In this document: one piece after another, positions 1 to 64,000 of the stretch
How positions within the stretch are numbered: position 1 is the first letter of the stretch
Layout: every line of letters starts with the position of its first letter
Assembly: GCA_030141605.1 (NCBI GenBank)
Contig: JAQGDQ010000346.1
Span: forward strand, 39,742 to 103,741
Length of the DNA stretch: 64,000 nucleotides
Direction: 5' to 3'
DNA from: Tubiluchus corallicola
Lineage: Eukaryota > Priapulida > Priapulimorpha > Priapulimorphida > Tubiluchidae
Position numbers and translations under genes: made by a program
The notes under the pieces: generated by a model
Told to the model about the DNA's origin: nothing
The model's database searches: none
Seen by the model: the letters and a program-made list of their open reading frames with translations, nothing else

Positions 1-415
1 GCAATACGTAACCGCCAGTGTACTTCGTTCAGTTACGTATTGCTTTATATGTATTGTGTACGTTCAGAAATCTGGTACTGGAGATAGGCCTAAGTGTTTT
101 TAGAAACATGTTTCAAACTGCATAACAAACTCGCAGACGTCTAGACGCGAAATGAACTAGAACAACCCTAATAGGCAAAACAAGGTGCCAGAAAGCTTAT
201 GAGTCTGTGCCATATTTTCCTGTAATTATGGGAAATGTTTAAACAAAACACGCATGTGATGACAAAAGTTCTGTTGTTGGTGCTCGCTCGATACCCATGA
301 TGGTGGTGTGGATTAGGTACTCTATGTAGTACTATGCCATCCACTTTTGGTGCGAGTGGATGTAAGATCCACTAGTAGAATGTTCATGCAGTAACGCTTC
401 ATTTTTTCACTTTAG

Positions 416-981
416 GTCTTTATTATGCAGTTCTCATAATCGTCGTCTCGACTGCTACGTTGTCTACAGTTGTCACCATGAAAATCGACATGCAGGGGCA
501 CAAAGGAAGGAGGTTGCCATATTTGGTGCGGAAGCTTTTCTTCGGCGTGGTGGCCAAATTTACATTAACCGATGTTTACGCAGGCACAAGAGAGAAGAAA
601 GCAGCTTGGACACACGAGAAGAAGCGTGAAAAGGAAAAAGCGCGCAATGCAGACGACAAAGAAAAGGGCCCGGATGCACTGGAACCCATCGAAGCGCCAT
701 CACTTATTGATAACGACGTTAAACTTCTGATCATTCGGCAGGAGTGGCGCGCTCTGTCGTGCATTTTAGATCGACTTTTGCTTTTAATTTTTTTAGTTAT
801 GATTATATATGTTGCGATGAGCTGTATTTTTCCAGGAGTTGTACCGCTGCCTAGTGACTTGAGCTTTCAGCAGCAACCGGATGCCAAAGACATTTTTGAA
901 GGGTCTACGACTACGGCAACGCCAACATCTAGCGTAATCGAAACCTTAATGGAAAACGTAACCAGCGGCAAAAATTTTTAA
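416..981 (+). CDS. Last exon of a nicotinic-type Cys-loop receptor subunit (partial, upstream paralogue)
   Basis: The exon opens after a pyrimidine-rich acceptor (tttttcactttag) in phase 1 and runs to a TAA stop at 979-981. It encodes M3 (LYYAVLIIVVSTATLSTVV), a cytoplasmic loop of roughly 95 residues rich in Lys and Glu, M4 (LLLLIFLVMIIYVAM) and a short extracellular tail starting FPGVVPLPS. This is the M3-M4 part of a pentameric ligand-gated channel subunit in the plasma membrane. It matches the last exon of the complete gene downstream in position, phase and sequence: TMKIDM, RLPxLVRK, TDVYAG, REWRALS, YVAMS and VVPLPS are shared. The two are therefore tandem paralogues in the same orientation. 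The earlier exons must lie before base 1. An AATAAA at 995-1000 follows the stop. Subunit type and ligand cannot be told from this exon alone. Confidence 0.9.
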
Positions 982-994
982 CTGCATGTTACTC

Positions 995-1000
995 AATAAA
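995..1000 (+). promoter_or_regulatory. Candidate poly(A) signal AATAAA
   Basis: AATAAA lies 14 bases after the stop of the upstream receptor gene. It is the first such hexamer 3' of the coding region. The assignment rests on position only. Confidence 0.45.
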
Positions 1001-4000
1001 TTTTTCGTAGGGCGTAATATCTCACATTATTCCTCTATTAGATGTCCAGCATTTATTCTAAGTATCGACAAACAAATGATTAGAAATGAAAGATTAATTT
1101 CTCTGTGGCTATCTGCAGCTCTTGGTAAACTGAGAATGTATTCAATCTTAAAATAATTTGATCAACCCTATCTTCAAGCAGCTGTTCTGGATATGCAGAA
1201 ATTAAGCGGCGGCGGGTCTGGCTAACGATGGGTGATCGCCCAGAAAAAATGACGTGGGGAACTTGTCCCTTTTTTTAATTTGCACGCAGCTTTTCTCTGT
1301 TCCAGGATATGTGTCCAAGGAAGAATACTTGCTCATATGCTATTTCTTAAACGAGAGATAAGAGCAAAGCTTTTCACTTTTCTCAATCTATGGAGACATT
1401 TAGAAATGTCCCATTATGAAAGTTTATTCTTGCATATTAGTCTTTTATGCTATTAGGAGTTTACTGTCATTCCTATCTAAAAAATAATCATTATTGGCTA
1501 TATTAAGTCATTACTTTTTTACTAACGTCTATGTTAATTAGTTAGTTATCTACAACTGTTAATCATTATTAACCATTAAATGTTTTTTCAATATATCTGT
1601 TTCTAAATTAATCGTTTCTTGCTTTTTGCTACCTCTGACGAACATTGCCAGGTAAAAATTTCCAATTTTGAGTTTCAAGTTTTAACACCCATATTTCAAG
1701 TTCTACCTACGTGCCAAATACGACTGCTGGACCTGCAACATCCTTCGGTTAATGCTCTGAACAGACAGGCATGGTTGCAGCTGTTGATTACAAGCGCGGC
1801 TTCTACAGGGTCGTCCAGAAAAACGTCCTGCCAAATTAACTTGTGAATCTGCATCCTGGTAGATGTGTTTGTAAAAGAAGCCCATATCATTGTGTAGCTT
1901 AGTTTCTTCTCTAAGGAACTATAAACGTCCCTCCAAGACCCCAACGAAGTGCCGCTAGAATGGTTTTTTGTACTCGATTTGGGGAGTTCAAGTATGTCTT
2001 GTTTTGAACAACGTTAAAATGAAAAATATATTTCAAAAGTTTTATTTTCAAAACATTCAGCTATAAAACAAGGGCTTCTGTAGACGCGTATTAGAATAAT
2101 CTTATCTAAACCTTTGAAATTTCAAGCGCCAAATTTATCGAATTTACCAAACAAACACTAATCTATTTGTCTAGGGTATTATGTTATTCTGTTTTTTAAT
2201 TGATACAGGTTGTATTACATTCCACGGTGGAAGCCCCGAGAGCTTCTTCTGAAATTTATTTATACGCTTGAAGAAGATGAATGATCAAGTCGGGAGAAGA
2301 CATGTTATTTTAGCTTCTTTTATCTGTCACTTGTATTATTAGTTTTCCACAGAGATATTGTTATATAATTTCATTTCAGAAAATCTTTCAGGGGAGTTCA
2401 CCGTTGTGAGATCAACAGGAAGTTGTGTCAAATCTCAGGAACTGATTAACAGAAATTAAAACGTTATACACAGTTTAAAACTGGAGCCAAGACTAGCGTT
2501 CTGCAATATGCTTGATCATATTATTGCAGCACAACTATGACCAAGCTGAAAACTTCATATATATATATATATATATATATATAGCTTAGTTCTCGCAACA
2601 GATTATTGTTGCCGGACATAATGGGTTTTGTTTTAGTAAATTTTAATCCGTTTAACTAGTTAATAGACGCGTTAATTACGTTGTCCTACAGTAAGTATCA
2701 TGATTTCAGTATATGATAAACTAAAACGTAAACTTGCTTTGTTGCAGCTCAAGTAATTGCTAAACGTAATTAAGGAAATAGTAAATTTATTTAGCAGTTG
2801 CACAGCATACATTAGCAATTCTCCTGACGGAAAAATTGCCAAGCAGCGCAAAGCTACATATCAAGTTATTAATAAATTAACACCAATAATGATTTCGTTT
2901 TAGGACAGATATTTCGGCGCCATGTGACGATTTCGACAAACATATTAGCCCAGTTGCTGGGCCTTTTCTCAGTCCTTGTATATAAGCGTAGTTATAGCCT
3001 ATGACTGATTCAATGAAAGCATTCAATGAAAACGTAGTGGCCTTGCTTTGTTCCCGGCGATTGAATAACCGTGTGGCGAACTAGGAAAATCCGCACAGTA
3101 CTTTTCGGCACCATGTCACGAACTTGTAGAAGTTCTAGTTATTTTGTTTGCTCTTAAATGTGTGGGAGTTTTTAAGCTATCAGACTAAAGGATTTTATTG
3201 TATCTAAAGGAAGTTGACAAAAAGCTTATTATTAACATTTTATTGATCTTTACTGTAGCTCCTAGCTAGAGATAAATAAAAGCAAAGAACGTATGACTAA
3301 AACATCATGGTGGAATTACTTATTTACAACAGTTGAAATACAATGTTGAAATACAATAATAAATGTGTTAGATGTCATGTTAAGTTACAGTCATAAATGT
3401 TAGTGCTAATTTCTCTGTTTTTCTGTGCACACTATCGTACTATATAAGTACTCTGTAAAAACGCTTATACATCGGCTACAAATTAGTTATAAACATGTTA
3501 GAAATTGTTATGATATGGAGAAAAACCTGTTCCAACCGTTTAATGCACCACACAGGTTCTTCCCCAAGGGCCAACTTCTTGCCTACATTGTTAGGCTACC
3601 ATATGCATTTAGATAATTACGTAGTTAATGAGGCGATGACAGTAGTGATTCACTTGGCTTTAAAGTTATTCATTACAATTACTCTACAGAAGTTTAGGTT
3701 ACATGGAATACTACTTAACATACTTTAAGTAGAATAATACACAATAATTGTCCAATCGAAAAGCTGTTTCCGACAAGCCATGTTTAACCAAGCATCACAA
3801 TAACTTTGTTTTGGTTTATGTAACTGACTTCATCATAATGTTTTTTATCTACGACTCAAGTAACTAATCATTACGATTGCGCACTAATTCTTTTGGTCAG
3901 TGCAACTGGCATCACAAGTACCTTGCTTCGCTCTGTAGACGAAGTATTACTGTAGGACAAGCCTCTACCTGAAGAATGCAAGAATGGTCTGCGTTAGTAC

Positions 4001-4014
4001 TCGCAAACTATATG
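1001..4014. other. Intergenic, no supported gene
   Basis: AT-rich spacer between the two receptor genes. It holds an (AT)n run at 2558-2582 and a slightly GC-richer patch at 1690-1900 with short open frames on both strands that I could not identify. Confidence 0.5.
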
Positions 4015-4256
4015 CTTTGAGTTCGCTTTAACGCGGAATGGTTTCAGCACTTGATCTCCTTCGGTAAGATTGCAGAAAACTCATACTCACAGCAGGTCGT
4101 CTCAGAAAGTGAGGATGAACAAGTAAATATTAAGTTCGCTTTGAGTTCGCTTTAACGCGGAATGTTTTCAGCACTTGATCTTCCTTCGGTAACATTCCAG
4201 AAAACTCATATTCACAGCAGGTCGTCTCAGAAAGTGAGGATGAACTAATAAATAAT
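4015..4256. repeat. Tandem duplication, two copies of about 120 bp
   Basis: Copies start at 4015 and 4139 (period 124). Both carry CTTTGAGTTCGCTTTAACGC, a CAGCACTTGATC segment and GCAGGTCGTCTCAGAAAGTG. Only a few mismatches separate them. Confidence 0.9.
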
Positions 4257-4329
4257 AAAAGTAAAGAAAGAGGGTTTCAAATTGGAGCACGGAGCTCATC
4301 GCTATCTAATTTAAGTAATAGTATGTAAT

Positions 4330-4625
4330 TGAAAAATGTAGCTGTGTAAATATGATTGTGGTAGCAGACCTGTTATTTTGAGAAGGCGTTTGACAGTGTG
4401 TGGTTAAATAGGTTTATTTTCAAGCTTTATTATGATTACACTTGCCTCAGAGGCAATATGATCAGTATTCTCATAAGGTTTTTGAAAAACAGATACCTAT
4501 TGATTAATGTTAATGAGTATCAGTCTGAAAACAAGACGTTACGTAGGTGTGCCACAAAGTTCACTTTTGTCCTTCTGTTATTTTTATTTTGCGTTGTTGA
4601 TATTTTTCTTAACATATTTATAAAT
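4330..4625 (+). pseudogene. LINE reverse transcriptase fragment
   Basis: The frame at 4377 reads FEKAFDSVWLNRF, then RGNMISILIRFLKNRYLLIN. A +1 shift gives GVPQSSLLS. These are RT block A (KAFDSVW) and the GVPQGSLLSP block of non-LTR elements. Frameshifts and a degraded aspartate region show it is dead. Confidence 0.8.
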
Positions 4626-6409
4626 TGAAACATGCAAGTTAATTTTATACAAATATGTCATGAAATGGTCTAATAAACTCCATGTCTAATAAAAATAGGC
4701 TATCTTCACCACTGATCCAGACAATATCAATAATATAATAGCTATTGTTACCATGACCCAATATATTAATACCACTTTTAATTTATGGATTAGTGTCTAC
4801 GCAAGCGTAGTTATATTGAGGACATATATTGTGGCGCAAGACGACAGTGTGTGATATAGTTTGTATATGTTGTTTGTCTACTTTAGATATTATATACAAA
4901 AGTGCAGATAGTGAATGCATCCTTAAATTAAAGGAACTAAAAGAACATCTTGAGACGCGTGAGTCATTAACATGAGAAAGCATACCGCCAATTTCGCTGC
5001 AGTAAAAGCATTTGCAAAACTGGTAAAAGGTTTTAATGTTAGAAATAGCTCGTTAATTGAATTTGTATTAGGTAAATTCATTTACGCGAAAACTAAGTAA
5101 AAGAACTTTTCAGCGTCCCTTTCTTTCTTCAACTCATTGCCAGCAATGGGTTATAACTGTTGTAAAATAAACCGCAATAATTTATCAACATTCTGGCATT
5201 CACCGTCATAATCTTATTAACGATATATAAAAGAACTTCCAAGGCATTTGTGGAAGTGGAAACTTTCAAAATTGTAATCAGTTATGGAGAATAGGAATTT
5301 TAACAGAGATAGGAATTCGAATAAGGATGAGAATAGAAATTACAATCTACTTCCCTAAGGTCTGGTGCTTTCGTTAGCTATAAATATGATAGAAAGATTG
5401 TTACTTTGGCCACGAATCTGTTTGTAAACACAGTTATTAGGTTTTAACGTAGAATTCTACATAGAATTGAGGCAATACGTGCAAACTATCGCAAATGTCT
5501 TGCAAATTTTCCCCCAGTGTCCGCGAATCCAATTAGATGTTAAAAATTACTTGCAGTGCAACACTTGACTGCAAAAAGAAAGGTGTACAATTTCTACAAT
5601 TGTATTGTATTTAAGCTGAGTGACTTACTATTATTATTATTTTTATGAAAAGGAATTTTGCATTTTGCACCTTTTTGATCAACGTTTTGCTCTATCTCTA
5701 CCGCAAGACTGGCACCTGCCATGTTTTTTTTTATTATAAAGTATTGCGTTCTGGAAGGCGGGATCCAGTACTCAAGGGTCTGCCTTATGTGGGGAATCCT
5801 ATACCTGTGGGGAATAAGAATATACAGTTTATTATCAAGAGTAATCCTCTGGAACGAGACCACTAAGTTGATAGAGATGCCTTAGTCAGGTTCGGATGCG
5901 TGTACATCATTTTCTGAAAGAAGTAATTAAGTAGAAACACAGTGGAATATAAAACCTCTCAGAAACAATTTTTCCTCTGGTTTCTCATCTATTAACTTAC
6001 CAAGCTCGGCGTTATATAACTTCGGTTGTGCTAGACATTCACTACGACCACTCAGTTATTCTACTTGCTCTCTTCGCCTTAGTGCAAATGACTGGAAATT
6101 CGCGTAAAATAAGTTATAGTTAGTATCCGGGTGGAAGTTATTTTAAAGTCAAGTTTTTACTCAATAAATAATTTTAATCATACTTAATAAATGTACATAG
6201 CATAATCTTATCTAAGTAAATGAGTGTAATTAATGTAGTCATTATCGTCGTTGCCACCGTCGTCATCGTCGGTGCCATATTTAATGTAACATAAGTATAG
6301 TAAAGTAAACATAAGTAAAGTAAAAGTGAAACAAAATTACAGTTTTAAAAATATTAAGTAAGAACCTCATTTCGTAGCTAACAATTAACCTTAACTTAAA
6401 TTTGCAGAG

Positions 6410-6670
6410 TTAGAGCCAAGCAGCTCTGGGTTTCTCAAAGCATGGATGAAAAAGACAAATCAGATATGGCATAGGGCAGAGTGGCCAGTTAATAAATACT
6501 GGTAACCACTCCATGCAAAACAAAACAATAAATCACCAAAGAAGTGTCTGAACCCAATTTTCGCCTAGAGAAACATGTTAAAAAATGCAACTAGGATTCG
6601 AACACAGAAATCCTTGCAGTATCAGGCCGCATTCTTTTGCATTTGAGGCATCAACTCACTTGTAGAGCAT
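6410..6670 (-). mobile_element. Probable tRNA-derived SINE
   Basis: On the minus strand a GTTCGAATCCTAG box B lies about 40 bases from the head. Downstream comes a non-tRNA body that includes TGGTTACCAGTATTTATTAA and CTGGCCACTCTGCC. The ends are not defined. Confidence 0.45.
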
Positions 6671-7282
6671 GTCTGAATTCTCATACTAAAACAGTACACA
6701 ATCTGATGGCGAATTCTAGTACACTAACAACATTTCAGTGGCTTCTTCATTCAATTAATTAACCGTCAGTCTAAATGCTAATTACACATCAAGAGTCAGG
6801 GTTATTAAATCTTGCTCATCTCAGGTTAGTATTTGAAAATCTATCATAGGGTTAAGGACAGCTAATTTTATTACAACAGATTTATAACAAGCATACATAC
6901 ACTGCCTGGTCACATTATGACATTTCTACAAACTGGAGAAATGGGGGATCAGTTTGAGGTCGACAGTTCAGCTGCGCCGAGAACTGAAGCCATCTGCATT
7001 AACTAGCCCACTCACAGTGGCTTCTGGGTTTACATTTGCTATGTGAAAATAGCCACAGATTAGCAAAGCGTTTTACTTCCAGAGTAGCAAGCATCGCAAA
7101 GCTGATGTTTACTAAACACGCTGCTGGATTCTACATGCATTCTTTTGGACTGGAAGCAAGGCAGTTATATAATAGTTTTTTACAAGGTCTCGTGTACGAA
7201 CATTAAACTCCGTGGAGTAATTTGTCGTGAAGTTTTTTGCCTACAAGTTTGCGCCTACAAAGGAAAACTTGAGCCTTACATC

Positions 7283-7343
7283 ATGGCTACAAAGGAAAAC
7301 GAGTGGATACTTGTTCTCATGTGCTTTACATTGCTTTTGAAAG
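7283..7343 (+). CDS. Receptor exon 1: signal peptide
   Basis: The first in-frame ATG at 7283 is followed by [20 protein letters not shown], a short polar start plus a hydrophobic core. The exon then ends in phase 1 at a donor (aaag, then gtacgg). Joined to exon 2 it gives [13 protein letters not shown], a plausible signal peptidase site. It lies 10.6 kb from exon 2, so the link rests on phase and function and needs transcript evidence. Confidence 0.7.
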
Positions 7344-10300
7344 GTACGGTATCGTTCATGTGTTCGACCAATAAATATAAAGCACAAGAAAGCACTCTTA
7401 CAAATAAAGCTTAAAAATCATCATATTATATCCCTTATATCCCTAATTTTATATCCCTTGCGTGATGTTTTACTGCATACATGGCTTGCGTTAGCAGCAA
7501 CGCTGCGTGAAACTTGTAAATTTAAACTCCGATGACAGTTGGGCGCAATCACGTTAACGGTAAGTCATTTGAAACAAGTTTAGATAACATTGTGCAAACC
7601 TTGAAAAATAATCAGTGCATTCGTAGTAAACAAAAGTATGAATTACTGTATCTTGTCAATAAGATTAAAAATATGTTTAATTTTGATGAATCAACACGGT
7701 GCACACTAGAAAATTAAGCCAGTGAAGTTTTACAAGTTGGTGGGAACATTTTAAATTACTAAGAATTTTTTTCTAGTTACGTAAGTGTCAAGCAGACAAG
7801 CGTAATGCTAAGTAACATAACTTCATGTGGAAAGTTTTTAGGGAATTATTTTGAAATTACCTTTTCTTCCTCTTTAATAATATAAGCACACGAAAAGCAA
7901 TACTAAATTGTTGAAAGTTTGAAAAAGTTTTGCACCTCTAGACTAAGCAATTTTTCACTTTTGGATGCGTAGTGAACGAATCGCAATCTCTAAAAAAATC
8001 TTAAATATTTCAATATTTTTGGCAAAAATAAAATAGGAAATCTATATTCAGCTATGTTAATTATTTTAATAGGTATATTTGATGGCCCTTTGGGTTTTTT
8101 AATGTTGAAGGTTCTTGTTGTATTAATTATATCTACCAGTGAGACTACTCTTGGCTTTATCTCATTGAATATTTTGAGATTTTCTGGTCAAGTTTTGGTC
8201 CTGAAAATTTGCCCATTTCAATGTTTATTCCTTTTAATACGTCACCCATTTCTTTAGGGTTATCTGTAATTACTTTTTTTTACCTTTAAATGGTAATATC
8301 ATTTATATTTTTACTTTTGTGTCTGTTAATCACTTCATATGTAATTTTCCGTTTTTCTTGTACACTGTTTTCACTATGACATTTACTCTTATAAAATTCG
8401 TTTTTCAGTTTACTTGTGGTTATTTCCTGCTCTCTTGCCTTCGTTGAAATTTCCAGTGGTTTTACGCTTCATGTATTTACTACGCAGTATGTTTTTTGTC
8501 CCCCTTTTCGTTTTGAGCACATTACTGGCTCATTTAGGCTCTGTGTTTGGTTTTTTGGAAATTGATTTTGAAAATTTTTGTTGGTTGATTTTCGTCGTTA
8601 ACGACTCCAAGATTGTATTTATCTAGGAGTCTAAAATATTCTTTGTAAGCAGGATGGTTTCATTTGTTCAGGTCAATGTTGAAGTCCCCCAGCACATTTT
8701 CATTAAGGGAGTTGCGAGGCGAGTAAAATAACACTGGCTTTTTTACCCACTTATCAGGATCGCTCCACAAGCATGCTTTTATGCAATCTGCTAATTTAGC
8801 GAGGTACAGTTTACTTAAATGAAGGCCATCTTTTGCTACAAATCTGTCTGCTACGATGCAATAAGTGATTGTGCAACTCGCATAACTCTGCTACACTAGC
8901 CATCTCTTTTATTGCACCATTAACTATCTGAATCATCTTGTTCAGTTCTTCTGTGGCTCTCGGCGTAACATTCCAATGTTTATTTGGATTATAAATGCTG
9001 AATTATAGCTTCCAAACACAATCAGCGCTTGAAATTTTTGTTGAACTATATTAACACATTTTTTATCCTGAACTTTAGTAAGTTGGTAATTCTTTGTTTA
9101 TATGACAGTTCATTCACGTGTTTCTCAGTTTCCTGTATAATGTCATTAATGTCACAAAGATAACAATAATGTCTAATCTTTGTGCTGGATGTTGTTTTAC
9201 TAAGTCCATATTAAGTTTTTCCAGAGTCAAACCCAGAAATGACTGTACCTGTTCATTACAACCGATGTTCTGTGGCTTTAAAGGCAGCCCTGGAGTCTCC
9301 TAGTAAAAGGGTACTAGTTGACGGATGGATCTTTTTCGGTCGTCTTGTGTATTGTCTTATTTCTTCTAAGTTATCTTGAGAGGGCGTATTCTTTGCCATC
9401 TTCTTGTACTGCCAGCGGTCGATCTGCGACTTCGTCAGTTCGTGTGTCATTGTCGCTACTGTCTCACTTATTCAATTCTAGTTGCAATTGATTTAATTTT
9501 TCGTCCTTGTTTTTCCATTCGCGTTGTGCATCAACGAATTCTTCATTAATGATTTTCATCTCTTCCTGCGCGCGCATTAAAGCCTCATTGCGTCTCTCAA
9601 CTCGTATTCCATCTGGGTTAACTTTTTGTCACTGTTACTGGCGTGGGAAAGCGATGCCTCATTGTTTCTGAAATCTTACTAAACACAGTTTAGAGTCAAC
9701 TCATCTGAATTTACTTTAAAATACTAAACATTATTTTTTATAAAACTAATCGATTTATATTTATCTATAGCCTTTTTAAATGAGCTACTAATAAATGGTT
9801 ATTATTATTACAGATTCAACATTTAAAATGCATCATGATGATGGTATGCCAGATGATTATAATGCATAATGATGATGATAAACATTTACTTGAATGAGCA
9901 TTCTTGCTTGAGTTTCTTACAAATGCTGCTTTCCTTTTGCAGTCATAGGCACCGACATCGTTTTTGAACCATTTTGCTGCGACAGATAGGCGCTGAAAAC
10001 TGCTAATATAATTAACTTACCTCCCTCCAAGAAAACTGAGATGAATCATTAATATTTTTGTAGCTCCCGTCCACAATGGTAGCCAAATAACCGAGCAAAT
10101 AGTGAAAAACAGACAAGCACAGGCGCACATAAACACGCAGCTAAACACACAAACAGACTAACTTACGCTTAGATGAGATTAGAGAGAGTAAATAAGTTAA
10201 ACGTTAAATGATACATTTTTATTATCTCTCTGTCAAACATAGACTGGTCTACTTTTATTCTACCGAACTTTAATTGCCCACAATTGGCCTTTAACAAGAC

Positions 10301-13300
10301 TATGAATCTGAGTTTATTCGTGTGATTGGCTGACTGTTAAAACTCCCGCATCTTTATATTTCAATAAAATAGATGAACTGGCGTTATACAGTAAATTTGC
10401 GTGTACGTTTAAATGAGGATTGTAACTGGACGGTTATATTTGTTTTTCCACAGTAAATTTTAGACTAATCAAAGATTTTATAGTTGGAATTTTATGTGAT
10501 TAGGATAAAGAAAAATGATATCTAAAATTATGCAGTTAAATACTGACCAATTCCAACATTACTTTAAGTGTAACTGTCCATATTTAGTGTATAGATTAAT
10601 AATATTGTTCCGCCGTCGGGTTCTCGCCGCTATGGTTTTAGCAACCACCCCTGGACGGTTTGAAGTGCTATCGGTGGGCGAGAGGCCTCGGTTCGAAATC
10701 GACATCCTAAAACAGAACTAACAAAGCAAGCAACTGGGAAACATTCACCAGCTTAAAAAGAGTGGTATAAGGCCCGACCAAAAACTTAGCTAACATACTA
10801 ATTTTGTAAACACTAGATTGTTACTTTTACCTTGTCATAACCGAAATATACAGCTGGCTAAACATGAAAAACACAGAAAACCAATCTAGCCTTGAGGGCT
10901 TACCACTCCCTTACATTACGCCGAAACAGTTGGAAGACAAGTCCTGGGAGGACGGGTGCAGGCTTGTCCTGTTTGGCGTTACAAACACCAGCAACCACCG
11001 GACTCAAAGAAACAGGATGCGGCACTTGTATTTATAGACTTGCAGGTGAAAACGGGTGAGTATTCGAATTTAGAGCCAATCAGAACGCGGGATTTATGAA
11101 TTCAATTCCAGTAAGATAGTATATTTTAAATTTATAAGGGTGTTTTACTTTAACACGACTCGAAATAACTAACAGGCCGCATATCTGTGTTATTGAATGA
11201 GTGAAAAGCTAGTACGTAAAATAGAGCGAAGCTCAACCCCGCAACAATATTGAGGACTAGCTGAAATAGACGAATTTAAACTAACAGGCTGAATGACCTT
11301 ATATTAGATACGTAGTTTAGTTATTGTTCATACAAGAATAGAATTTTTAATTATACGTATAGAAGTAAAGAAAAAGAAACTTCCTAATTTCCCAAAGAAA
11401 AACAAAAACAAACATGAGCGCAGATCACTTTTAAAAAGTGGTGGTGGGGAGGGTGTAGGTGGCAGCTAATCAATACTAATCAAGAGTGTACGCCGATAGT
11501 CGACGGGGAGCCAATCTCCTTACGAACACTCATTATCTTTAACTGGTTTTGGTGCACCTGTTCAATTTGAGAAAGTGAACGTATGTCCAGTCAGCACTAG
11601 CGACTTGGTTTGTTTATCAATAAATGACGCTATAATGCATGTCATAACCAGACTCTTATGCCAAGCACAGTTGTATTGAAAGTTTTTACTGTTACTGCAT
11701 AAACAAATGTGGCATTAAAACGTTAGGTTAAGTATGCATCACCATGTAACCAAATTATAAAAATTGTGCATACACGTTGTTTATATTAGCCTCAAAATAA
11801 TGAGTAGCACCAGAGTTAGTCTCTAAATAATGAGTAGCACCAGAGTTAGTCTCTAAATAATGAGTAGCACCAGAGTTAGTCTCTAAATAACGAGTAGCAC
11901 CAGAGTTAGTCTCTAAATAACGAGTAGCACCAGAGTTAGTCTCTAAATAACGAGTAGCACCAGAATTAGCCTCTAAATAACGAGTAGCACCAGAGTTAGC
12001 CTCAAAATAATGAGTAGCACCAGAATTAGCCTTAAAATAATGAGTGGCTGCAGGGTTAGACTCTAAATAATGAGTAGCACCAGAGTTGGCCTCTAAATAA
12101 TGAGTAGCACCAAAGTTGGCCTCTAAATAATGAGTAGCACCAGAGTTAGCCTTAAAATAATGAGTAGCACCAGGGTTAGCTTCAAAATAATGAGTAGCAC
12201 CAGAATTAGCCTTAAAATAATGAGTAGCACCAGAGTTGGCCTCTAAATAATGAGTAGCGCCAGAATTAGCCTTAAAATAATGAGTAGCACCAGAGTTAGC
12301 CTCAAAATAACGAGTAGCACCAGAGTTAGCCTTAAAATAATGAGTAGCACCAGGGTTAGCTTCAAAATAATGAGTAGCACCAGGGTTAGCCTTAAAATAA
12401 TGAGTAGCACCAGAGTTAGCCTCTAAATAACGAGTAGCACCAGAGTTGGCCTCTAAATAATGAGTAGCGCCAGAATTAGCCTTAAAATAATGAGTAGCAC
12501 CAGAGTTAGCCTCTAAATAATGAGTAGCACCAGAGTTGGCCTCTAAATAATGAGTAGCACCAGAGTTAGCCTCTAAATAATGAGTAGCTCTAGAGTTACC
12601 CTCTAAATAATGGGTAGCACCAGAGTTAGCCTCTAAATAATGAGTAGCTCTAGAGTTACCCTCTAAGTAATGAGTAGCTCCAGAGTTACCCTCTAAGTAA
12701 TGAGCAGCACCAGAGCTAGCCTCTAAATAATGAGTAGCACCAGAGTTAGCCTCTAAATAATGAGTAGCTCTAGAGTTACCCTCTAAGTAATGAGTAGCTC
12801 CAGAGTTACCCTCTAAGTAATGAGCAGCACCAGAGCTAGCCTCTAAATAATGAGTAGCACCAGTGTAAGTCCATGCGTTTATCAGGCGTGTTCTAGACAG
12901 CTATGTTCTCTCTAGGAAGAGCAAATACAATTAAGATTAATGAACGTTTAGTGTAGATTTAGGCCTAGTTGTCTTTGAATTCGCAGGCAATGTTATTCTA
13001 GTTACGATGACAACGTGTCTCAGGAGGCAAGCCTGTGCGATTATGTGTGGAAATCATTATGCGGATATTAATTATTTAAACCTAGAAGTACTGCGCCATT
13101 AAGCATAAGCTCTGCAACTCAGCACAATAATGTCCGTAGTAAACAGGAATGAATATTAAATGAGACTTGGTTTGCATATGAACCCAAATGGATGTGAAAC
13201 GCAGAAACCACAATCTGACGTTGTTCCTTAACCCTATATTCGTTTCTCGTTTTACCTGATTCATACAAGGAACAATATTCAACCCGTATTTGTTGTTCGT

Positions 13301-16300
13301 GGTTTGCCATTCTTACCGCGAAAAACGATAGTAAAGTAAATGTCGGTGATGATGATGGTGGTGATGATGATGACGGTGAGGAGGAAGAAGCAGAAGATGC
13401 AAAAGAAGAAAGAGATGGTAATAATAATGATGATGATGATGATGATGAGGAGGAGGAGGAGGAGGAGAAGGAGGAGGAGGAGGAGGAGGACGAGGACGAT
13501 GATGATGATGAAGATGCTGATGGTGATGGTGATGACGATGATGACGAACACTGCTTCGTCACGGTACGCGATTCCTTCAACATAGTTGTGTCCGCTTTTC
13601 ATCATCAAATTTTACTTTTAGATCTGCCGGAAGACCATTCTTGGATAAAGCTTATCTTTTTGGCTATATCCCATTTTCTAACACTTTCGTGGAATTTTCC
13701 ACCAGTATCAAAAATTCAAGCATCCGTTATTTCAATGTCGAACTACAATCTGTTTTCTGTTGATGATTTTAATACCAATTAATAAGACATTGTTATCAGC
13801 TTTCTTTGGAGCACTGAAATTGTCCATTATTTAAATAACGAATAATAATACCCACTTGTTATTCGTTTTCAAAACATTATAAAATTATAACGTTTGCTTC
13901 TTGCATGTAATGTGCAACAGAAACAAGGTGGGTCTACTTGTTGTCCTTTCAGTGCTGAAACTACTCGCGACTTCACCGTAACATCATGTTATCGGTGGCC
14001 TCTGTAACTATAAAACTCTAACTACCTGTTGCTTACAAATGTATTGCCCCAGATTATGAAAAACTTTCGCACGTTTAACACGCGATTGTTATTTTAAAAA
14101 GTTATGCTACAGACGCAACGTACGCGTTACAACAACAAAACAAACATCAAATTTTAATGTTGAGATTGTTAGAAATAATGAATTAACTTCTTTTATAAAT
14201 TCTACATGAAGCGTTGAAGCGTTGAGTTATGTTTAGAGCACAGTGAGGCAAACCAAATTCATAGAAAATGTGAATAACTTGTTTTAGACTAATAACTGTA
14301 GGCCTAATTTACGAGCTCCAGCTTAATTGTTTTAGTCTTTTAGATTTGCAATGTCATATTAAATCGCGCTACAATGCTAAAATGTTTGTTCACTTGCATT
14401 TGTCAATTTAGTTTAAATGATATTCATATAAAGACTTCTAGTATCTGCCGCGGCATCCTTTTAGGTAAATGATAATTTCTTGCTAGAAATGAATATGCTT
14501 TGTTCAGTGTGGAGTAAAGTGACAGCTGTCGTTTCAAAAGATGCCCGTCTCTAGGCAAATTCCAAGTCATCTCAAATACAGTACGAACTCCCATCTGGCT
14601 TGAAACAGATTTGCTGATTATACGTGAAAGATAAACAAAAAATGTTGACTTCTTCTTGAAATGAGCCGTGGTTCTGAATCTCTTGTAAGACAACTACCAG
14701 CAAAAGCATTTTATGCGATTTTCTTAAGTAAACATGCTGATGTAAAGCTTAGTTAATTTGCGGCAACGTGGAAAAGGGACTTCTTCAAAAAATTTTAGCT
14801 GTATTCTTAATAATGGCTGTAAAAATTACCGCTTGTGTGTCCTATTCACGGAATGAAACGTCTCGATTATATGTCACCTATACTATAGTTTTGTTATAGT
14901 TAAAACCTATACTCTCCATCAGTCGGTTTCATTCAAAGCAGCAGCTACGCTTTTAGATTACTATCTAAAATATTAATATTACCATTACTATTTAAAATCT
15001 GTCAAACAACAAGTTATTGCGAACCAAATTATTGCGAACCGATTATATCATCATCTAATATTAGTAAATAAAAACAAACTTCGAAGAAAACAAACATTTT
15101 GTGCGCAAATCCCATGCAGTAATTTTGCACAAATGTTTATCGTTCCTATATTTACTGAAATCTAGAAAATGCAGAAAATCATCAAATACCGCAGAAAGAA
15201 TTACGAACGATAAAACCCGAAGTAGATTTAAATTACCGAAAATTTAAAAACGGATTAAAATTATAATTTTAAGCTATTGAAGACCTGTCGTACGTTTTTT
15301 TACATAAGTTGCATTTTTACATTACAAAAACTTGGTTTTTTACCTAAATTTCAAATAAACCCGCTTTTGAATTTGTTAATGGATTTTATTTTAATTACAT
15401 CGTTATTAGATTTTTGCCATCTTTGTTAATTTTACAGCTCAAACATGTGGAATCAGTAGACTTAAGACTATATTTATGTGCATTGTGTATGGAATCCAAG
15501 GGTGGTCTAGCAACGATACCGAATAATTGTATTATTAAGATGTAATCGTGAGAAGAAGATCGTAATCTTTTGCCCAGGGATTTTTGGGCATGCAGTGCAC
15601 TGGTGTTGTTAGTAGCTTTGCCGTTACCAGATGGAATGCATCCCCGCAAATGCACGGATATGTTTGCACTTTCTGAAACAAAACTGCACCATATCGTCTC
15701 AAATGATTTGTTCCTGTGGAATCTGAGTCTTAATAATGCAACCAATACGACGGCTATTGATAACAACTGGCATCTCTTTATCGCTTACGTTTCGATTCAA
15801 TCTGGCATCGTCATCATCGTTAGAGAGCTTTCACACGCTAGCCAGAAACATATATTAAATTATAATCTAATTGTAACTGTAATTATTATCTAAATCTAGT
15901 TATAATTATAAATAACGTCTGTCTGATGACTAGTAAGTTTCATTCATTTTTGAGATGTTTCAGAATGGTAATTGTAATTGTCAAAATTAGTCACTAATTT
16001 TTGATAGGGAAGTTTATTTCGCATGGCTTAAATTTTAGAATGTTCTTTTCTTTTTGTTTGTTGTGCGAGTGTGTTATAATAAGTTTAACGTTATTCTCTT
16101 GTTTTTTTGCACTAGTTCACTAACGTGATTGTATCGTTAGGAACTTGAGCGCTGAACTTATACGAGAATAAATGGCAAATAAATAAATTAAATTATACTA
16201 ACGTTTAATGGATTGTAATTAACGTGTATTTCCATCTGACTTGTGAAAGTGCTTAAATTACATCGAAACTCGAGCAGTAAAGAAGTGCCATGTTGTTATC

Positions 16301-19300
16301 AGCAATAGCCGTTGTGTTGGTTGAATCTTCTTGTCTTTCATGGAACCATATATCTTTTCACCATTGTGACTGAATTCTTTCACGCAGTATTTGTATCTTC
16401 ACTATAAATTTCCTAACCAATATTTGTGAGACTGACTTCGAAAATTAGCTATAGGAGTTCATATGCTCCGTTTGACTCTGTTGATAGCTGCCATGCATCT
16501 TTTTCTTCTATTCGGATCCGATTTCCCAGTCTTATTCAATGCGAATGCTGACTTACTGACTTGTGCATTCTTGAATGATCAAGTCTGCTATTATCATTGC
16601 TTATAACTTTGCCATGTCACAGCAGGCAACGCAAATCATGTTAGTAATTAAAATCGTGATCATATTAATGCATATTACTTGTGAAAGTTAAAGCTACAGA
16701 TGAGAGCTCTCACTGGCTTGAAGTGTGGGCATCAATTAATTCGTGCCATTATGCATCTTTCAGACTCTAAACTCTAACCCTTGGTTCACACTCCCCTGTG
16801 CTCCTGCTTTGTCATGAAATTGCAGAGAATGCGTACATGCAGTCGACGACGAATTGAAAAACAGAAACTTTTTGGATTCTGGTGAAACAAGAAACGCTGT
16901 TTTCATAAGTACCTCAGAAAAAATGCTGATTCACTCGCATATTTTTTCAACTCCAAAAGCAAAAAAGTGCTTATTCAGCTGTCAGCTGAACTGAAATTTG
17001 GTAGGATAATTAGTCAGAATATAAGTGATTAATGCAAAATTGTAGCAATCCATTCTTTAATTAGTTAATTAATTAGAGCTGTTTCAACCTTGGAAATAAT
17101 CAGCATAACAACACGTAGAATCGGTCTCCAGTTCAATTTCACTTAATACATTGGACTGAGAGTTTTTTTGGACAAAGTCAACAAAAACAGTACATTGCCC
17201 GAATCTACTTCATTCAATTAAACTTAAAGTTCTTACCATATCGTTTGACAAGGATGAAATACTTGCTCAGCGTTTAAACAAAAATTCTGTCTTCAAAGAA
17301 ATCTTTCCATGTTACGTCCTTTCTTATCCTACTTAATTTCTTTAAAGGGACAACTTGTCAACTCCGAATTTGAAAAACAATGGGTCGTATGAAAAACAAT
17401 AACAATTTATTTATAGCCACTGTCATTAGAAAGTTAATTACATAATAATGTATTTATCTGGATAATTTTGGGCCTAGAGCATATTTTTAAATCATTTGCA
17501 GTTGTTTCCGGATAAAACCAAAGAAATTTTGTTGTTGAATTTAAAACCATATTTAGAATTTCGTTTATATAAAGCTGTTTGAAAATTCTCTAAACACGGA
17601 CACCATGGAAGTTAATATTTTTAAACTTAATAAGCTTAATAACATGTCAACGTAATAACTTATTATGTCCCTTGTTTACAGAATATTATATCAGCTTTAT
17701 ATAAATGAAATTCTAGAACTGTTTTTAAGTACAACAAATATCTTTTGTCATATCTGAAAACAATACCAGAGTTTAGAAACATTAATAATGGAGTATATCG
17801 ACATAAAGGTTTTAGAACATATGTTCCCTACTTGCAATCTACTTATAGGCAATTTCTAACTCATCTAGTCTGCTAAGTATTTTGCTGCAACATTATTGTA
17901 TAAAACATTTTTTAACTTAAGGTTCAGTCAGTGGAACTTCGTACTCAGATGAAAACAGACAAGCCCACGAGCCGTTCGATCTATTCAGTGCTATACCTGT
18001 CAGCAACTTGTCAGCTCCAGAGACAAATGAAAAAGGAAATGTACAAAGAAGTCACATAGCAGTATTTAAACCAGGTAACACATTTTTAGACTAGATGTAA
18101 ATTGAAGTAATACTTTCTATATTAGCTAAAATTCGTTTGCCCTGTTTCCTTTCCAGCTTTTGTTTTTCGTTCTTCTTTATATCATTCTCCTTTTTCTTTC
18201 TGCCGTTTCTACAATAAGTAATTGTCTGTTTGTCAGTCGGGTCTTTCTTTCTTTCTTATTTCATTCTTTCTTTCTCTTTCTTCTTCTTTTCGTTCGTTCA
18301 TTTTTCTTTTGTTCTTTTTTCTTATTTTTATTACTTTACCTGTCTTTTACAATATTTTTTCTATTTCTTTTTTCTTTTCGTTATTTTTCTTTTTTACTTT
18401 ACTTTGTTGTTTTCTCACTTCCTAGCGCCCATTTTGCATTTGGCAAATTTTATGTCACCCGATTTTAGGATACGTATTAGCTTTTATCTGATAGCAGTAA
18501 ATTTTAATCTTTTACGTTTTGCTTTAAATAAACTGTTTTTAACTATTGATATGTGCCTTGAAATTGGTACTTAAGTTGTGATTTAGTAAACAAAATATGG
18601 TTTAGAAATTAAAAGATTCTACATGCAATAACTATGGTTTTATGAGTGACATTTTTATTTATGATGCCAGATGACGAGCAGAAGAATGAAAACATTACAA
18701 GGGAAAACATGGATTCTAAGGGACCAAACAGAAACGGGAAGTCTGAGAAAGAAGGTGACGTTTTACAGAAAGAGTCTAATCAAAGCAATAATCAAAAAGA
18801 CCAGTTACCGAAGGAGTTAAAAGATTTTTTTTCATCAGAAGGTACCAAAGAAACCTTTCAGAAACTAACCTATCTGTTGAATATGATAGAGAACAGCGAT
18901 CTTGAACAGGACATCGGTGAAAGAAAACTCCTGAGTAGAAAGATGCGGGCGACTACAGGAAAGGACAGACCTGAGCATCTGCCTCATCGAGAACGTCTCA
19001 CCAAGTTCTTACTAGATGGTTATAACAGAAACGTCATGCCTCTTGAGAAGCCTGGTGATGTATTAAACGTCATCTTTGATATGACGTTTACCAACCTAAT
19101 TGATGTGGTAAGAATGCAGCGTGTACTCTGTGTTTTGCAAATACAGGGTGTTCCAAAAGAAGCAGTGTCGGTAGAACTACGACAAATATGACAAAATAAG
19201 CTTGGCTTTCTGCATTATGACATCGTAATGGCCTTGAAAATAATGTTATATTTTTTCATCAGTGTTTCAATTTTATTATCGTTGACATTAGCACAGCTTA

Positions 19301-22300
19301 GCTTTCTGTGCTGTGATATTGGCATACTGTTAGCGTTAAGCTCGTTAGTGTACTTTTTCTTTTGGAACGCTCAGTGTTAGTCCTAATTTGAATGCCTTAG
19401 ACTTCAGAAATAAGGATCATATCAGGTGCAGGCTTAACGTGAAGAGCATCAAGGTCATAAGTAAATGCTCCACTTGAACTTTAACCGCAGTGTCTTCGAT
19501 CATGTCTACAATTAATTCACAAATTTGTTAGCATTAGTTTTTATAAAATTATAAACTATAAAAACGTATATATATTTATAATTTATAACTTTATAAAAAC
19601 TAATGCTAACAAATTTATATATGTATAATTATATAATTTATAAATTATATAAAGTCAACTACTGAGAAAGTCTTCAAAATAATGTTATTATCGGTTTAAG
19701 GACTTTTTATTCTCCAAACTTGGCACTTTTGATTTTACTGTAGCTCCTGCAACTTGTTTGCTCCAAATTCTCATACGAACACCTTGGTACGTGTTGGGAG
19801 TTTGTATTAAAAATGCACAGTACATCATGCAACTTATTTAAAATAGGCCATTAAAAACTTCGCGTTTATGCTCACTGTTTGCTGTTTGTACCCATTTCAC
19901 CTGATTTTTGACATACAGTATTACTGTTAGCAGAATTTTTTGTTTAATTTGTTTTCATTTGCTTACTGTTTATGTAGAACGAAGTTGAGCAGTCAATTGA
20001 AACAGGCAAATGGATAGAAATGGTAAATATTATAGTGTTATTATTATTATATAGTGTTCTTCCTCGTAAGCAAGGCTGGCAGAACGGTATCGTACGAAAG
20101 AAATACCGTACTTCGCGCCTCTAAAAATATCGTACCCCAATTCTGTACCATACCTACAAAATCGAATCGTACCGTAATAGTACGATATAATATCGTGCCG
20201 TAATTCCGTACCAAGTGCAACTGTTTACTATAAAAATATAGAGTGGCATAAAAAGTAATTGCAAAAACAATAAGTTTATCAGTTATTCTTACGAATTTTT
20301 GCGTACTGTGAAAACAGAACTGCTGTTCGAACTTCCATACTATTTATTTTAGGTTACAAAAGTTACACGAAATTCTATACGAGATATAAACTTATTTTCA
20401 GTTACTTTTTCTTAGTGAATAATTTTGTGGCAGGCACGTCGAGTTACTGTCATTAACTAGATTTTACTGGTTGTCTTAAATTACGTGCTCACTAGTGACA
20501 AACTTTTGATGATGATTCAAATTTAATGTCTTGCCTAAAGCATTTGTTACTACGCCACGGAGGCTGCGCTGGTAATAACGTGTTGGAAAAAAGGTGCTAT
20601 TTTTTACCGTGCCATTTTTACCTGTGTCATTTTTACAGGGCAGGGCAGTACATTCCCACACAATTATCATAGCAGTTAGAACAGCAGTATAACATGAATA
20701 GGTGTCAAACCTGGTAAACAATATGCCTAGTTTGTTTATTTACAACAACAAAGATGAGTTAATTTACAGGAAATGACAATCGGCGCTTCTAAACAACTTG
20801 CCACTTCTGCATCCTAAACAAACCAATCTAGCGGTTTTGTTTGCGTGTGCTCTGTGCTAATTAGGGGAGAACAATACGTCCCCAATCTTGAGGCTAAACA
20901 AGTCGTCATGCTGAGCTGCTGACCAATGAAAACGTTACAAAAAGATGAGTAAAATAGTACGGAAAAGGTACGATAAAGGAACAGAAAAGGTACGAAAAAA
21001 ATACCGTAATTTTGTATCGTATCGTACTGTTAAAAAAATGCCGTACCATAATTCCGCACCGTACGTTTAAGAGTTTTTTTTTCATACCGTACCGTACTGT
21101 ACTGCCTGCCTTGCTCTCAAGCAGAATGTTTTAATGCTTATGAAATGAAACTTAGTCATACCAAAATCAAAAGGCATCAAGAAAGACATGTTTCTTTCTG
21201 AAATTCTTAATACATGGAAATGAATGTTGGGAATAGCGGAAAACTCCCACCCCTGACACCAATTCTAATCAGCTTAGAAAATAAAAATTATTTCGTCTCG
21301 TACATTTGCCATGGTTGTGGTTCGACACAGCGCTTGGTTGGTATTTAGATATTCCGTGGATATTAGATCTATTCCATTTAGATGCCAGATCTACAGAGTA
21401 TTCTGGAAGGAACAGTGAAGTAGAGATATGATTATTTGCTGAAATATGCTGATCGAATAGAACCGAAAAGTTACCATGGACTTCTGGATTATTACAACAT
21501 AATAACGTAGAAAAATGAAAAGAAATTGCATTTGCATTAGGTCTATTCCAATTTCCTTGCTGCATAACTTATTTTTGTACATACTAACATAAGCTAACGT
21601 AACATGTTTCTACTACATTATTTATCAAATGGTGTTCCATATGCTATTTGATGGGATGAAACCTAATCCCTTGTTAGATAATCATTATTGCTACGTAATA
21701 ACAAATTTATTATGCTGACAGCAATCGTGATTAATTTGAATGAAAATAGAAACTTTCGCATTTCCCCATACATGCCCCAGTGAGCAGTTTACTAAAATTA
21801 ATACATACCCCGGCGAGCAATTTTCCGTCCAAACAAAATAAAAACTAATATTAGTAGAAAGCATTAAGTGCATTTGAAATTCAGGAACAATATTCATGAA
21901 ACTAAAATATATAGGCATAGATTAAGCTCAGCTGGCGATAAGCATATTACGAAAGTAATTGATAATACTTACATATGCATACCTTGGCTTGAAAATTAAA
22001 CACACAACGCAGGCAATTAGCGCTAATAGCAATGCAAAATGGCATTTTGTAAACGTATTATTACGTTATTAATTATCTTCATAGAAATCGCTCTAATTTT
22101 ATCAAACATGGTATTAGCCGTATCTATGTTGAAAAGTAATTAGCACGAGTTTTATATTTTTATATTGGATTAGTTAAGTCATTATGACTTAGATGCAGTC
22201 GACAATTTTTTATAGAATTTTCTGTGCATTTATGACCAATTTTAAAATGTACCTTTATTTAAATTTTTAATTGAAAACGTTTAGCAAGTCTTCTACAAAC

Positions 22301-25300
22301 TAGCTGTTTACAAACATTTCTTTAGTTCTGGAACGACTACAGGCTAAAGTGGAACCCGTCTTACTACGGAGGTGTCGATGCCACTGTTTTACCAGTAAAT
22401 GAAGTCTGGATTCCTGATATTGTTTTACTTAACAGGTAATTTGTACATGCTAATACTGCTATTACTTCGGCAGCCAAAGGTCATTTTTGGTGGAACCTTG
22501 CACTTTCCGTGTAAGTTTTTTCTCAAAAGTTTTCTCATGTTCTAATTGTCTAATTGTCCCTTTTAAGAATATTGAAGGTGCCCATTTGTCAGCCTTGAGC
22601 ATTTCGAGGTATTGGACTGAAAGAGTTACAATGGAAGAAACGTGTTCTGTGACATATCATAATTATTATGATTAGACAAATTAAACTGCTATTGACATAT
22701 AATTCAATAATTGATATCTAATTTTGACGTGCAGAATTTAAAAATTGGGCTACAATACGAGCAGTAACTCAGTTGTGGGAGCAATGATATAATATGGATA
22801 AAGAAACTGTTACCTAGTAATTTAAATAAGTAATGAAATCTTAAGTTTAGTAGATTAAGAAAAGACTAATACATGAATCATTGAAGAAAGACAACTATGT
22901 GTTAATTAGATTCTTGATTCTCCAACTCAATTTTCAATGGAGTGTATAAAACTCAATCATTTTTTCTTTGTTTTAATATCCTTTAAGTTAAAAATATTAA
23001 ATTTAGTTTGCTTAGTGTTCTCGTTTGCACCATTATGGCAGTTTTAATTTGTTATAGTACGTACTTATCTTTCTCTAGTGTAACACTTTTGGTCCAGTAT
23101 CTCAAATTGCTCAAGGGTGGCACAGGGCCACCCTTAATATTCTTAAATAGGACCATCAGAACATCACAAAACCACTGAGAAAAACTTACACAGAAAATGC
23201 AAGGTTCACCAAACCGACTATATATAATATGAGCTTTCACTATTTTCACACGGCAAGTGTAAACCGTGTCGAAAAGCATTTACCTTGTGAAGGGTATTTG
23301 TCGGTTGGGATTAATAAACTTTGTAAAGATTTCAAAGAAACGCAGCAGCATTTTCCTTACTTAATTAAGTGATTAGTCTTTAAATACATTACACCTCAAT
23401 AAGGTATTTACTTCCAGCCTTTTTTTTACATTTGTCTAATCATAATAATTATGGTATGTCACAGAAGACGTTTCTTCCATTGTAACTCTTTCAGTCCAAT
23501 ATCTCGAAATGCTCTAGGCTGACAAATGGGCACCTTCAATATTCTTAAAAGGGACAATTAGAGCATGAGAAAACTTTTGAGAAAAAACTTACACGGAAAG
23601 TGCAAGGTTAAAATAATCGCATGTTTTATGCGTGGCGTGCAAGCGAATTATTAAACACATATGTTAATGTAATCAGTTCATCTCGGAGTCTTCATGTCGG
23701 TCTGACAATATGCTAAACAAAGAGTTTATTCATTTTCCATTTCATTCTATTTTACGAATTTCATTCCCTGCTCATAAAAATTCTCAATATTCTTTATATG
23801 ATTTGTCGTGAAATGTCGGAATCTGCATTAACTGCAGACTCCGGCATCTCACGCTTAATTAACTGTTAGGTTTAAATTTTTACTGTTGAAACTTCTTCGT
23901 CTTCCTTGACGCATCAAAGCGCGTCCTTCGTACGTACACTATAGGTAATGTAGGCACACTATACGTACAAAAATAAGTAGTGCATATAAACCTGGATGTA
24001 CAGTAAATTGTTACATTGTGCTTAACATTTTGAACTTAGAAGCTTCTTATGAATCTATGGTTGTTTAGATCTTATAGACCTTGGCCAGTTTGCCTTTGTC
24101 AAATATGGTAGAACTGCTGTCCATTTTGTCTTATGTTATGTATGTATGTCAGTTTAGAATGTGAGTTTACTAGTGTTCAAGTTAGTTATTTCATTTATTT
24201 GTACTAGTTCATCATGTAATTCATTAGCTTATTTTTGTTAGCAACTTAGCGATTTGAGTAGACCTCTTATTATCTAGGGGCAATTTAGAATCCCATTTGG
24301 TTTAGTGGGCAGATATTTAGTATTACTGATTTTATGTAATTTCGCTCGTCCCACTGTCTGTTAGTGTTTAGTAATTTGTTTTCGTTAATAAACTTGTTCT
24401 AGTCATGTACATTTAAAATCTCTTTTCATAATAGCATTTAGTTCACAGTAACTGAATCAGCTTCACAGATTTCGGTCGACAGTTTGGCTCCTGAGCTATT
24501 TCTCATTATTCAGCTTCAGTAAAAACGACGAGTGCAAAACATTTATGTTCCTCCATTTTTTCCTCTGCCATATCTTACGTCAATTGACTGATTTTCATTT
24601 AGTTTTGCGCTCGATTTTGTATAATCTCCAACTATACTCGAGACTGTGTGTCAGTTCACCCGTAATGTAAAAAAGTCAGACAGATGCACCACCTTTTCGT
24701 TGACCTTGTTTTGATGGAATCAACTAACAATTATAAAGTCTATTGAAACAAAATGTGACCTCAAACGAGGAAATGTGGAAAATCTTGGATTATTCTAGGA
24801 AACGTCTGGACTACAATAAAAGCACAGTCACACGCGGATTTACATTACACCATGCTATAAAACTAAATTCATTAAAACAATAATGTATATCATACAAATT
24901 TCATTTAAGTGATGAAACACTTCAAGCATAAAAATTTGTGTTGAGGATGTGTTATGAAATTAATAGTAAAAACATAAAATATCACCTCTCCAATTCTGTC
25001 GCGACTTTTTCACATTTCCTTTCTTCCGGGCAAATTGGCTTCAACATAATAATATGATGATCGCCTTTAGGTCACCTATATATATTAATGATACTAACAT
25101 TTAATGAGATCACTATCACTATCACTATCAGAAGTTTCATATGCAATAAACTGTTAGAAATCATAACACGCTGTGTGTAAGTTTGTATTTGACTAAAACC
25201 AAAATTGTGAATGATTAATGGCTACTTTTTTATTTAGTATAACATCGTCACCAGTGGCTACAGGTGTGATTCAGTTTCTGACAGTGAGTTATGTAGGCAA

Positions 25301-28300
25301 CGTCCGCTATATGTACGCATCAAACGACGTTACGCCTTGCGGAATTGATATGAGGTCAGTATACATGGCTAATGACGCCATTTTGCCCAAAATTTCCCCA
25401 ATATATATACAATAGGCACAACCAGGGCCTGATTATCCATTAAGCTAGTGTAAGCTGCGCTGTGTTAATAATAAGCTAAGCCCTCAAGCTTTGGTAACAT
25501 TTGGTAAAAAAAATCTGTTTTTTATTACATTGTATTGAAATGTGCTAATTTAATTGCAATAAAATAATAGTGAAATAGTGGCATTTCTTAAAGAATACTT
25601 TTGTTGACAAACAAAAGGTAGCTATACCAGCTTATTTAAAGAATTTGCAATAAGTTTATTTCAAGCTATATATATATATGTCACTAAGATATATCATGAG
25701 TAAAAAAATATTTAAGACGGATGCGAGGGCTAGTGAGAGGGTGGCTACGGCTGAGAGGGCCCCATAATCTCAAAAACCTAGGAGTCCTAAAAGGTCATAA
25801 TCCGGTCCTGGGTATAGCGTAAAAGACTTATAGAGCCTAAAAGGCTAGCCTACAGGTTAAAAGGTTTATCCGCCCATCCACGCCCATCTCATTTTCTATG
25901 CGCAACAAAGTCATTCGTTCTTGTTTTCAGAAATTTTCCGTTTGATGAACAAATATGTGAATTAAAATACGGAGCGGCTACTATTGGTATAAACCTGATG
26001 GACTTGACGCCTCTTACGACAGTGACCAATGTTACCATCTTTGACAAAAGATTTAACACGGAATGGGAGGTACTTGACAATCGAAATGATCAAGTTGCGC
26101 TATTTTGATCAAGTGTAAATAAGAAATTTTGGAAACATTTGATTATGAAAGTAAAAATTTTATAGAGGCGCACAAGCATGCGAAATTAACTAGAACATTT
26201 AAAAATTAGCTACAACTTTTTATATACTTAGAACATCACGCATTTGTTGACGTTAACATGCTCCATTGTTTAATTTTAGATATTGAACAATTCCCTAACT
26301 GTGTCGAGGCATATTGCGAAGTACTCTTGTTGCGAGGAAGATTTTCCGGATATCCGGTTCACTCTACGTATCAAACGTAGACCAAAGTACTACGTGTTTT
26401 CCTTGATGGCTCCGACACTACTTTTGTGTTTTGTTGCCATTATTGGGCTTTTTTCGCCGTCTGCTTCCTCAGGTAATCTCCTGCTTTGTAATATGCGCAT
26501 TTTGAGCTCTGCGGGAAAGTTTAAAAGCAAAACCGGACCCAATGTTAAACTGCAGGTCAAAACAACCTAGTCTTTAAAATATTGAAAGGAAACGTGCTAT
26601 TTCTTCCAAGAATAATTTCCGTGAAAGAATTATTACCCACACAAACGCAATTGCGCGTTCGCGCCACTAGTTCTTCGCTGTTACATGCATTTGCCATTTG
26701 CTAGTTAGACGTGCACTAGCGCCTGCATTTCGGAAAGCGTTGCACAAAAAACAGGTGTTGTACCTCTCGGTTCAGATATGTTAATTTGTAACGAACTGCA
26801 CAGATTCCACAGCTCATAAGTGAGTACAGCGGTAAATTTGAAATTTGAATTTTTATTTTAAAACTTGCCTAGCTTTAGTATAACGTACTGAATATTTTAC
26901 AGTAGCACTGTACTTCAATTTTCGCTTTCGCGACACGGTCATGGAATGTTTTTGGTGTTGAAAACTATGTTAGTTTGTGATGTCATCACTACTATGCCTC
27001 GCCTGCCGTTAATTAAGATTTTCACCTATGACTTAATCATCAGAAATGCCTTTGTAATATTATTGATGTTAAAATGTATACTTTTGCCGTACCTGAAAAT
27101 GGGGTAGTGATATGAAAAATAATCCGGTCTTTTTGTAACCTTAATGTGTCTAAAATGTATCAACTCCCTGAGTCTGTCGGTGGTGCAAACTTGGTCTGTG
27201 TTCGAATCAGCAAACTTTTAAAAAACGCTTAAAGGATGTTAATCTTAATAATCATTTATTTTTTAACAGGCCCACGTAAGTAGCCTTGGCTCTTTGTGCT
27301 TTTATCCGTAATCTTTTAACTAGCCATTTTTATCTGTAAATTTTCGTCTGTGTTTTATCCTGGTTTCATATTTTATTCTTTCTTGTAAATATTTTTAATA
27401 TTTTTTAATAAAGATTACGCATCAAACTAAACTAAACTAAACTAAATTTACCTATATGGCATTAACGTAATTTTTCGCCTTAACGCAAGAGCCTCCTTTG
27501 TCACTCAAGAATACGTGTAACAATTATTCAGATGCCTTGGGAAGGAGGCATGTATGCCGGCGTATTAGCTGGAATAAAATTAATGGGGAATATTCATTAT
27601 AAAAAAGACAATTATTGAGGCTGATCAATAAAGAGTTGGACCAAGCATGGCTAATTTCATTCCTCCGAGTCGATGAAGACATGTACCTAACGCTGCTTAT
27701 ACAATGTAGAAACTCTGCTAAGTATTTTAGACTGAAAAGGTATGCGAGCACTGCCTCGCTTCAATTTTAATATAACAAAGAAAAGATTGCGGTAACTGTC
27801 AGTAGTTTTATCTCTCAGAGACAAAACATAGTACTAGTAACTGACCAAAGCGCAATTTCTTGTTGAACATATTTTCATATGTGGAGAATAAATTAAGATT
27901 GGGAAATGATGAGATAGCGTATTGGTTTGGGGGGGTCTAAAATGTAGGGCGTGTGACATTTTCCATAGGGCCCTGGTTTAAATGCAGGCTCAGTGACAAT
28001 ACTTCCATTAGTTTGTTCCTTTTCTACTTCCAGTATTGTATCTGGCCTCTAAATTAAACAACACTAATTGTGGATTTGTATAATTATTATCTTTAAACTG
28101 CCCATCTGTAACGAATTATCGTTTGTTAATGACAATATTTCGCATGTTTATAATGTTCCCACTGCATCTGATTTAGAAATTAATGCTTGTTATGGTTCCA
28201 CAAATTAATTATGTTTCACGCTTTCTCGTTCTACGTAAATTGCAGGCGAAAGAAGCGAAAGGATCAATTTGGGAATTGCAACACTGTTGGCTATGGTCAT

Positions 28301-29975
28301 TATTCTGATGATGATTACAGATAAAATGCCTACAGCTGCAGAGGCTATTCCACTAATAGGTGACTAGAATTACAGGATTCATTCCACGTGTTAACTGTTT
28401 TTTACAGTTTTGATTTGTATTAGTTATAGTATCTGCAAAAAATAATAAAATAAAACAAGAGCACCTGTACTGGGCTCAAACCCAGGTTTTGATATCCAGT
28501 TTTTCATACAGTTCAACACTTTTTGAACACTTTATCATACAATTTGGCACTCTGCGAGCCGGGACTTATCGTCCAACAATACAACGTTATGCATTGCCGT
28601 TAGGGGCGCTTTACAGTTTAACCAACTACTGTAGTTATAAAAATAAGTAATCACATGAACGCACGAAAGCAATACTAAATTCGACTGTCAGAAAATGTTT
28701 TGCACCTCCACTGGGCTCGAACCCAGGTTTTGATATCCAGTTTTTTATACAGTTCAACACTTTTTCAACACTTTATTATACAATTTGGCACTCTGGGAGC
28801 CAGGACTTATCGTCCAACAATACAACAATATGACCTACTTAATGCAAGTGGTTACGGCATGGCCGAAACCCGTTTCATTGTCAAGGATAGTTTTCCCAGA
28901 TTTTTTTAACAATGTAAATAGCAGAAGTAGTATGGGAAAAAAGCTTCCCAGAAGCATTTCCCGTTAGTCGCCCATCCATTTACTAACCACTGATAAACTT
29001 TGGTTGTTGCTAAACTCATTCCATGACAACCAAAACACTGATTTAGGAGCACGTATAAAGATGTGTAGTCCCATGATGGCTATCTGAACACACTGGCTAT
29101 GAAGTACGTTTAGACCAGCGCCACAAGGCTGCATCTTATGGAAGTCCGTACTAAAAATGTGTACCGGTTGGGTGCATTTTAGTTTTGTTGGTTACTGTTG
29201 AATATTATTCGTTATTCTAAAATACGGTTTTTGGTAAATTTCACTTTTTATTCACCTCCGTTTCGACTTCTTGGCATCAACAAATAAAGGTGTCGTATTT
29301 CGGTTTGCTAAAAGACCGAATTTCGTTCTTTGTTCCCATTTTTCCTTGTTAATAAACCTATAGCAATCGACAGCTTTTAATACAATTTTAAAGGTAGAGC
29401 AATTGATTTATAGCAATGCAATGAAACAATTACACGCCTTTGTGTTTTTAGGCTTGTCCTATTCTACGCTAATAGTCGTGGTTTCAGTAGCAACTTTGTC
29501 AACTATCATCACGATGAAAATAGACATGGCCGGAAATAATGGAAAGCGGCTACCTTTCCTTGTTCGCAAAATCGCATTTGGTATCTTCGCGAGAGTTACG
29601 ATTACAGACGTCTACGCGGGCCTAGAGGAGAGGAAAGAAGCTTGGTCCAAGGAAAAGGCGGCAAGAAAGAAATCTGCTGAAGATGGCGTAAATTCTGCCA
29701 ACAATGCTGACCACCAACCTTCAAAAACTGATAACTCGTATCGTGACGTCATCAAGCGAGAGTGGCGCGCTCTATCGATCATAGTCGATCGTATTTTTAT
29801 GCTGATCTTTCTCACTCTTGTTATATACGTTGCCATGAGCATTGCATTTCCAAGTGTGGTGCCATTACCAAGTGAACAATTGGGTTTCCAGTATTTTCAA
29901 AAGGCAGAGCCGACAGCTGTTCCAGATAATGAAACACAAATTGTCAAAGACGCAGAAGATATGGTCGAATTTTAA
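7283..29975 (+). CDS. Divergent alpha-type nicotinic receptor-like (Cys-loop) subunit, 10 exons, 630 residues
   Basis: Exons: 7283-7343, 17922-18074, 18671-19107, 19978-20022, 22326-22435, 25238-25354, 25931-26069, 26280-26472, 28246-28359, 29452-29975. Every junction is GT-AG, all phases agree, and the exons sum to 1893 bases. The fourth (45 bp) and fifth (110 bp) have the lengths usual in nicotinic receptor genes. Order in the protein: signal peptide (about 1-25), charged extension (about 26-176), ligand-binding domain from HRERL, Cys-loop C303-C317 with 13 residues between, vicinal C371-C372 in loop C, M1, M2 (I425 onward), M3, short loop, M4. M2 has Glu at -1', Arg at 0', Leu at 9' and Asp at 20', which predicts a cation channel. 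Loop D Trp229 and loop C Tyr369 are kept, but loop A Tyr is Leu267, loop B Trp is Ala324 and the last loop C Tyr is Phe376. The family is clear; the ligand is not. The start is the first in-frame ATG, and exon 1 is assigned by phase and signal-peptide character. Confidence 0.92.
7375..7990 (+). repeat. Dispersed repeat copy A (receptor intron 1)
   Basis: It is collinear with 63018-63590. Shared strings include AAAGCACAAGAA, GAAACAAGTTTAGATAAC and ATGGAAAG, with diverged spacers. A third partial copy (acgaaagcaatactaaatt) is at about 28655-28710. Not identified. Confidence 0.75.
8020..9630 (-). pseudogene. Decayed CR1/L2-like LINE: SGNH esterase, endonuclease and start of RT
   Basis: Reading the minus strand from 9630: a charged coiled-coil-like piece, [10 protein letters not shown] (SGNH block I), [19 protein letters not shown], then [20 protein letters not shown] (the GLHL box of the esterase). 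Next comes [11 protein letters not shown] and [13 protein letters not shown] (endonuclease end), [20 protein letters not shown], and finally [13 protein letters not shown] (RT entry block). The order fits a non-LTR element. Several frameshifts and stops make it inactive. It lies antisense inside receptor intron 1. Confidence 0.75.
10610..11000 (+). mobile_element. Possible SINE/MITE with tRNA-like box B
   Basis: A GC-richer island in AT-rich surroundings with CGGTTCGAAATCG (box B-like) at about 10690. No tail or target duplication was found, so this is weak. Confidence 0.25.
11788..12870. repeat. 36-copy minisatellite, 30-bp unit without indels
   Basis: The unit is CTCTAAATAATGAGTAGCAC followed by CAGAGTTAGY. 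All 36 copies keep exactly 30 bases; only point variants occur. A 120-bp higher-order block (12631-12750) is repeated at 12751-12870. Between about 12121 and 12420, units alternate (ctctaaa/cttaaaa types) as 60-bp dimers. It lies in receptor intron 1. Confidence 0.98.
12871..17921. other. Rest of receptor intron 1
   Basis: Apart from the triplet tract at 13340-13550, I see no exon or recognisable element. Overlapping open frames at 15395-15893 on the two strands have no motif. Confidence 0.45.
13340..13550. repeat. Impure GAT/GAG/GAA trinucleotide tract
   Basis: A purine-strand triplet repeat. It opens long low-complexity frames (poly-Met/Arg on one strand, poly-Ser/Ile on the other) that have no other coding character. 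Confidence 0.9.
17922..18074 (+). CDS. Receptor exon 2: start of the N-terminal extension
   Basis: The frame gives [17 protein letters not shown], then [15 protein letters not shown], ending in phase 1 at ccag followed by gtaaca. An alternative AG six bases downstream (exon start 17928) keeps the frame and would drop two residues. The segment is polar with an NLS sequon and resembles no domain I know. Confidence 0.8.
18225..18425. repeat. Pyrimidine-rich TTTC/TTCT tract
   Basis: Low-complexity T/C sequence in receptor intron 2. It produces open frames of Phe/Ser/Leu that are not genes. Confidence 0.85.
18671..19107 (+). CDS. Receptor exon 3: charged extension plus start of the ligand-binding domain
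   Basis: This 437-bp exon begins after gatgccag in phase 1. Its first ~105 codons are Lys/Glu/Asn/Gln-rich low-complexity sequence. The last ~40 are the conserved N-terminal helix and first strand: [17 protein letters not shown], then [12 protein letters not shown] and MTFTNLIDV. It ends in phase 0 at gtaaga. Confidence 0.92.
19521..19616. repeat. Perfect 27-bp inverted repeat, receptor intron 3
   Basis: Left arm 19521-19547 (begins AAATTTGTTAGCATTAG) is exactly complementary to 19590-19616. The loop is 42 bases of A+T. Confidence 0.97.
19978..20022 (+). CDS. Receptor exon 4: 45-bp loop D exon
   Basis: It encodes [15 protein letters not shown]. The Trp (residue 229) fits the loop D tryptophan because the next exon supplies the second Trp of the W-x4-W pattern. 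The length and both phase-0 boundaries equal the classical 45-bp nicotinic exon. Confidence 0.92.
20071..21113. mobile_element. Non-autonomous hAT-like DNA transposon, receptor intron 4
   Basis: The ends are inverted: CAAGGCTGGCAGAAC at 20071 against CAAGGCAGGCAGTAC on the minus strand at 21113. Many GTACGGTA/TACGATA-type repeats cluster in both subterminal zones, as in hAT elements. The flanks carry a diverged 8-bp duplication (ctcgtaag / ctctcaag, 6 of 8). No transposase frame was seen in 1043 bp. Confidence 0.8.
22326..22435 (+). CDS. Receptor exon 5: 110-bp loop A exon
   Basis: It encodes [17 protein letters not shown], then [26 protein letters not shown] and VWIPDI are nicotinic receptor signatures. 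Leu267 occupies the site of the loop A tyrosine (the usual motif is LYN; here it is LLN). The 110-bp length is the classical one. Confidence 0.95.
22494..23609. repeat. Inverted-repeat trio, receptor intron 5
   Basis: 22494-22681 is the reverse complement of 23430-23609 with few mismatches (AACCTTGCACTTTCC ... ATTATGATTAGACAAA). A more diverged third copy in the second orientation covers about 23069-23212. Confidence 0.93.
23804..24481 (+). mobile_element. Possible solo LTR
   Basis: The segment begins TGTCGTGAAATG, ends GGTCGACA (5-bp inverted termini), and holds an AATAAA about 100 bases before its end. TGGCTCCTGAGC follows closely, like a tRNA primer site. No target duplication is seen (tgatt against gtttg), so this is uncertain. 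Confidence 0.25.
25238..25354 (+). CDS. Receptor exon 6: strands before the Cys-loop
   Basis: The exon completes a Ser codon and encodes [20 protein letters not shown], then [18 protein letters not shown]. It carries the first Cys-loop cysteine (C303) and ends in phase 2 at gtcagt. Confidence 0.92.
25931..26069 (+). CDS. Receptor exon 7: Cys-loop and loop B
   Basis: It encodes [19 protein letters not shown] and on to [18 protein letters not shown] completes the Cys-loop (C317). The loop B motif, normally GSW(T/S)Y, reads GAATI, so the key tryptophan is Ala324. One NVT sequon is present. Confidence 0.95.
26280..26472 (+). CDS. Receptor exon 8: loop C and M1
   Basis: [12 protein letters not shown] is loop C with the adjacent cysteines C371-C372 that define alpha-type subunits. 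[16 protein letters not shown] leads into M1 ([13 protein letters not shown]) and the SPSASSG linker. It ends in phase 1 at gtaatc. Confidence 0.96.
27150..27447 (+). mobile_element. Probable tRNA-derived SINE ending in an (AAACT)n tail, receptor intron 8
   Basis: The head reads GTCGGTGGTGCAAAC, then GTGTTCGAATCAG (box B). The body ends with an AATAAA, a short spacer and four AAACT units at 27426-27445, the usual layout of a LINE-mobilised SINE. Confidence 0.55.
28246..28359 (+). CDS. Receptor exon 9: M2 pore helix
   Basis: It encodes [18 protein letters not shown], then [19 protein letters not shown]. Aligned to nicotinic M2, Glu423 is -1', Leu433 is 9' and Asp444 is 20'. The M1-M2 linker seems about three residues longer than in alpha7 (GERSER against GEK). 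It ends in phase 1 at gtgact. Confidence 0.95.
28461..28832 (-). repeat. Two neighbouring copies of a tRNA-like SINE segment, receptor intron 9
   Basis: 28461-28590 and 28702-28832 are close copies in the same orientation (shared: CAGGTTTTGATATCCAG, ATACAGTTCAACACTTTTT, ACTTATCGTCCAACAATACA). On the minus strand both carry GGGTTYGAGCCC, a box B. Confidence 0.85.
29452..29975 (+). CDS. Receptor exon 10: M3, cytoplasmic loop, M4
   Basis: It encodes M3 ([20 protein letters not shown]), a cytoplasmic segment of about 90 residues with [10 protein letters not shown] and TDVYAG, M4 ([19 protein letters not shown]) and a tail ending DMVEF. The short loop and the shared motifs mirror the exon at 416-981. 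Confidence 0.96.
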
Positions 29976-30526
29976 AATTCATGTTACATGTAGTGTATAT
30001 TTACAATCTTATAATATTTTCTTGTTTTTCTAAGTACTCAGTAACAGCTTACCTCTTGATAACTATTTATTCTGATAATTAATGTGTAGAATTGCTATAT
30101 TGTTATGTCAGTGTTATAATTTACGTGATGCAGAACATTCAAATTATGTCATAAAACGCATATATGCCATAGTAAAACTATAGTCCCTATAATTCATACA
30201 ATCTATACATGAATCTATACATTTAGTAGGCTTAGTCAGTAAGCTAGTGCACTTATTGCAAATCACAGGTTACATGAACTGTACGTTATGTACGTTAATT
30301 AAATGCGTGACTTTTCATTTTCGACGAAAGAAAATGTATTTAAGACAAAAAAGATGTGCTTTTCGCTATGTTCATTTTGTGGCTACTTCAATTTATGGAA
30401 ACACTGAACACTTGCGTCAACACTCATGAGAACATTATGAAAAAATAATAATCAGAAACCAAAGCGTTGACTTAAGTACATAAAAAGAAAAAAAAATTAT
30501 AAAAAAGCTTTAAAAAGTACAGCTTG

Positions 30527-30975
30527 CTATGGTGGTTCTAATACAAGGTACACGTGTTCTTCTGTAGATGACATAGTTTGCCCTGCAATAGCAGCAGTGG
30601 ATGCTGGAGTTTTCAAATCTGTTTCTTCCATTATTGGTCCAACACCAGTTGCGTCGTGAAAGGTTCCATAGTTGTGTTTGTCAACTGAAACGTTGCTTTC
30701 TCCTGGTATGTTATAGACATCACGATCACGATCAGCGATGTCACGTTGGTAGTCTAAAACATCACTTTCTTTTATGTATTCATAAACATTAGGTTCATCG
30801 TTTCTTGGGAATGGTGCAGGAGGCCGGTGAACTGGTTTAGGCGTTTCTTGTACAAGTTCTGGTTTCGTGTTGGAGACTGGTTTTGACCTTTTATAAAGAA
30901 TAACAGCAATAGCGAGTAGTAGAACTATGATCGTTACTCCAATCACAGCTCCAAGTGTTATTGCTATTATTTCGC
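30527..30975 (-). CDS. Last exon of the minus-strand gene: membrane helix and cytoplasmic tail
   Basis: The acceptor is ctttacag. The frame runs 148 codons to TAG. The hydrophobic run is followed by LYKRSK, a stop-transfer charge cluster, so the tail should be cytoplasmic. Confidence 0.82.
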
Positions 30976-32886
30976 CTGTAAAGCAATAAAACGATGAATT
31001 TTAACTATTTTAAACATTTCATTGACATCAGAACATCATGCAAGCAAGTTCATTTGTTAGCGTTTCACAAAGACAAGTCATACTTTACTCCCCTTCGCAG
31101 GAATGGTTTTGCCCCTGACTAATATCAATGCTGTAAGATAACGGTAACTGAATTAACTGAAACAATGGCTATATTCACAAATCAGGTAATCTACACTGAT
31201 ACAACGCAAGAAATTCAACTGCAAAGCAAATAACAAAAAATTCATGTGGACTTTAAAACTTTAAAACAGTGATTTTAAAACTTTGTTGATCACGCTTACA
31301 AAGTTGGCAATTGATTAGCATTACTAACGAGATGGACAAAAATACAAATTTTTTTGACATAATTTTTTCCTATTGCTGTGCCTAAAAGCTACTCATATTT
31401 CAATTTTTAAATATAGCCTTTAATTTTAATGTTTAACGCTCGTTTTTCTTTTGATTTGCGCAATATTCTTGTTTTGTCGGTTGCCAAATCTGTGGGACCT
31501 CGACAATCTGAAACAGTTTAAATTTCAAAGAGCAGGCATGGGTCCGCTACAAATATCTACATGAGTTTATGTACTAAAACGAGTATTTTAACTGGTAAGA
31601 CGTTTGCCAAATGTAGGAGCTGCAACAGTCGTGGCAAACAAATGGGTAAACAAAATTTGGAGTCGCACTACTCGTCAAAATTTTCCTTCACACGCGCATT
31701 ACAGAAACCAAACTTTTAGTGCTGGATGGAAATAGGTATTTTTAAAAATTTAGTTGATACTGTCTACCCTTGTAGAGGAAGTACAAGACCAATTCCGCGT
31801 CAGCAGTAACAGCGACAAGGATAACAATTTTAGATACCAATATCTTACATAACAAAATCACAGTATTTTGACTTAAACGCCGATAAAATTGTTATTTAAA
31901 TTATGAATATAGTACTAACTTTTTTATTTCTTACCTTTGGACAAATTCGTTTTCGGGTTTTGTTTGTCAAAGTGTGGTTCAAATGAGGAAGGTTTATGTG
32001 AGTCCAGTGACTTGGCCACAGTCGTGGTTTGGCTAACTCTGAGATCACTAACCCGTGGATTGTCGTATTGAAGCGTGCTGCCATCTGCTAGAGAGTTAAT
32101 AAGATGTAAGAATGCTATTAACAAATCTTAGAGTTCAAAGTCTGCAATACAGACACTGGCGATAAGACGATGACAGCAAACATCAACACAACAGCCTGTA
32201 GCTATTGCGGTTTTAACCAAAAAGCTGAATGTAAAGTGGTAAAAAAACTGAAAAATTATTAGGCCATATTATATACCAAATCGGTTGTTTTCATTATTTT
32301 CATGTTGACAAAGTTTTGCTATATTGAATGTATCTATGCACTAAAGCCATAGGCATAAAAATGAATTAAGATGAAAGCTAGAAAATTTCTATAAAACGGT
32401 TAGGTCTAGCGTTGCAATAAATGCACCGCTTTTTGTCCCAGGTATGGCTGAAAAAAAATTGTGAAAAATTGAACTGAGCCTGATTTGAACAAGTGACCTT
32501 AATTTGAGCTACCAGCTCTGCGTGTCACTATACCACAGCCCTTAATTAACGATTAGAACAAATTCTGGTCGTCTAGCATTTTAAGCACCAATTTGCTAAC
32601 GTTATACTGCAGTGATTTTTCAGTTCTATAGGTAGACTGTAAATCTGGTAAAATATAGTTAACATTTTTTTTATAATTATTTGAAATAATAGTAGCAATA
32701 TTGCCCATAAGCTGCAAAGACAAGATACTAAAAAACCACTAAACTTACTTGTTTTTGTTGTTGGAACTACAGTAGATGTGGATAAAAATTTTTTTAAGAA
32801 ACTTGTTGTCGACGTTTTAGGTGACGCTTTTTTGTCTTTGGATTTCTTCTCCTTCATTTTGATTCTTGTCAAAACTATTTTCCAGG
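30527..32886 (-). CDS. 3' part of an unidentified single-pass membrane protein with a tyrosine-rich tail
   Basis: Three exons on the minus strand join in phase 1 each time: 32886-32749, 32087-31935, 30975-30527 (stop TAG). The first begins WKIVLTRIKMKEKKSKDKK and turns into a Ser/Thr/Pro stalk (STSTVVPTTKT). The second is polar. The third holds one membrane helix (IIAITLGAVIGVTIIVLLLA, then IAVILYKR) and a cytoplasmic tail of about 118 residues. The tail has a proline-rich PxxP segment (HRPPAPFPR) and tyrosines in NVYEYI, DVYNIP, HNYGTF and HVYLVL, which could bind SH2 proteins or act as YxxL sorting signals. The phase-1 acceptor at 32886 means that at least one upstream exon is unplaced. The Met at 32862-32860 is an alternative start but has no signal peptide. 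I do not recognise the family. Confidence 0.75.
31935..32087 (-). CDS. Stalk exon of the minus-strand gene
   Basis: 153 bp, phase 1 on both sides, donor gtaaga. It encodes DGSTLQYDNPRVSDLRVSQ onward to NPKTNLSK. The acceptor reads TAGCAG, a NAGNAG tandem, so the exon may start at 32087 or 32084 without changing frame. Confidence 0.72.
32460..32545 (-). mobile_element. Weak tRNA-like sequence
   Basis: On the minus strand GGTATAGTGAC (box A-like) and ACTTGTTCAAATCAGG (box B-like) stand about 40 bases apart. The acceptor stem does not pair, so it is not a functional tRNA gene. Confidence 0.3.
32749..32886 (-). CDS. Basic/Thr-rich exon of the minus-strand gene
   Basis: 138 bp between catattgcag and gtaagt, phase 1 on both sides. 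It encodes 45 residues: a Lys-rich stretch followed by STSTVVPTTKT. It is probably extracellular and near the membrane. Confidence 0.65.
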
Positions 32887-33297
32887 CTGCAATATGGGTT
32901 TGAATATCTCCAAAAGATTATTTTCACGAAGTTTCACGAATTCACTGTTCATTACTGCATTGATAAGTAATAATTAAAACAAAAAAGAACGTTTGCCTTT
33001 ATCTTTCTGACACAAGTTATTTAAACAACAAAATAACATTCTAGTGAGTTTACTGCCAAGAGTTAAGCGAATACTTTATGTTCAAAAATTTTATTTATAG
33101 ATTGGTTTCAAGATTATTACACTTGTAAGTACATCTTTCTATGTATGTAATGCTGTGGACCAATAATCCTCTTAGAATCCGTTAAAACTTCCGGTTTCCT
33201 GCTTTGGCATGACTAGCAGGATATTATTCATCTGACTTATTCGCTGCTTGCTTCGCAACATCCCGCACCCCTCGTCTTGATAATGAGAAAGTCCAAC

Positions 33298-33367
33298 ATG
33301 GCGAATCAACAGGTGTGCAAGGTTCATTTCGACGTATTCCTAAAGACGTGTATTTTGGTTTTTATGG
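33298..33367 (+). CDS. GPI-protein exon 1: signal peptide
   Basis: It encodes MANQQVCKVHFDVFLKTCIL and VFM, then splits a Val codon in phase 1 at gtaagt. Residues 11-23 form the hydrophobic core. Confidence 0.75.
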
Positions 33368-36258
33368 GTAAGTTTCCGCATGTTCATTTGTTCTGTATAC
33401 CATTAACAAGAGCTGAGCAACTTAAGCCATGATTAAATTATTAGAAGTTCTCTGCTGTGCTGTTTCTGGTTGTTCAGATGACAAAATCGCCTTTCAAAAC
33501 TCAAGGGAAGTTGTGTTTAATATAATGTAAGCCTTATTTCTATTCTATGGTAATTGTTTTACATCATCACACGTGTTTATTTCAAACATTTGAGCGAGTA
33601 GAGCTTTAAATTATAAAAATTGTGTAGTATAGTAAAGTTTTTATATATACTACACAATTTTTATAATACTGTAATGTCATTATTGTTCTTTATATTGCCA
33701 TTGTTCTTTGTATTGTTCTTATAATATAGCATAATATGGATATGATGCTATTGTCGGGCAATAATGGTAAATTTATATTTTCATAATAGTATGTGCATCA
33801 GGAGTGAAATCAGCTTGCCCTCCAGAAGCAGGTGAAGATGACTCTCATGTGATTGATTTTGAGTTCATTCCTGAAGATCAGTATGACAGAAATTACTCGG
33901 ATATTACTGTACGAATATACTTTGTAGAATAGGTTTTTACAAGGTTTAAATAAGTAGCACATATTAAATCGGCTTAATAATAACAATAATAATAATACAA
34001 ACCAGAGGTGAAAACTTTTGAGGTTATGGTGAATGGCAGAGTGGTCACAATGGGTGATTTGCAACCAAAGTAAGATGAGGCTAATGAGTGAGCTGTTCCT
34101 GACCACTTGAGTTTAATACTCACTGTTCAATTCGTTATACTGTTTTCGGTTTGCCTCTTTGAATGATGTTAAGCAAGAATGTATTCACTCCCAAACGTGC
34201 CTAGGATACCGCTGCTGGTTCAGTGGATCATCTTAGAGGTTTATCCCTAAAAATGAGTGAAGTTGTTTGACTCTGTTGAGTGCAGGATTCTTTCAGTGTG
34301 CCAGATCGAGTAAAAATTTTCTAGCCAAGCAACAAAATTTCAAATTCGTTTTTGAGAGGTAGTCCAAACATTACCATGTCAGAATAAAGATTTGCCATAC
34401 TTCTTTAACATTAGCTGTTGTGATGCTTTTCTTTTTGTATTATTCTATTAAAAGATTTGTAGTAACTCACACAAGTTTGTAATTCAGTTTAACCTGAATA
34501 AACTTTATAGATAGATTTTTAATTAAAAGTAACGTATTCAAGCCAATTTTATTATAGGCACGTAAAATGTTTATAGTTAAAAGCAACACAACTTTATTAA
34601 AAACTTTTGCATTAAAAAGTTAAAATCATGCCAAATGCATTACTTATTTGGCTTCTGTTAACTACTTAATTAGTGAATAATAGGCTCTGCCTTGTTTGTA
34701 AATCTACCATTGATGATGACAGCAGCAGCTAGTTGAAACGTTTGGCATGATTTTAACTTTAATTTTTTAGTGTAAAGTTTTTCATAAAGTTGTTTTATTT
34801 TTAACTATAAATGTAACATATTCATTTGTGTAACAGCAAAAATTTTTGCAAATTTGTCTCTAATTAAATCTCTACTCTGGTAAGTTTTGTGTTACTGATT
34901 TTATAGTCACAACTTTATTGTTTAATACTCAGGGTATTTATATGAAGACAGTAAAATCAGTAACATCAGAAACACAAGATTACAGGCTATTGTGTCAATT
35001 TATGTAGGATGAAGGGAAAAGGCCATTGGGATTCATGAGTGGAATTTTGTATTACTTTGATGAAGACAAACCAAATCCTTGCATTCGGATAAAACTAGTT
35101 AATAATAGATGGATAGAAACGATGGCAGAAACCGCACCGGCTGGAACTAAATTATGGTAATTTATTTTATACGTATTTCTAACAGTGACCAACTTGGTTA
35201 AGGTATTAGTTTTTAATAATAACTTTCTTTTTGGACAATTTTTTTGTCAAGTTACGTAAAAATGTATTTACAATGTGAACTAAAGTAGAAGCCATATTTG
35301 AAAATTCTCATTTATTTTGCAGCTTTAGAGACAGTGTTGGCTCTCTTGAAAAATGTGACTTATCGGTATGTATTTATTATTGCTTAACAAGAAATTAGAT
35401 ACTATTATTATAGCTAACTTTTTGTGCTAATGTTTTGATTTTCGATCTCGTACTAAATTTCTAAGTTTGTTTTTTCCTTGATATGCCATTGTCATAGGTC
35501 ATTTTCCTATATGTTTCCACTGTGGCTTATGGCATTCCCTAACAAATTACTTATTATTGGGTAATTTTTAGGGCACTATATATGCTTGCCAAGAATCTCG
35601 AGCAAAAAACGAGATCTACTTCGAATTTTTCTGTGATCAAACATGTTCGCAGTCCGATGTCAATTTCTGGTATCGTTTTACCTTGAATGAAGGTAAGTTA
35701 TGTTATGCTTTTTCAAGCGACAGATGGCGCCACTGTGTATCTGGTATTTGGTGTTGGTATTCGTAAGCTAAAAAATCAACTATTATAAATGAGTGTGACC
35801 AAACTACATAGAACTAAGATTTGAGTTAAATAATTCAGTGCCAGACTGATAATCAGATAAGTGTTATACAATAAAAGAGTTATTTATTCATCTGAAATTA
35901 ATATTTTAAAATCTTGAAGCTTAATATATATATCTTCTTCTGTGCAATATTTATTCTAATTTATTATATAATTAGGCCTATACTGTGAAGTGTTCAGTGA
36001 AAGAATGTTACCGTGCATTTCTCCTAATTCAAACAAACGTTTTTTGCAGTGGGAGCAGATCCTGAACTTTGGTGTATGAGCAGGGATGCAAATGAATATC
36101 CCAGCACATTGTTACCTCCATTTCCTCCGAGCTATAGTCCGAATCCAGTTTCATCAACGACTCGGGGCAATGGTTCTCCTATAATTACTGTGTCTACGTC
36201 AGTTTTGTTATATGCATATTATTGTGTATTACGCCTTTTACTATTTTTTGATTGCTGA
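33298..36258 (+). CDS. Cysteine-containing secreted, probably GPI-anchored protein, six exons
   Basis: Exons: 33298-33367, 33790-33908, 35008-35156, 35323-35365, 35572-35692, 36050-36258. Phases agree and the sum is 711 bases (236 residues). The N-terminus has a hydrophobic signal (FDVFLKTCILVFM). The ectodomain has Cys in VCAS, SACPP, NPCIR, KLCFRD, EKCDLS, YACQE, FFCDQTC and LWCMS. A Pro/Ser/Thr segment follows, then a hydrophobic C-terminus (STSVLLYAYYCVLRLLLFF) after GNGS, which looks like a GPI attachment signal. The start at 33298 has a strong context (aacATGg); an in-frame ATG at 33283 is possible. The 1.1-kb gap between exons 2 and 3 may hide another exon (34008-34067 reads VKTFEVMVNGRVVTMGDLQP). 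The cysteine spacing does not fit Ly6, CUB or EGF. Family unknown. Confidence 0.78.
33610..33667. repeat. Perfect 22-bp inverted repeat in intron 1 of the GPI-protein gene
   Basis: The left arm 33610-33631 (ATTATAAAAATTGTGTAGTA...) is exactly complementary to 33646-33667. The loop is 14 bases. Confidence 0.97.
33790..33908 (+). CDS. GPI-protein exon 2
   Basis: It encodes CASGVKSACPPEAGEDD, then SHVIDFEFIPEDQY and RNYSDIT. The acidic stretch and DFEFIPEDQY look like folded ectodomain. It ends in phase 0 at gtacga. Confidence 0.7.
35008..35156 (+). CDS. GPI-protein exon 3
   Basis: It begins after tttatgtag. An in-frame TAG fixes this acceptor as the earliest possible. It encodes GFMSGILYYFDEDKPNPC, then IRIKLVNNRWIETM, and ends in phase 2. 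Confidence 0.78.
35323..35365 (+). CDS. GPI-protein exon 4 (43 bp)
   Basis: It encodes FRDSVGSLEKCDLS after completing a Cys codon. The acceptor is ttttgcag and the donor gtatgt. Phase matches both neighbours. Confidence 0.75.
35572..35692 (+). CDS. GPI-protein exon 5
   Basis: It encodes GTIYACQESRAKNEIYFEFF, then CDQTCSQSDVNFWYRFTLNE. It carries three cysteines and ends in phase 1 at gtaagt. Confidence 0.82.
36050..36258 (+). CDS. GPI-protein exon 6: stalk and C-terminal signal
   Basis: It encodes GADPELWCMSRDANEYP, a Pro-rich stretch (LLPPFPPSYSPNP), TTRGNGSPII, the hydrophobic GPI signal and a TGA stop. Confidence 0.82.
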
Positions 36259-36692
36259 TTCTGTTAATTTAATTTTGATAATTTTCTGGTGCTATAATAA
36301 GAATATGATACATTAATTATTGTAACTTATTTTATGGTTATATAAGCCTATTATCGTCTTTTTCATCTTTTACTAGGTCCCTATTTATTGACTCTTAGAT
36401 TTACAAACTTGTTTTTATAACCGTTTTTGTAGTCTATGAAAATGCATGCATTAGTTATCACAAATTACTGCACGATTGTAAACCAATTGTGCATAAAATA
36501 TACACAATTATTACAGTGGAATAAATTATTGATTATGTACAAATTTATCTTGTTGCTGATTGACATTATAATAAAAAATGTTTTACTTTTAAATTTCAAT
36601 GTTGTTACTTTTTACTGTTTTGTTCAGATATTACGTACATATGCAAACAGCAGTGCTCGTATTGCAAATTTGCGCAGTGTAGGCAAAAGCTA

Positions 36693-37330
36693 CGACTTCA
36701 TATGCACAGAAGGCGCATTGCGGCTGTTTCCATGCGACCTTAAACGTTATGCGTATTAACAAAGCTCACGGCTCTCTTTGTGCCATTTTTGTTCGCTATT
36801 CGTGAAAATTGCTAGAAATAATTTTTGGAAAGCATGTCTCTGTCGAAATTTAAGTGTGACAATACAGATGCAGCATTAGCTTATTATTGTACTATTAGAT
36901 GGAAAATTCAAAAGAAATCGCAGCTTTTGGGCGCACGACATTTTGTAGTGAAGAGAACATACGGCATGTATCATCATCTTGTGAAAAAAAAGCAGTCAGA
37001 TGCACAACACATAACTGCATGCTTCTTCCACTTTTCAAAAAGTCAAATAGAAAAAATATTGTTTGTAGGTCCTAAAGTGACCAAAACTCACAGAAAGTTA
37101 AACAGCGAAAATGGTCACCAGAAACTTGAAAACTCGCTATAATCATCTAGGCAACGGCGGTTTCCCGTCTGCGTATTGCTGCGTGATGCGTATTCGGACG
37201 ATAGCGATCACGTTCGAATGAATACGGATCACACAGCATGGATTACGCATTACGTACACATGGAAACACTTCTACATGTTTAAATACAAAATGTCGTATA
37301 CGGATCACGCATAACGTACACATGGAGTCG
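36693..37330 (+). mobile_element. Internally deleted PIF/Harbinger element
   Basis: Imperfect inverted ends: CGACTTCATATGCAC at 36693 and CGACTCCATGTGTACG on the minus strand at 37330. GC-rich CGTAT/GCGTATT repeats lie inside both ends. The interior codes for part of a Harbinger transposase (see 36825-37142). A 2-3 bp TA-type target duplication is possible but not clean. Confidence 0.72.
36825..37142 (+). pseudogene. N-terminal piece of a PIF/Harbinger transposase
   Basis: The 105-codon frame holds RTYGMYHHLVKKKQSDA, then FHFSKSQIEKILFVGPKVTK. This fits the segment before the DDE domain of Harbinger transposases (a GxYHxLV motif, then VGPxITK). The frame stops before any catalytic residue, so it is a remnant. 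Confidence 0.65.
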
Positions 37331-40300
37331 TACCTTTAGAGTATGTAGCTACCGGTTAAAACTGTTAGCTTTACATAAAATCTAAGCTATGTTTAGCATG
37401 CTAAATAGTTGTCACTGTTCTCCTGGTAGGACGCAACTTAAAGCTCTGGTCAAGTAAGCTGTTTCTCCTTGGACTACACATCTATATCACTTCCACGAAT
37501 AATAAAAACTTAAGTGCTTTTGAGGAGGAGCAAATAGTTTATATTAACTCTCTATCATTTATAAGGTGAAGGTTATCAAAGCATTTCAAGTTCAATTGAA
37601 TGATATGTATCGGAATGTAGACAGCTGATCTAAAGAAACCAAACTCATTTGAAGGATATTGTGCATTAAAGTTAGGAAGGAGAAACAGTATTTAATCTCA
37701 TATGAGCTATCTATTTGCTCGCAACATTTACATTTCATTCACACGAGTAAATAATCTATTAGACTAGCATAGTATTTCTGTAATAAACCCATTTCAGCAA
37801 GACCTGTGTAATGTTTTGGTAGTAGCTACATTATACAATTTACATGCCAAATTGGTGTTTTGTCCATTCACTATGGTCTATATTTAGATGCATCATTTCT
37901 GGGTTATTGCTTGTTTGACCCGAATTAAAATGGCATTAACTTAATATTAATCTTTAAATATATTTATCAATATTGTACAGTGTATACATCTACATCTTTA
38001 TAAAATAATATTGTAACGCGGTTAATGATATGCATGCTTTTGTTATAGTTAGGGTGTGGAGTCGTTTAGGTTAGATTACTAATATTAATACAGTTCTGTA
38101 TTTTTAAATAAGTATAAAAACTACAGCTATGAGAAGACGTACAGAAGTACAAGCTCGTGGAAGACTAAACTGCGTTAAAATTATTACAAATTGTTTTATA
38201 AAACCGTGTAGTTTTATTGTATTATACTGCCAGAGGAAATTAGTTGTGTAAATGAACTTACTATATTAGTTATTCCACTGTGTCGTTTCATTTATATCTT
38301 TGGAGTAAAGACGACGTGTTTGTGAATTTGTAGTTGTCAGAATGTCAAACGAATTTATAATAAATTTCCAATAACATTCCCTCCATAGTTGCACAATTCT
38401 TTAGAAATATAAGAAGAGCAATTTATACTTTGCCAATATAATCAATTTTATTATAGATATATTAATACAATAAATAATAATTTTTGTTCGAAAAAAATAT
38501 TATGAAATCCGAAAATGTGGTCATACATGCTATGTAGTTGCTTACACATTCATGAAAAACTTTTCTAAGTTTTTGTTTTACGCTAAAATTATAGCAGAGT
38601 ACAACCATACTAGAGTACATCCTTAAATTATCACCTGAGTCATTCATAAAATACAACATTTTTGGTATAACAAGTTGATTCGGAATTTTGAATTCTTTAA
38701 GTCCTAAAACTTAGTTCTATAGGAACTAGGATCTTCTGGAAAACAACGTTAATTAAGAATAACTTAATCGATCAAACTCCTGCATAACACCTTGTATTCC
38801 TCAACGTTCCTTTGCTGAATACCTGTCACCGCTTAGCGCTTATGTGTCACCGCAAACAAAGCGTCATCTAGCGTGAGTCACACTTGTTCGTTTCAGAAAT
38901 GCTGATCTCGAGGAGTTACTCACTCTAGTAGCAAAATGGTGAATCATTCACCACAGAATTTTAATTTTACCTGACAAGGCTTCAACGTTGGGCTTCTCAG
39001 TGACTAACCGCTGGCTTCCCAAGTGTGTGCCTCTGCATCACAATTGATGTTGATGGTGGTTATGATGACGACGGCAGCGGCGGCGATAATGATGATGACG
39101 ATGATGATGTGAATATAACGAAATTGTATGGTAGTGATAATGTGTGAAAAACTTTAAATTTTTTATAGAACAAACAAATGGCACAAACAACGATCATACA
39201 TCGGGCCATGCCAGCGATTGCAGTTGGTAAGGATGACAGGTTGTGTAAATCCGCTTTGTTCTCTACTTAAAACCTCAATATCGCATAGCTACAGTTTAGC
39301 ATTTAGCGTTCAGCGCCAATAATTGATAATAATCCTTGAAACTTGCTTCAAGCTCTTGAAGTATCAGCTTTGCCTTGAAACCTTTTGAAACATCACACCT
39401 TTCTTGAAATATATTAGCTACCTTCAGATTTCTGTAATTAACTCCAATTATCTAATCAACACTAATTAATTAATTAATTAATTAACTCAAAAGATATATA
39501 GTAATTTATAAAAAAATAAAGCAAATAATGGACGACTAAAATTTGATATTTTTAAAGTTAGATTTTATTGTTATATTTACACATGCACTTTGCCTTCTTT
39601 AATACCAACAGAATCATTATTATTAAACTTGATAGCACACGTGACTACCTTATTTTATGTCGCGAGGTTCAACCAATAGCAGTCATATCCCTTACTAATT
39701 ATGCTTTTCAGTAAATGTACTTGTCTATTAGTTAACTGATCAGATATCACTCGCCACTAAAACATCTAGCCGAAATAAGTAAGTTCAGATAAATAAAGGA
39801 CAAGAAAAAGCCTAGGTAAAGCAAGTCTCAGAAAATTTTCGCAAAAGGATTATAACCGTTAGAGGCAATCTTAAGCGTTTATCATACTCACGTTAAAAGA
39901 ATTTCCTGTTTGTTTTCATTTTAAATACTCCCGCGAGACTGTCACGGCGGCGCCATATTAGATGACGTCACAGAACCACAACACAAATCTTTATAGTACA
40001 CGTGCTCAAAACTCACAGCTACTGTGTTCGAGTGATTTCATGCCACATGATCAGTTGCAGGCTCTTTTCAATTGGCGGACTAAATGAAACATGTCTGCTC
40101 CAACGTTTACTGCAGCGGTTGAAATATTTTACAAAAATTGGAATTAACGCAAAAACGTCAGCACTTTACTCGCTTAGGGTTAAACTTTGGTGATATAATT
40201 TTTTTGCGAATTTCCCGAGGCTTACTTTGGTTGGCAATTTTCTTGTTCTTTAAGCAAAATAAGTCATTTGATGTTTGGACACGATTTGGTAATTGTAATT

Positions 40301-41125
40301 AAAAACAATTCATGTTAAGTAATCATTTTAGCAAGCTAAACGTGCTGCACTAATATCTTCGTGAAGAAACAAACAAAATTTCTTATAAATTTTAGTGCTA
40401 ATATTAATTTTTAGTATATTCTCGGTTTTCTGAAAATATGTTCCTGGTATCTCTTAGAAATCAGCACAGATTAATGTCTGTTTGTAAAGGTACGAAAGAC
40501 ATTGTTTTAAAATGTCTCTACCTCAGAAATTATTTATTTGTCTTCTGATGATGCGGTTGTTTGTAGGAAAAAAATTCGACAGTTTTTAAAACAAGGATTT
40601 TCCTGAATGTTGAAACAACATTTGGCTGATCTTGAAATAAATCGCTTTCGCCGCCCGGCAACACTGTTCAACACTTTAGTCAGGAGTAAAAGCTGATTAA
40701 GGTAGTCGAGTGACTAACAGTCAGCCAATAGCCTGTAGCATTTGTACATCCTAGAATTCTTGCAAGGCACTGAAACGTGCAGGCAGAAGAAGAGCCAAAA
40801 TAAAGATGTTAAATTAAACAACAACGAATTGTTCAAGTGGATTCATAACTATCAACGTGAGTGAACGTTACGTTTAACCTGTTTAATTACGTTAGACGGA
40901 TTGCGGATTTGTTGATTTTAGGATAAAAAAGGAATTTTTTAGGGGTTTTAAGACGACATCCGGACCTCTCAGATTAGGTGTGTAATCTTCTTATCTATCT
41001 GGACGTGGACGGGTTAGCAGTTCAATTGCTGTTGTTGCAAAATCAGTGGCAGTGGAGCACCGTGTAGTTTTCCTTCTGTAAAGCACTGCGATCCTCCAGG
41101 ATAAGTTTGATTAATAGTTGGGAGG
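37331..41125. other. Intergenic, no supported gene
   Basis: AT-rich sequence with a short GAT/GACGAC tract at about 39048-39108 and an (ATTA)n run at 39463-39484. The last ~500 bases are somewhat richer in G+C and may contain the activin-like gene promoter; no core promoter motif is certain. Confidence 0.45.
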
Positions 41126-41330
<205 letters not shown>

Positions 41331-41435
41331 ATTTGGCGGGATAACCCGTTCAGTCAGCTGATCGCGCTGGCAGTCGACGCACGGATCGCATCAACGCCGG
41401 CTCTGCTGCTGCGCTGCTGCCGCTCTGTAGTTATC

Positions 41436-41799
41436 ATGGTATATTGTCGCTGTGAGCTATCCCTCCTTCTGCTGATTCTCATTATGTGTGCCGATTCGGC
41501 GAGTATCAAACGATCAGCAGAGTCGGAATCTAGTAGGTGTCAGGGGTGTTCTACTCAGAACAAGGAAGAGAGTGACAAGGTGCGGCTAGAGATCATTCGG
41601 CAGCAGATTCTCGAAAAACTGCGGCTACCGGAAGTGCCGAATATCACTCGACCACTTCCGAAAGATGTGTTGCTTAGAGCTTTGGATAAAATTGATCCAC
41701 AAGTGATGGCAGATGTAGGCGAGGAGTCGACTAACAGAAAACCCGTGCCTAGTGAATATTATGCCACAACTCGTGAGATCATTAGCTTTTCAGAACCAG
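41436..41799 (+). CDS. Activin-like ligand exon 1
   Basis: It holds the signal peptide, the CxxC pair and the first propeptide helix region, and ends in phase 1 at gtaaga. The frame stays open upstream through the GA repeat, so the start is chosen from the signal peptide and not from an upstream stop. Confidence 0.9.
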
Positions 41800-44104
41800 G
41801 TAAGATTTTCTATTAACGTTTTGTTTTTACTAAAAAGTTGAGCTCCTACCAAATTTGCCTACTGTAGATATATTACCTGAATTGCCTAGGGGTATTTCTT
41901 TTCTAGCTTTTATAATTTATATTCTATGTGCCTTAATAAAACGAAATTCCGACTACTGTCATTCAAATAAATTAGCTCTCAGGCCATAGTTTGTACTTAA
42001 TATTTTGAAAGAAAAACACTTAAACGTAATTATTGCTTGCTAGAGTTAACATAACAGAATTGAGAAAACAAAAATTTTGAACTGTTCTATTTGATCTAAG
42101 AAATAGGTCCGAAATTGCATATTTTTTAAAATGAAGACTAACACTAAAAGTTCCCCAAGTATTCGATTACGTAACGCTCTAGCCTTATGGTTCCTCGACA
42201 GGGAAATAATCAGTGTGGTTCTTCGCGTACTTCATTAAAAAATTGAATCCTCGCGTACCACTCACAGATTGGCAGTTATGTATACTTCATTGATTTTGCA
42301 AAAATGATATCGGTCCAGTAGCAAAGTAAGCAATATCGTCTGCAAAAATAATTACAATCTGAAAATATCGGGATTTGTTAAAACCACCATTTTAAACAAA
42401 TGCATATCTTAAATTTACATGTTTGAATAACTTTTAAGCATTGTTATTTGTTGTATTCGTTCGTTCTTTGGCTCGTTCGCCCCCCCATTCGTTTTTTTGC
42501 TTAATACAAGCTCTGATTCGTTTATCTACCCTTACAATTTTACGCATTTCCATTTCCGCGATAATTTTGTCACAGTTCTGTTGAAATTTGAAAAGAATTC
42601 TAACGAAATCAATGTGTGCTAAAATGTTTAAGAAAAACACTGCTTTCTTTTTTATAAACACATGGCAGCGGTGACTTCTTGGATAAACAAACACCCTTTG
42701 CTAAAGGAAGCTGATATGTTTTTTGAATGAGAAGTTGCCCCTGCGGGGGAACATTTTTCCTATTTTTACTTGGAGATCACGACTTTATCCAAATTTACTC
42801 GTAGCCACTAAATTCCTTAATCTTCACTAAGTTTACGTGGACACATTCTGCCTCGTAGCAAAATACCATGCATGACGAATTGCAATTCAGCGTTAATGAT
42901 TTATGCAGGCGTTCAGAGCATGTCACATGTCAATTTCTGACAATGCTAGTAGCTATAATTAAACCTACTGAAATCCATACTGCTGTCAGTTTGACATGGT
43001 GAGTGAGAGCTCAAGTTTTTGACCGAGTTGCACGTAGAACAATGCTAATCTATTGGATGGTAGCTGGGCTGATCAAAGGCACTAGGTATATAATAGCGCT
43101 GGTATGCGAGCTGCAGCAGCAATCTAGGCCAAAAACGTGCCGAACAATCTTTGCAAAAACTGGCAGGTAAACATACAGGTAACCAGGTAAAACATCGTTA
43201 ATCACCACGTTGACTCCTTGCTTCTTATCTTGCAGGTGAACAGCTGGGGTCAATGCAAGGGGTCACGTTTAGTATCTCACACGATAATCCCAGCTCTCTA
43301 GAGGTGATCACTGCCAAGCTGTGGCTACTTCTTCAACACAAGGACATCTATGTCGCCTTCCTCAAACAGGTGTTTGCGAATTTGAACCGGAAGGTCACCA
43401 TTGACGTGTATCGAGCTGTAAATGGCAGCTCTCTGGTTGATCTGGCCAATGTAGGTGAAAAGTTACTAAAAGTTGCTTCTGTTCGTGTACCAGTTGTCCA
43501 TGCTGGATGGTTGATGATAGACTTACCGCTGAGACCTATTCAGCAGTGGTTTGATGGGCCATTAAATCAAAAACTGGATTTATTTATAAGGTGTGTAGAT
43601 TGTGGTGTTTTCGTGCAGCCAGTTGTTATTACCAGCGAGAGAGAAGAGTCCGAAAATGCTGACGGTAGCAGCCGGACGGCGGGGATCAAAAACGTGGGAG
43701 ACAATAGACCATTTCTAGTCATGCAGACCAAAGCTAAGCCTAAAACAGAGCAAACTCGGCATAAACGATCTCTAGACTGTGTGGATGGTAGCGAATTCTG
43801 CTGTCGTCAGCCGCTTTATGTAAACTTTACAGAAATAGGTTACGACCAATGGATAATAGCACCTTCGGGTTACAACGCATATCACTGCACTGGCAGTTGT
43901 AATGTTGCGTTTGATCCTGAACAGCCTATCCATGGTCAGCTAATGCAACTCTACAGGCACAAGAACCCGTCTTCAAAGCCTGAACCGTGCTGCTTTCCCA
44001 AGTCATTTTCGCCCATGTCTTTAATATACGTAGACAAAGACATGAACATCATCAAAGCAGAATTGCCTAATATGATAGTAGAAGAGTGCGCATGCGCACA
44101 TTGA
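41436..44104 (+). CDS. Activin/inhibin-beta-like TGF-beta family ligand, two exons, 410 residues
   Basis: Exons 41436-41799 and 43236-44104 join in phase 1 and sum to 1233 bases. The start ATG gives a signal peptide (LSLLLLILIMCADSAS). The propeptide has the activin-type CQGC pair (C35, C38) and LRLPEVPNITRPLPKDVLLR, which matches the inhibin-beta prodomain pattern. A furin site RHKR (296-299) releases a mature chain of 111 residues with nine cysteines (mature positions 4, 11, 12, 40, 44, 74, 75, 107, 109). The C-x6-CC start, WIIAPSGYNAYHC, PMSLIYVD and NMIVEECAC are activin-like; myostatin has C-x8-CC. It should be a secreted disulfide-linked dimer that signals through activin-type receptors. 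Near-full family length with no defects. Assignment to activin rather than another ligand of that branch is strong but not phylogenetically tested. Confidence 0.96.
43236..44104 (+). CDS. Activin-like ligand exon 2
   Basis: It begins after cttatcttgcag and holds the rest of the propeptide (VTIDVYRAVNG, WLMIDLP), the RHKR site and the whole mature domain, ending AH then TGA. Confidence 0.96.
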
Positions 44105-44404
44105 CGTGTAGCGCCGCGTAGCGCCAAATAAAACGCCATTTTGATCTGTGATCTAGATTTAAACACTCCCCCACGTACTTGGTACACCATTCAGTATTGT
44201 GGGTGCACTTATGGGACGTTGCACAAGGGCACCATGACCTGTGATTGTGCATTTAGTATTAAATGCTCGGGGCCCAGTGAGATAAAACTATGAACCGCAA
44301 AATGTCTACAAGACTCTAAAAGTAGCCTAGTAGACCTCATATTCTTGTCTGTGATTAGTTAGGCTACAGCTCGTCTAAAATAAGAATATAAATTTAATTG
44401 TTCA

Positions 44405-44410
44405 AATAAA
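44405..44410 (+). promoter_or_regulatory. Candidate poly(A) signal AATAAA of the activin-like gene
   Basis: It lies about 300 bases after the stop. Another AATAAA at 44127-44132 lies only 23 bases after the stop and would give a very short 3' UTR. Either may be used. Confidence 0.35.
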
Positions 44411-45278
44411 ACCGTGGTGACGTGTTTCGGAGGACGCCTTTTCAAATTACTTTTTATAATATATTTTAGATAATAAGTGCATTGTCGTCTACTCCTATGT
44501 TTCAAAGACAAGTGCTTATTCGACCAAAAATGCCCCCGTTTTAAATTCTAATGGCTATAGCCTCGATTGGGCCTAACTTTGCGTGTTTCGTTGCGGGCAA
44601 AGCTGTTAAAAATAAAAATCCTGAATGAATTTCTGTCATTAACATTTTACTTGGTACTACTACCTAACGACTTTTGCCTGGCAATGATCTCGATGTAAAA
44701 TAATTTAAGCATATTTTATGTAAAGCAAGTTTGTGTATAAAAATTCGTTAAAACATACAGTAATCATAAGCCTTTATTTGTAAAATCTTCAATGAAACAT
44801 CTGCAAAATCAAGGGCATTTAGTGTATTAATATACTGACAGCGTAACAGTAGGCTAAGGTAGGTTATCGCAAATTTATGGAAAAGTTGCACAGGGTCTTG
44901 ACGCCACTTTATAAATATTTTTACTTTCTAAAGCATCTAGAATTGAAAAGTGGGTGATATTATACAGACTTTATTCTAGCAATGGGTTTCAGGTTAAAGT
45001 ATTAAGCAGCCATTTAATCAGTAGTGTCCTCTTTGGATGTTATTTTTTCATTTAAAGAGCCATTAATAACATTACAAGTCTGTGGTCCAAAGATTTGCTA
45101 AAACAGCAATCTTTTTTCTTGGACTCTTCCCTACTACAACCTAAGACTACCTACGAATATGAAATTAAATTGAGTTTATACGTACATACGTATAAATTAT
45201 AATCAAATTTTGCTTTTGTAAATAATCATCACGACGGCATTTAGTCACTAAAAATTTTATTTTGTCTGTTTGTTACGG

Positions 45279-45410
45279 CGCGTTCAGATTAGAGAGTTTT
45301 CTCTTTGAGTGTTCTCGCAATGAATAGAGTTTGTCTGCAAGAAACACGTGAGAGAACTCTCAGCAACTTTCGGAGAGAACTCTCAGAGAAAACACGCTAG
45401 TGTGAACGCG
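45279..45410. mobile_element. Short MITE-like foldback, about 130 bp
   Basis: The ends are inverted and imperfect: CGCGTTCAGATTAGAGAGTT at the left against CGCGTTCACACTAGCGTGTT from the right. The inner arms also pair (GAGTGTTCTC / GAGAACTCTC type). No clear target duplication. Confidence 0.6.
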
Positions 45411-45869
45411 ATGTAAAGAACATAATCTGCATCGTTTTACTAAAAGATTATGGATTATGTATTTATATTTTGCAAAAGTATGAACTTTTTGTATGCTGAC
45501 AAGGCTTCAGTTTCTGCTTCAGGTTTCGGTAACTTAGGTTAGTACATATGTGATATTAATATTAGGTATTGCATTTAAGTATTTGGTAAAGTGTTTAAAT
45601 GCACATATGCATAATATTCACTCTTTTTCATAATTCTAACTAGGTTATGATAATCTTGTACAAACAGTCCAGTAAGGATTGCAAAACTGCTATAAGCAGA
45701 CTACTGATAGGATTATGTATTGATTTATTTTGTAGTTAATATTCACGATAATTTTCACTTTTCAGCAAATTAACACAAAATTTTAGTGCTATTTGGAAAG
45801 CCTTTAAAACTTACATTCTGTTTATCAAACCACTCTTTAATCAGGCAAGTTGCAGTGTGTAACTAATAT

Positions 45870-46085
45870 TTTGTTTCAATGTTTCGACTATTCGTCCTTG
45901 TCATGATCATCTTAGGTACTTCCCTGTATGCAACATAGCACCATAATTTGGTGCCACGTTTTCCGCTCTGCTGTCCTATCCCAAGTATCTACGCTGTTTG
46001 AGTAGTCTTTTTTCAGGACATCCAAACATGTGATCAGCTGTCCTCCTCTTGGTTTCTTTACAGGTACTAGAAGTGGTGCTGACAA
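45870..46085 (-). pseudogene. C-terminal fragment of a LINE reverse transcriptase
   Basis: The minus-strand frame reads PVKKPRGGQLITCLDVLKKD, then DTWDRTAERKTWHQIM. It resembles the distal RT tail (RxRGRPxxxWxDxxKxD ... DRxxWRxxV). It is short and isolated. Confidence 0.5.
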
Positions 46086-46261
46086 ACCACTGACTTTAAT
46101 TTTATTTTAAATTGAAATTTAAATGTCTGTGCACTCATCCTTTTGTACTGTGCGTCTGTTTTCCCTTATCATGTCGTTGTTTCGGTGCTGCTACGTTCTA
46201 AAAAGTCATGTTATGTCCCACATGTTGATGCCACGCATTCCTGTCTTCTGCCGCTGCCCAC

Positions 46262-47216
46262 AATGCATCATCCCTCAAATCTAGAGTTGTATAAGAAAAC
46301 TGAAGTTATGTACCAACCAGCCCCAGACGCCCCACAGATTCAGCCAAAGATCTTAGTGAATGGTCAAGAACTTATCTCTGTTGACAACTTCACATACCTG
46401 GGGAGCACCCTTGCCTCAGCTGCCAACATTGATACAGAAATCAACAACAGAATTGCCAAGGCTAGCGCTTCATTTGGAAGACTTCGCTCCAACGTATGGG
46501 ACAGGAGAGGCATCAGAACCCCCACAAAATTGAAGGTGTATAGAGCTGTCGTCATCACCACTCTCCTCTGTGCCAGTGAATCCTGGACATTATATAGCAG
46601 ATACGTAAAACAGCATAACCACTTTCACATGGCCTGTCTGAGGAAAATCCTGCACATCAAGTGGCAGGACAAGGTGCCAGACACTGAGGTACTTAAAAGA
46701 GCTGACCTCCCCAGCATCCATACACTCCTCAAAACACAAGTTCGGTGGGCGGGACATGGGATTCGCATGCCAGACAACCGCATACCAAAGAAGATGCTTT
46801 ATGGAGAACTTTTGTCTGGAAAGAGAAAGGTTGGACGACCAAAGAAACGCTTCAAAGACAGCCTGAAGGCTTCACTCAAGGAGCTCAGCCTGGATATCCG
46901 CTCAATGGAAACCCTTGCACAAGATCGCTCAGCATGGCAGAGTGCCATCACCTCAGGGGCTAAGACAGCAGAGGCGAAAAGAATTGAGGAGGCAGAGGAG
47001 AAGCGCAGGAGACGCAAGGCATGTGACACTGCCCAACAACAGGTCAAAACACCCAGCCTCACCTGTGCCAAATGCCAAAGAAGTTTCCAGGCCAGAATTG
47101 GCCTAATCAGTCACCTTCGAGCTCATCAAAGGAATGATAACCCCCAAACTGACTCTTTAATGTCTTTATCCCTGTCACTATGGTCATCTTCGATTCGAAG
47201 GACAAACATCATCATT
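46262..47216 (+). mobile_element. 5'-truncated non-LTR retrotransposon (RT tail and C2H2 finger)
   Basis: A long open frame starts within the RT at KKTEVMYQPAPDAPQIQPK, then FTYLGSTLASAANIDTEINN, LKVYRAVVITTLLCASESW, GRPKKRFKDSLKASLKEL, DRSAWQSAI and a C-terminal zinc finger (CAKCQRSFQARIGLISHLRA). The order matches widespread invertebrate LINE copies. The 3' end is near CATCTTCGATTCGAAGGACA and ACATCATCAT. About 300 codons are intact without a stop, so the copy is fairly young. The RT catalytic part is missing. Confidence 0.9.
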
Positions 47217-50200
47217 GAGTTCATCTATCCCAGCTCTTTTGTTATTTTTAGTGACTTTACTGTTCGTTGTATTCCATTTCCTGTAAAGGGGTTATCCATC
47301 GTTTTGCATCCTGATTGTACTGAATGTTGTTCTTTACTATCACTTCACTATATACTTTACTATATGACTTCAGCCTTGTCATGAAATACAACCACAACAG
47401 AGTACAATATTAGAAATCTTTGAATAACTGAAACATCGCGTTTACACAAAGGTTTCTCACATTTCCGACGCGGTTATATTTCTCGAGAACTCAAAAGGCT
47501 GAAGTAATAATACAGTTACATACTGCAACTTTATACAGCATAGTTTAGTAACTTATTAATGAGTACACCTCAAACATCACCGAATGTGAATCCAGAGACA
47601 ATAGGGCACTAGTCAGTGTTCCTTGTCAAAGCTTGTTTTGTCAGTTCCTCATAGTGTTTTGGTCAGTGTTGTTGTGTTTTTTATGAGATTTATTACAAGT
47701 TTCTAAAAGTTAATTATACGGCACTTAATTACAAGTCAGTCGTTCGCCTTCTTTAAGACCATTGACGTCAATAACTGACGTTAAACTTGCAGGCCTAATT
47801 AGAAAGCGGTTTTTATTTTATGCTACTTTAGTCTTTCTTTTGCGTCATATGTGGAATCTCGTTTATGTGTGAATTTCAAATTTGGTAATGAATGATGTAT
47901 ATAAATCCATTATTATTGTGATGTGACGTTAGGCGGATGAATTGTGAATTCTCCTACTGATCAACCTTAATTAGTTCTAGTGTAAGTTAAACTTATATAT
48001 AGACGCAAATAAATTTTGTAGAAGTGATTTGGATGGTTGTAAACTGTCAAAACGTTTGTCGTAATTTACTGTTATGTATTTGTCTTGAACTATGTGACAT
48101 AAATTATTGTGTTTTTATAGGCCACAGTAGGATCTATATTAGACTGTAAAATAATCAGATTCTTCAATATGCATTAAGTCGACAGTTTTGCAAATGTTTT
48201 CCAAATTTCGTTGGTATACCTTTGTCTTGTGCAAAGGCTTAAAACTGATATTAAAGTGGAAGAAAGTTAAAACCTAAAGTGTGACACATTAACGATGTGA
48301 CAGAATAAACCTTGCTTGTCATTTGTAACAATTAAATTGCGTTGTGTGCTTTTTATTTAGAAAACTAAGATAGATTAATGTTCGTTTTCCTCTACACAAC
48401 ATCACGTTAACTAAGTCAGGTGTAGGCCTAGATGGCATCAAGATTAAGGGAAATACATTTTTTACAATTATTAGCGCCGAAAATCTCTTTCAGTTTTACC
48501 CTTTTTGCGACAAAGATTTATTGGGAAATCGGCCAAAAATACTACAAATAAACCTATGCAAATTTCATAAATTACGCAGAAAACTAACTGGGCCTCTATA
48601 AGTTGTACTTGTAGCATTTACTGATTAAATATTAGAGCTGTTTATTAGAAATACCGAATTACAAATATTTCTACAACTATCTCCCAGCCCTCTTCTGAAG
48701 TTAAACGCATAAACTGTGTGACGTTTTCTTCTCGTTTCGTTTTATTAAAAATAATCGACAAACAAAGTAATTGCATAATTTTCACAGTTATAAGAGAAAG
48801 TTAATCTTCTCAAAACGCGCGAGATTTTCTTGCTCCCCACATTTTTTATGCATCGGCTTAAGTAGAAAATAATCCCTTCCAAGCGGATTAATTACTAAGC
48901 GCGTTAATTAACCAAGAAATTAATTAACTAAGAAACTAAGAATAAAATTAACAACTGAATTTTAGATTATTTTCCAATTAACAAAAGCAGAAAAGAAAAA
49001 GAAAATTTAATTTAAGTGTCTTTTAAACGAATCTTACAAATTTGAAGCCAATTCACCCGTTAAGTCGCGAAAAATTTATAATATTTTGCATTATTTACTA
49101 GATGGGCAGCAACATTTCAGCTAGGTACCGCATTAATGATTATAATCAGTTGCGGAGGACACGACATCACCAATGTAAATATGTAGGCAAGACAAGAAAT
49201 CTTAGCAGATGGACTGATGAAAAACAACAAGCAATAGACGCATTATAGAATCATAATCGCATTTTGGCTTTTCTACTGAACAACTCCAAGATCATTCAAA
49301 GACATTGTGTTCAATATTTGACAAAAATAGATGCCATGTCATTCAAAGGTAACCTGTGACACTTTTTTACATTTGTCCACTCCAAGCATGCTGCAAGTAC
49401 AGGACAATCTATTGTCAGACATTTCGTTTTTGTGGGCAAAAAATCCTAGTATCTTGATGGGCCTACTACTGCAATGCTAACATGCTTTCGTTGGATTAAG
49501 AAACCGCGAATCATATCTTTTTCAGACTATCGTTATGAAATCCAGTCTGCTTGCTTTTAGCTGCTTCCTGTATATTGTTATGATAATTCCTTGATGAGAT
49601 CATAATTCTAAATCATAATACCCTAAGCAAGGTGTTTTCCACATTATAGCCTGCCTCAGACGTTGCTCAGACTGCCAGGTGTTCCATACCACAATGTGAC
49701 CTACAGTGTGGATGTGCTAGCCCTTTGGCTAGTTTTGAAATATTTTGTACCCGCAGTTTATAGCTATCATCATAACCTGTCATTGAAGTTAATAACTCAA
49801 CAAGCTACACAAATGTGGTCATTTATTTATTTGACTGCATTTGATGAAGTTATTTTACCGCATGTTGCAAAGGGTATACCTGCGCATACTGTATACCAGC
49901 TATAGACCCACCATGTTACTGATATATGTTTTTTGTGATGCAAAACGAACAAAAAATTAACAAAAGATTGCCTCGACGTAACTCCTATGAAATTATTACT
50001 CGAATTAACCCTTAAAACGCCATTATTTGTAAACAGAAAGTCCATTTTGCCAACAAAAGTTCACGTTTAATTTACGTAAATTTGATTTTACTTTTAACAC
50101 TTTATAACTTGAATGAAAAAAAATCAAGTTACTTTATGATAAATAATTTGCAACAATGGTACAATGCCAATGAGACTACTCGATATTTTAAGAAACTCCG

Positions 50201-53200
50201 GTGTAAGGCCGCAGAGTGACCCAAAAACACATGCGATTCCAGGTTTTTAAAATTCGAAAATCACGATAAGTGTTTGCATGAGGTTAACGTAATAATTTCG
50301 TGAAATTATACTAGTTACATGCTGCGTAGTAATCTAGTCTTCAAAATGCGACACGACGACGCCAAGTTGTAACTTCTGGTCTATTTATGTTACTCCAATA
50401 ATAAAACTATGATACTAGCATGACCTAAGCATGAAAAGTAAGAACGATTTTATAAGCTTCGCGTGCCACAAGGCTGTGAAACATTTTTACTGCGTTGCAA
50501 ACACACGCAGTTAGCTGTAAGCAACATTCACATTTAAAAAACATTCAAACCGATTGATTGTGATTCGCATCTAGTCGAGGGAAAAGTCACATTATTTTTT
50601 TAACGTGAACAATACTATAACTCTACGTTTTTCTTAGGCAGTTAGGTAGGTAGACAGACAGGCAAGCAAGCAGTCGGCTAGGCAGTCAGGCAAACAAACA
50701 GACAAACAAACAATAGACGGGTCAGTGAGCTTTTGAATTATATGGTTTGTGGCCAAGTTTTGTTGTAGATGTGGATTAGCTTACACTTTTAAATCATATA
50801 TCGACGTACATTTATGGATTGGAGTATCTAGTGGGCTTATGTGAACTTAGACGATGTCTTGTTGATTGGAAGTTGGTTAATTGTTATCAGTCGACATTGT
50901 CGTCAAAAACTATTTAACCTCGTTATAGGCAATGGCTATTTTTAGAAGTTGCGTGTGACACTTATGCTAATACTATCTCAGCATTTTGAGGCGGTATGCC
51001 CCACATTTTTAGCAGTCATTCACTGTTGGTGTTGCCACTAAGTATCTTGACATTGATGTGTTAACTGTCACTAGAGAAGGATATTGCTGTACCTTGTAAA
51101 CTTTCACGAAAATTACCACATATTGCACACTTACCGTTTAATCTGTTGTTTGACTGCAGTTGATCTGTATCTCGAGCTGACCAAATACGAGTAAGCCCTC
51201 AAAAATAATTTCTCGTTTTTAATTTTCGTTGCATGAGTAATTTCGTCTGTTACCATTTCAAAATCTTTTCTTTTCTACCATTAGAATTCATACAGCAGAT
51301 ACTAATTACTTAATTGATACTATTTTTGGAAATGCTTTTGTGTTAAAAATCGTTAATCCAACTGTCTTGACAAAAGGTGGTGTAATACATATAGAGCTCT
51401 CCCAGTTATTCCCAAAAATTTTAGTTCATTTACACCTGCTTATTCTCAAACATTTCGCTTTGTCTGTTAAAAAAATAAAAAGTTTAGTAAACTGAGAAAG
51501 TAAAATATTTTTCTTAATTTAAGTTCAAAGTCTTCATTTGCTAAATCGGTATGACTCATGCTAACCTATTCGACCGGAATCATTATGGCATTATACTGTG
51601 GCAATTAATAATGTTTATCTGAGTATTCGGTAGTTTCCACCTTTATAGTTATTTGCTTGGTAATCAGTGACCACTCACGGTAACGGCTATAATTACAAAA
51701 AGTAACAAGACTGAGTGAATTTAGCTCCAAATCTGCGAGATGCCGCGACCGTGTTTACACCTGACTATATCTGATCGAGTGTGGTTAAGTCGTGTCAAAA
51801 CTTCGTCAGGCTCAAAAGTGTGTGTACACTGTTTCTTGCACCGTGCACGGGCTTTGAGTTAACTGCGTCACTTAATCACTCGATATGGACACGTCCGCTT
51901 TTTGGAAAAAAAAATAGTTAACACACGGCTACACATACACGGTTACCCACACATTCAAAAACATTGACTAAGGTGTCTACCCTGCTAGTTTTGTGTCTAC
52001 TTACCACAGTTTAGAGTTATTCAGTGTTACGCATTCTGGCTCCTATCTCGGGCCCTTAAAGAATCCCTGCTTTTTGAAAGTCCAGCTACACACCAACCCC
52101 ACATTAGCTAAATACTCAGATAAATGGAATTTATCTCAAAGCCTTATGAGGAATTGAATGGCAATCGAAAAACTGATCGATGCTAGTGTTCACCACACCA
52201 ATTTCAAGACCCGTGCTGCATATATATCTATCCTCTAAGTTTCTTGACTCTAGTCCTCTGCTTTTGTGAGTTAAAATAAATTAAAAAGTGTAAAACTGGA
52301 TGACTAACATAATGAAATGAAAAATCGGCTTATGTGTTCTCCTAGATCCGGACGCCAGCGGTCGCTTATAAAAATATGAATAAACGGTCCAGTCATATAG
52401 AATAGTTGCAACCATGAAGTCCTATGTTAACAGTAGGAGCGCGATTATATTCTTTAAGTAACTAAGATAGCACTTGCAGTTGCTTAGAACATAAAAAATA
52501 TTCTGATAAAGATTTCCGCACGTAAGCGACCCGAGGGAAAATATGATTTGAAAGTAGCTATTCTGCATTTAGAAGTGTTCAGGATAATGTCAAACTACGT
52601 AAAAAATAACTAAAAATGGCGTAACAGACGTATCAGTGACAGACTTTGTTATTTTGGGTAATAATTATATTTCTAATATTAAGTTACGCATAGTATTAGC
52701 TATTTTATGCAGAATGCAGAAAACCTGGCGCTTTATTCTGGTACTTTACAAGTTATATAGGGAAATTTTGTTTGTGTAGTGTTACATTTTAAGGTTATTA
52801 CCTGCCGTTGCATAAGGCGCACAACATTGGCAATTTGGTGCTCTTTGGGCAAGCAGCATAATATAAATTATGAAATGAGCTTAAATCCATCAGAAATACG
52901 ATTGTTGCATAGTGTGGTACCGCCAAATCAGTTACCTAGTCAACTAGCCGTTTTATTTTTTTGCAAATAAATCCGCATTTTTTAAACAAAGTATTAAATT
53001 TCATAAGAAGCGTAACTGCGAACGTCTTAGCCAGCCCTCGCAACGACATTACGGTGCTTAGCCTTATACCCGCCCAGCGACCTCAATCTAATCAAAGGCT
53101 TATTTTCGTTATAAAAAATCACAAAAGCGGGCTTTGTCATACGAACTTGCGCGGTTTAAAATGCTACTTTTTCTTTTTGTAAAGCCAAAAATAACACTTT

Positions 53201-56200
53201 ATCTGCCCTACAGAGATTTTGGTCCTTTCTTAGCTTAGGTCAGTGATCGACATTGGCCTCCGAGTTGTTGGAGTGGGAGGGTCGCCAAGAAGTGCAAAGT
53301 TTATTGGAGGAGTTACCATATCAGAGTTTTAAGAAATAAAACATGATATCTAAGGCGTGAAAATTTAGCTTTCACATTTTAATGTTAAGCAATTTAAATT
53401 TGTTTTTTTAAAAGTAAGTATATCGAAATAATTCCAAAATTACCAAAGTAGCCAAACATCTCCAGACTGTCCCTAACGCCACCCCTAGCACTCAGTTGAG
53501 ATACAACAGGGTGACATATAACCTAAAATAATACTGTTATTATCTTTGACATAACTGTGATATGAATGAAATTTTCCGCACTGTTTTTCTTACGTGACAT
53601 TTCTGCAAAAATTATTATCAGCGCTACGCCGGTGGGTACACAAAGAGTTATACGAGTGAGTTAAAACGATCTTTACCAGGGCATGAAAATTTTTTCGTTT
53701 ACACTTTAGCGTAATAGGCTTACTAGCTATACCACTATACAACAATAACATCGGCAGTTGGACTGTATTTGTTAGTTGCGCCGACTGCAGTAAGTCAGCA
53801 AAACAATAAGTTCACAGTTTTCAACCTAACAATATATGAATCAGTCAGTTAAAATTATTATATTTAATGATGACAAACTTAGACTCTCGACAACATACTT
53901 TAATCACTTTAGTCATGTACAGCTAGTAGTTCCTTTCTCAACAGTCTAATTCGGATTAAATTTCAACATGTTGGCCCTTTCACGGAATTAAAATTGTTTA
54001 TTTGCAAGCTATATTCTACCTATAACGAATTGTCGCAAATACTCTTACTGTGAGCATTACATTGTATTTCATTTTTGACTCTACTAACTACGTAAAAGCA
54101 TTAACGTTAAAGCAAGCGCCATGAGCAACTGAGTACCAACATACCTGTTTGGAGGCTGTAGATATTATGCGTAAGTGAATGATAATTTGTTTTCGTAATT
54201 AATCAAGTTGATTTTGAAGGTCACGTATAGGTAATGCAAACTAATGAGTTGGCTTCATGTGTACAGCATACTCGTGGCTTGTGTGCTGAGAAAGCAGTAT
54301 GTGGGCTTTTCATAGTAAAATTAAGAATGACGTATGTAATGTTTTTCAGCTCGCTGAATATCAGCTCCTCCGAGATGCCAAATAAAAGCAAACAAACCGA
54401 ATTGCCTAGGGAAGTTATTAGATGTGATTGTACAACTGTTTTTAATTATTTTTCCCATCAAAGTTGACTACAAGACAAAATAACAATGATAAATACGTGT
54501 TTACCTAATTCCTAGTGTTGTGATTATGTAATTATTATTAATTATCATATTTTAATACTCACAAAATGGTTTCCTCCGAGTTTTTTTAAGCAAAATCAAT
54601 TTATTGACTGAGTGATGGTTTATTGACTAAAAAGAATTAGATAATGCAGATCAGTATCATAATAAAAACTTTTTTAGTCCAGTTAACACTTCCTACCTTT
54701 GGCCTTGGACACGCTTGGGAAGTCCTGTTATTGTGTACATATTCTACTACATATTCTCTTTGTGTGCCTTTTACATATGAAGTCTCTACCAAAATAAATA
54801 GTATAAGATATATAGTTACATAATAATACATAATACACAAAGTTATAACTTATAGCAGTGAATCTGCTATTTGGAAATTTTGACTTCAACAGAAATAACA
54901 CAGTTACAATTGTGTTGAGAATGAAAACTAGCGTGCGAACTCGATTTTTACCTTTCGGCATTTCTTTACGCCATCATTAGCAAAATACACGTCAGCCCTA
55001 CATACAAATAATAGAATTAGTAAATCAAATCAAATCAAATCAATTTATTTCACTCCAGCAATACATATATATATAATACATCAACATACAATATTATTGA
55101 AAAAAAAACAGTATAGGTAAAAAAACGTTGATGAAGTCAAATTAATGAAATAAAAGAGTTGCTGTACGACACCTTGAAAGCTTGGCTTGTTAAAGTGGCA
55201 GAAATGAGTGAATGAAAGAATGGTTAGGGTCAGAAGAAATGATGGAATGGAAAAAAATAGTATGATTAGGGATAGGAAGAAGGAAAAGAGGAGAGGAAAT
55301 GACCACAATCTGCAAAGTAATTGCAAAATACTTCGGATATTCAAAATTACAAATAAACAGCGGAGAAGCCATGTATTAGGCCGAATAACTAAATTTGAAA
55401 TTTGGTACAAGTAGTAAATAGCCATCATCACGCGCAACTAATCAAAGGCAAAAGTACATCTTTGCAATTACTAATTCTATAATTGTATATAGGGCTGGCA
55501 TATATTTTGCTGATATGATGGCATAAGGAAATACCAAAATATACAAAGCATCCAATAATTTGTATCTAATGTACAAACTAATCTTCAATAAAATATTCTC
55601 AGTGGCTGTTTGTAACTGTTTGTTATAACCATGAAGTCTCATTGTATAGTTTGAGGCTATAAACTGTTTTAATGTGATTCACTAAAATAATGACTAAATT
55701 TTTGACTCCATTTACATAATATCTATGGTATAACTGCAGCAATATTTACTGATTAATATTCATTATTGAGTAATAACAATAATTTTGTTTACATATGAGG
55801 TCTGGGAATGTTTACCGTAAGAGGCAAACGAATGAAAATAAACCTAATTTGTAAGTGAAAGTTTCCCACAATGAATAAAAGCACTGATAATTGACCACAT
55901 TGAATTTCAATTATTGCAAGTTGTATAGATGAATGCCGTACAACATCAGATATTCAGCTCCAAGAATAAGGATAGAGAGGAACTTTGGCTTGTAATGCGT
56001 CTTAAATGTAGAGTTTCTTTTTTTTACTTCCAGGCAGCAATTTTACAAATTGACATGTTGCTCCTCTTTTCAGAAGGGAATTATACAACAAACTTAGCAG
56101 AAAACATTGTGGCTTGCCAAAATAATTTATGTATAACTAAGACACAAATCTGTAATTTACACATTTCTTTAAATTGTTCCTCTCAATCAACTAAGCGGGC

Positions 56201-56828
56201 TGTGCACGTCTGAGTGGATTTGAAACCTGATATGTGTCAGTATCAAGAAGCCATCGTGCCAACCAGGTCAGTGTCAATGTTCTTTGCACTGACAGTGCAA
56301 CGTTAGTGGTATTTAATAGGAATCACATGTTAAAAAGCAAGCAAAAAAACGAAAAGCGAACCGCATTTCTAAAGGAATACTTACTTAGTGTCAAATTGAG
56401 TACGTTAATATTGTTGTACCAAAAAGCCCTATATAAAACCTAAGCAATAGTCAGCAGATCAGACTTATTACCTGCAGAAAGGTTTATTTTTTTCTTAGTA
56501 AACCATGTAATGTTAAATTATGAACCGATAGAGATAAAATGAACACAGCGTGTTAAATCCATTCCATTCTATAACTCTGTTTCTGTCAAAAAAATTTCAG
56601 GTTTCCAGCCAAGTTACCGAATATAAAAGAAACAGTTATGGGGGCAAGTTTTTATATAGCAGAGCGTGGCCTATTGAATATTAATGACATATTCTGCGAA
56701 TTAAATTACATATAACCACCAAACTTACATTTAACATAAAGGAATACAGGCTAAACTGTCCAAACACCCTAGAGTGTTTCCCCTACCTTTTTCTTAGAGT
56801 GATTCTGCTTTTCTGAAGTTTTTACTTT
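47217..56828. other. Intergenic, no supported gene
   Basis: Long AT-rich stretch. There is a GGCA/CAAA-type tract at 50640-50735 and a (CAAAT)n run with AT repeats at 55024-55078. Segments at 49085-49500 and 52780-53180 have short protein-like frames broken by stops, perhaps old transposon debris. Confidence 0.45.
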
Positions 56829-57056
56829 TGATCCTTTTTCAACATGCTACAAACTTCAGCTGTTTTTTCCCTCCGCATTGCAGCGAAATCTCGACCCTCG
56901 AGTGCATCAATCATCAGCCCAAGAGGACTGTCATTCGAGCATCGGCTGATATCCAGGGTTTCCCCGTCTGAGTTCTGGAGAATCTCTTCCAAGCCATTTG
57001 TTCAATTGCGTCATGTTGTCCTTGACTTAGCGAGTCTTGTTCTTACTTCAGTTTGA
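56829..57056 (-). pseudogene. Unidentified coding relic with one frameshift
   Basis: The minus strand reads NMTQLNKWL, then after a one-base shift EEILQNSDGETLDISRCSND, SPLGLMIDALEGRDFAAMRR, EKTAEVCSMLKK and a stop. Composition is protein-like (mixed charged and hydrophobic, no low complexity). I do not recognise it; it may be a transposon ORF1 or a host pseudogene. Confidence 0.35.
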
Positions 57057-57379
57057 GTTTACTAGAGCAATTGATTCAGAGCAGAAAGATAATACATACA
57101 TACATACATATGGTTTCGAGATTAATCCCAGTTGAAATTTTAGACTGGGATGCTGAAGTGGGACTGAATTATGATGATTCATAGAAATGTATAAATGATA
57201 ATTGCATTATTATGCTATCACTTGTTGCGTTGCGCACATACTAAATTAGAAGAAACGATACTCTTCCATTTCATGATGTTTTGCGTTGTGTGTCATGTGT
57301 TGTTTAATACTCTAGGTTGTATTACAATGCATTACACTGCATTCTATTCTGTTCTGTTCTGTTCTATGCTGTCCTTTCC

Positions 57380-57457
57380 TATTCTATTCTATTCTATTCT
57401 ATTCTATTCTATTCTATTCTATTCTATTCTATTCTATTCTATTCTATTCTATTCTAT
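57380..57457. repeat. (ATTCT)n pentanucleotide microsatellite
   Basis: About 15 uninterrupted ATTCT units, flanked by related pyrimidine sequence (GTTCT before, CTCCT after, to about 57530). Confidence 0.97.
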
Positions 57458-57929
57458 TTCTTTCTCTCCTCTCCTCTCCTTTCCCCTCCTCTCCTCTCCT
57501 CCCGTCCCCTCCCTTTCCCTTCTCTAACTACCTTTCTCTTTCACACGGTTAATTGTCTGTTACTGGCGTAAAATGTCAATTTGGATTCAATGCCGTCAAT
57601 GTAAGACGACCTTTACTGCTCCTTGCCCCCATTCAAGCAAAACAGCACTTTAAGAGGCCATTTCTAAATTTCACAGAGCTTCGAAAACCGTGTGCTTGAC
57701 CTGACATATAGCAAAGCTACTTAGCTCTGACACAGGTCCCCACTCAGCTGCTATCCTTTCACCTGCTTCGAGCACATTAGGTTTTTAACACTTAAAAAAT
57801 AACAATTTGTACATGTGCTCGATTTTGTCAGCCTTTGTAAAATATCTACATTCTGTGAGTGTCATAAGCTTTGATCTTCCTCATAGTTTTTACTGACACT
57901 GCAGATCACTATCACTAGAGCACTATCAC

Positions 57930-57990
57930 TTTCGCTTGATCAGTTTCGAACCCGGGAAACCTCAACTGTCTGCTCAACTGTTACTGGGGC
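57930..57990 (-). mobile_element. Weak tRNA-like SINE head
   Basis: On the minus strand, TTTCCCGGGTTCGAAACTG is a good box B. No box A or tail was confirmed. Confidence 0.25.
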
Positions 57991-58379
57991 AAGTCAGTCA
58001 AAAATAACGCCGTTTAAGTTTCCAGTTCAAACAAAAACTTCGCTATGAGAATATCGTCTTCCTAAGTGAGATGTTGTAAGATGGGGGAGTAGAGCAATAT
58101 GGGGAGTAAGGCTAGATGTTTAATGATCTGGGTTGTAAATGCCGCCAGAGAGGGTGGTTTCAGAAAACAGCTCATTGCAATGAAATTAACCGGAAATATC
58201 CCTTGCTTTTGTTGTGTAAAACAATAGAAGTTGGCATAGTAGCCGAATAACTTTTTATTTAACAAATGTTTTGCACCATGTAGAGCATTGCCAGTGTTGA
58301 TGAAAATTCTAAATAATAAAACAACTTCAAGTACATCCTAAAAATAAACATACAATCCAGTTACAACGTATTCGATAAT

Positions 58380-58922
58380 GAACTGTCTGCTGAAAAAAAC
58401 TTGTACTCTGTGAGTAACAAAGTACGTCTGGGACTATTGAGCAAATTGACATTACCGTTTAACGTTGTAGTAGTTTCAGACGTACTCTGTTACTCACTTA
58501 GTGTGCAAAATAAAGTGGTTGGTGAAAATACTTGTGCACGTGAGTAACAGAGTACGTCTGGGACTATATGAGCAAATTAACATTAACTTTTAACGTTGTA
58601 GTAGTTTTAGACGTACTCTGTTACTCACTTAGTGTGCAAAATAAACTGGTTGGTGAAAATACTTGTGCACTGTGAGTAACAGAGTACGTCTGGGACTATT
58701 TGAGCAAATTAACATTACCTTTTCATGTTGTAGTAGTTTCAGACGTACTCTGTTACTCACTTAGTGTGCAAAAAACTGGTTGGTGAAAATACTTGTGCAC
58801 TGTGAGTAACAGAGTACGTCTGGGACTATTTGAGCAAATTAACATTACCATTTAATATTGTAGTAGTTTTAGACGTACTCTCTTACTCCCCGAGTGTGCA
58901 AATATTTTCACAAACCAGTTTA
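58380..58922. repeat. Tandem array of four hairpin units (about 130 bp each)
   Basis: Each unit has GTGAGTAACAGAGTACGTCT(G) and, about 45 bases later, its inverted partner CAGACGTACTCTGTTACTCA(C). Left arms start at 58410, 58540, 58672 and 58802. The loops (GGACTATTTGAGCAAATTAA...) and the spacers (ACTGGTTGGTGAAAATACTT) are conserved too. The outermost flanks, AACTGGTTGGTGAAAATA and TATTTTCACAAACCAGTT, are also inverted, so the last unit lies inside a longer palindrome. Confidence 0.95.
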
Positions 58923-60329
58923 TTTTGAAATATGTTGTAACAGTATTGCATGTCCATTTTCAGGGTACTAATTTTCAGCAACATTGGCAATGCTCTAAGT
59001 GGAACGAAACGTTTGTAATGTAAATCAACAATGGGAATTTAAAGAATTCCACACAACCATAGACACTGAATACGTGGCAGAAACGTACAAGATAAAGCCG
59101 ATCTGTTGCTAGATCATCAACTTACGGAACATTGCAGAGCGTTTAATTCAAAGAATTCTAAAATTATTTAAATTTCTAATCTGTTTAAATGGAAAAGTAA
59201 ATAAAGTTTTCTTGTTATACGCTTTGTTGCTAAAGTATGGATGACTGTCATTTGTTCTCATTAGTTAATTCTACAGGGTAATTCCCCTATATTTTATAAC
59301 ATCAATAAAAGAAATGAACTTACAACTTGAACTACTTTACAGTATATAAAATAATTCCGCAAAAATTGTAGGTGTTCAGGAATTAATCGTTGATTTGACA
59401 AGCAGTAACAGTGTCAATTAAATAATGATCTATTATGCTTTCTACAAAAGTCTTTTATTATTTTTACAGTATCTTAATTCGCAGAACACAATGTCGACAC
59501 GGTAAATTACGCAAAATAAAAACTGTTGCTCCCTTTCTCAGCTGGCGTCTCTTTCTAATGAGTCAATGTCTCGGAATGCAAAGCCATGGATGGTTAGGTC
59601 TGGTGTGAGGTGCTTATTTCTAAATTGTTCGTGTTGTTATTCTAAATTTAGTATTTTGTGAGAGTACGCATATTAATTTTTTGTGTGTTCTAGGAACTTT
59701 GAAACGTTACTAGAAAGTTTAATTGAATTGAATTGGATTAATTTCAATTGAATTGAATTGAGTAGAACTAAAGTGAAATGAACTGAGATGAGCTGAATTG
59801 TAAAAGCACAAGAAAACCTTTTACTTACAAAAAGCTAAAATAATTCATCTTACGTTTTTTTAGGTATAAGGAATCCTCGACTTGTTAAATAGTATCAAAA
59901 TTTTATCAGAAACAAATAAACATGGTGCCTTCGAACTGTTTAGCCGTGCGTGGGCGTGTTGTATTTATGTGGTTCAGTACTTATAAAGTGTTGCTTTTGA
60001 ACTACCACAACTGTCGTGACAAGGATTACCGAATCTGGCAGGTACGACCCGCTGTAACACAAAAAGCGGGTAAATGTCTAAGTTAGTGTACGTCAAACTC
60101 GTAAAACTTTTTAACATAATGCAAACACGTGGGCGACTACTGCGTTCCTTTGCGTAATCCTATTTAAACAGGGTTATTTAATATGCCACTCCGATTTATG
60201 TGGGCGAAATGTTAGACTTGTTAAAAGGGGTTTGTAGATTTTTTGCGTATGCATGACTGCTTCACGCATAATTAGTGCGAAGGAGTTGTGATACTGAATT
60301 TTGCCCTAGGGCACTGGGTGAACATTCAC

Positions 60330-60600
60330 CAAGAAAAAACGAAAGAAAGAAAGAACAAGATAAGAAAGTAAGACAAACACAAAGAAGAGAAGAAACGAAC
60401 AGGAAAGGAGAGGATGGGAGGGGACAAAAGGGAGAGGAGGGAAGGGGATAGCACAGAAGGAAGGGAAGGAAGGAAAAAAAAGAAAAGAAAGGGAAGGAGG
60501 AAATAAAGGAAAAGGAAAAAGAAGGAACGGAACAAAACAAAACAGAGCAGAACAGCTGCAAAACGATTCGAATTGAAAAGAAAAGTGAACGGGTTGTAAG
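60330..60600. repeat. Purine-rich low-complexity tract
   Basis: GGAAAG/GAAAGG-type sequence. It opens Phe/Ser/Leu frames on the minus strand without coding character. Confidence 0.85.
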
Positions 60601-60737
60601 AAAAGGGAATAAACATGTTTTCTGAATGCGTTTATTGGGTTTTGGACAACTAGTCAAATGGACCTGTAGCCTAAGTATGAAATACACAACTATATATGTA
60701 ACTAACTCGCACTAACAGAAAATATCAATTATATCAT

Positions 60738-60800
60738 TCATTCATTCATTCATTTGTTTGGTCATTCGTTTAGTCATTCATTCATTCATTCATCCATCCA
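60738..60800. repeat. (ATTC)n tetranucleotide repeat
   Basis: Two blocks of CATTCATTCATT separated by a variant stretch (GTTTGGTCATTCGTTTAG). Confidence 0.9.
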
Positions 60801-63017
60801 TTGCCATAATCCTAATGATGACGCCGTCACATGAACAGTAGGAGATGTGACAGCTGTTATTAGTGGCGGAGAGCACGGGTGAGAACACAAAGAAGTTCCA
60901 TTAAATTTTTCACACTTGTTCTTGAATAGCCAATGCGATTTTTGTTGGATGTGCCACACAGAAGCTACTCTGGCTAATTTATCTGAATTGCATGTATATA
61001 TTGTAAATAAAAGAGTTAATCGTACATGGCAAAAATAATGTACTACATTTAGAAGCACGTTGAGGACACGTACGGTGTAGTCACTTAAGCCATGTGCCAA
61101 AAAATATCTCGTATATTATACCTCAATATTCTCATTCTCACGCCCAGGCAGAGATGATGTAACCTCAAACTCTGTCATAAACGTCCTAGATAGATACCCG
61201 GGTCATCAAAATTTACTGCCCGATAAAAATTTAATTTTTATGTAGTTTGTCCTCGTCACGTCATTCTACTTGATAAAGCAAAATAAAAAGCGTTTTCTCA
61301 CATTATATGCCCAAAGTTTTTTTATATGTACAGTGTCGCCATAAAGCAAAATCAGTGGATGCTCAAGAAACTGTACCTATTTTCAGGTGGGAGCGAGTTA
61401 ACAACTAGGCGGACTGACACATTACCCACAATTTACTCAACTAACATTGAAGAATGTCTCATCCCGGCTTGTGTGCAAAGTTTTGAATTTAGCAAAAAAA
61501 CTACCTCTGTTTATGGGTTTTCATTACTTTTTCCATAACTCTACTTCTTGGAACCCAATAAATTAATAGTTAATCAATTTGAGTGACGCGCGATTGGTTC
61601 TTGGAAATCCCATACTGATTTCCTGAAATTTGCTTCCATAGATGAACTATCATTGGGTTATTTCAATTATTCCTGTAATTTCACTATTATTTTTTGATGT
61701 TTTATCAACAGTCCTGCCAACTTTAAATAGGCTTACCTGCTGTTTCGTGGACTGTAATATGTGCAAAATGTTGTTGTATTAAATATTTATTTAAACCAGC
61801 TATCATTGGGTAACAGACAAAAGTGCCGGTGTGAATACAATTCCGACGCCCCTCTTCCCTAAACAAGAAAATATGACGATTTGAACGACCAGTGCTGAGG
61901 CAGTTTTTTAGATTTTTTTTTCATGTGTACGCCTAATCTAATTAATTTATAAAATCATTTCACTGTCTGGTCTCTTGAGCGGTCTATACCTTCTGTACCA
62001 AAGGATTTCCTGATTCCAGCCAAGTTCATAATTGCGTGGGAGATGAGAATGCATTGCGTGGGAGAGGAGAATGTATTGAATGATTTTCATATATTTATAT
62101 TATAGAAGATTTTATGGGATGAGTTTTCATATACCTGCTATTTTTAATGCCTTTGAGCAAAATGCATTTTCTGCCTTTGAGCAAAAACCGTGGACACGGC
62201 CTCCTGAATATTACCGACATATTCTGCGAATTAAATTATATATAACCACCAAACTTACATTTATTACTAAGAACGCGTCTGACGAGATACGAACCTAAAC
62301 CCTTTAGTGCTACTCCTTACTGACAGTAGCTCTACCTCTGGCGATAAAGTGCATCTTCGATGATCAGGCCCAAAAATGAACAAAACATTTATAAAATAAT
62401 ATACATTTATTACTATTATATTTATGCCATCACTACAAGTATACAACAGCATCCACGAGATGAACTCTGTCACAATTCCGCATCGTCACGGGTTTTAATA
62501 TTTTTATTAGGTTAAACGTGTGGGAAGTAATAAACAACGCCCTCGTGATCATAACGACGTTGTAATAGAAAAATGTTCAATAAAGCATTAATAAATGGCG
62601 ATAAACTGAACCAAAATAAGACGTTTTACAACGTGCTTCTGTTACAATCTCAAACAGTTTGCATACGCCTACAAACGTAGCATTTCTATTTCACAAATGT
62701 TTAAAATCTCGGTAAAAAACTGAGCTTTTCCTGAATGCCATATCCGCCAAGTTAATTACATCCTTTTGAGCAATCTTTTTGAAGCCAGTTGCGAGCTTTT
62801 ATGAAGCCATTGTGTGTGCATTGCAGCCGTCTGTTTACATTAACGTTCGCGTACGTTTACGTTGTTATACTACAGTTTCTCTCTCCCACGATCCCACCCC
62901 CGCGTCAGTAATATATCTGCATAGCTGAAGTAAATGATACCATATTTTGCTTAAAATGCTATAACAGCATTAGGAAATTAAGCAAACGAATGAAAAAAGT
63001 TACGTATACAGCATTCA

Positions 63018-63590
63018 AAGCACAAGAACACCCCTTCGCTTGCATAAAGCTTAAAAAATTCGTCTTGTAATTTTATACCACTCACACAATGCCTTTTTGC
63101 ATGCAGGGCTTACGTCGGCAGTAACGCTGTATAATACCTGTAATTTAAACTACCGCGATGACCGTTAGACGCGACTATTTCGACGATAGGTCATGTGAAA
63201 CAAGTTTAGATAACGCCGAGTAAAGTTTGAAAAAATAATCAGAGCATTCGTGGCGCACACGTTACTAACTAAGTAAAATTTTAAATTACTGTATGTTGTC
63301 AATAAAATAAAAAAATACGTTTTTGGTAGTGAATGGTGCACTCCGGAGGTGAGTCATAGACATTGTGCTATTTGGTGAAAACATTTTATATAATTAATAA
63401 TTTTCTTTTTTGTCTTGCAAGTACGCAAGCGAAATGCATAGTAATACAACTTTACATGGAAAGTTTTTTTGTAACTGAACATTAAAGGAAAGGCCAAGCC
63501 TTCTGGAAAGTTAAGCTTATTTCTATGTTCGCAAAAAATGTTTGAAGGATTTAGTAATAAAACTGCAATAGGCACCTCGTGTAACTAGTA
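63018..63590 (+). repeat. Dispersed repeat copy B
   Basis: Collinear, diverged copy of 7375-7990 (see there). It includes TGTGAAACAAGTTTAGATAA and TTACTGTATGTTGTCAATAA. The frames are broken in both copies. Confidence 0.75.
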
Positions 63591-64000
63591 AAATCACTTT
63601 GAAGACGCTTGAGGGCTACCATTTTCAATGCCCATTCTTTTTACCAAGACGTCATTCGTCCTGAAGAAAAATAACACACTGTTAATGTTCGTCAAAAGTA
63701 TAAAAGTTGTTACAAAACACTAGATACCTGATTTTGTAGCATTTTTGCGCGAATATTAGGTAAGCTGCAGAAGTTTGAATTAATTTAAGCAGCGCACGCT
63801 CACGGAAGTCATGAAGTTTCGCAGTTACGTCATAATTTTCAAAAGAATGACGGCAACTACCACCCCTGAAAACGTCTATTCAGAGGTAGTATATTTTAGA
63901 TTTAAGCTCTATAGAAAGTTTTTTGCAAATTTCTTTGTTATGTTCTTCTACGTTTAAGAGATAACAGTAAAATAAACACAACATACTGACTGACTTGTTC

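Follow-up and report, generated by a model that had tools for sequence, protein, structure and literature searches.

The window, the whole stretch of 64,000 nucleotides that was analysed, contains a gene for a Cys-loop receptor, R2, and the end of a tandem paralogue, R1. R2 comprises eight exons on the + strand between positions 18661 and 29975 (Table 1). All seven introns have GT-AG borders and keep the frame, and the product is 562 amino acids long when counted from the ATG at 18661. Exon 1 encodes a charged N-terminal stretch of about 100 amino acids followed by the start of the ligand-binding domain; it may instead begin at the acceptor, at 18671. R1 has a 45-bp exon at the position matching R2 exon 2. 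The R2 product matches PF02931 (Neur_chan_LBD, E 2.5e-46) and PF02932 (Neur_chan_memb, E 2.8e-10), its Cys-loop has the spacing C-x13-C, and the adjacent Cys pair C303-C304 in loop C makes it an alpha subunit by the nicotinic naming convention. Apart from its last exon, R1 lies upstream of the window. In the R1 region an identical 1412-bp stretch flanks a run of N on both sides, an assembly irregularity. Rfam gave no match on the whole window, and looking for relatives in viral_contigs and genome_contigs yielded nothing of use: 0 loci, plus one bacterial homologue (L001) with 23% identity.

Table 1. Features of R1 and R2 in the window
Feature	Position	Strand	Evidence
R1 last exon (M3 to stop), second of two identical copies	412..981	+	
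R2 possible signal-peptide exon	16614..16680	+	Mechanical scan only; phase would fit an acceptor ending at 18670; a lead
R2 exon 1	18661..19107	+	Open frame, donor GT, Pfam PF02931 from residue 111
R2 exon 2, 45 bp, loop D W161 (codon 20011-20013)	19978..20022	+	AG/GT borders, phase
R2 exon 3, loop A, L199 (22428-22430) replacing Torpedo Y93	22326..22435	+	
R2 exon 4, loop E and first Cys of Cys-loop	25238..25354	+	
R2 exon 5, remaining Cys-loop and loop B GAATI	25931..26069	+	
R2 exon 6, loop C, M1, start of M1-M2 linker	26280..26472	+	
R2 exon 7, remaining DEG-3-type long M1-M2 linker and M2 pore helix	28246..28359	+	
R2 exon 8, M3, M3-M4 loop, M4, C-terminus, stop	29452..29975	+	

The aromatic box of R2 (Y93, W149, Y190, Y198) reads L, A, Y, F, which is not the box of an acetylcholine principal subunit. 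In loop B, A256 (25977-25979) replaces W149 and I258 replaces Torpedo Y151; counting from the second Cys of the Cys-loop, the loop B site is the seventh residue on, along a gapless stretch. Loop C contains Y301, C303-C304 (26328-26333), F308 (26343-26345) and the equivalent of D200. In loop E, R224 (25305-25307) stands at the position of alpha7 Q117, with Met at that of L119. Numbered according to the available description of ACR-23 (PMC11377560), the M2 pore residues are E-1', N2', A6', L9', I13', M17' and D20', which are compatible with the cation channel predicted in the earlier note. With the vicinal Cys pair, the Tyr of loop C, the residues at positions K145 and D200, the Arg preceding M1 and a cation pore all in place, the gating machinery looks intact.

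Residue by residue the earlier note agrees with this model, its numbering being 68 higher. The Cys-loop is kept, its C371-C372, Trp229 and Tyr369 are C303-C304, W161 and Y301, and its Leu267, Ala324 (in GAATI) and Phe376 are L199, A256 and F308. Its span, 22326-26472, opens with exon 3 and closes with exon 6 and so covers only part of the gene; the loop D Trp is present but lies outside that span, in exon 2. Membership of the DEG-3 group, the equal loss in R1 and the commonness of principal-site loss among some invertebrates were absent from it.

The substitutions were compared in a table of 28 rows, 21 of them from this genome and 13 of those alpha-type. Trp occupies the loop B site in 26 of the 28 rows, non-alpha subunits included, and Ala only in R2 and R1 (2 of the 21 rows from this genome). 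Outside this count are 16 other contigs that match the ligand-binding domain, and the seven of them that were inspected look anion-channel type by eye. Also outside the table, as partial or repeated sequences, are C2 and C1309, which both have the loop B Trp, C1467, whose loop B exon was not seen, and a duplicate of C864 with the same sequence. The Trp is likewise present in four soluble genes of AChBP-like type. C791 and the non-alpha C97_43k also have Leu in loop A, and the change of Tyr198 to Phe, which the earlier note had listed with the losses, is ordinary, occurring in 7 of the 13 alpha-type rows of this genome. The lost loop E Pro-Pro stretch was considered as a peculiarity of R1 and R2 and dropped, as C485, C791 and the nematode chains also are without the pair. 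In some invertebrates, alpha subunits have often lost residues of the principal site: according to the accessible text of PMC6896357, the full site is kept in only 13 of 33 oyster alpha subunits and is not fully conserved in the other 20, so that such loss alone is unstartling. A literature search on loop B Trp loss in orphan subunits returned no paper whose title concerned it.

R1 and R2 are 61% identical in the extracellular domain and share the motifs LLN and GAAT. The proportion of synonymous differences between them is 0.79, which is saturated, against 0.27 for non-synonymous differences. Because R1 shares the loop B Ala at this degree of synonymous divergence, the change is old and kept, and not an assembly error. 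Identity in the five pocket loops is 80% over 49 positions, and the other 162 positions of the domain reach 55%; none of 210 circular shifts matches this excess. For the plus-face loops A, B and C the values are 78%, 89% and 73%. In each of the eight receptor pairs examined, conservation was higher in the pocket loops than elsewhere, so R1 and R2 behave like a working pair, and the pocket itself is not shown to be special. Loop C with its flanks is identical at 11 of 18 positions in R1/R2; the range is 47-94% in seven alpha pairs and 10-24% in four non-alpha pairs, and one mixed pair gives 33%. When shorter stretches of R1 and R2 were compared, loop C (0.61) had no excess over the rest (0.62).

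In a tree of the 28 rows, built with the insert columns removed, R1, R2 and C791 group with DEG-3, DES-2 and ACR-23, all other nicotinic subunits falling outside (support 100/97); a 10-row tree gives the same grouping with 99/99. The insert itself, a long M1-M2 linker, is a DEG-3 trait as observed here and not a published criterion, and is present in exactly these six of the 28 rows. The best solved chain for R2 is DEG-3 (E 6.3e-58), with ACR-23 and DES-2 within the first five, and these three are also the closest solved chains to its pore region. Among controls from the same genome, C791 has DES-2, DEG-3 and ACR-23 as its first matches, C485 and C2008 match alpha7, and C1181 matches alpha4. 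The grouping of R1/R2 with C791 is neither favoured nor rejected, with p-AU values of 0.234 (28 rows) and 0.436 (10 rows). A single clade of R1, R2 and C485 is disfavoured (p-AU 0.0237, 28 rows). The R1/R2 stem is long (2.42 with 28 rows, 1.58 with 10), the nematode chains also have a long one (0.97 and 1.16), and the R1/R2 tips that follow are short (0.32-0.35 with 28 rows). The subfamily is stated to be nematode-restricted in PMC2662886, PMC2936538 and PMC11377560. Schmidtea is named among the species in the DEG-3 figure legend of PMC2936538, which may leave room for a flatworm relative. No report of the subfamily beyond nematodes was found in the literature, represented mostly by titles and the beginnings of abstracts, where a mention may be missed. 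Judged in this way, most of these papers concern nematodes or anthelmintics, and a few deal with other subjects such as ectoparasiticides, cancer or cholinergic signalling.

In ACR-23 the substitutions W178A, Y116A and Y222A almost abolish the betaine current, yet monepantel can still activate the majority of these mutants (PMC11377560, in the part available). By analogy with these mutants, the principal face of R2 would be unable to hold acetylcholine, choline or betaine; the earlier note's argument that acetylcholine would not bind there without the loop B Trp is thus well supported. An interface of R2 with another subunit could still bind acetylcholine, because the loop D Trp and the loop C Tyr are kept. 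Judged from its residues, R2, and R1 with it, probably answers some other signal or serves only as a partner subunit, the two alternatives already named in the earlier note.

The best reading, to which we give an even chance, is that R2 is a conserved DEG-3-group cation-channel subunit whose principal face has been reshaped to take some ligand other than a quaternary ammonium compound. R2 would belong to a pentameric DEG-3-group cation channel, and with Leu for the loop A Tyr, Ala for the loop B Trp and Ile for Tyr151 the missing aromatic box would leave a quaternary ammonium ligand unheld. The mode of action we favour is that a ligand of another kind would occupy the remodelled pocket of R1 and R2, which carries the loop E Arg, and the usual closing of loop C would then open the pore. 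The analysis establishes the residues, the clade and the conserved state that R1 has in common with R2; that quaternary amines no longer bind, that a new ligand is recognised and that the two subunits assemble with one another is what we infer. The loop E argument for a new ligand concerns one position only. In a fuller version, which we put forward tentatively and think somewhat unlikely, R1 and R2 are a DEG-3-group pair, probably non-nematode, with a pocket rebuilt for a non-quaternary-amine ligand, which may be acidic and contacted by the loop E Arg; the rebuilding would have preceded the tandem duplication, which then froze it, and the present-day paralogue C791 would represent a halfway state.

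Some subunits act only as partners, vertebrate precedents being alpha5 and beta3. That R2 (and R1) is such a complementary or structural subunit, giving only its minus face to a neighbour with an aromatic box (for example C485 or C791) and tuning the channel while its own plus face binds no ligand, has a substantial chance of being correct, though one well short of even. The loop D Trp is retained in both R1 and R2, C791 retains the loop B Trp, and C485, adjacent to the DEG-3 clade in the tree, has Tyr, Trp, Tyr and Tyr in loops A to C; DEG-3 and DES-2 chains, moreover, occur together in the same five solved entries. However, the plus-face loops of R1 and R2 are conserved, whereas loop C of the non-alpha subunits of this genome drifts, and the minus face is altered too, both genes having Arg and Met in loop E.

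The long stem branch (2.42 changes per column) would suit a decaying gene whose pocket was lost through disuse, but the tips following it are short, the pore and gating residues are conserved, and open reading frames and splice sites are intact in two genes with saturated synonymous sites; we consider decay improbable. It is extremely unlikely that the loop B Ala is an artefact of alignment or assembly and that an aromatic residue is really there. The irregularity in the R1 region speaks for an artefact but touches neither loop B exon, the spacing from the Cys-loop to loop B is fixed, and the Ala is common to two diverged genes. No alignment shows an aromatic residue at this site, although one was looked for, and R1, the only near paralogue found, likewise has Ala, contrary to the assembly error that the earlier note had allowed for.

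Two old tandem genes that share the loss of the loop B Trp amount to the ACR-23 W178A experiment performed by nature. Since the full box (C485), a halfway state (C791) and the lost box (R1, R2) all occur within a single genome, expression could be used to test how a change of ligand came about. Nematode specificity has been used to call the DEG-3 subfamily a safe anthelmintic target (PMC11377560, in the text available); if the host of R2 is not a nematode, the claim of specificity needs correcting. If the pocket of R1 and R2 has indeed been rebuilt, it would represent another route to new nicotinic-receptor signals, besides the cephalopod chemotactile receptors and perhaps Alpo4.

The orphan receptor Alpo4 of Alvinella and the chemotactile receptors are nicotinic-like and reported to be unresponsive to acetylcholine (excerpts of PMC10338036 and PMC11526382). 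The parallel with R2 would lie in this reported unresponsiveness; as described in the same excerpts, Alpo4 is the reverse of R2, with the loop B Trp kept and the vicinal Cys absent. With the C. elegans betaine or choline receptors of the DEG-3 subfamily (DEG-3, DES-2 and ACR-23) R2 shares the clade, the vicinal Cys and an M1-M2 linker longer by four residues, and its M2 residues E-1', L9', I13', M17' and D20' are those listed for ACR-23 (PMC11377560, in the part seen). The nematode three have Tyr in loop A and Trp in loop B where R1 and R2 have Leu and Ala, and they lack the K145 and D200 residues that R1 and R2 keep. At the loop E site they have E, E and S, in contrast to the basic residues of R1, R2 and C791 (R, R and K). 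C791 (L014, L043) resembles R2 in its DEG-3-type insert, loop A Leu, loop C Phe and basic loop E residue, and differs from it in keeping the loop B Trp and in having Thr at the K145 position.

The loop B position was set by spacing, as the seventh residue past the second cysteine of the Cys-loop. This residue is Trp in all seven PDB chains compared (three from C. elegans and four human) and Ala256 in the gene under study, R2, with no gap between. The loss of the loop B Trp proposed in the earlier note is thus confirmed, as is that of the loop A Tyr, which is replaced by Leu199; Ile258 occupies the position of Torpedo Y151. Loop C Tyr301, both loop C cysteines and loop D Trp161 are retained, as had been claimed, and the K145 and D200 positions and the Arg preceding M1 are also kept. 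The Tyr to Phe change listed for loop C is present (Phe308), but Phe is common to 7 of the 13 alpha-type rows from this genome. M2 of R2 carries E-1′, L9′ and D20′, which by established knowledge of this receptor family fit the cation channel predicted earlier.

R2 has eight exons (7/7 introns GT-AG, with consistent phases), and the 562-residue product is a Cys-loop receptor by Pfam (PF02931, E 2.5e-46; PF02932, E 2.8e-10). The span 22326-26472 of the earlier note belongs to the gene but covers only its inner portion. The model has no signal peptide at its start; a phase-compatible 67-bp upstream exon at 16614 is a candidate lead only.

Features located in the window
Feature	Position	Strand	Remarks
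1412-bp repeat, one copy	45-1456		
R1 final exon	412-981		
381-aa open frame	11755-12900	-	mostly repeats of a 14-residue unit
R2 exon 1	18661-19107	+	GT-AG introns, matching phases
R2 exon 2	19978-20022	+	GT-AG introns, matching phases
R2 exon 3	22326-22435	+	GT-AG introns, matching phases
R2 exon 4	25238-25354	+	GT-AG introns, matching phases
R2 exon 5	25931-26069	+	GT-AG introns, matching phases
R2 exon 6	26280-26472	+	GT-AG introns, matching phases
R2 exon 7	28246-28359	+	GT-AG introns, matching phases
R2 exon 8	29452-29975	+	GT-AG introns, matching phases
Open frame	30530-31000	-	one hydrophobic stretch, tyrosine-motif tail; resembles membrane-receptor end; no Pfam match
TGF-beta family gene	43214-44104 with 41415-41813		PF00019 E 6.8e-30; activin-like by eye; propeptide match (E 0.00088) short of Pfam cut-off
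422-aa open frame	46116-47384		by eye resembles non-LTR retrotransposon piece; no Pfam match

A ligand-binding-domain search of the genome (343.5 Mb, 2344 contigs, one assembly) gave 98 exon-level matches. The comparison set comprised 28 rows: the seven PDB chains and 21 rows of the present genome, of which 20 are nicotinic-type and one is an outgroup. Loop B Trp was found in 26 of the 28, the exceptions being R2 and its upstream tandem neighbour, R1. Outside these rows are two partial genes that both carry the Trp (C2 and C1309), a second, identical C864 copy, and C1467, in which no loop B exon was seen. A domain match also occurs on 16 contigs beyond these; the seven inspected among them are anion-channel-like by eye. 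Excerpts of an oyster study (PMC6896357) report the whole principal site kept in 13 of 33 alpha subunits, and principal-site losses as such are therefore already known.

Other receptor-like genes were noted in the same search. C1309 (L056) is nicotinic-type and has the loop C Cys pair, with a degenerate Cys-loop lacking FPFD. The C864 copies (L016 and L017) lie about 14 kb apart with identical Cys-loop and loop B sequence, and either arose by recent duplication or were doubled in the assembly. Four soluble AChBP-like genes (L025, L029, L037 and L041; contigs C127, twice, C1784 and C1986) have a signal-like start, loop B Trp, the loop C Cys pair and a C-terminus at or beside a Cys, and lack the Cys-loop cysteines. 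For the one of the four compared with PDB chains, alpha7 matched best; the best natural AChBP by name, from the annelid Capitella, ranked under several chimeras. Given the known distribution of soluble AChBPs, these four genes speak against a nematode source.

The top five PDB matches of R2 were DEG-3 (6.3e-58), alpha3, ACR-23, alpha6 and DES-2, and those of its M2-M3 region were headed by DEG-3, DES-2 and ACR-23. Among other receptor genes of this genome, C791 first matched DES-2, DEG-3 and ACR-23, while C485 and C2008 matched alpha7 and C1181 matched alpha4. A maximum-likelihood tree of the 28 rows, built with insert columns removed, joined R1, R2 and C791 to the three nematode chains (support 100/97), with C485 adjoining (100/98). 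The M1-M2 linker is four residues longer in exactly these six clade rows. R1, R2 and C791 as a single group were not rejected (p-AU 0.234 in this tree, 0.436 in a second). The DEG-3 subfamily is termed nematode-specific in excerpts of four papers (PMC2662886, PMC2936538, PMC11377560 and PMC8747062). The DEG-3 papers surveyed, judged largely by titles and abstract openings, are predominantly nematode or anthelmintic studies, and no report of the clade outside nematodes was seen among them.

Eight exons of R1 were found. Its last exon is carried by a 1412-bp stretch present twice on the contig, 100% identical, with a run of N between; the first copy, upstream, begins just outside the window. The repeat is probably a scaffold artefact or assembly duplicate, so the R1 terminus inside the window may not represent a gene end of its own; the repeat is clear of loop B in both genes.

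Over 211 aligned extracellular positions, identity between R1 and R2 is 61%, and the two genes have the LLN and GAAT motifs in common. Synonymous differences are saturated (0.79) against 0.27 for non-synonymous, indicating that both motifs are ancient and have been maintained by selection. Identity is 80% in the five pocket loops and 55% elsewhere in the domain; when the loop pattern was shifted circularly, 0 of 210 shifts gave so large an excess. Other pairs commonly show an excess of this kind (DES-2/ACR-23, 84 versus 42%; alpha3/alpha6, 86 versus 68%; alpha3/alpha7, 65 versus 38%; DEG-3/DES-2, 55 versus 38%). Loop C with its flanks is identical at 11 of 18 positions, which falls among the values for seven alpha pairs (47-94%; four non-alpha pairs, 10-24%; one mixed pair, 33%); over the shorter stretch of this comparison, loop C (0.61) is not higher than the rest of the domain (0.62). 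By the excess in the five pocket loops, ordinary in itself, R1 and R2 behave as a working pair. R2 loops are 33% identical to those of DEG-3, barely above the rest (29%), and 43 and 49% identical to those of C791 and C485 (rest, 30% in both). We read these figures as a pocket altered on the R1/R2 stem and afterwards kept.

According to excerpts of the ACR-23 study (PMC11377560), the quaternary amine of betaine is caged by loop A, B and C residues; Y116A, W178A and Y222A nearly abolish the betaine response, W78A leaves about half, and monepantel still opens most such pocket mutants. Since mutants at the equivalent residues lose nearly all of the betaine response, we infer that acetylcholine, choline and betaine would find no binding site on the plus face of R2, the principal side of the pocket, in a channel that would still be gateable. 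There is perhaps an even chance that a different ligand would occupy the changed pocket. The loop E site is basic in the three DEG-3-like genes here (R, R and K) versus E, E or S in the nematode chains, and we guess from this one position that a basic residue there would suit an acidic group of the ligand. R2 might instead serve as minus-face (complementary-side) partner of a Trp-bearing subunit, which we regard as somewhat less likely. The plus face of R2 is conserved, however, and a new ligand is therefore favoured over a minus-face role. In ACR-23 the W178A state was made by mutation, whereas in R2 the same state is natural, with Leu in addition at the Y116 site.
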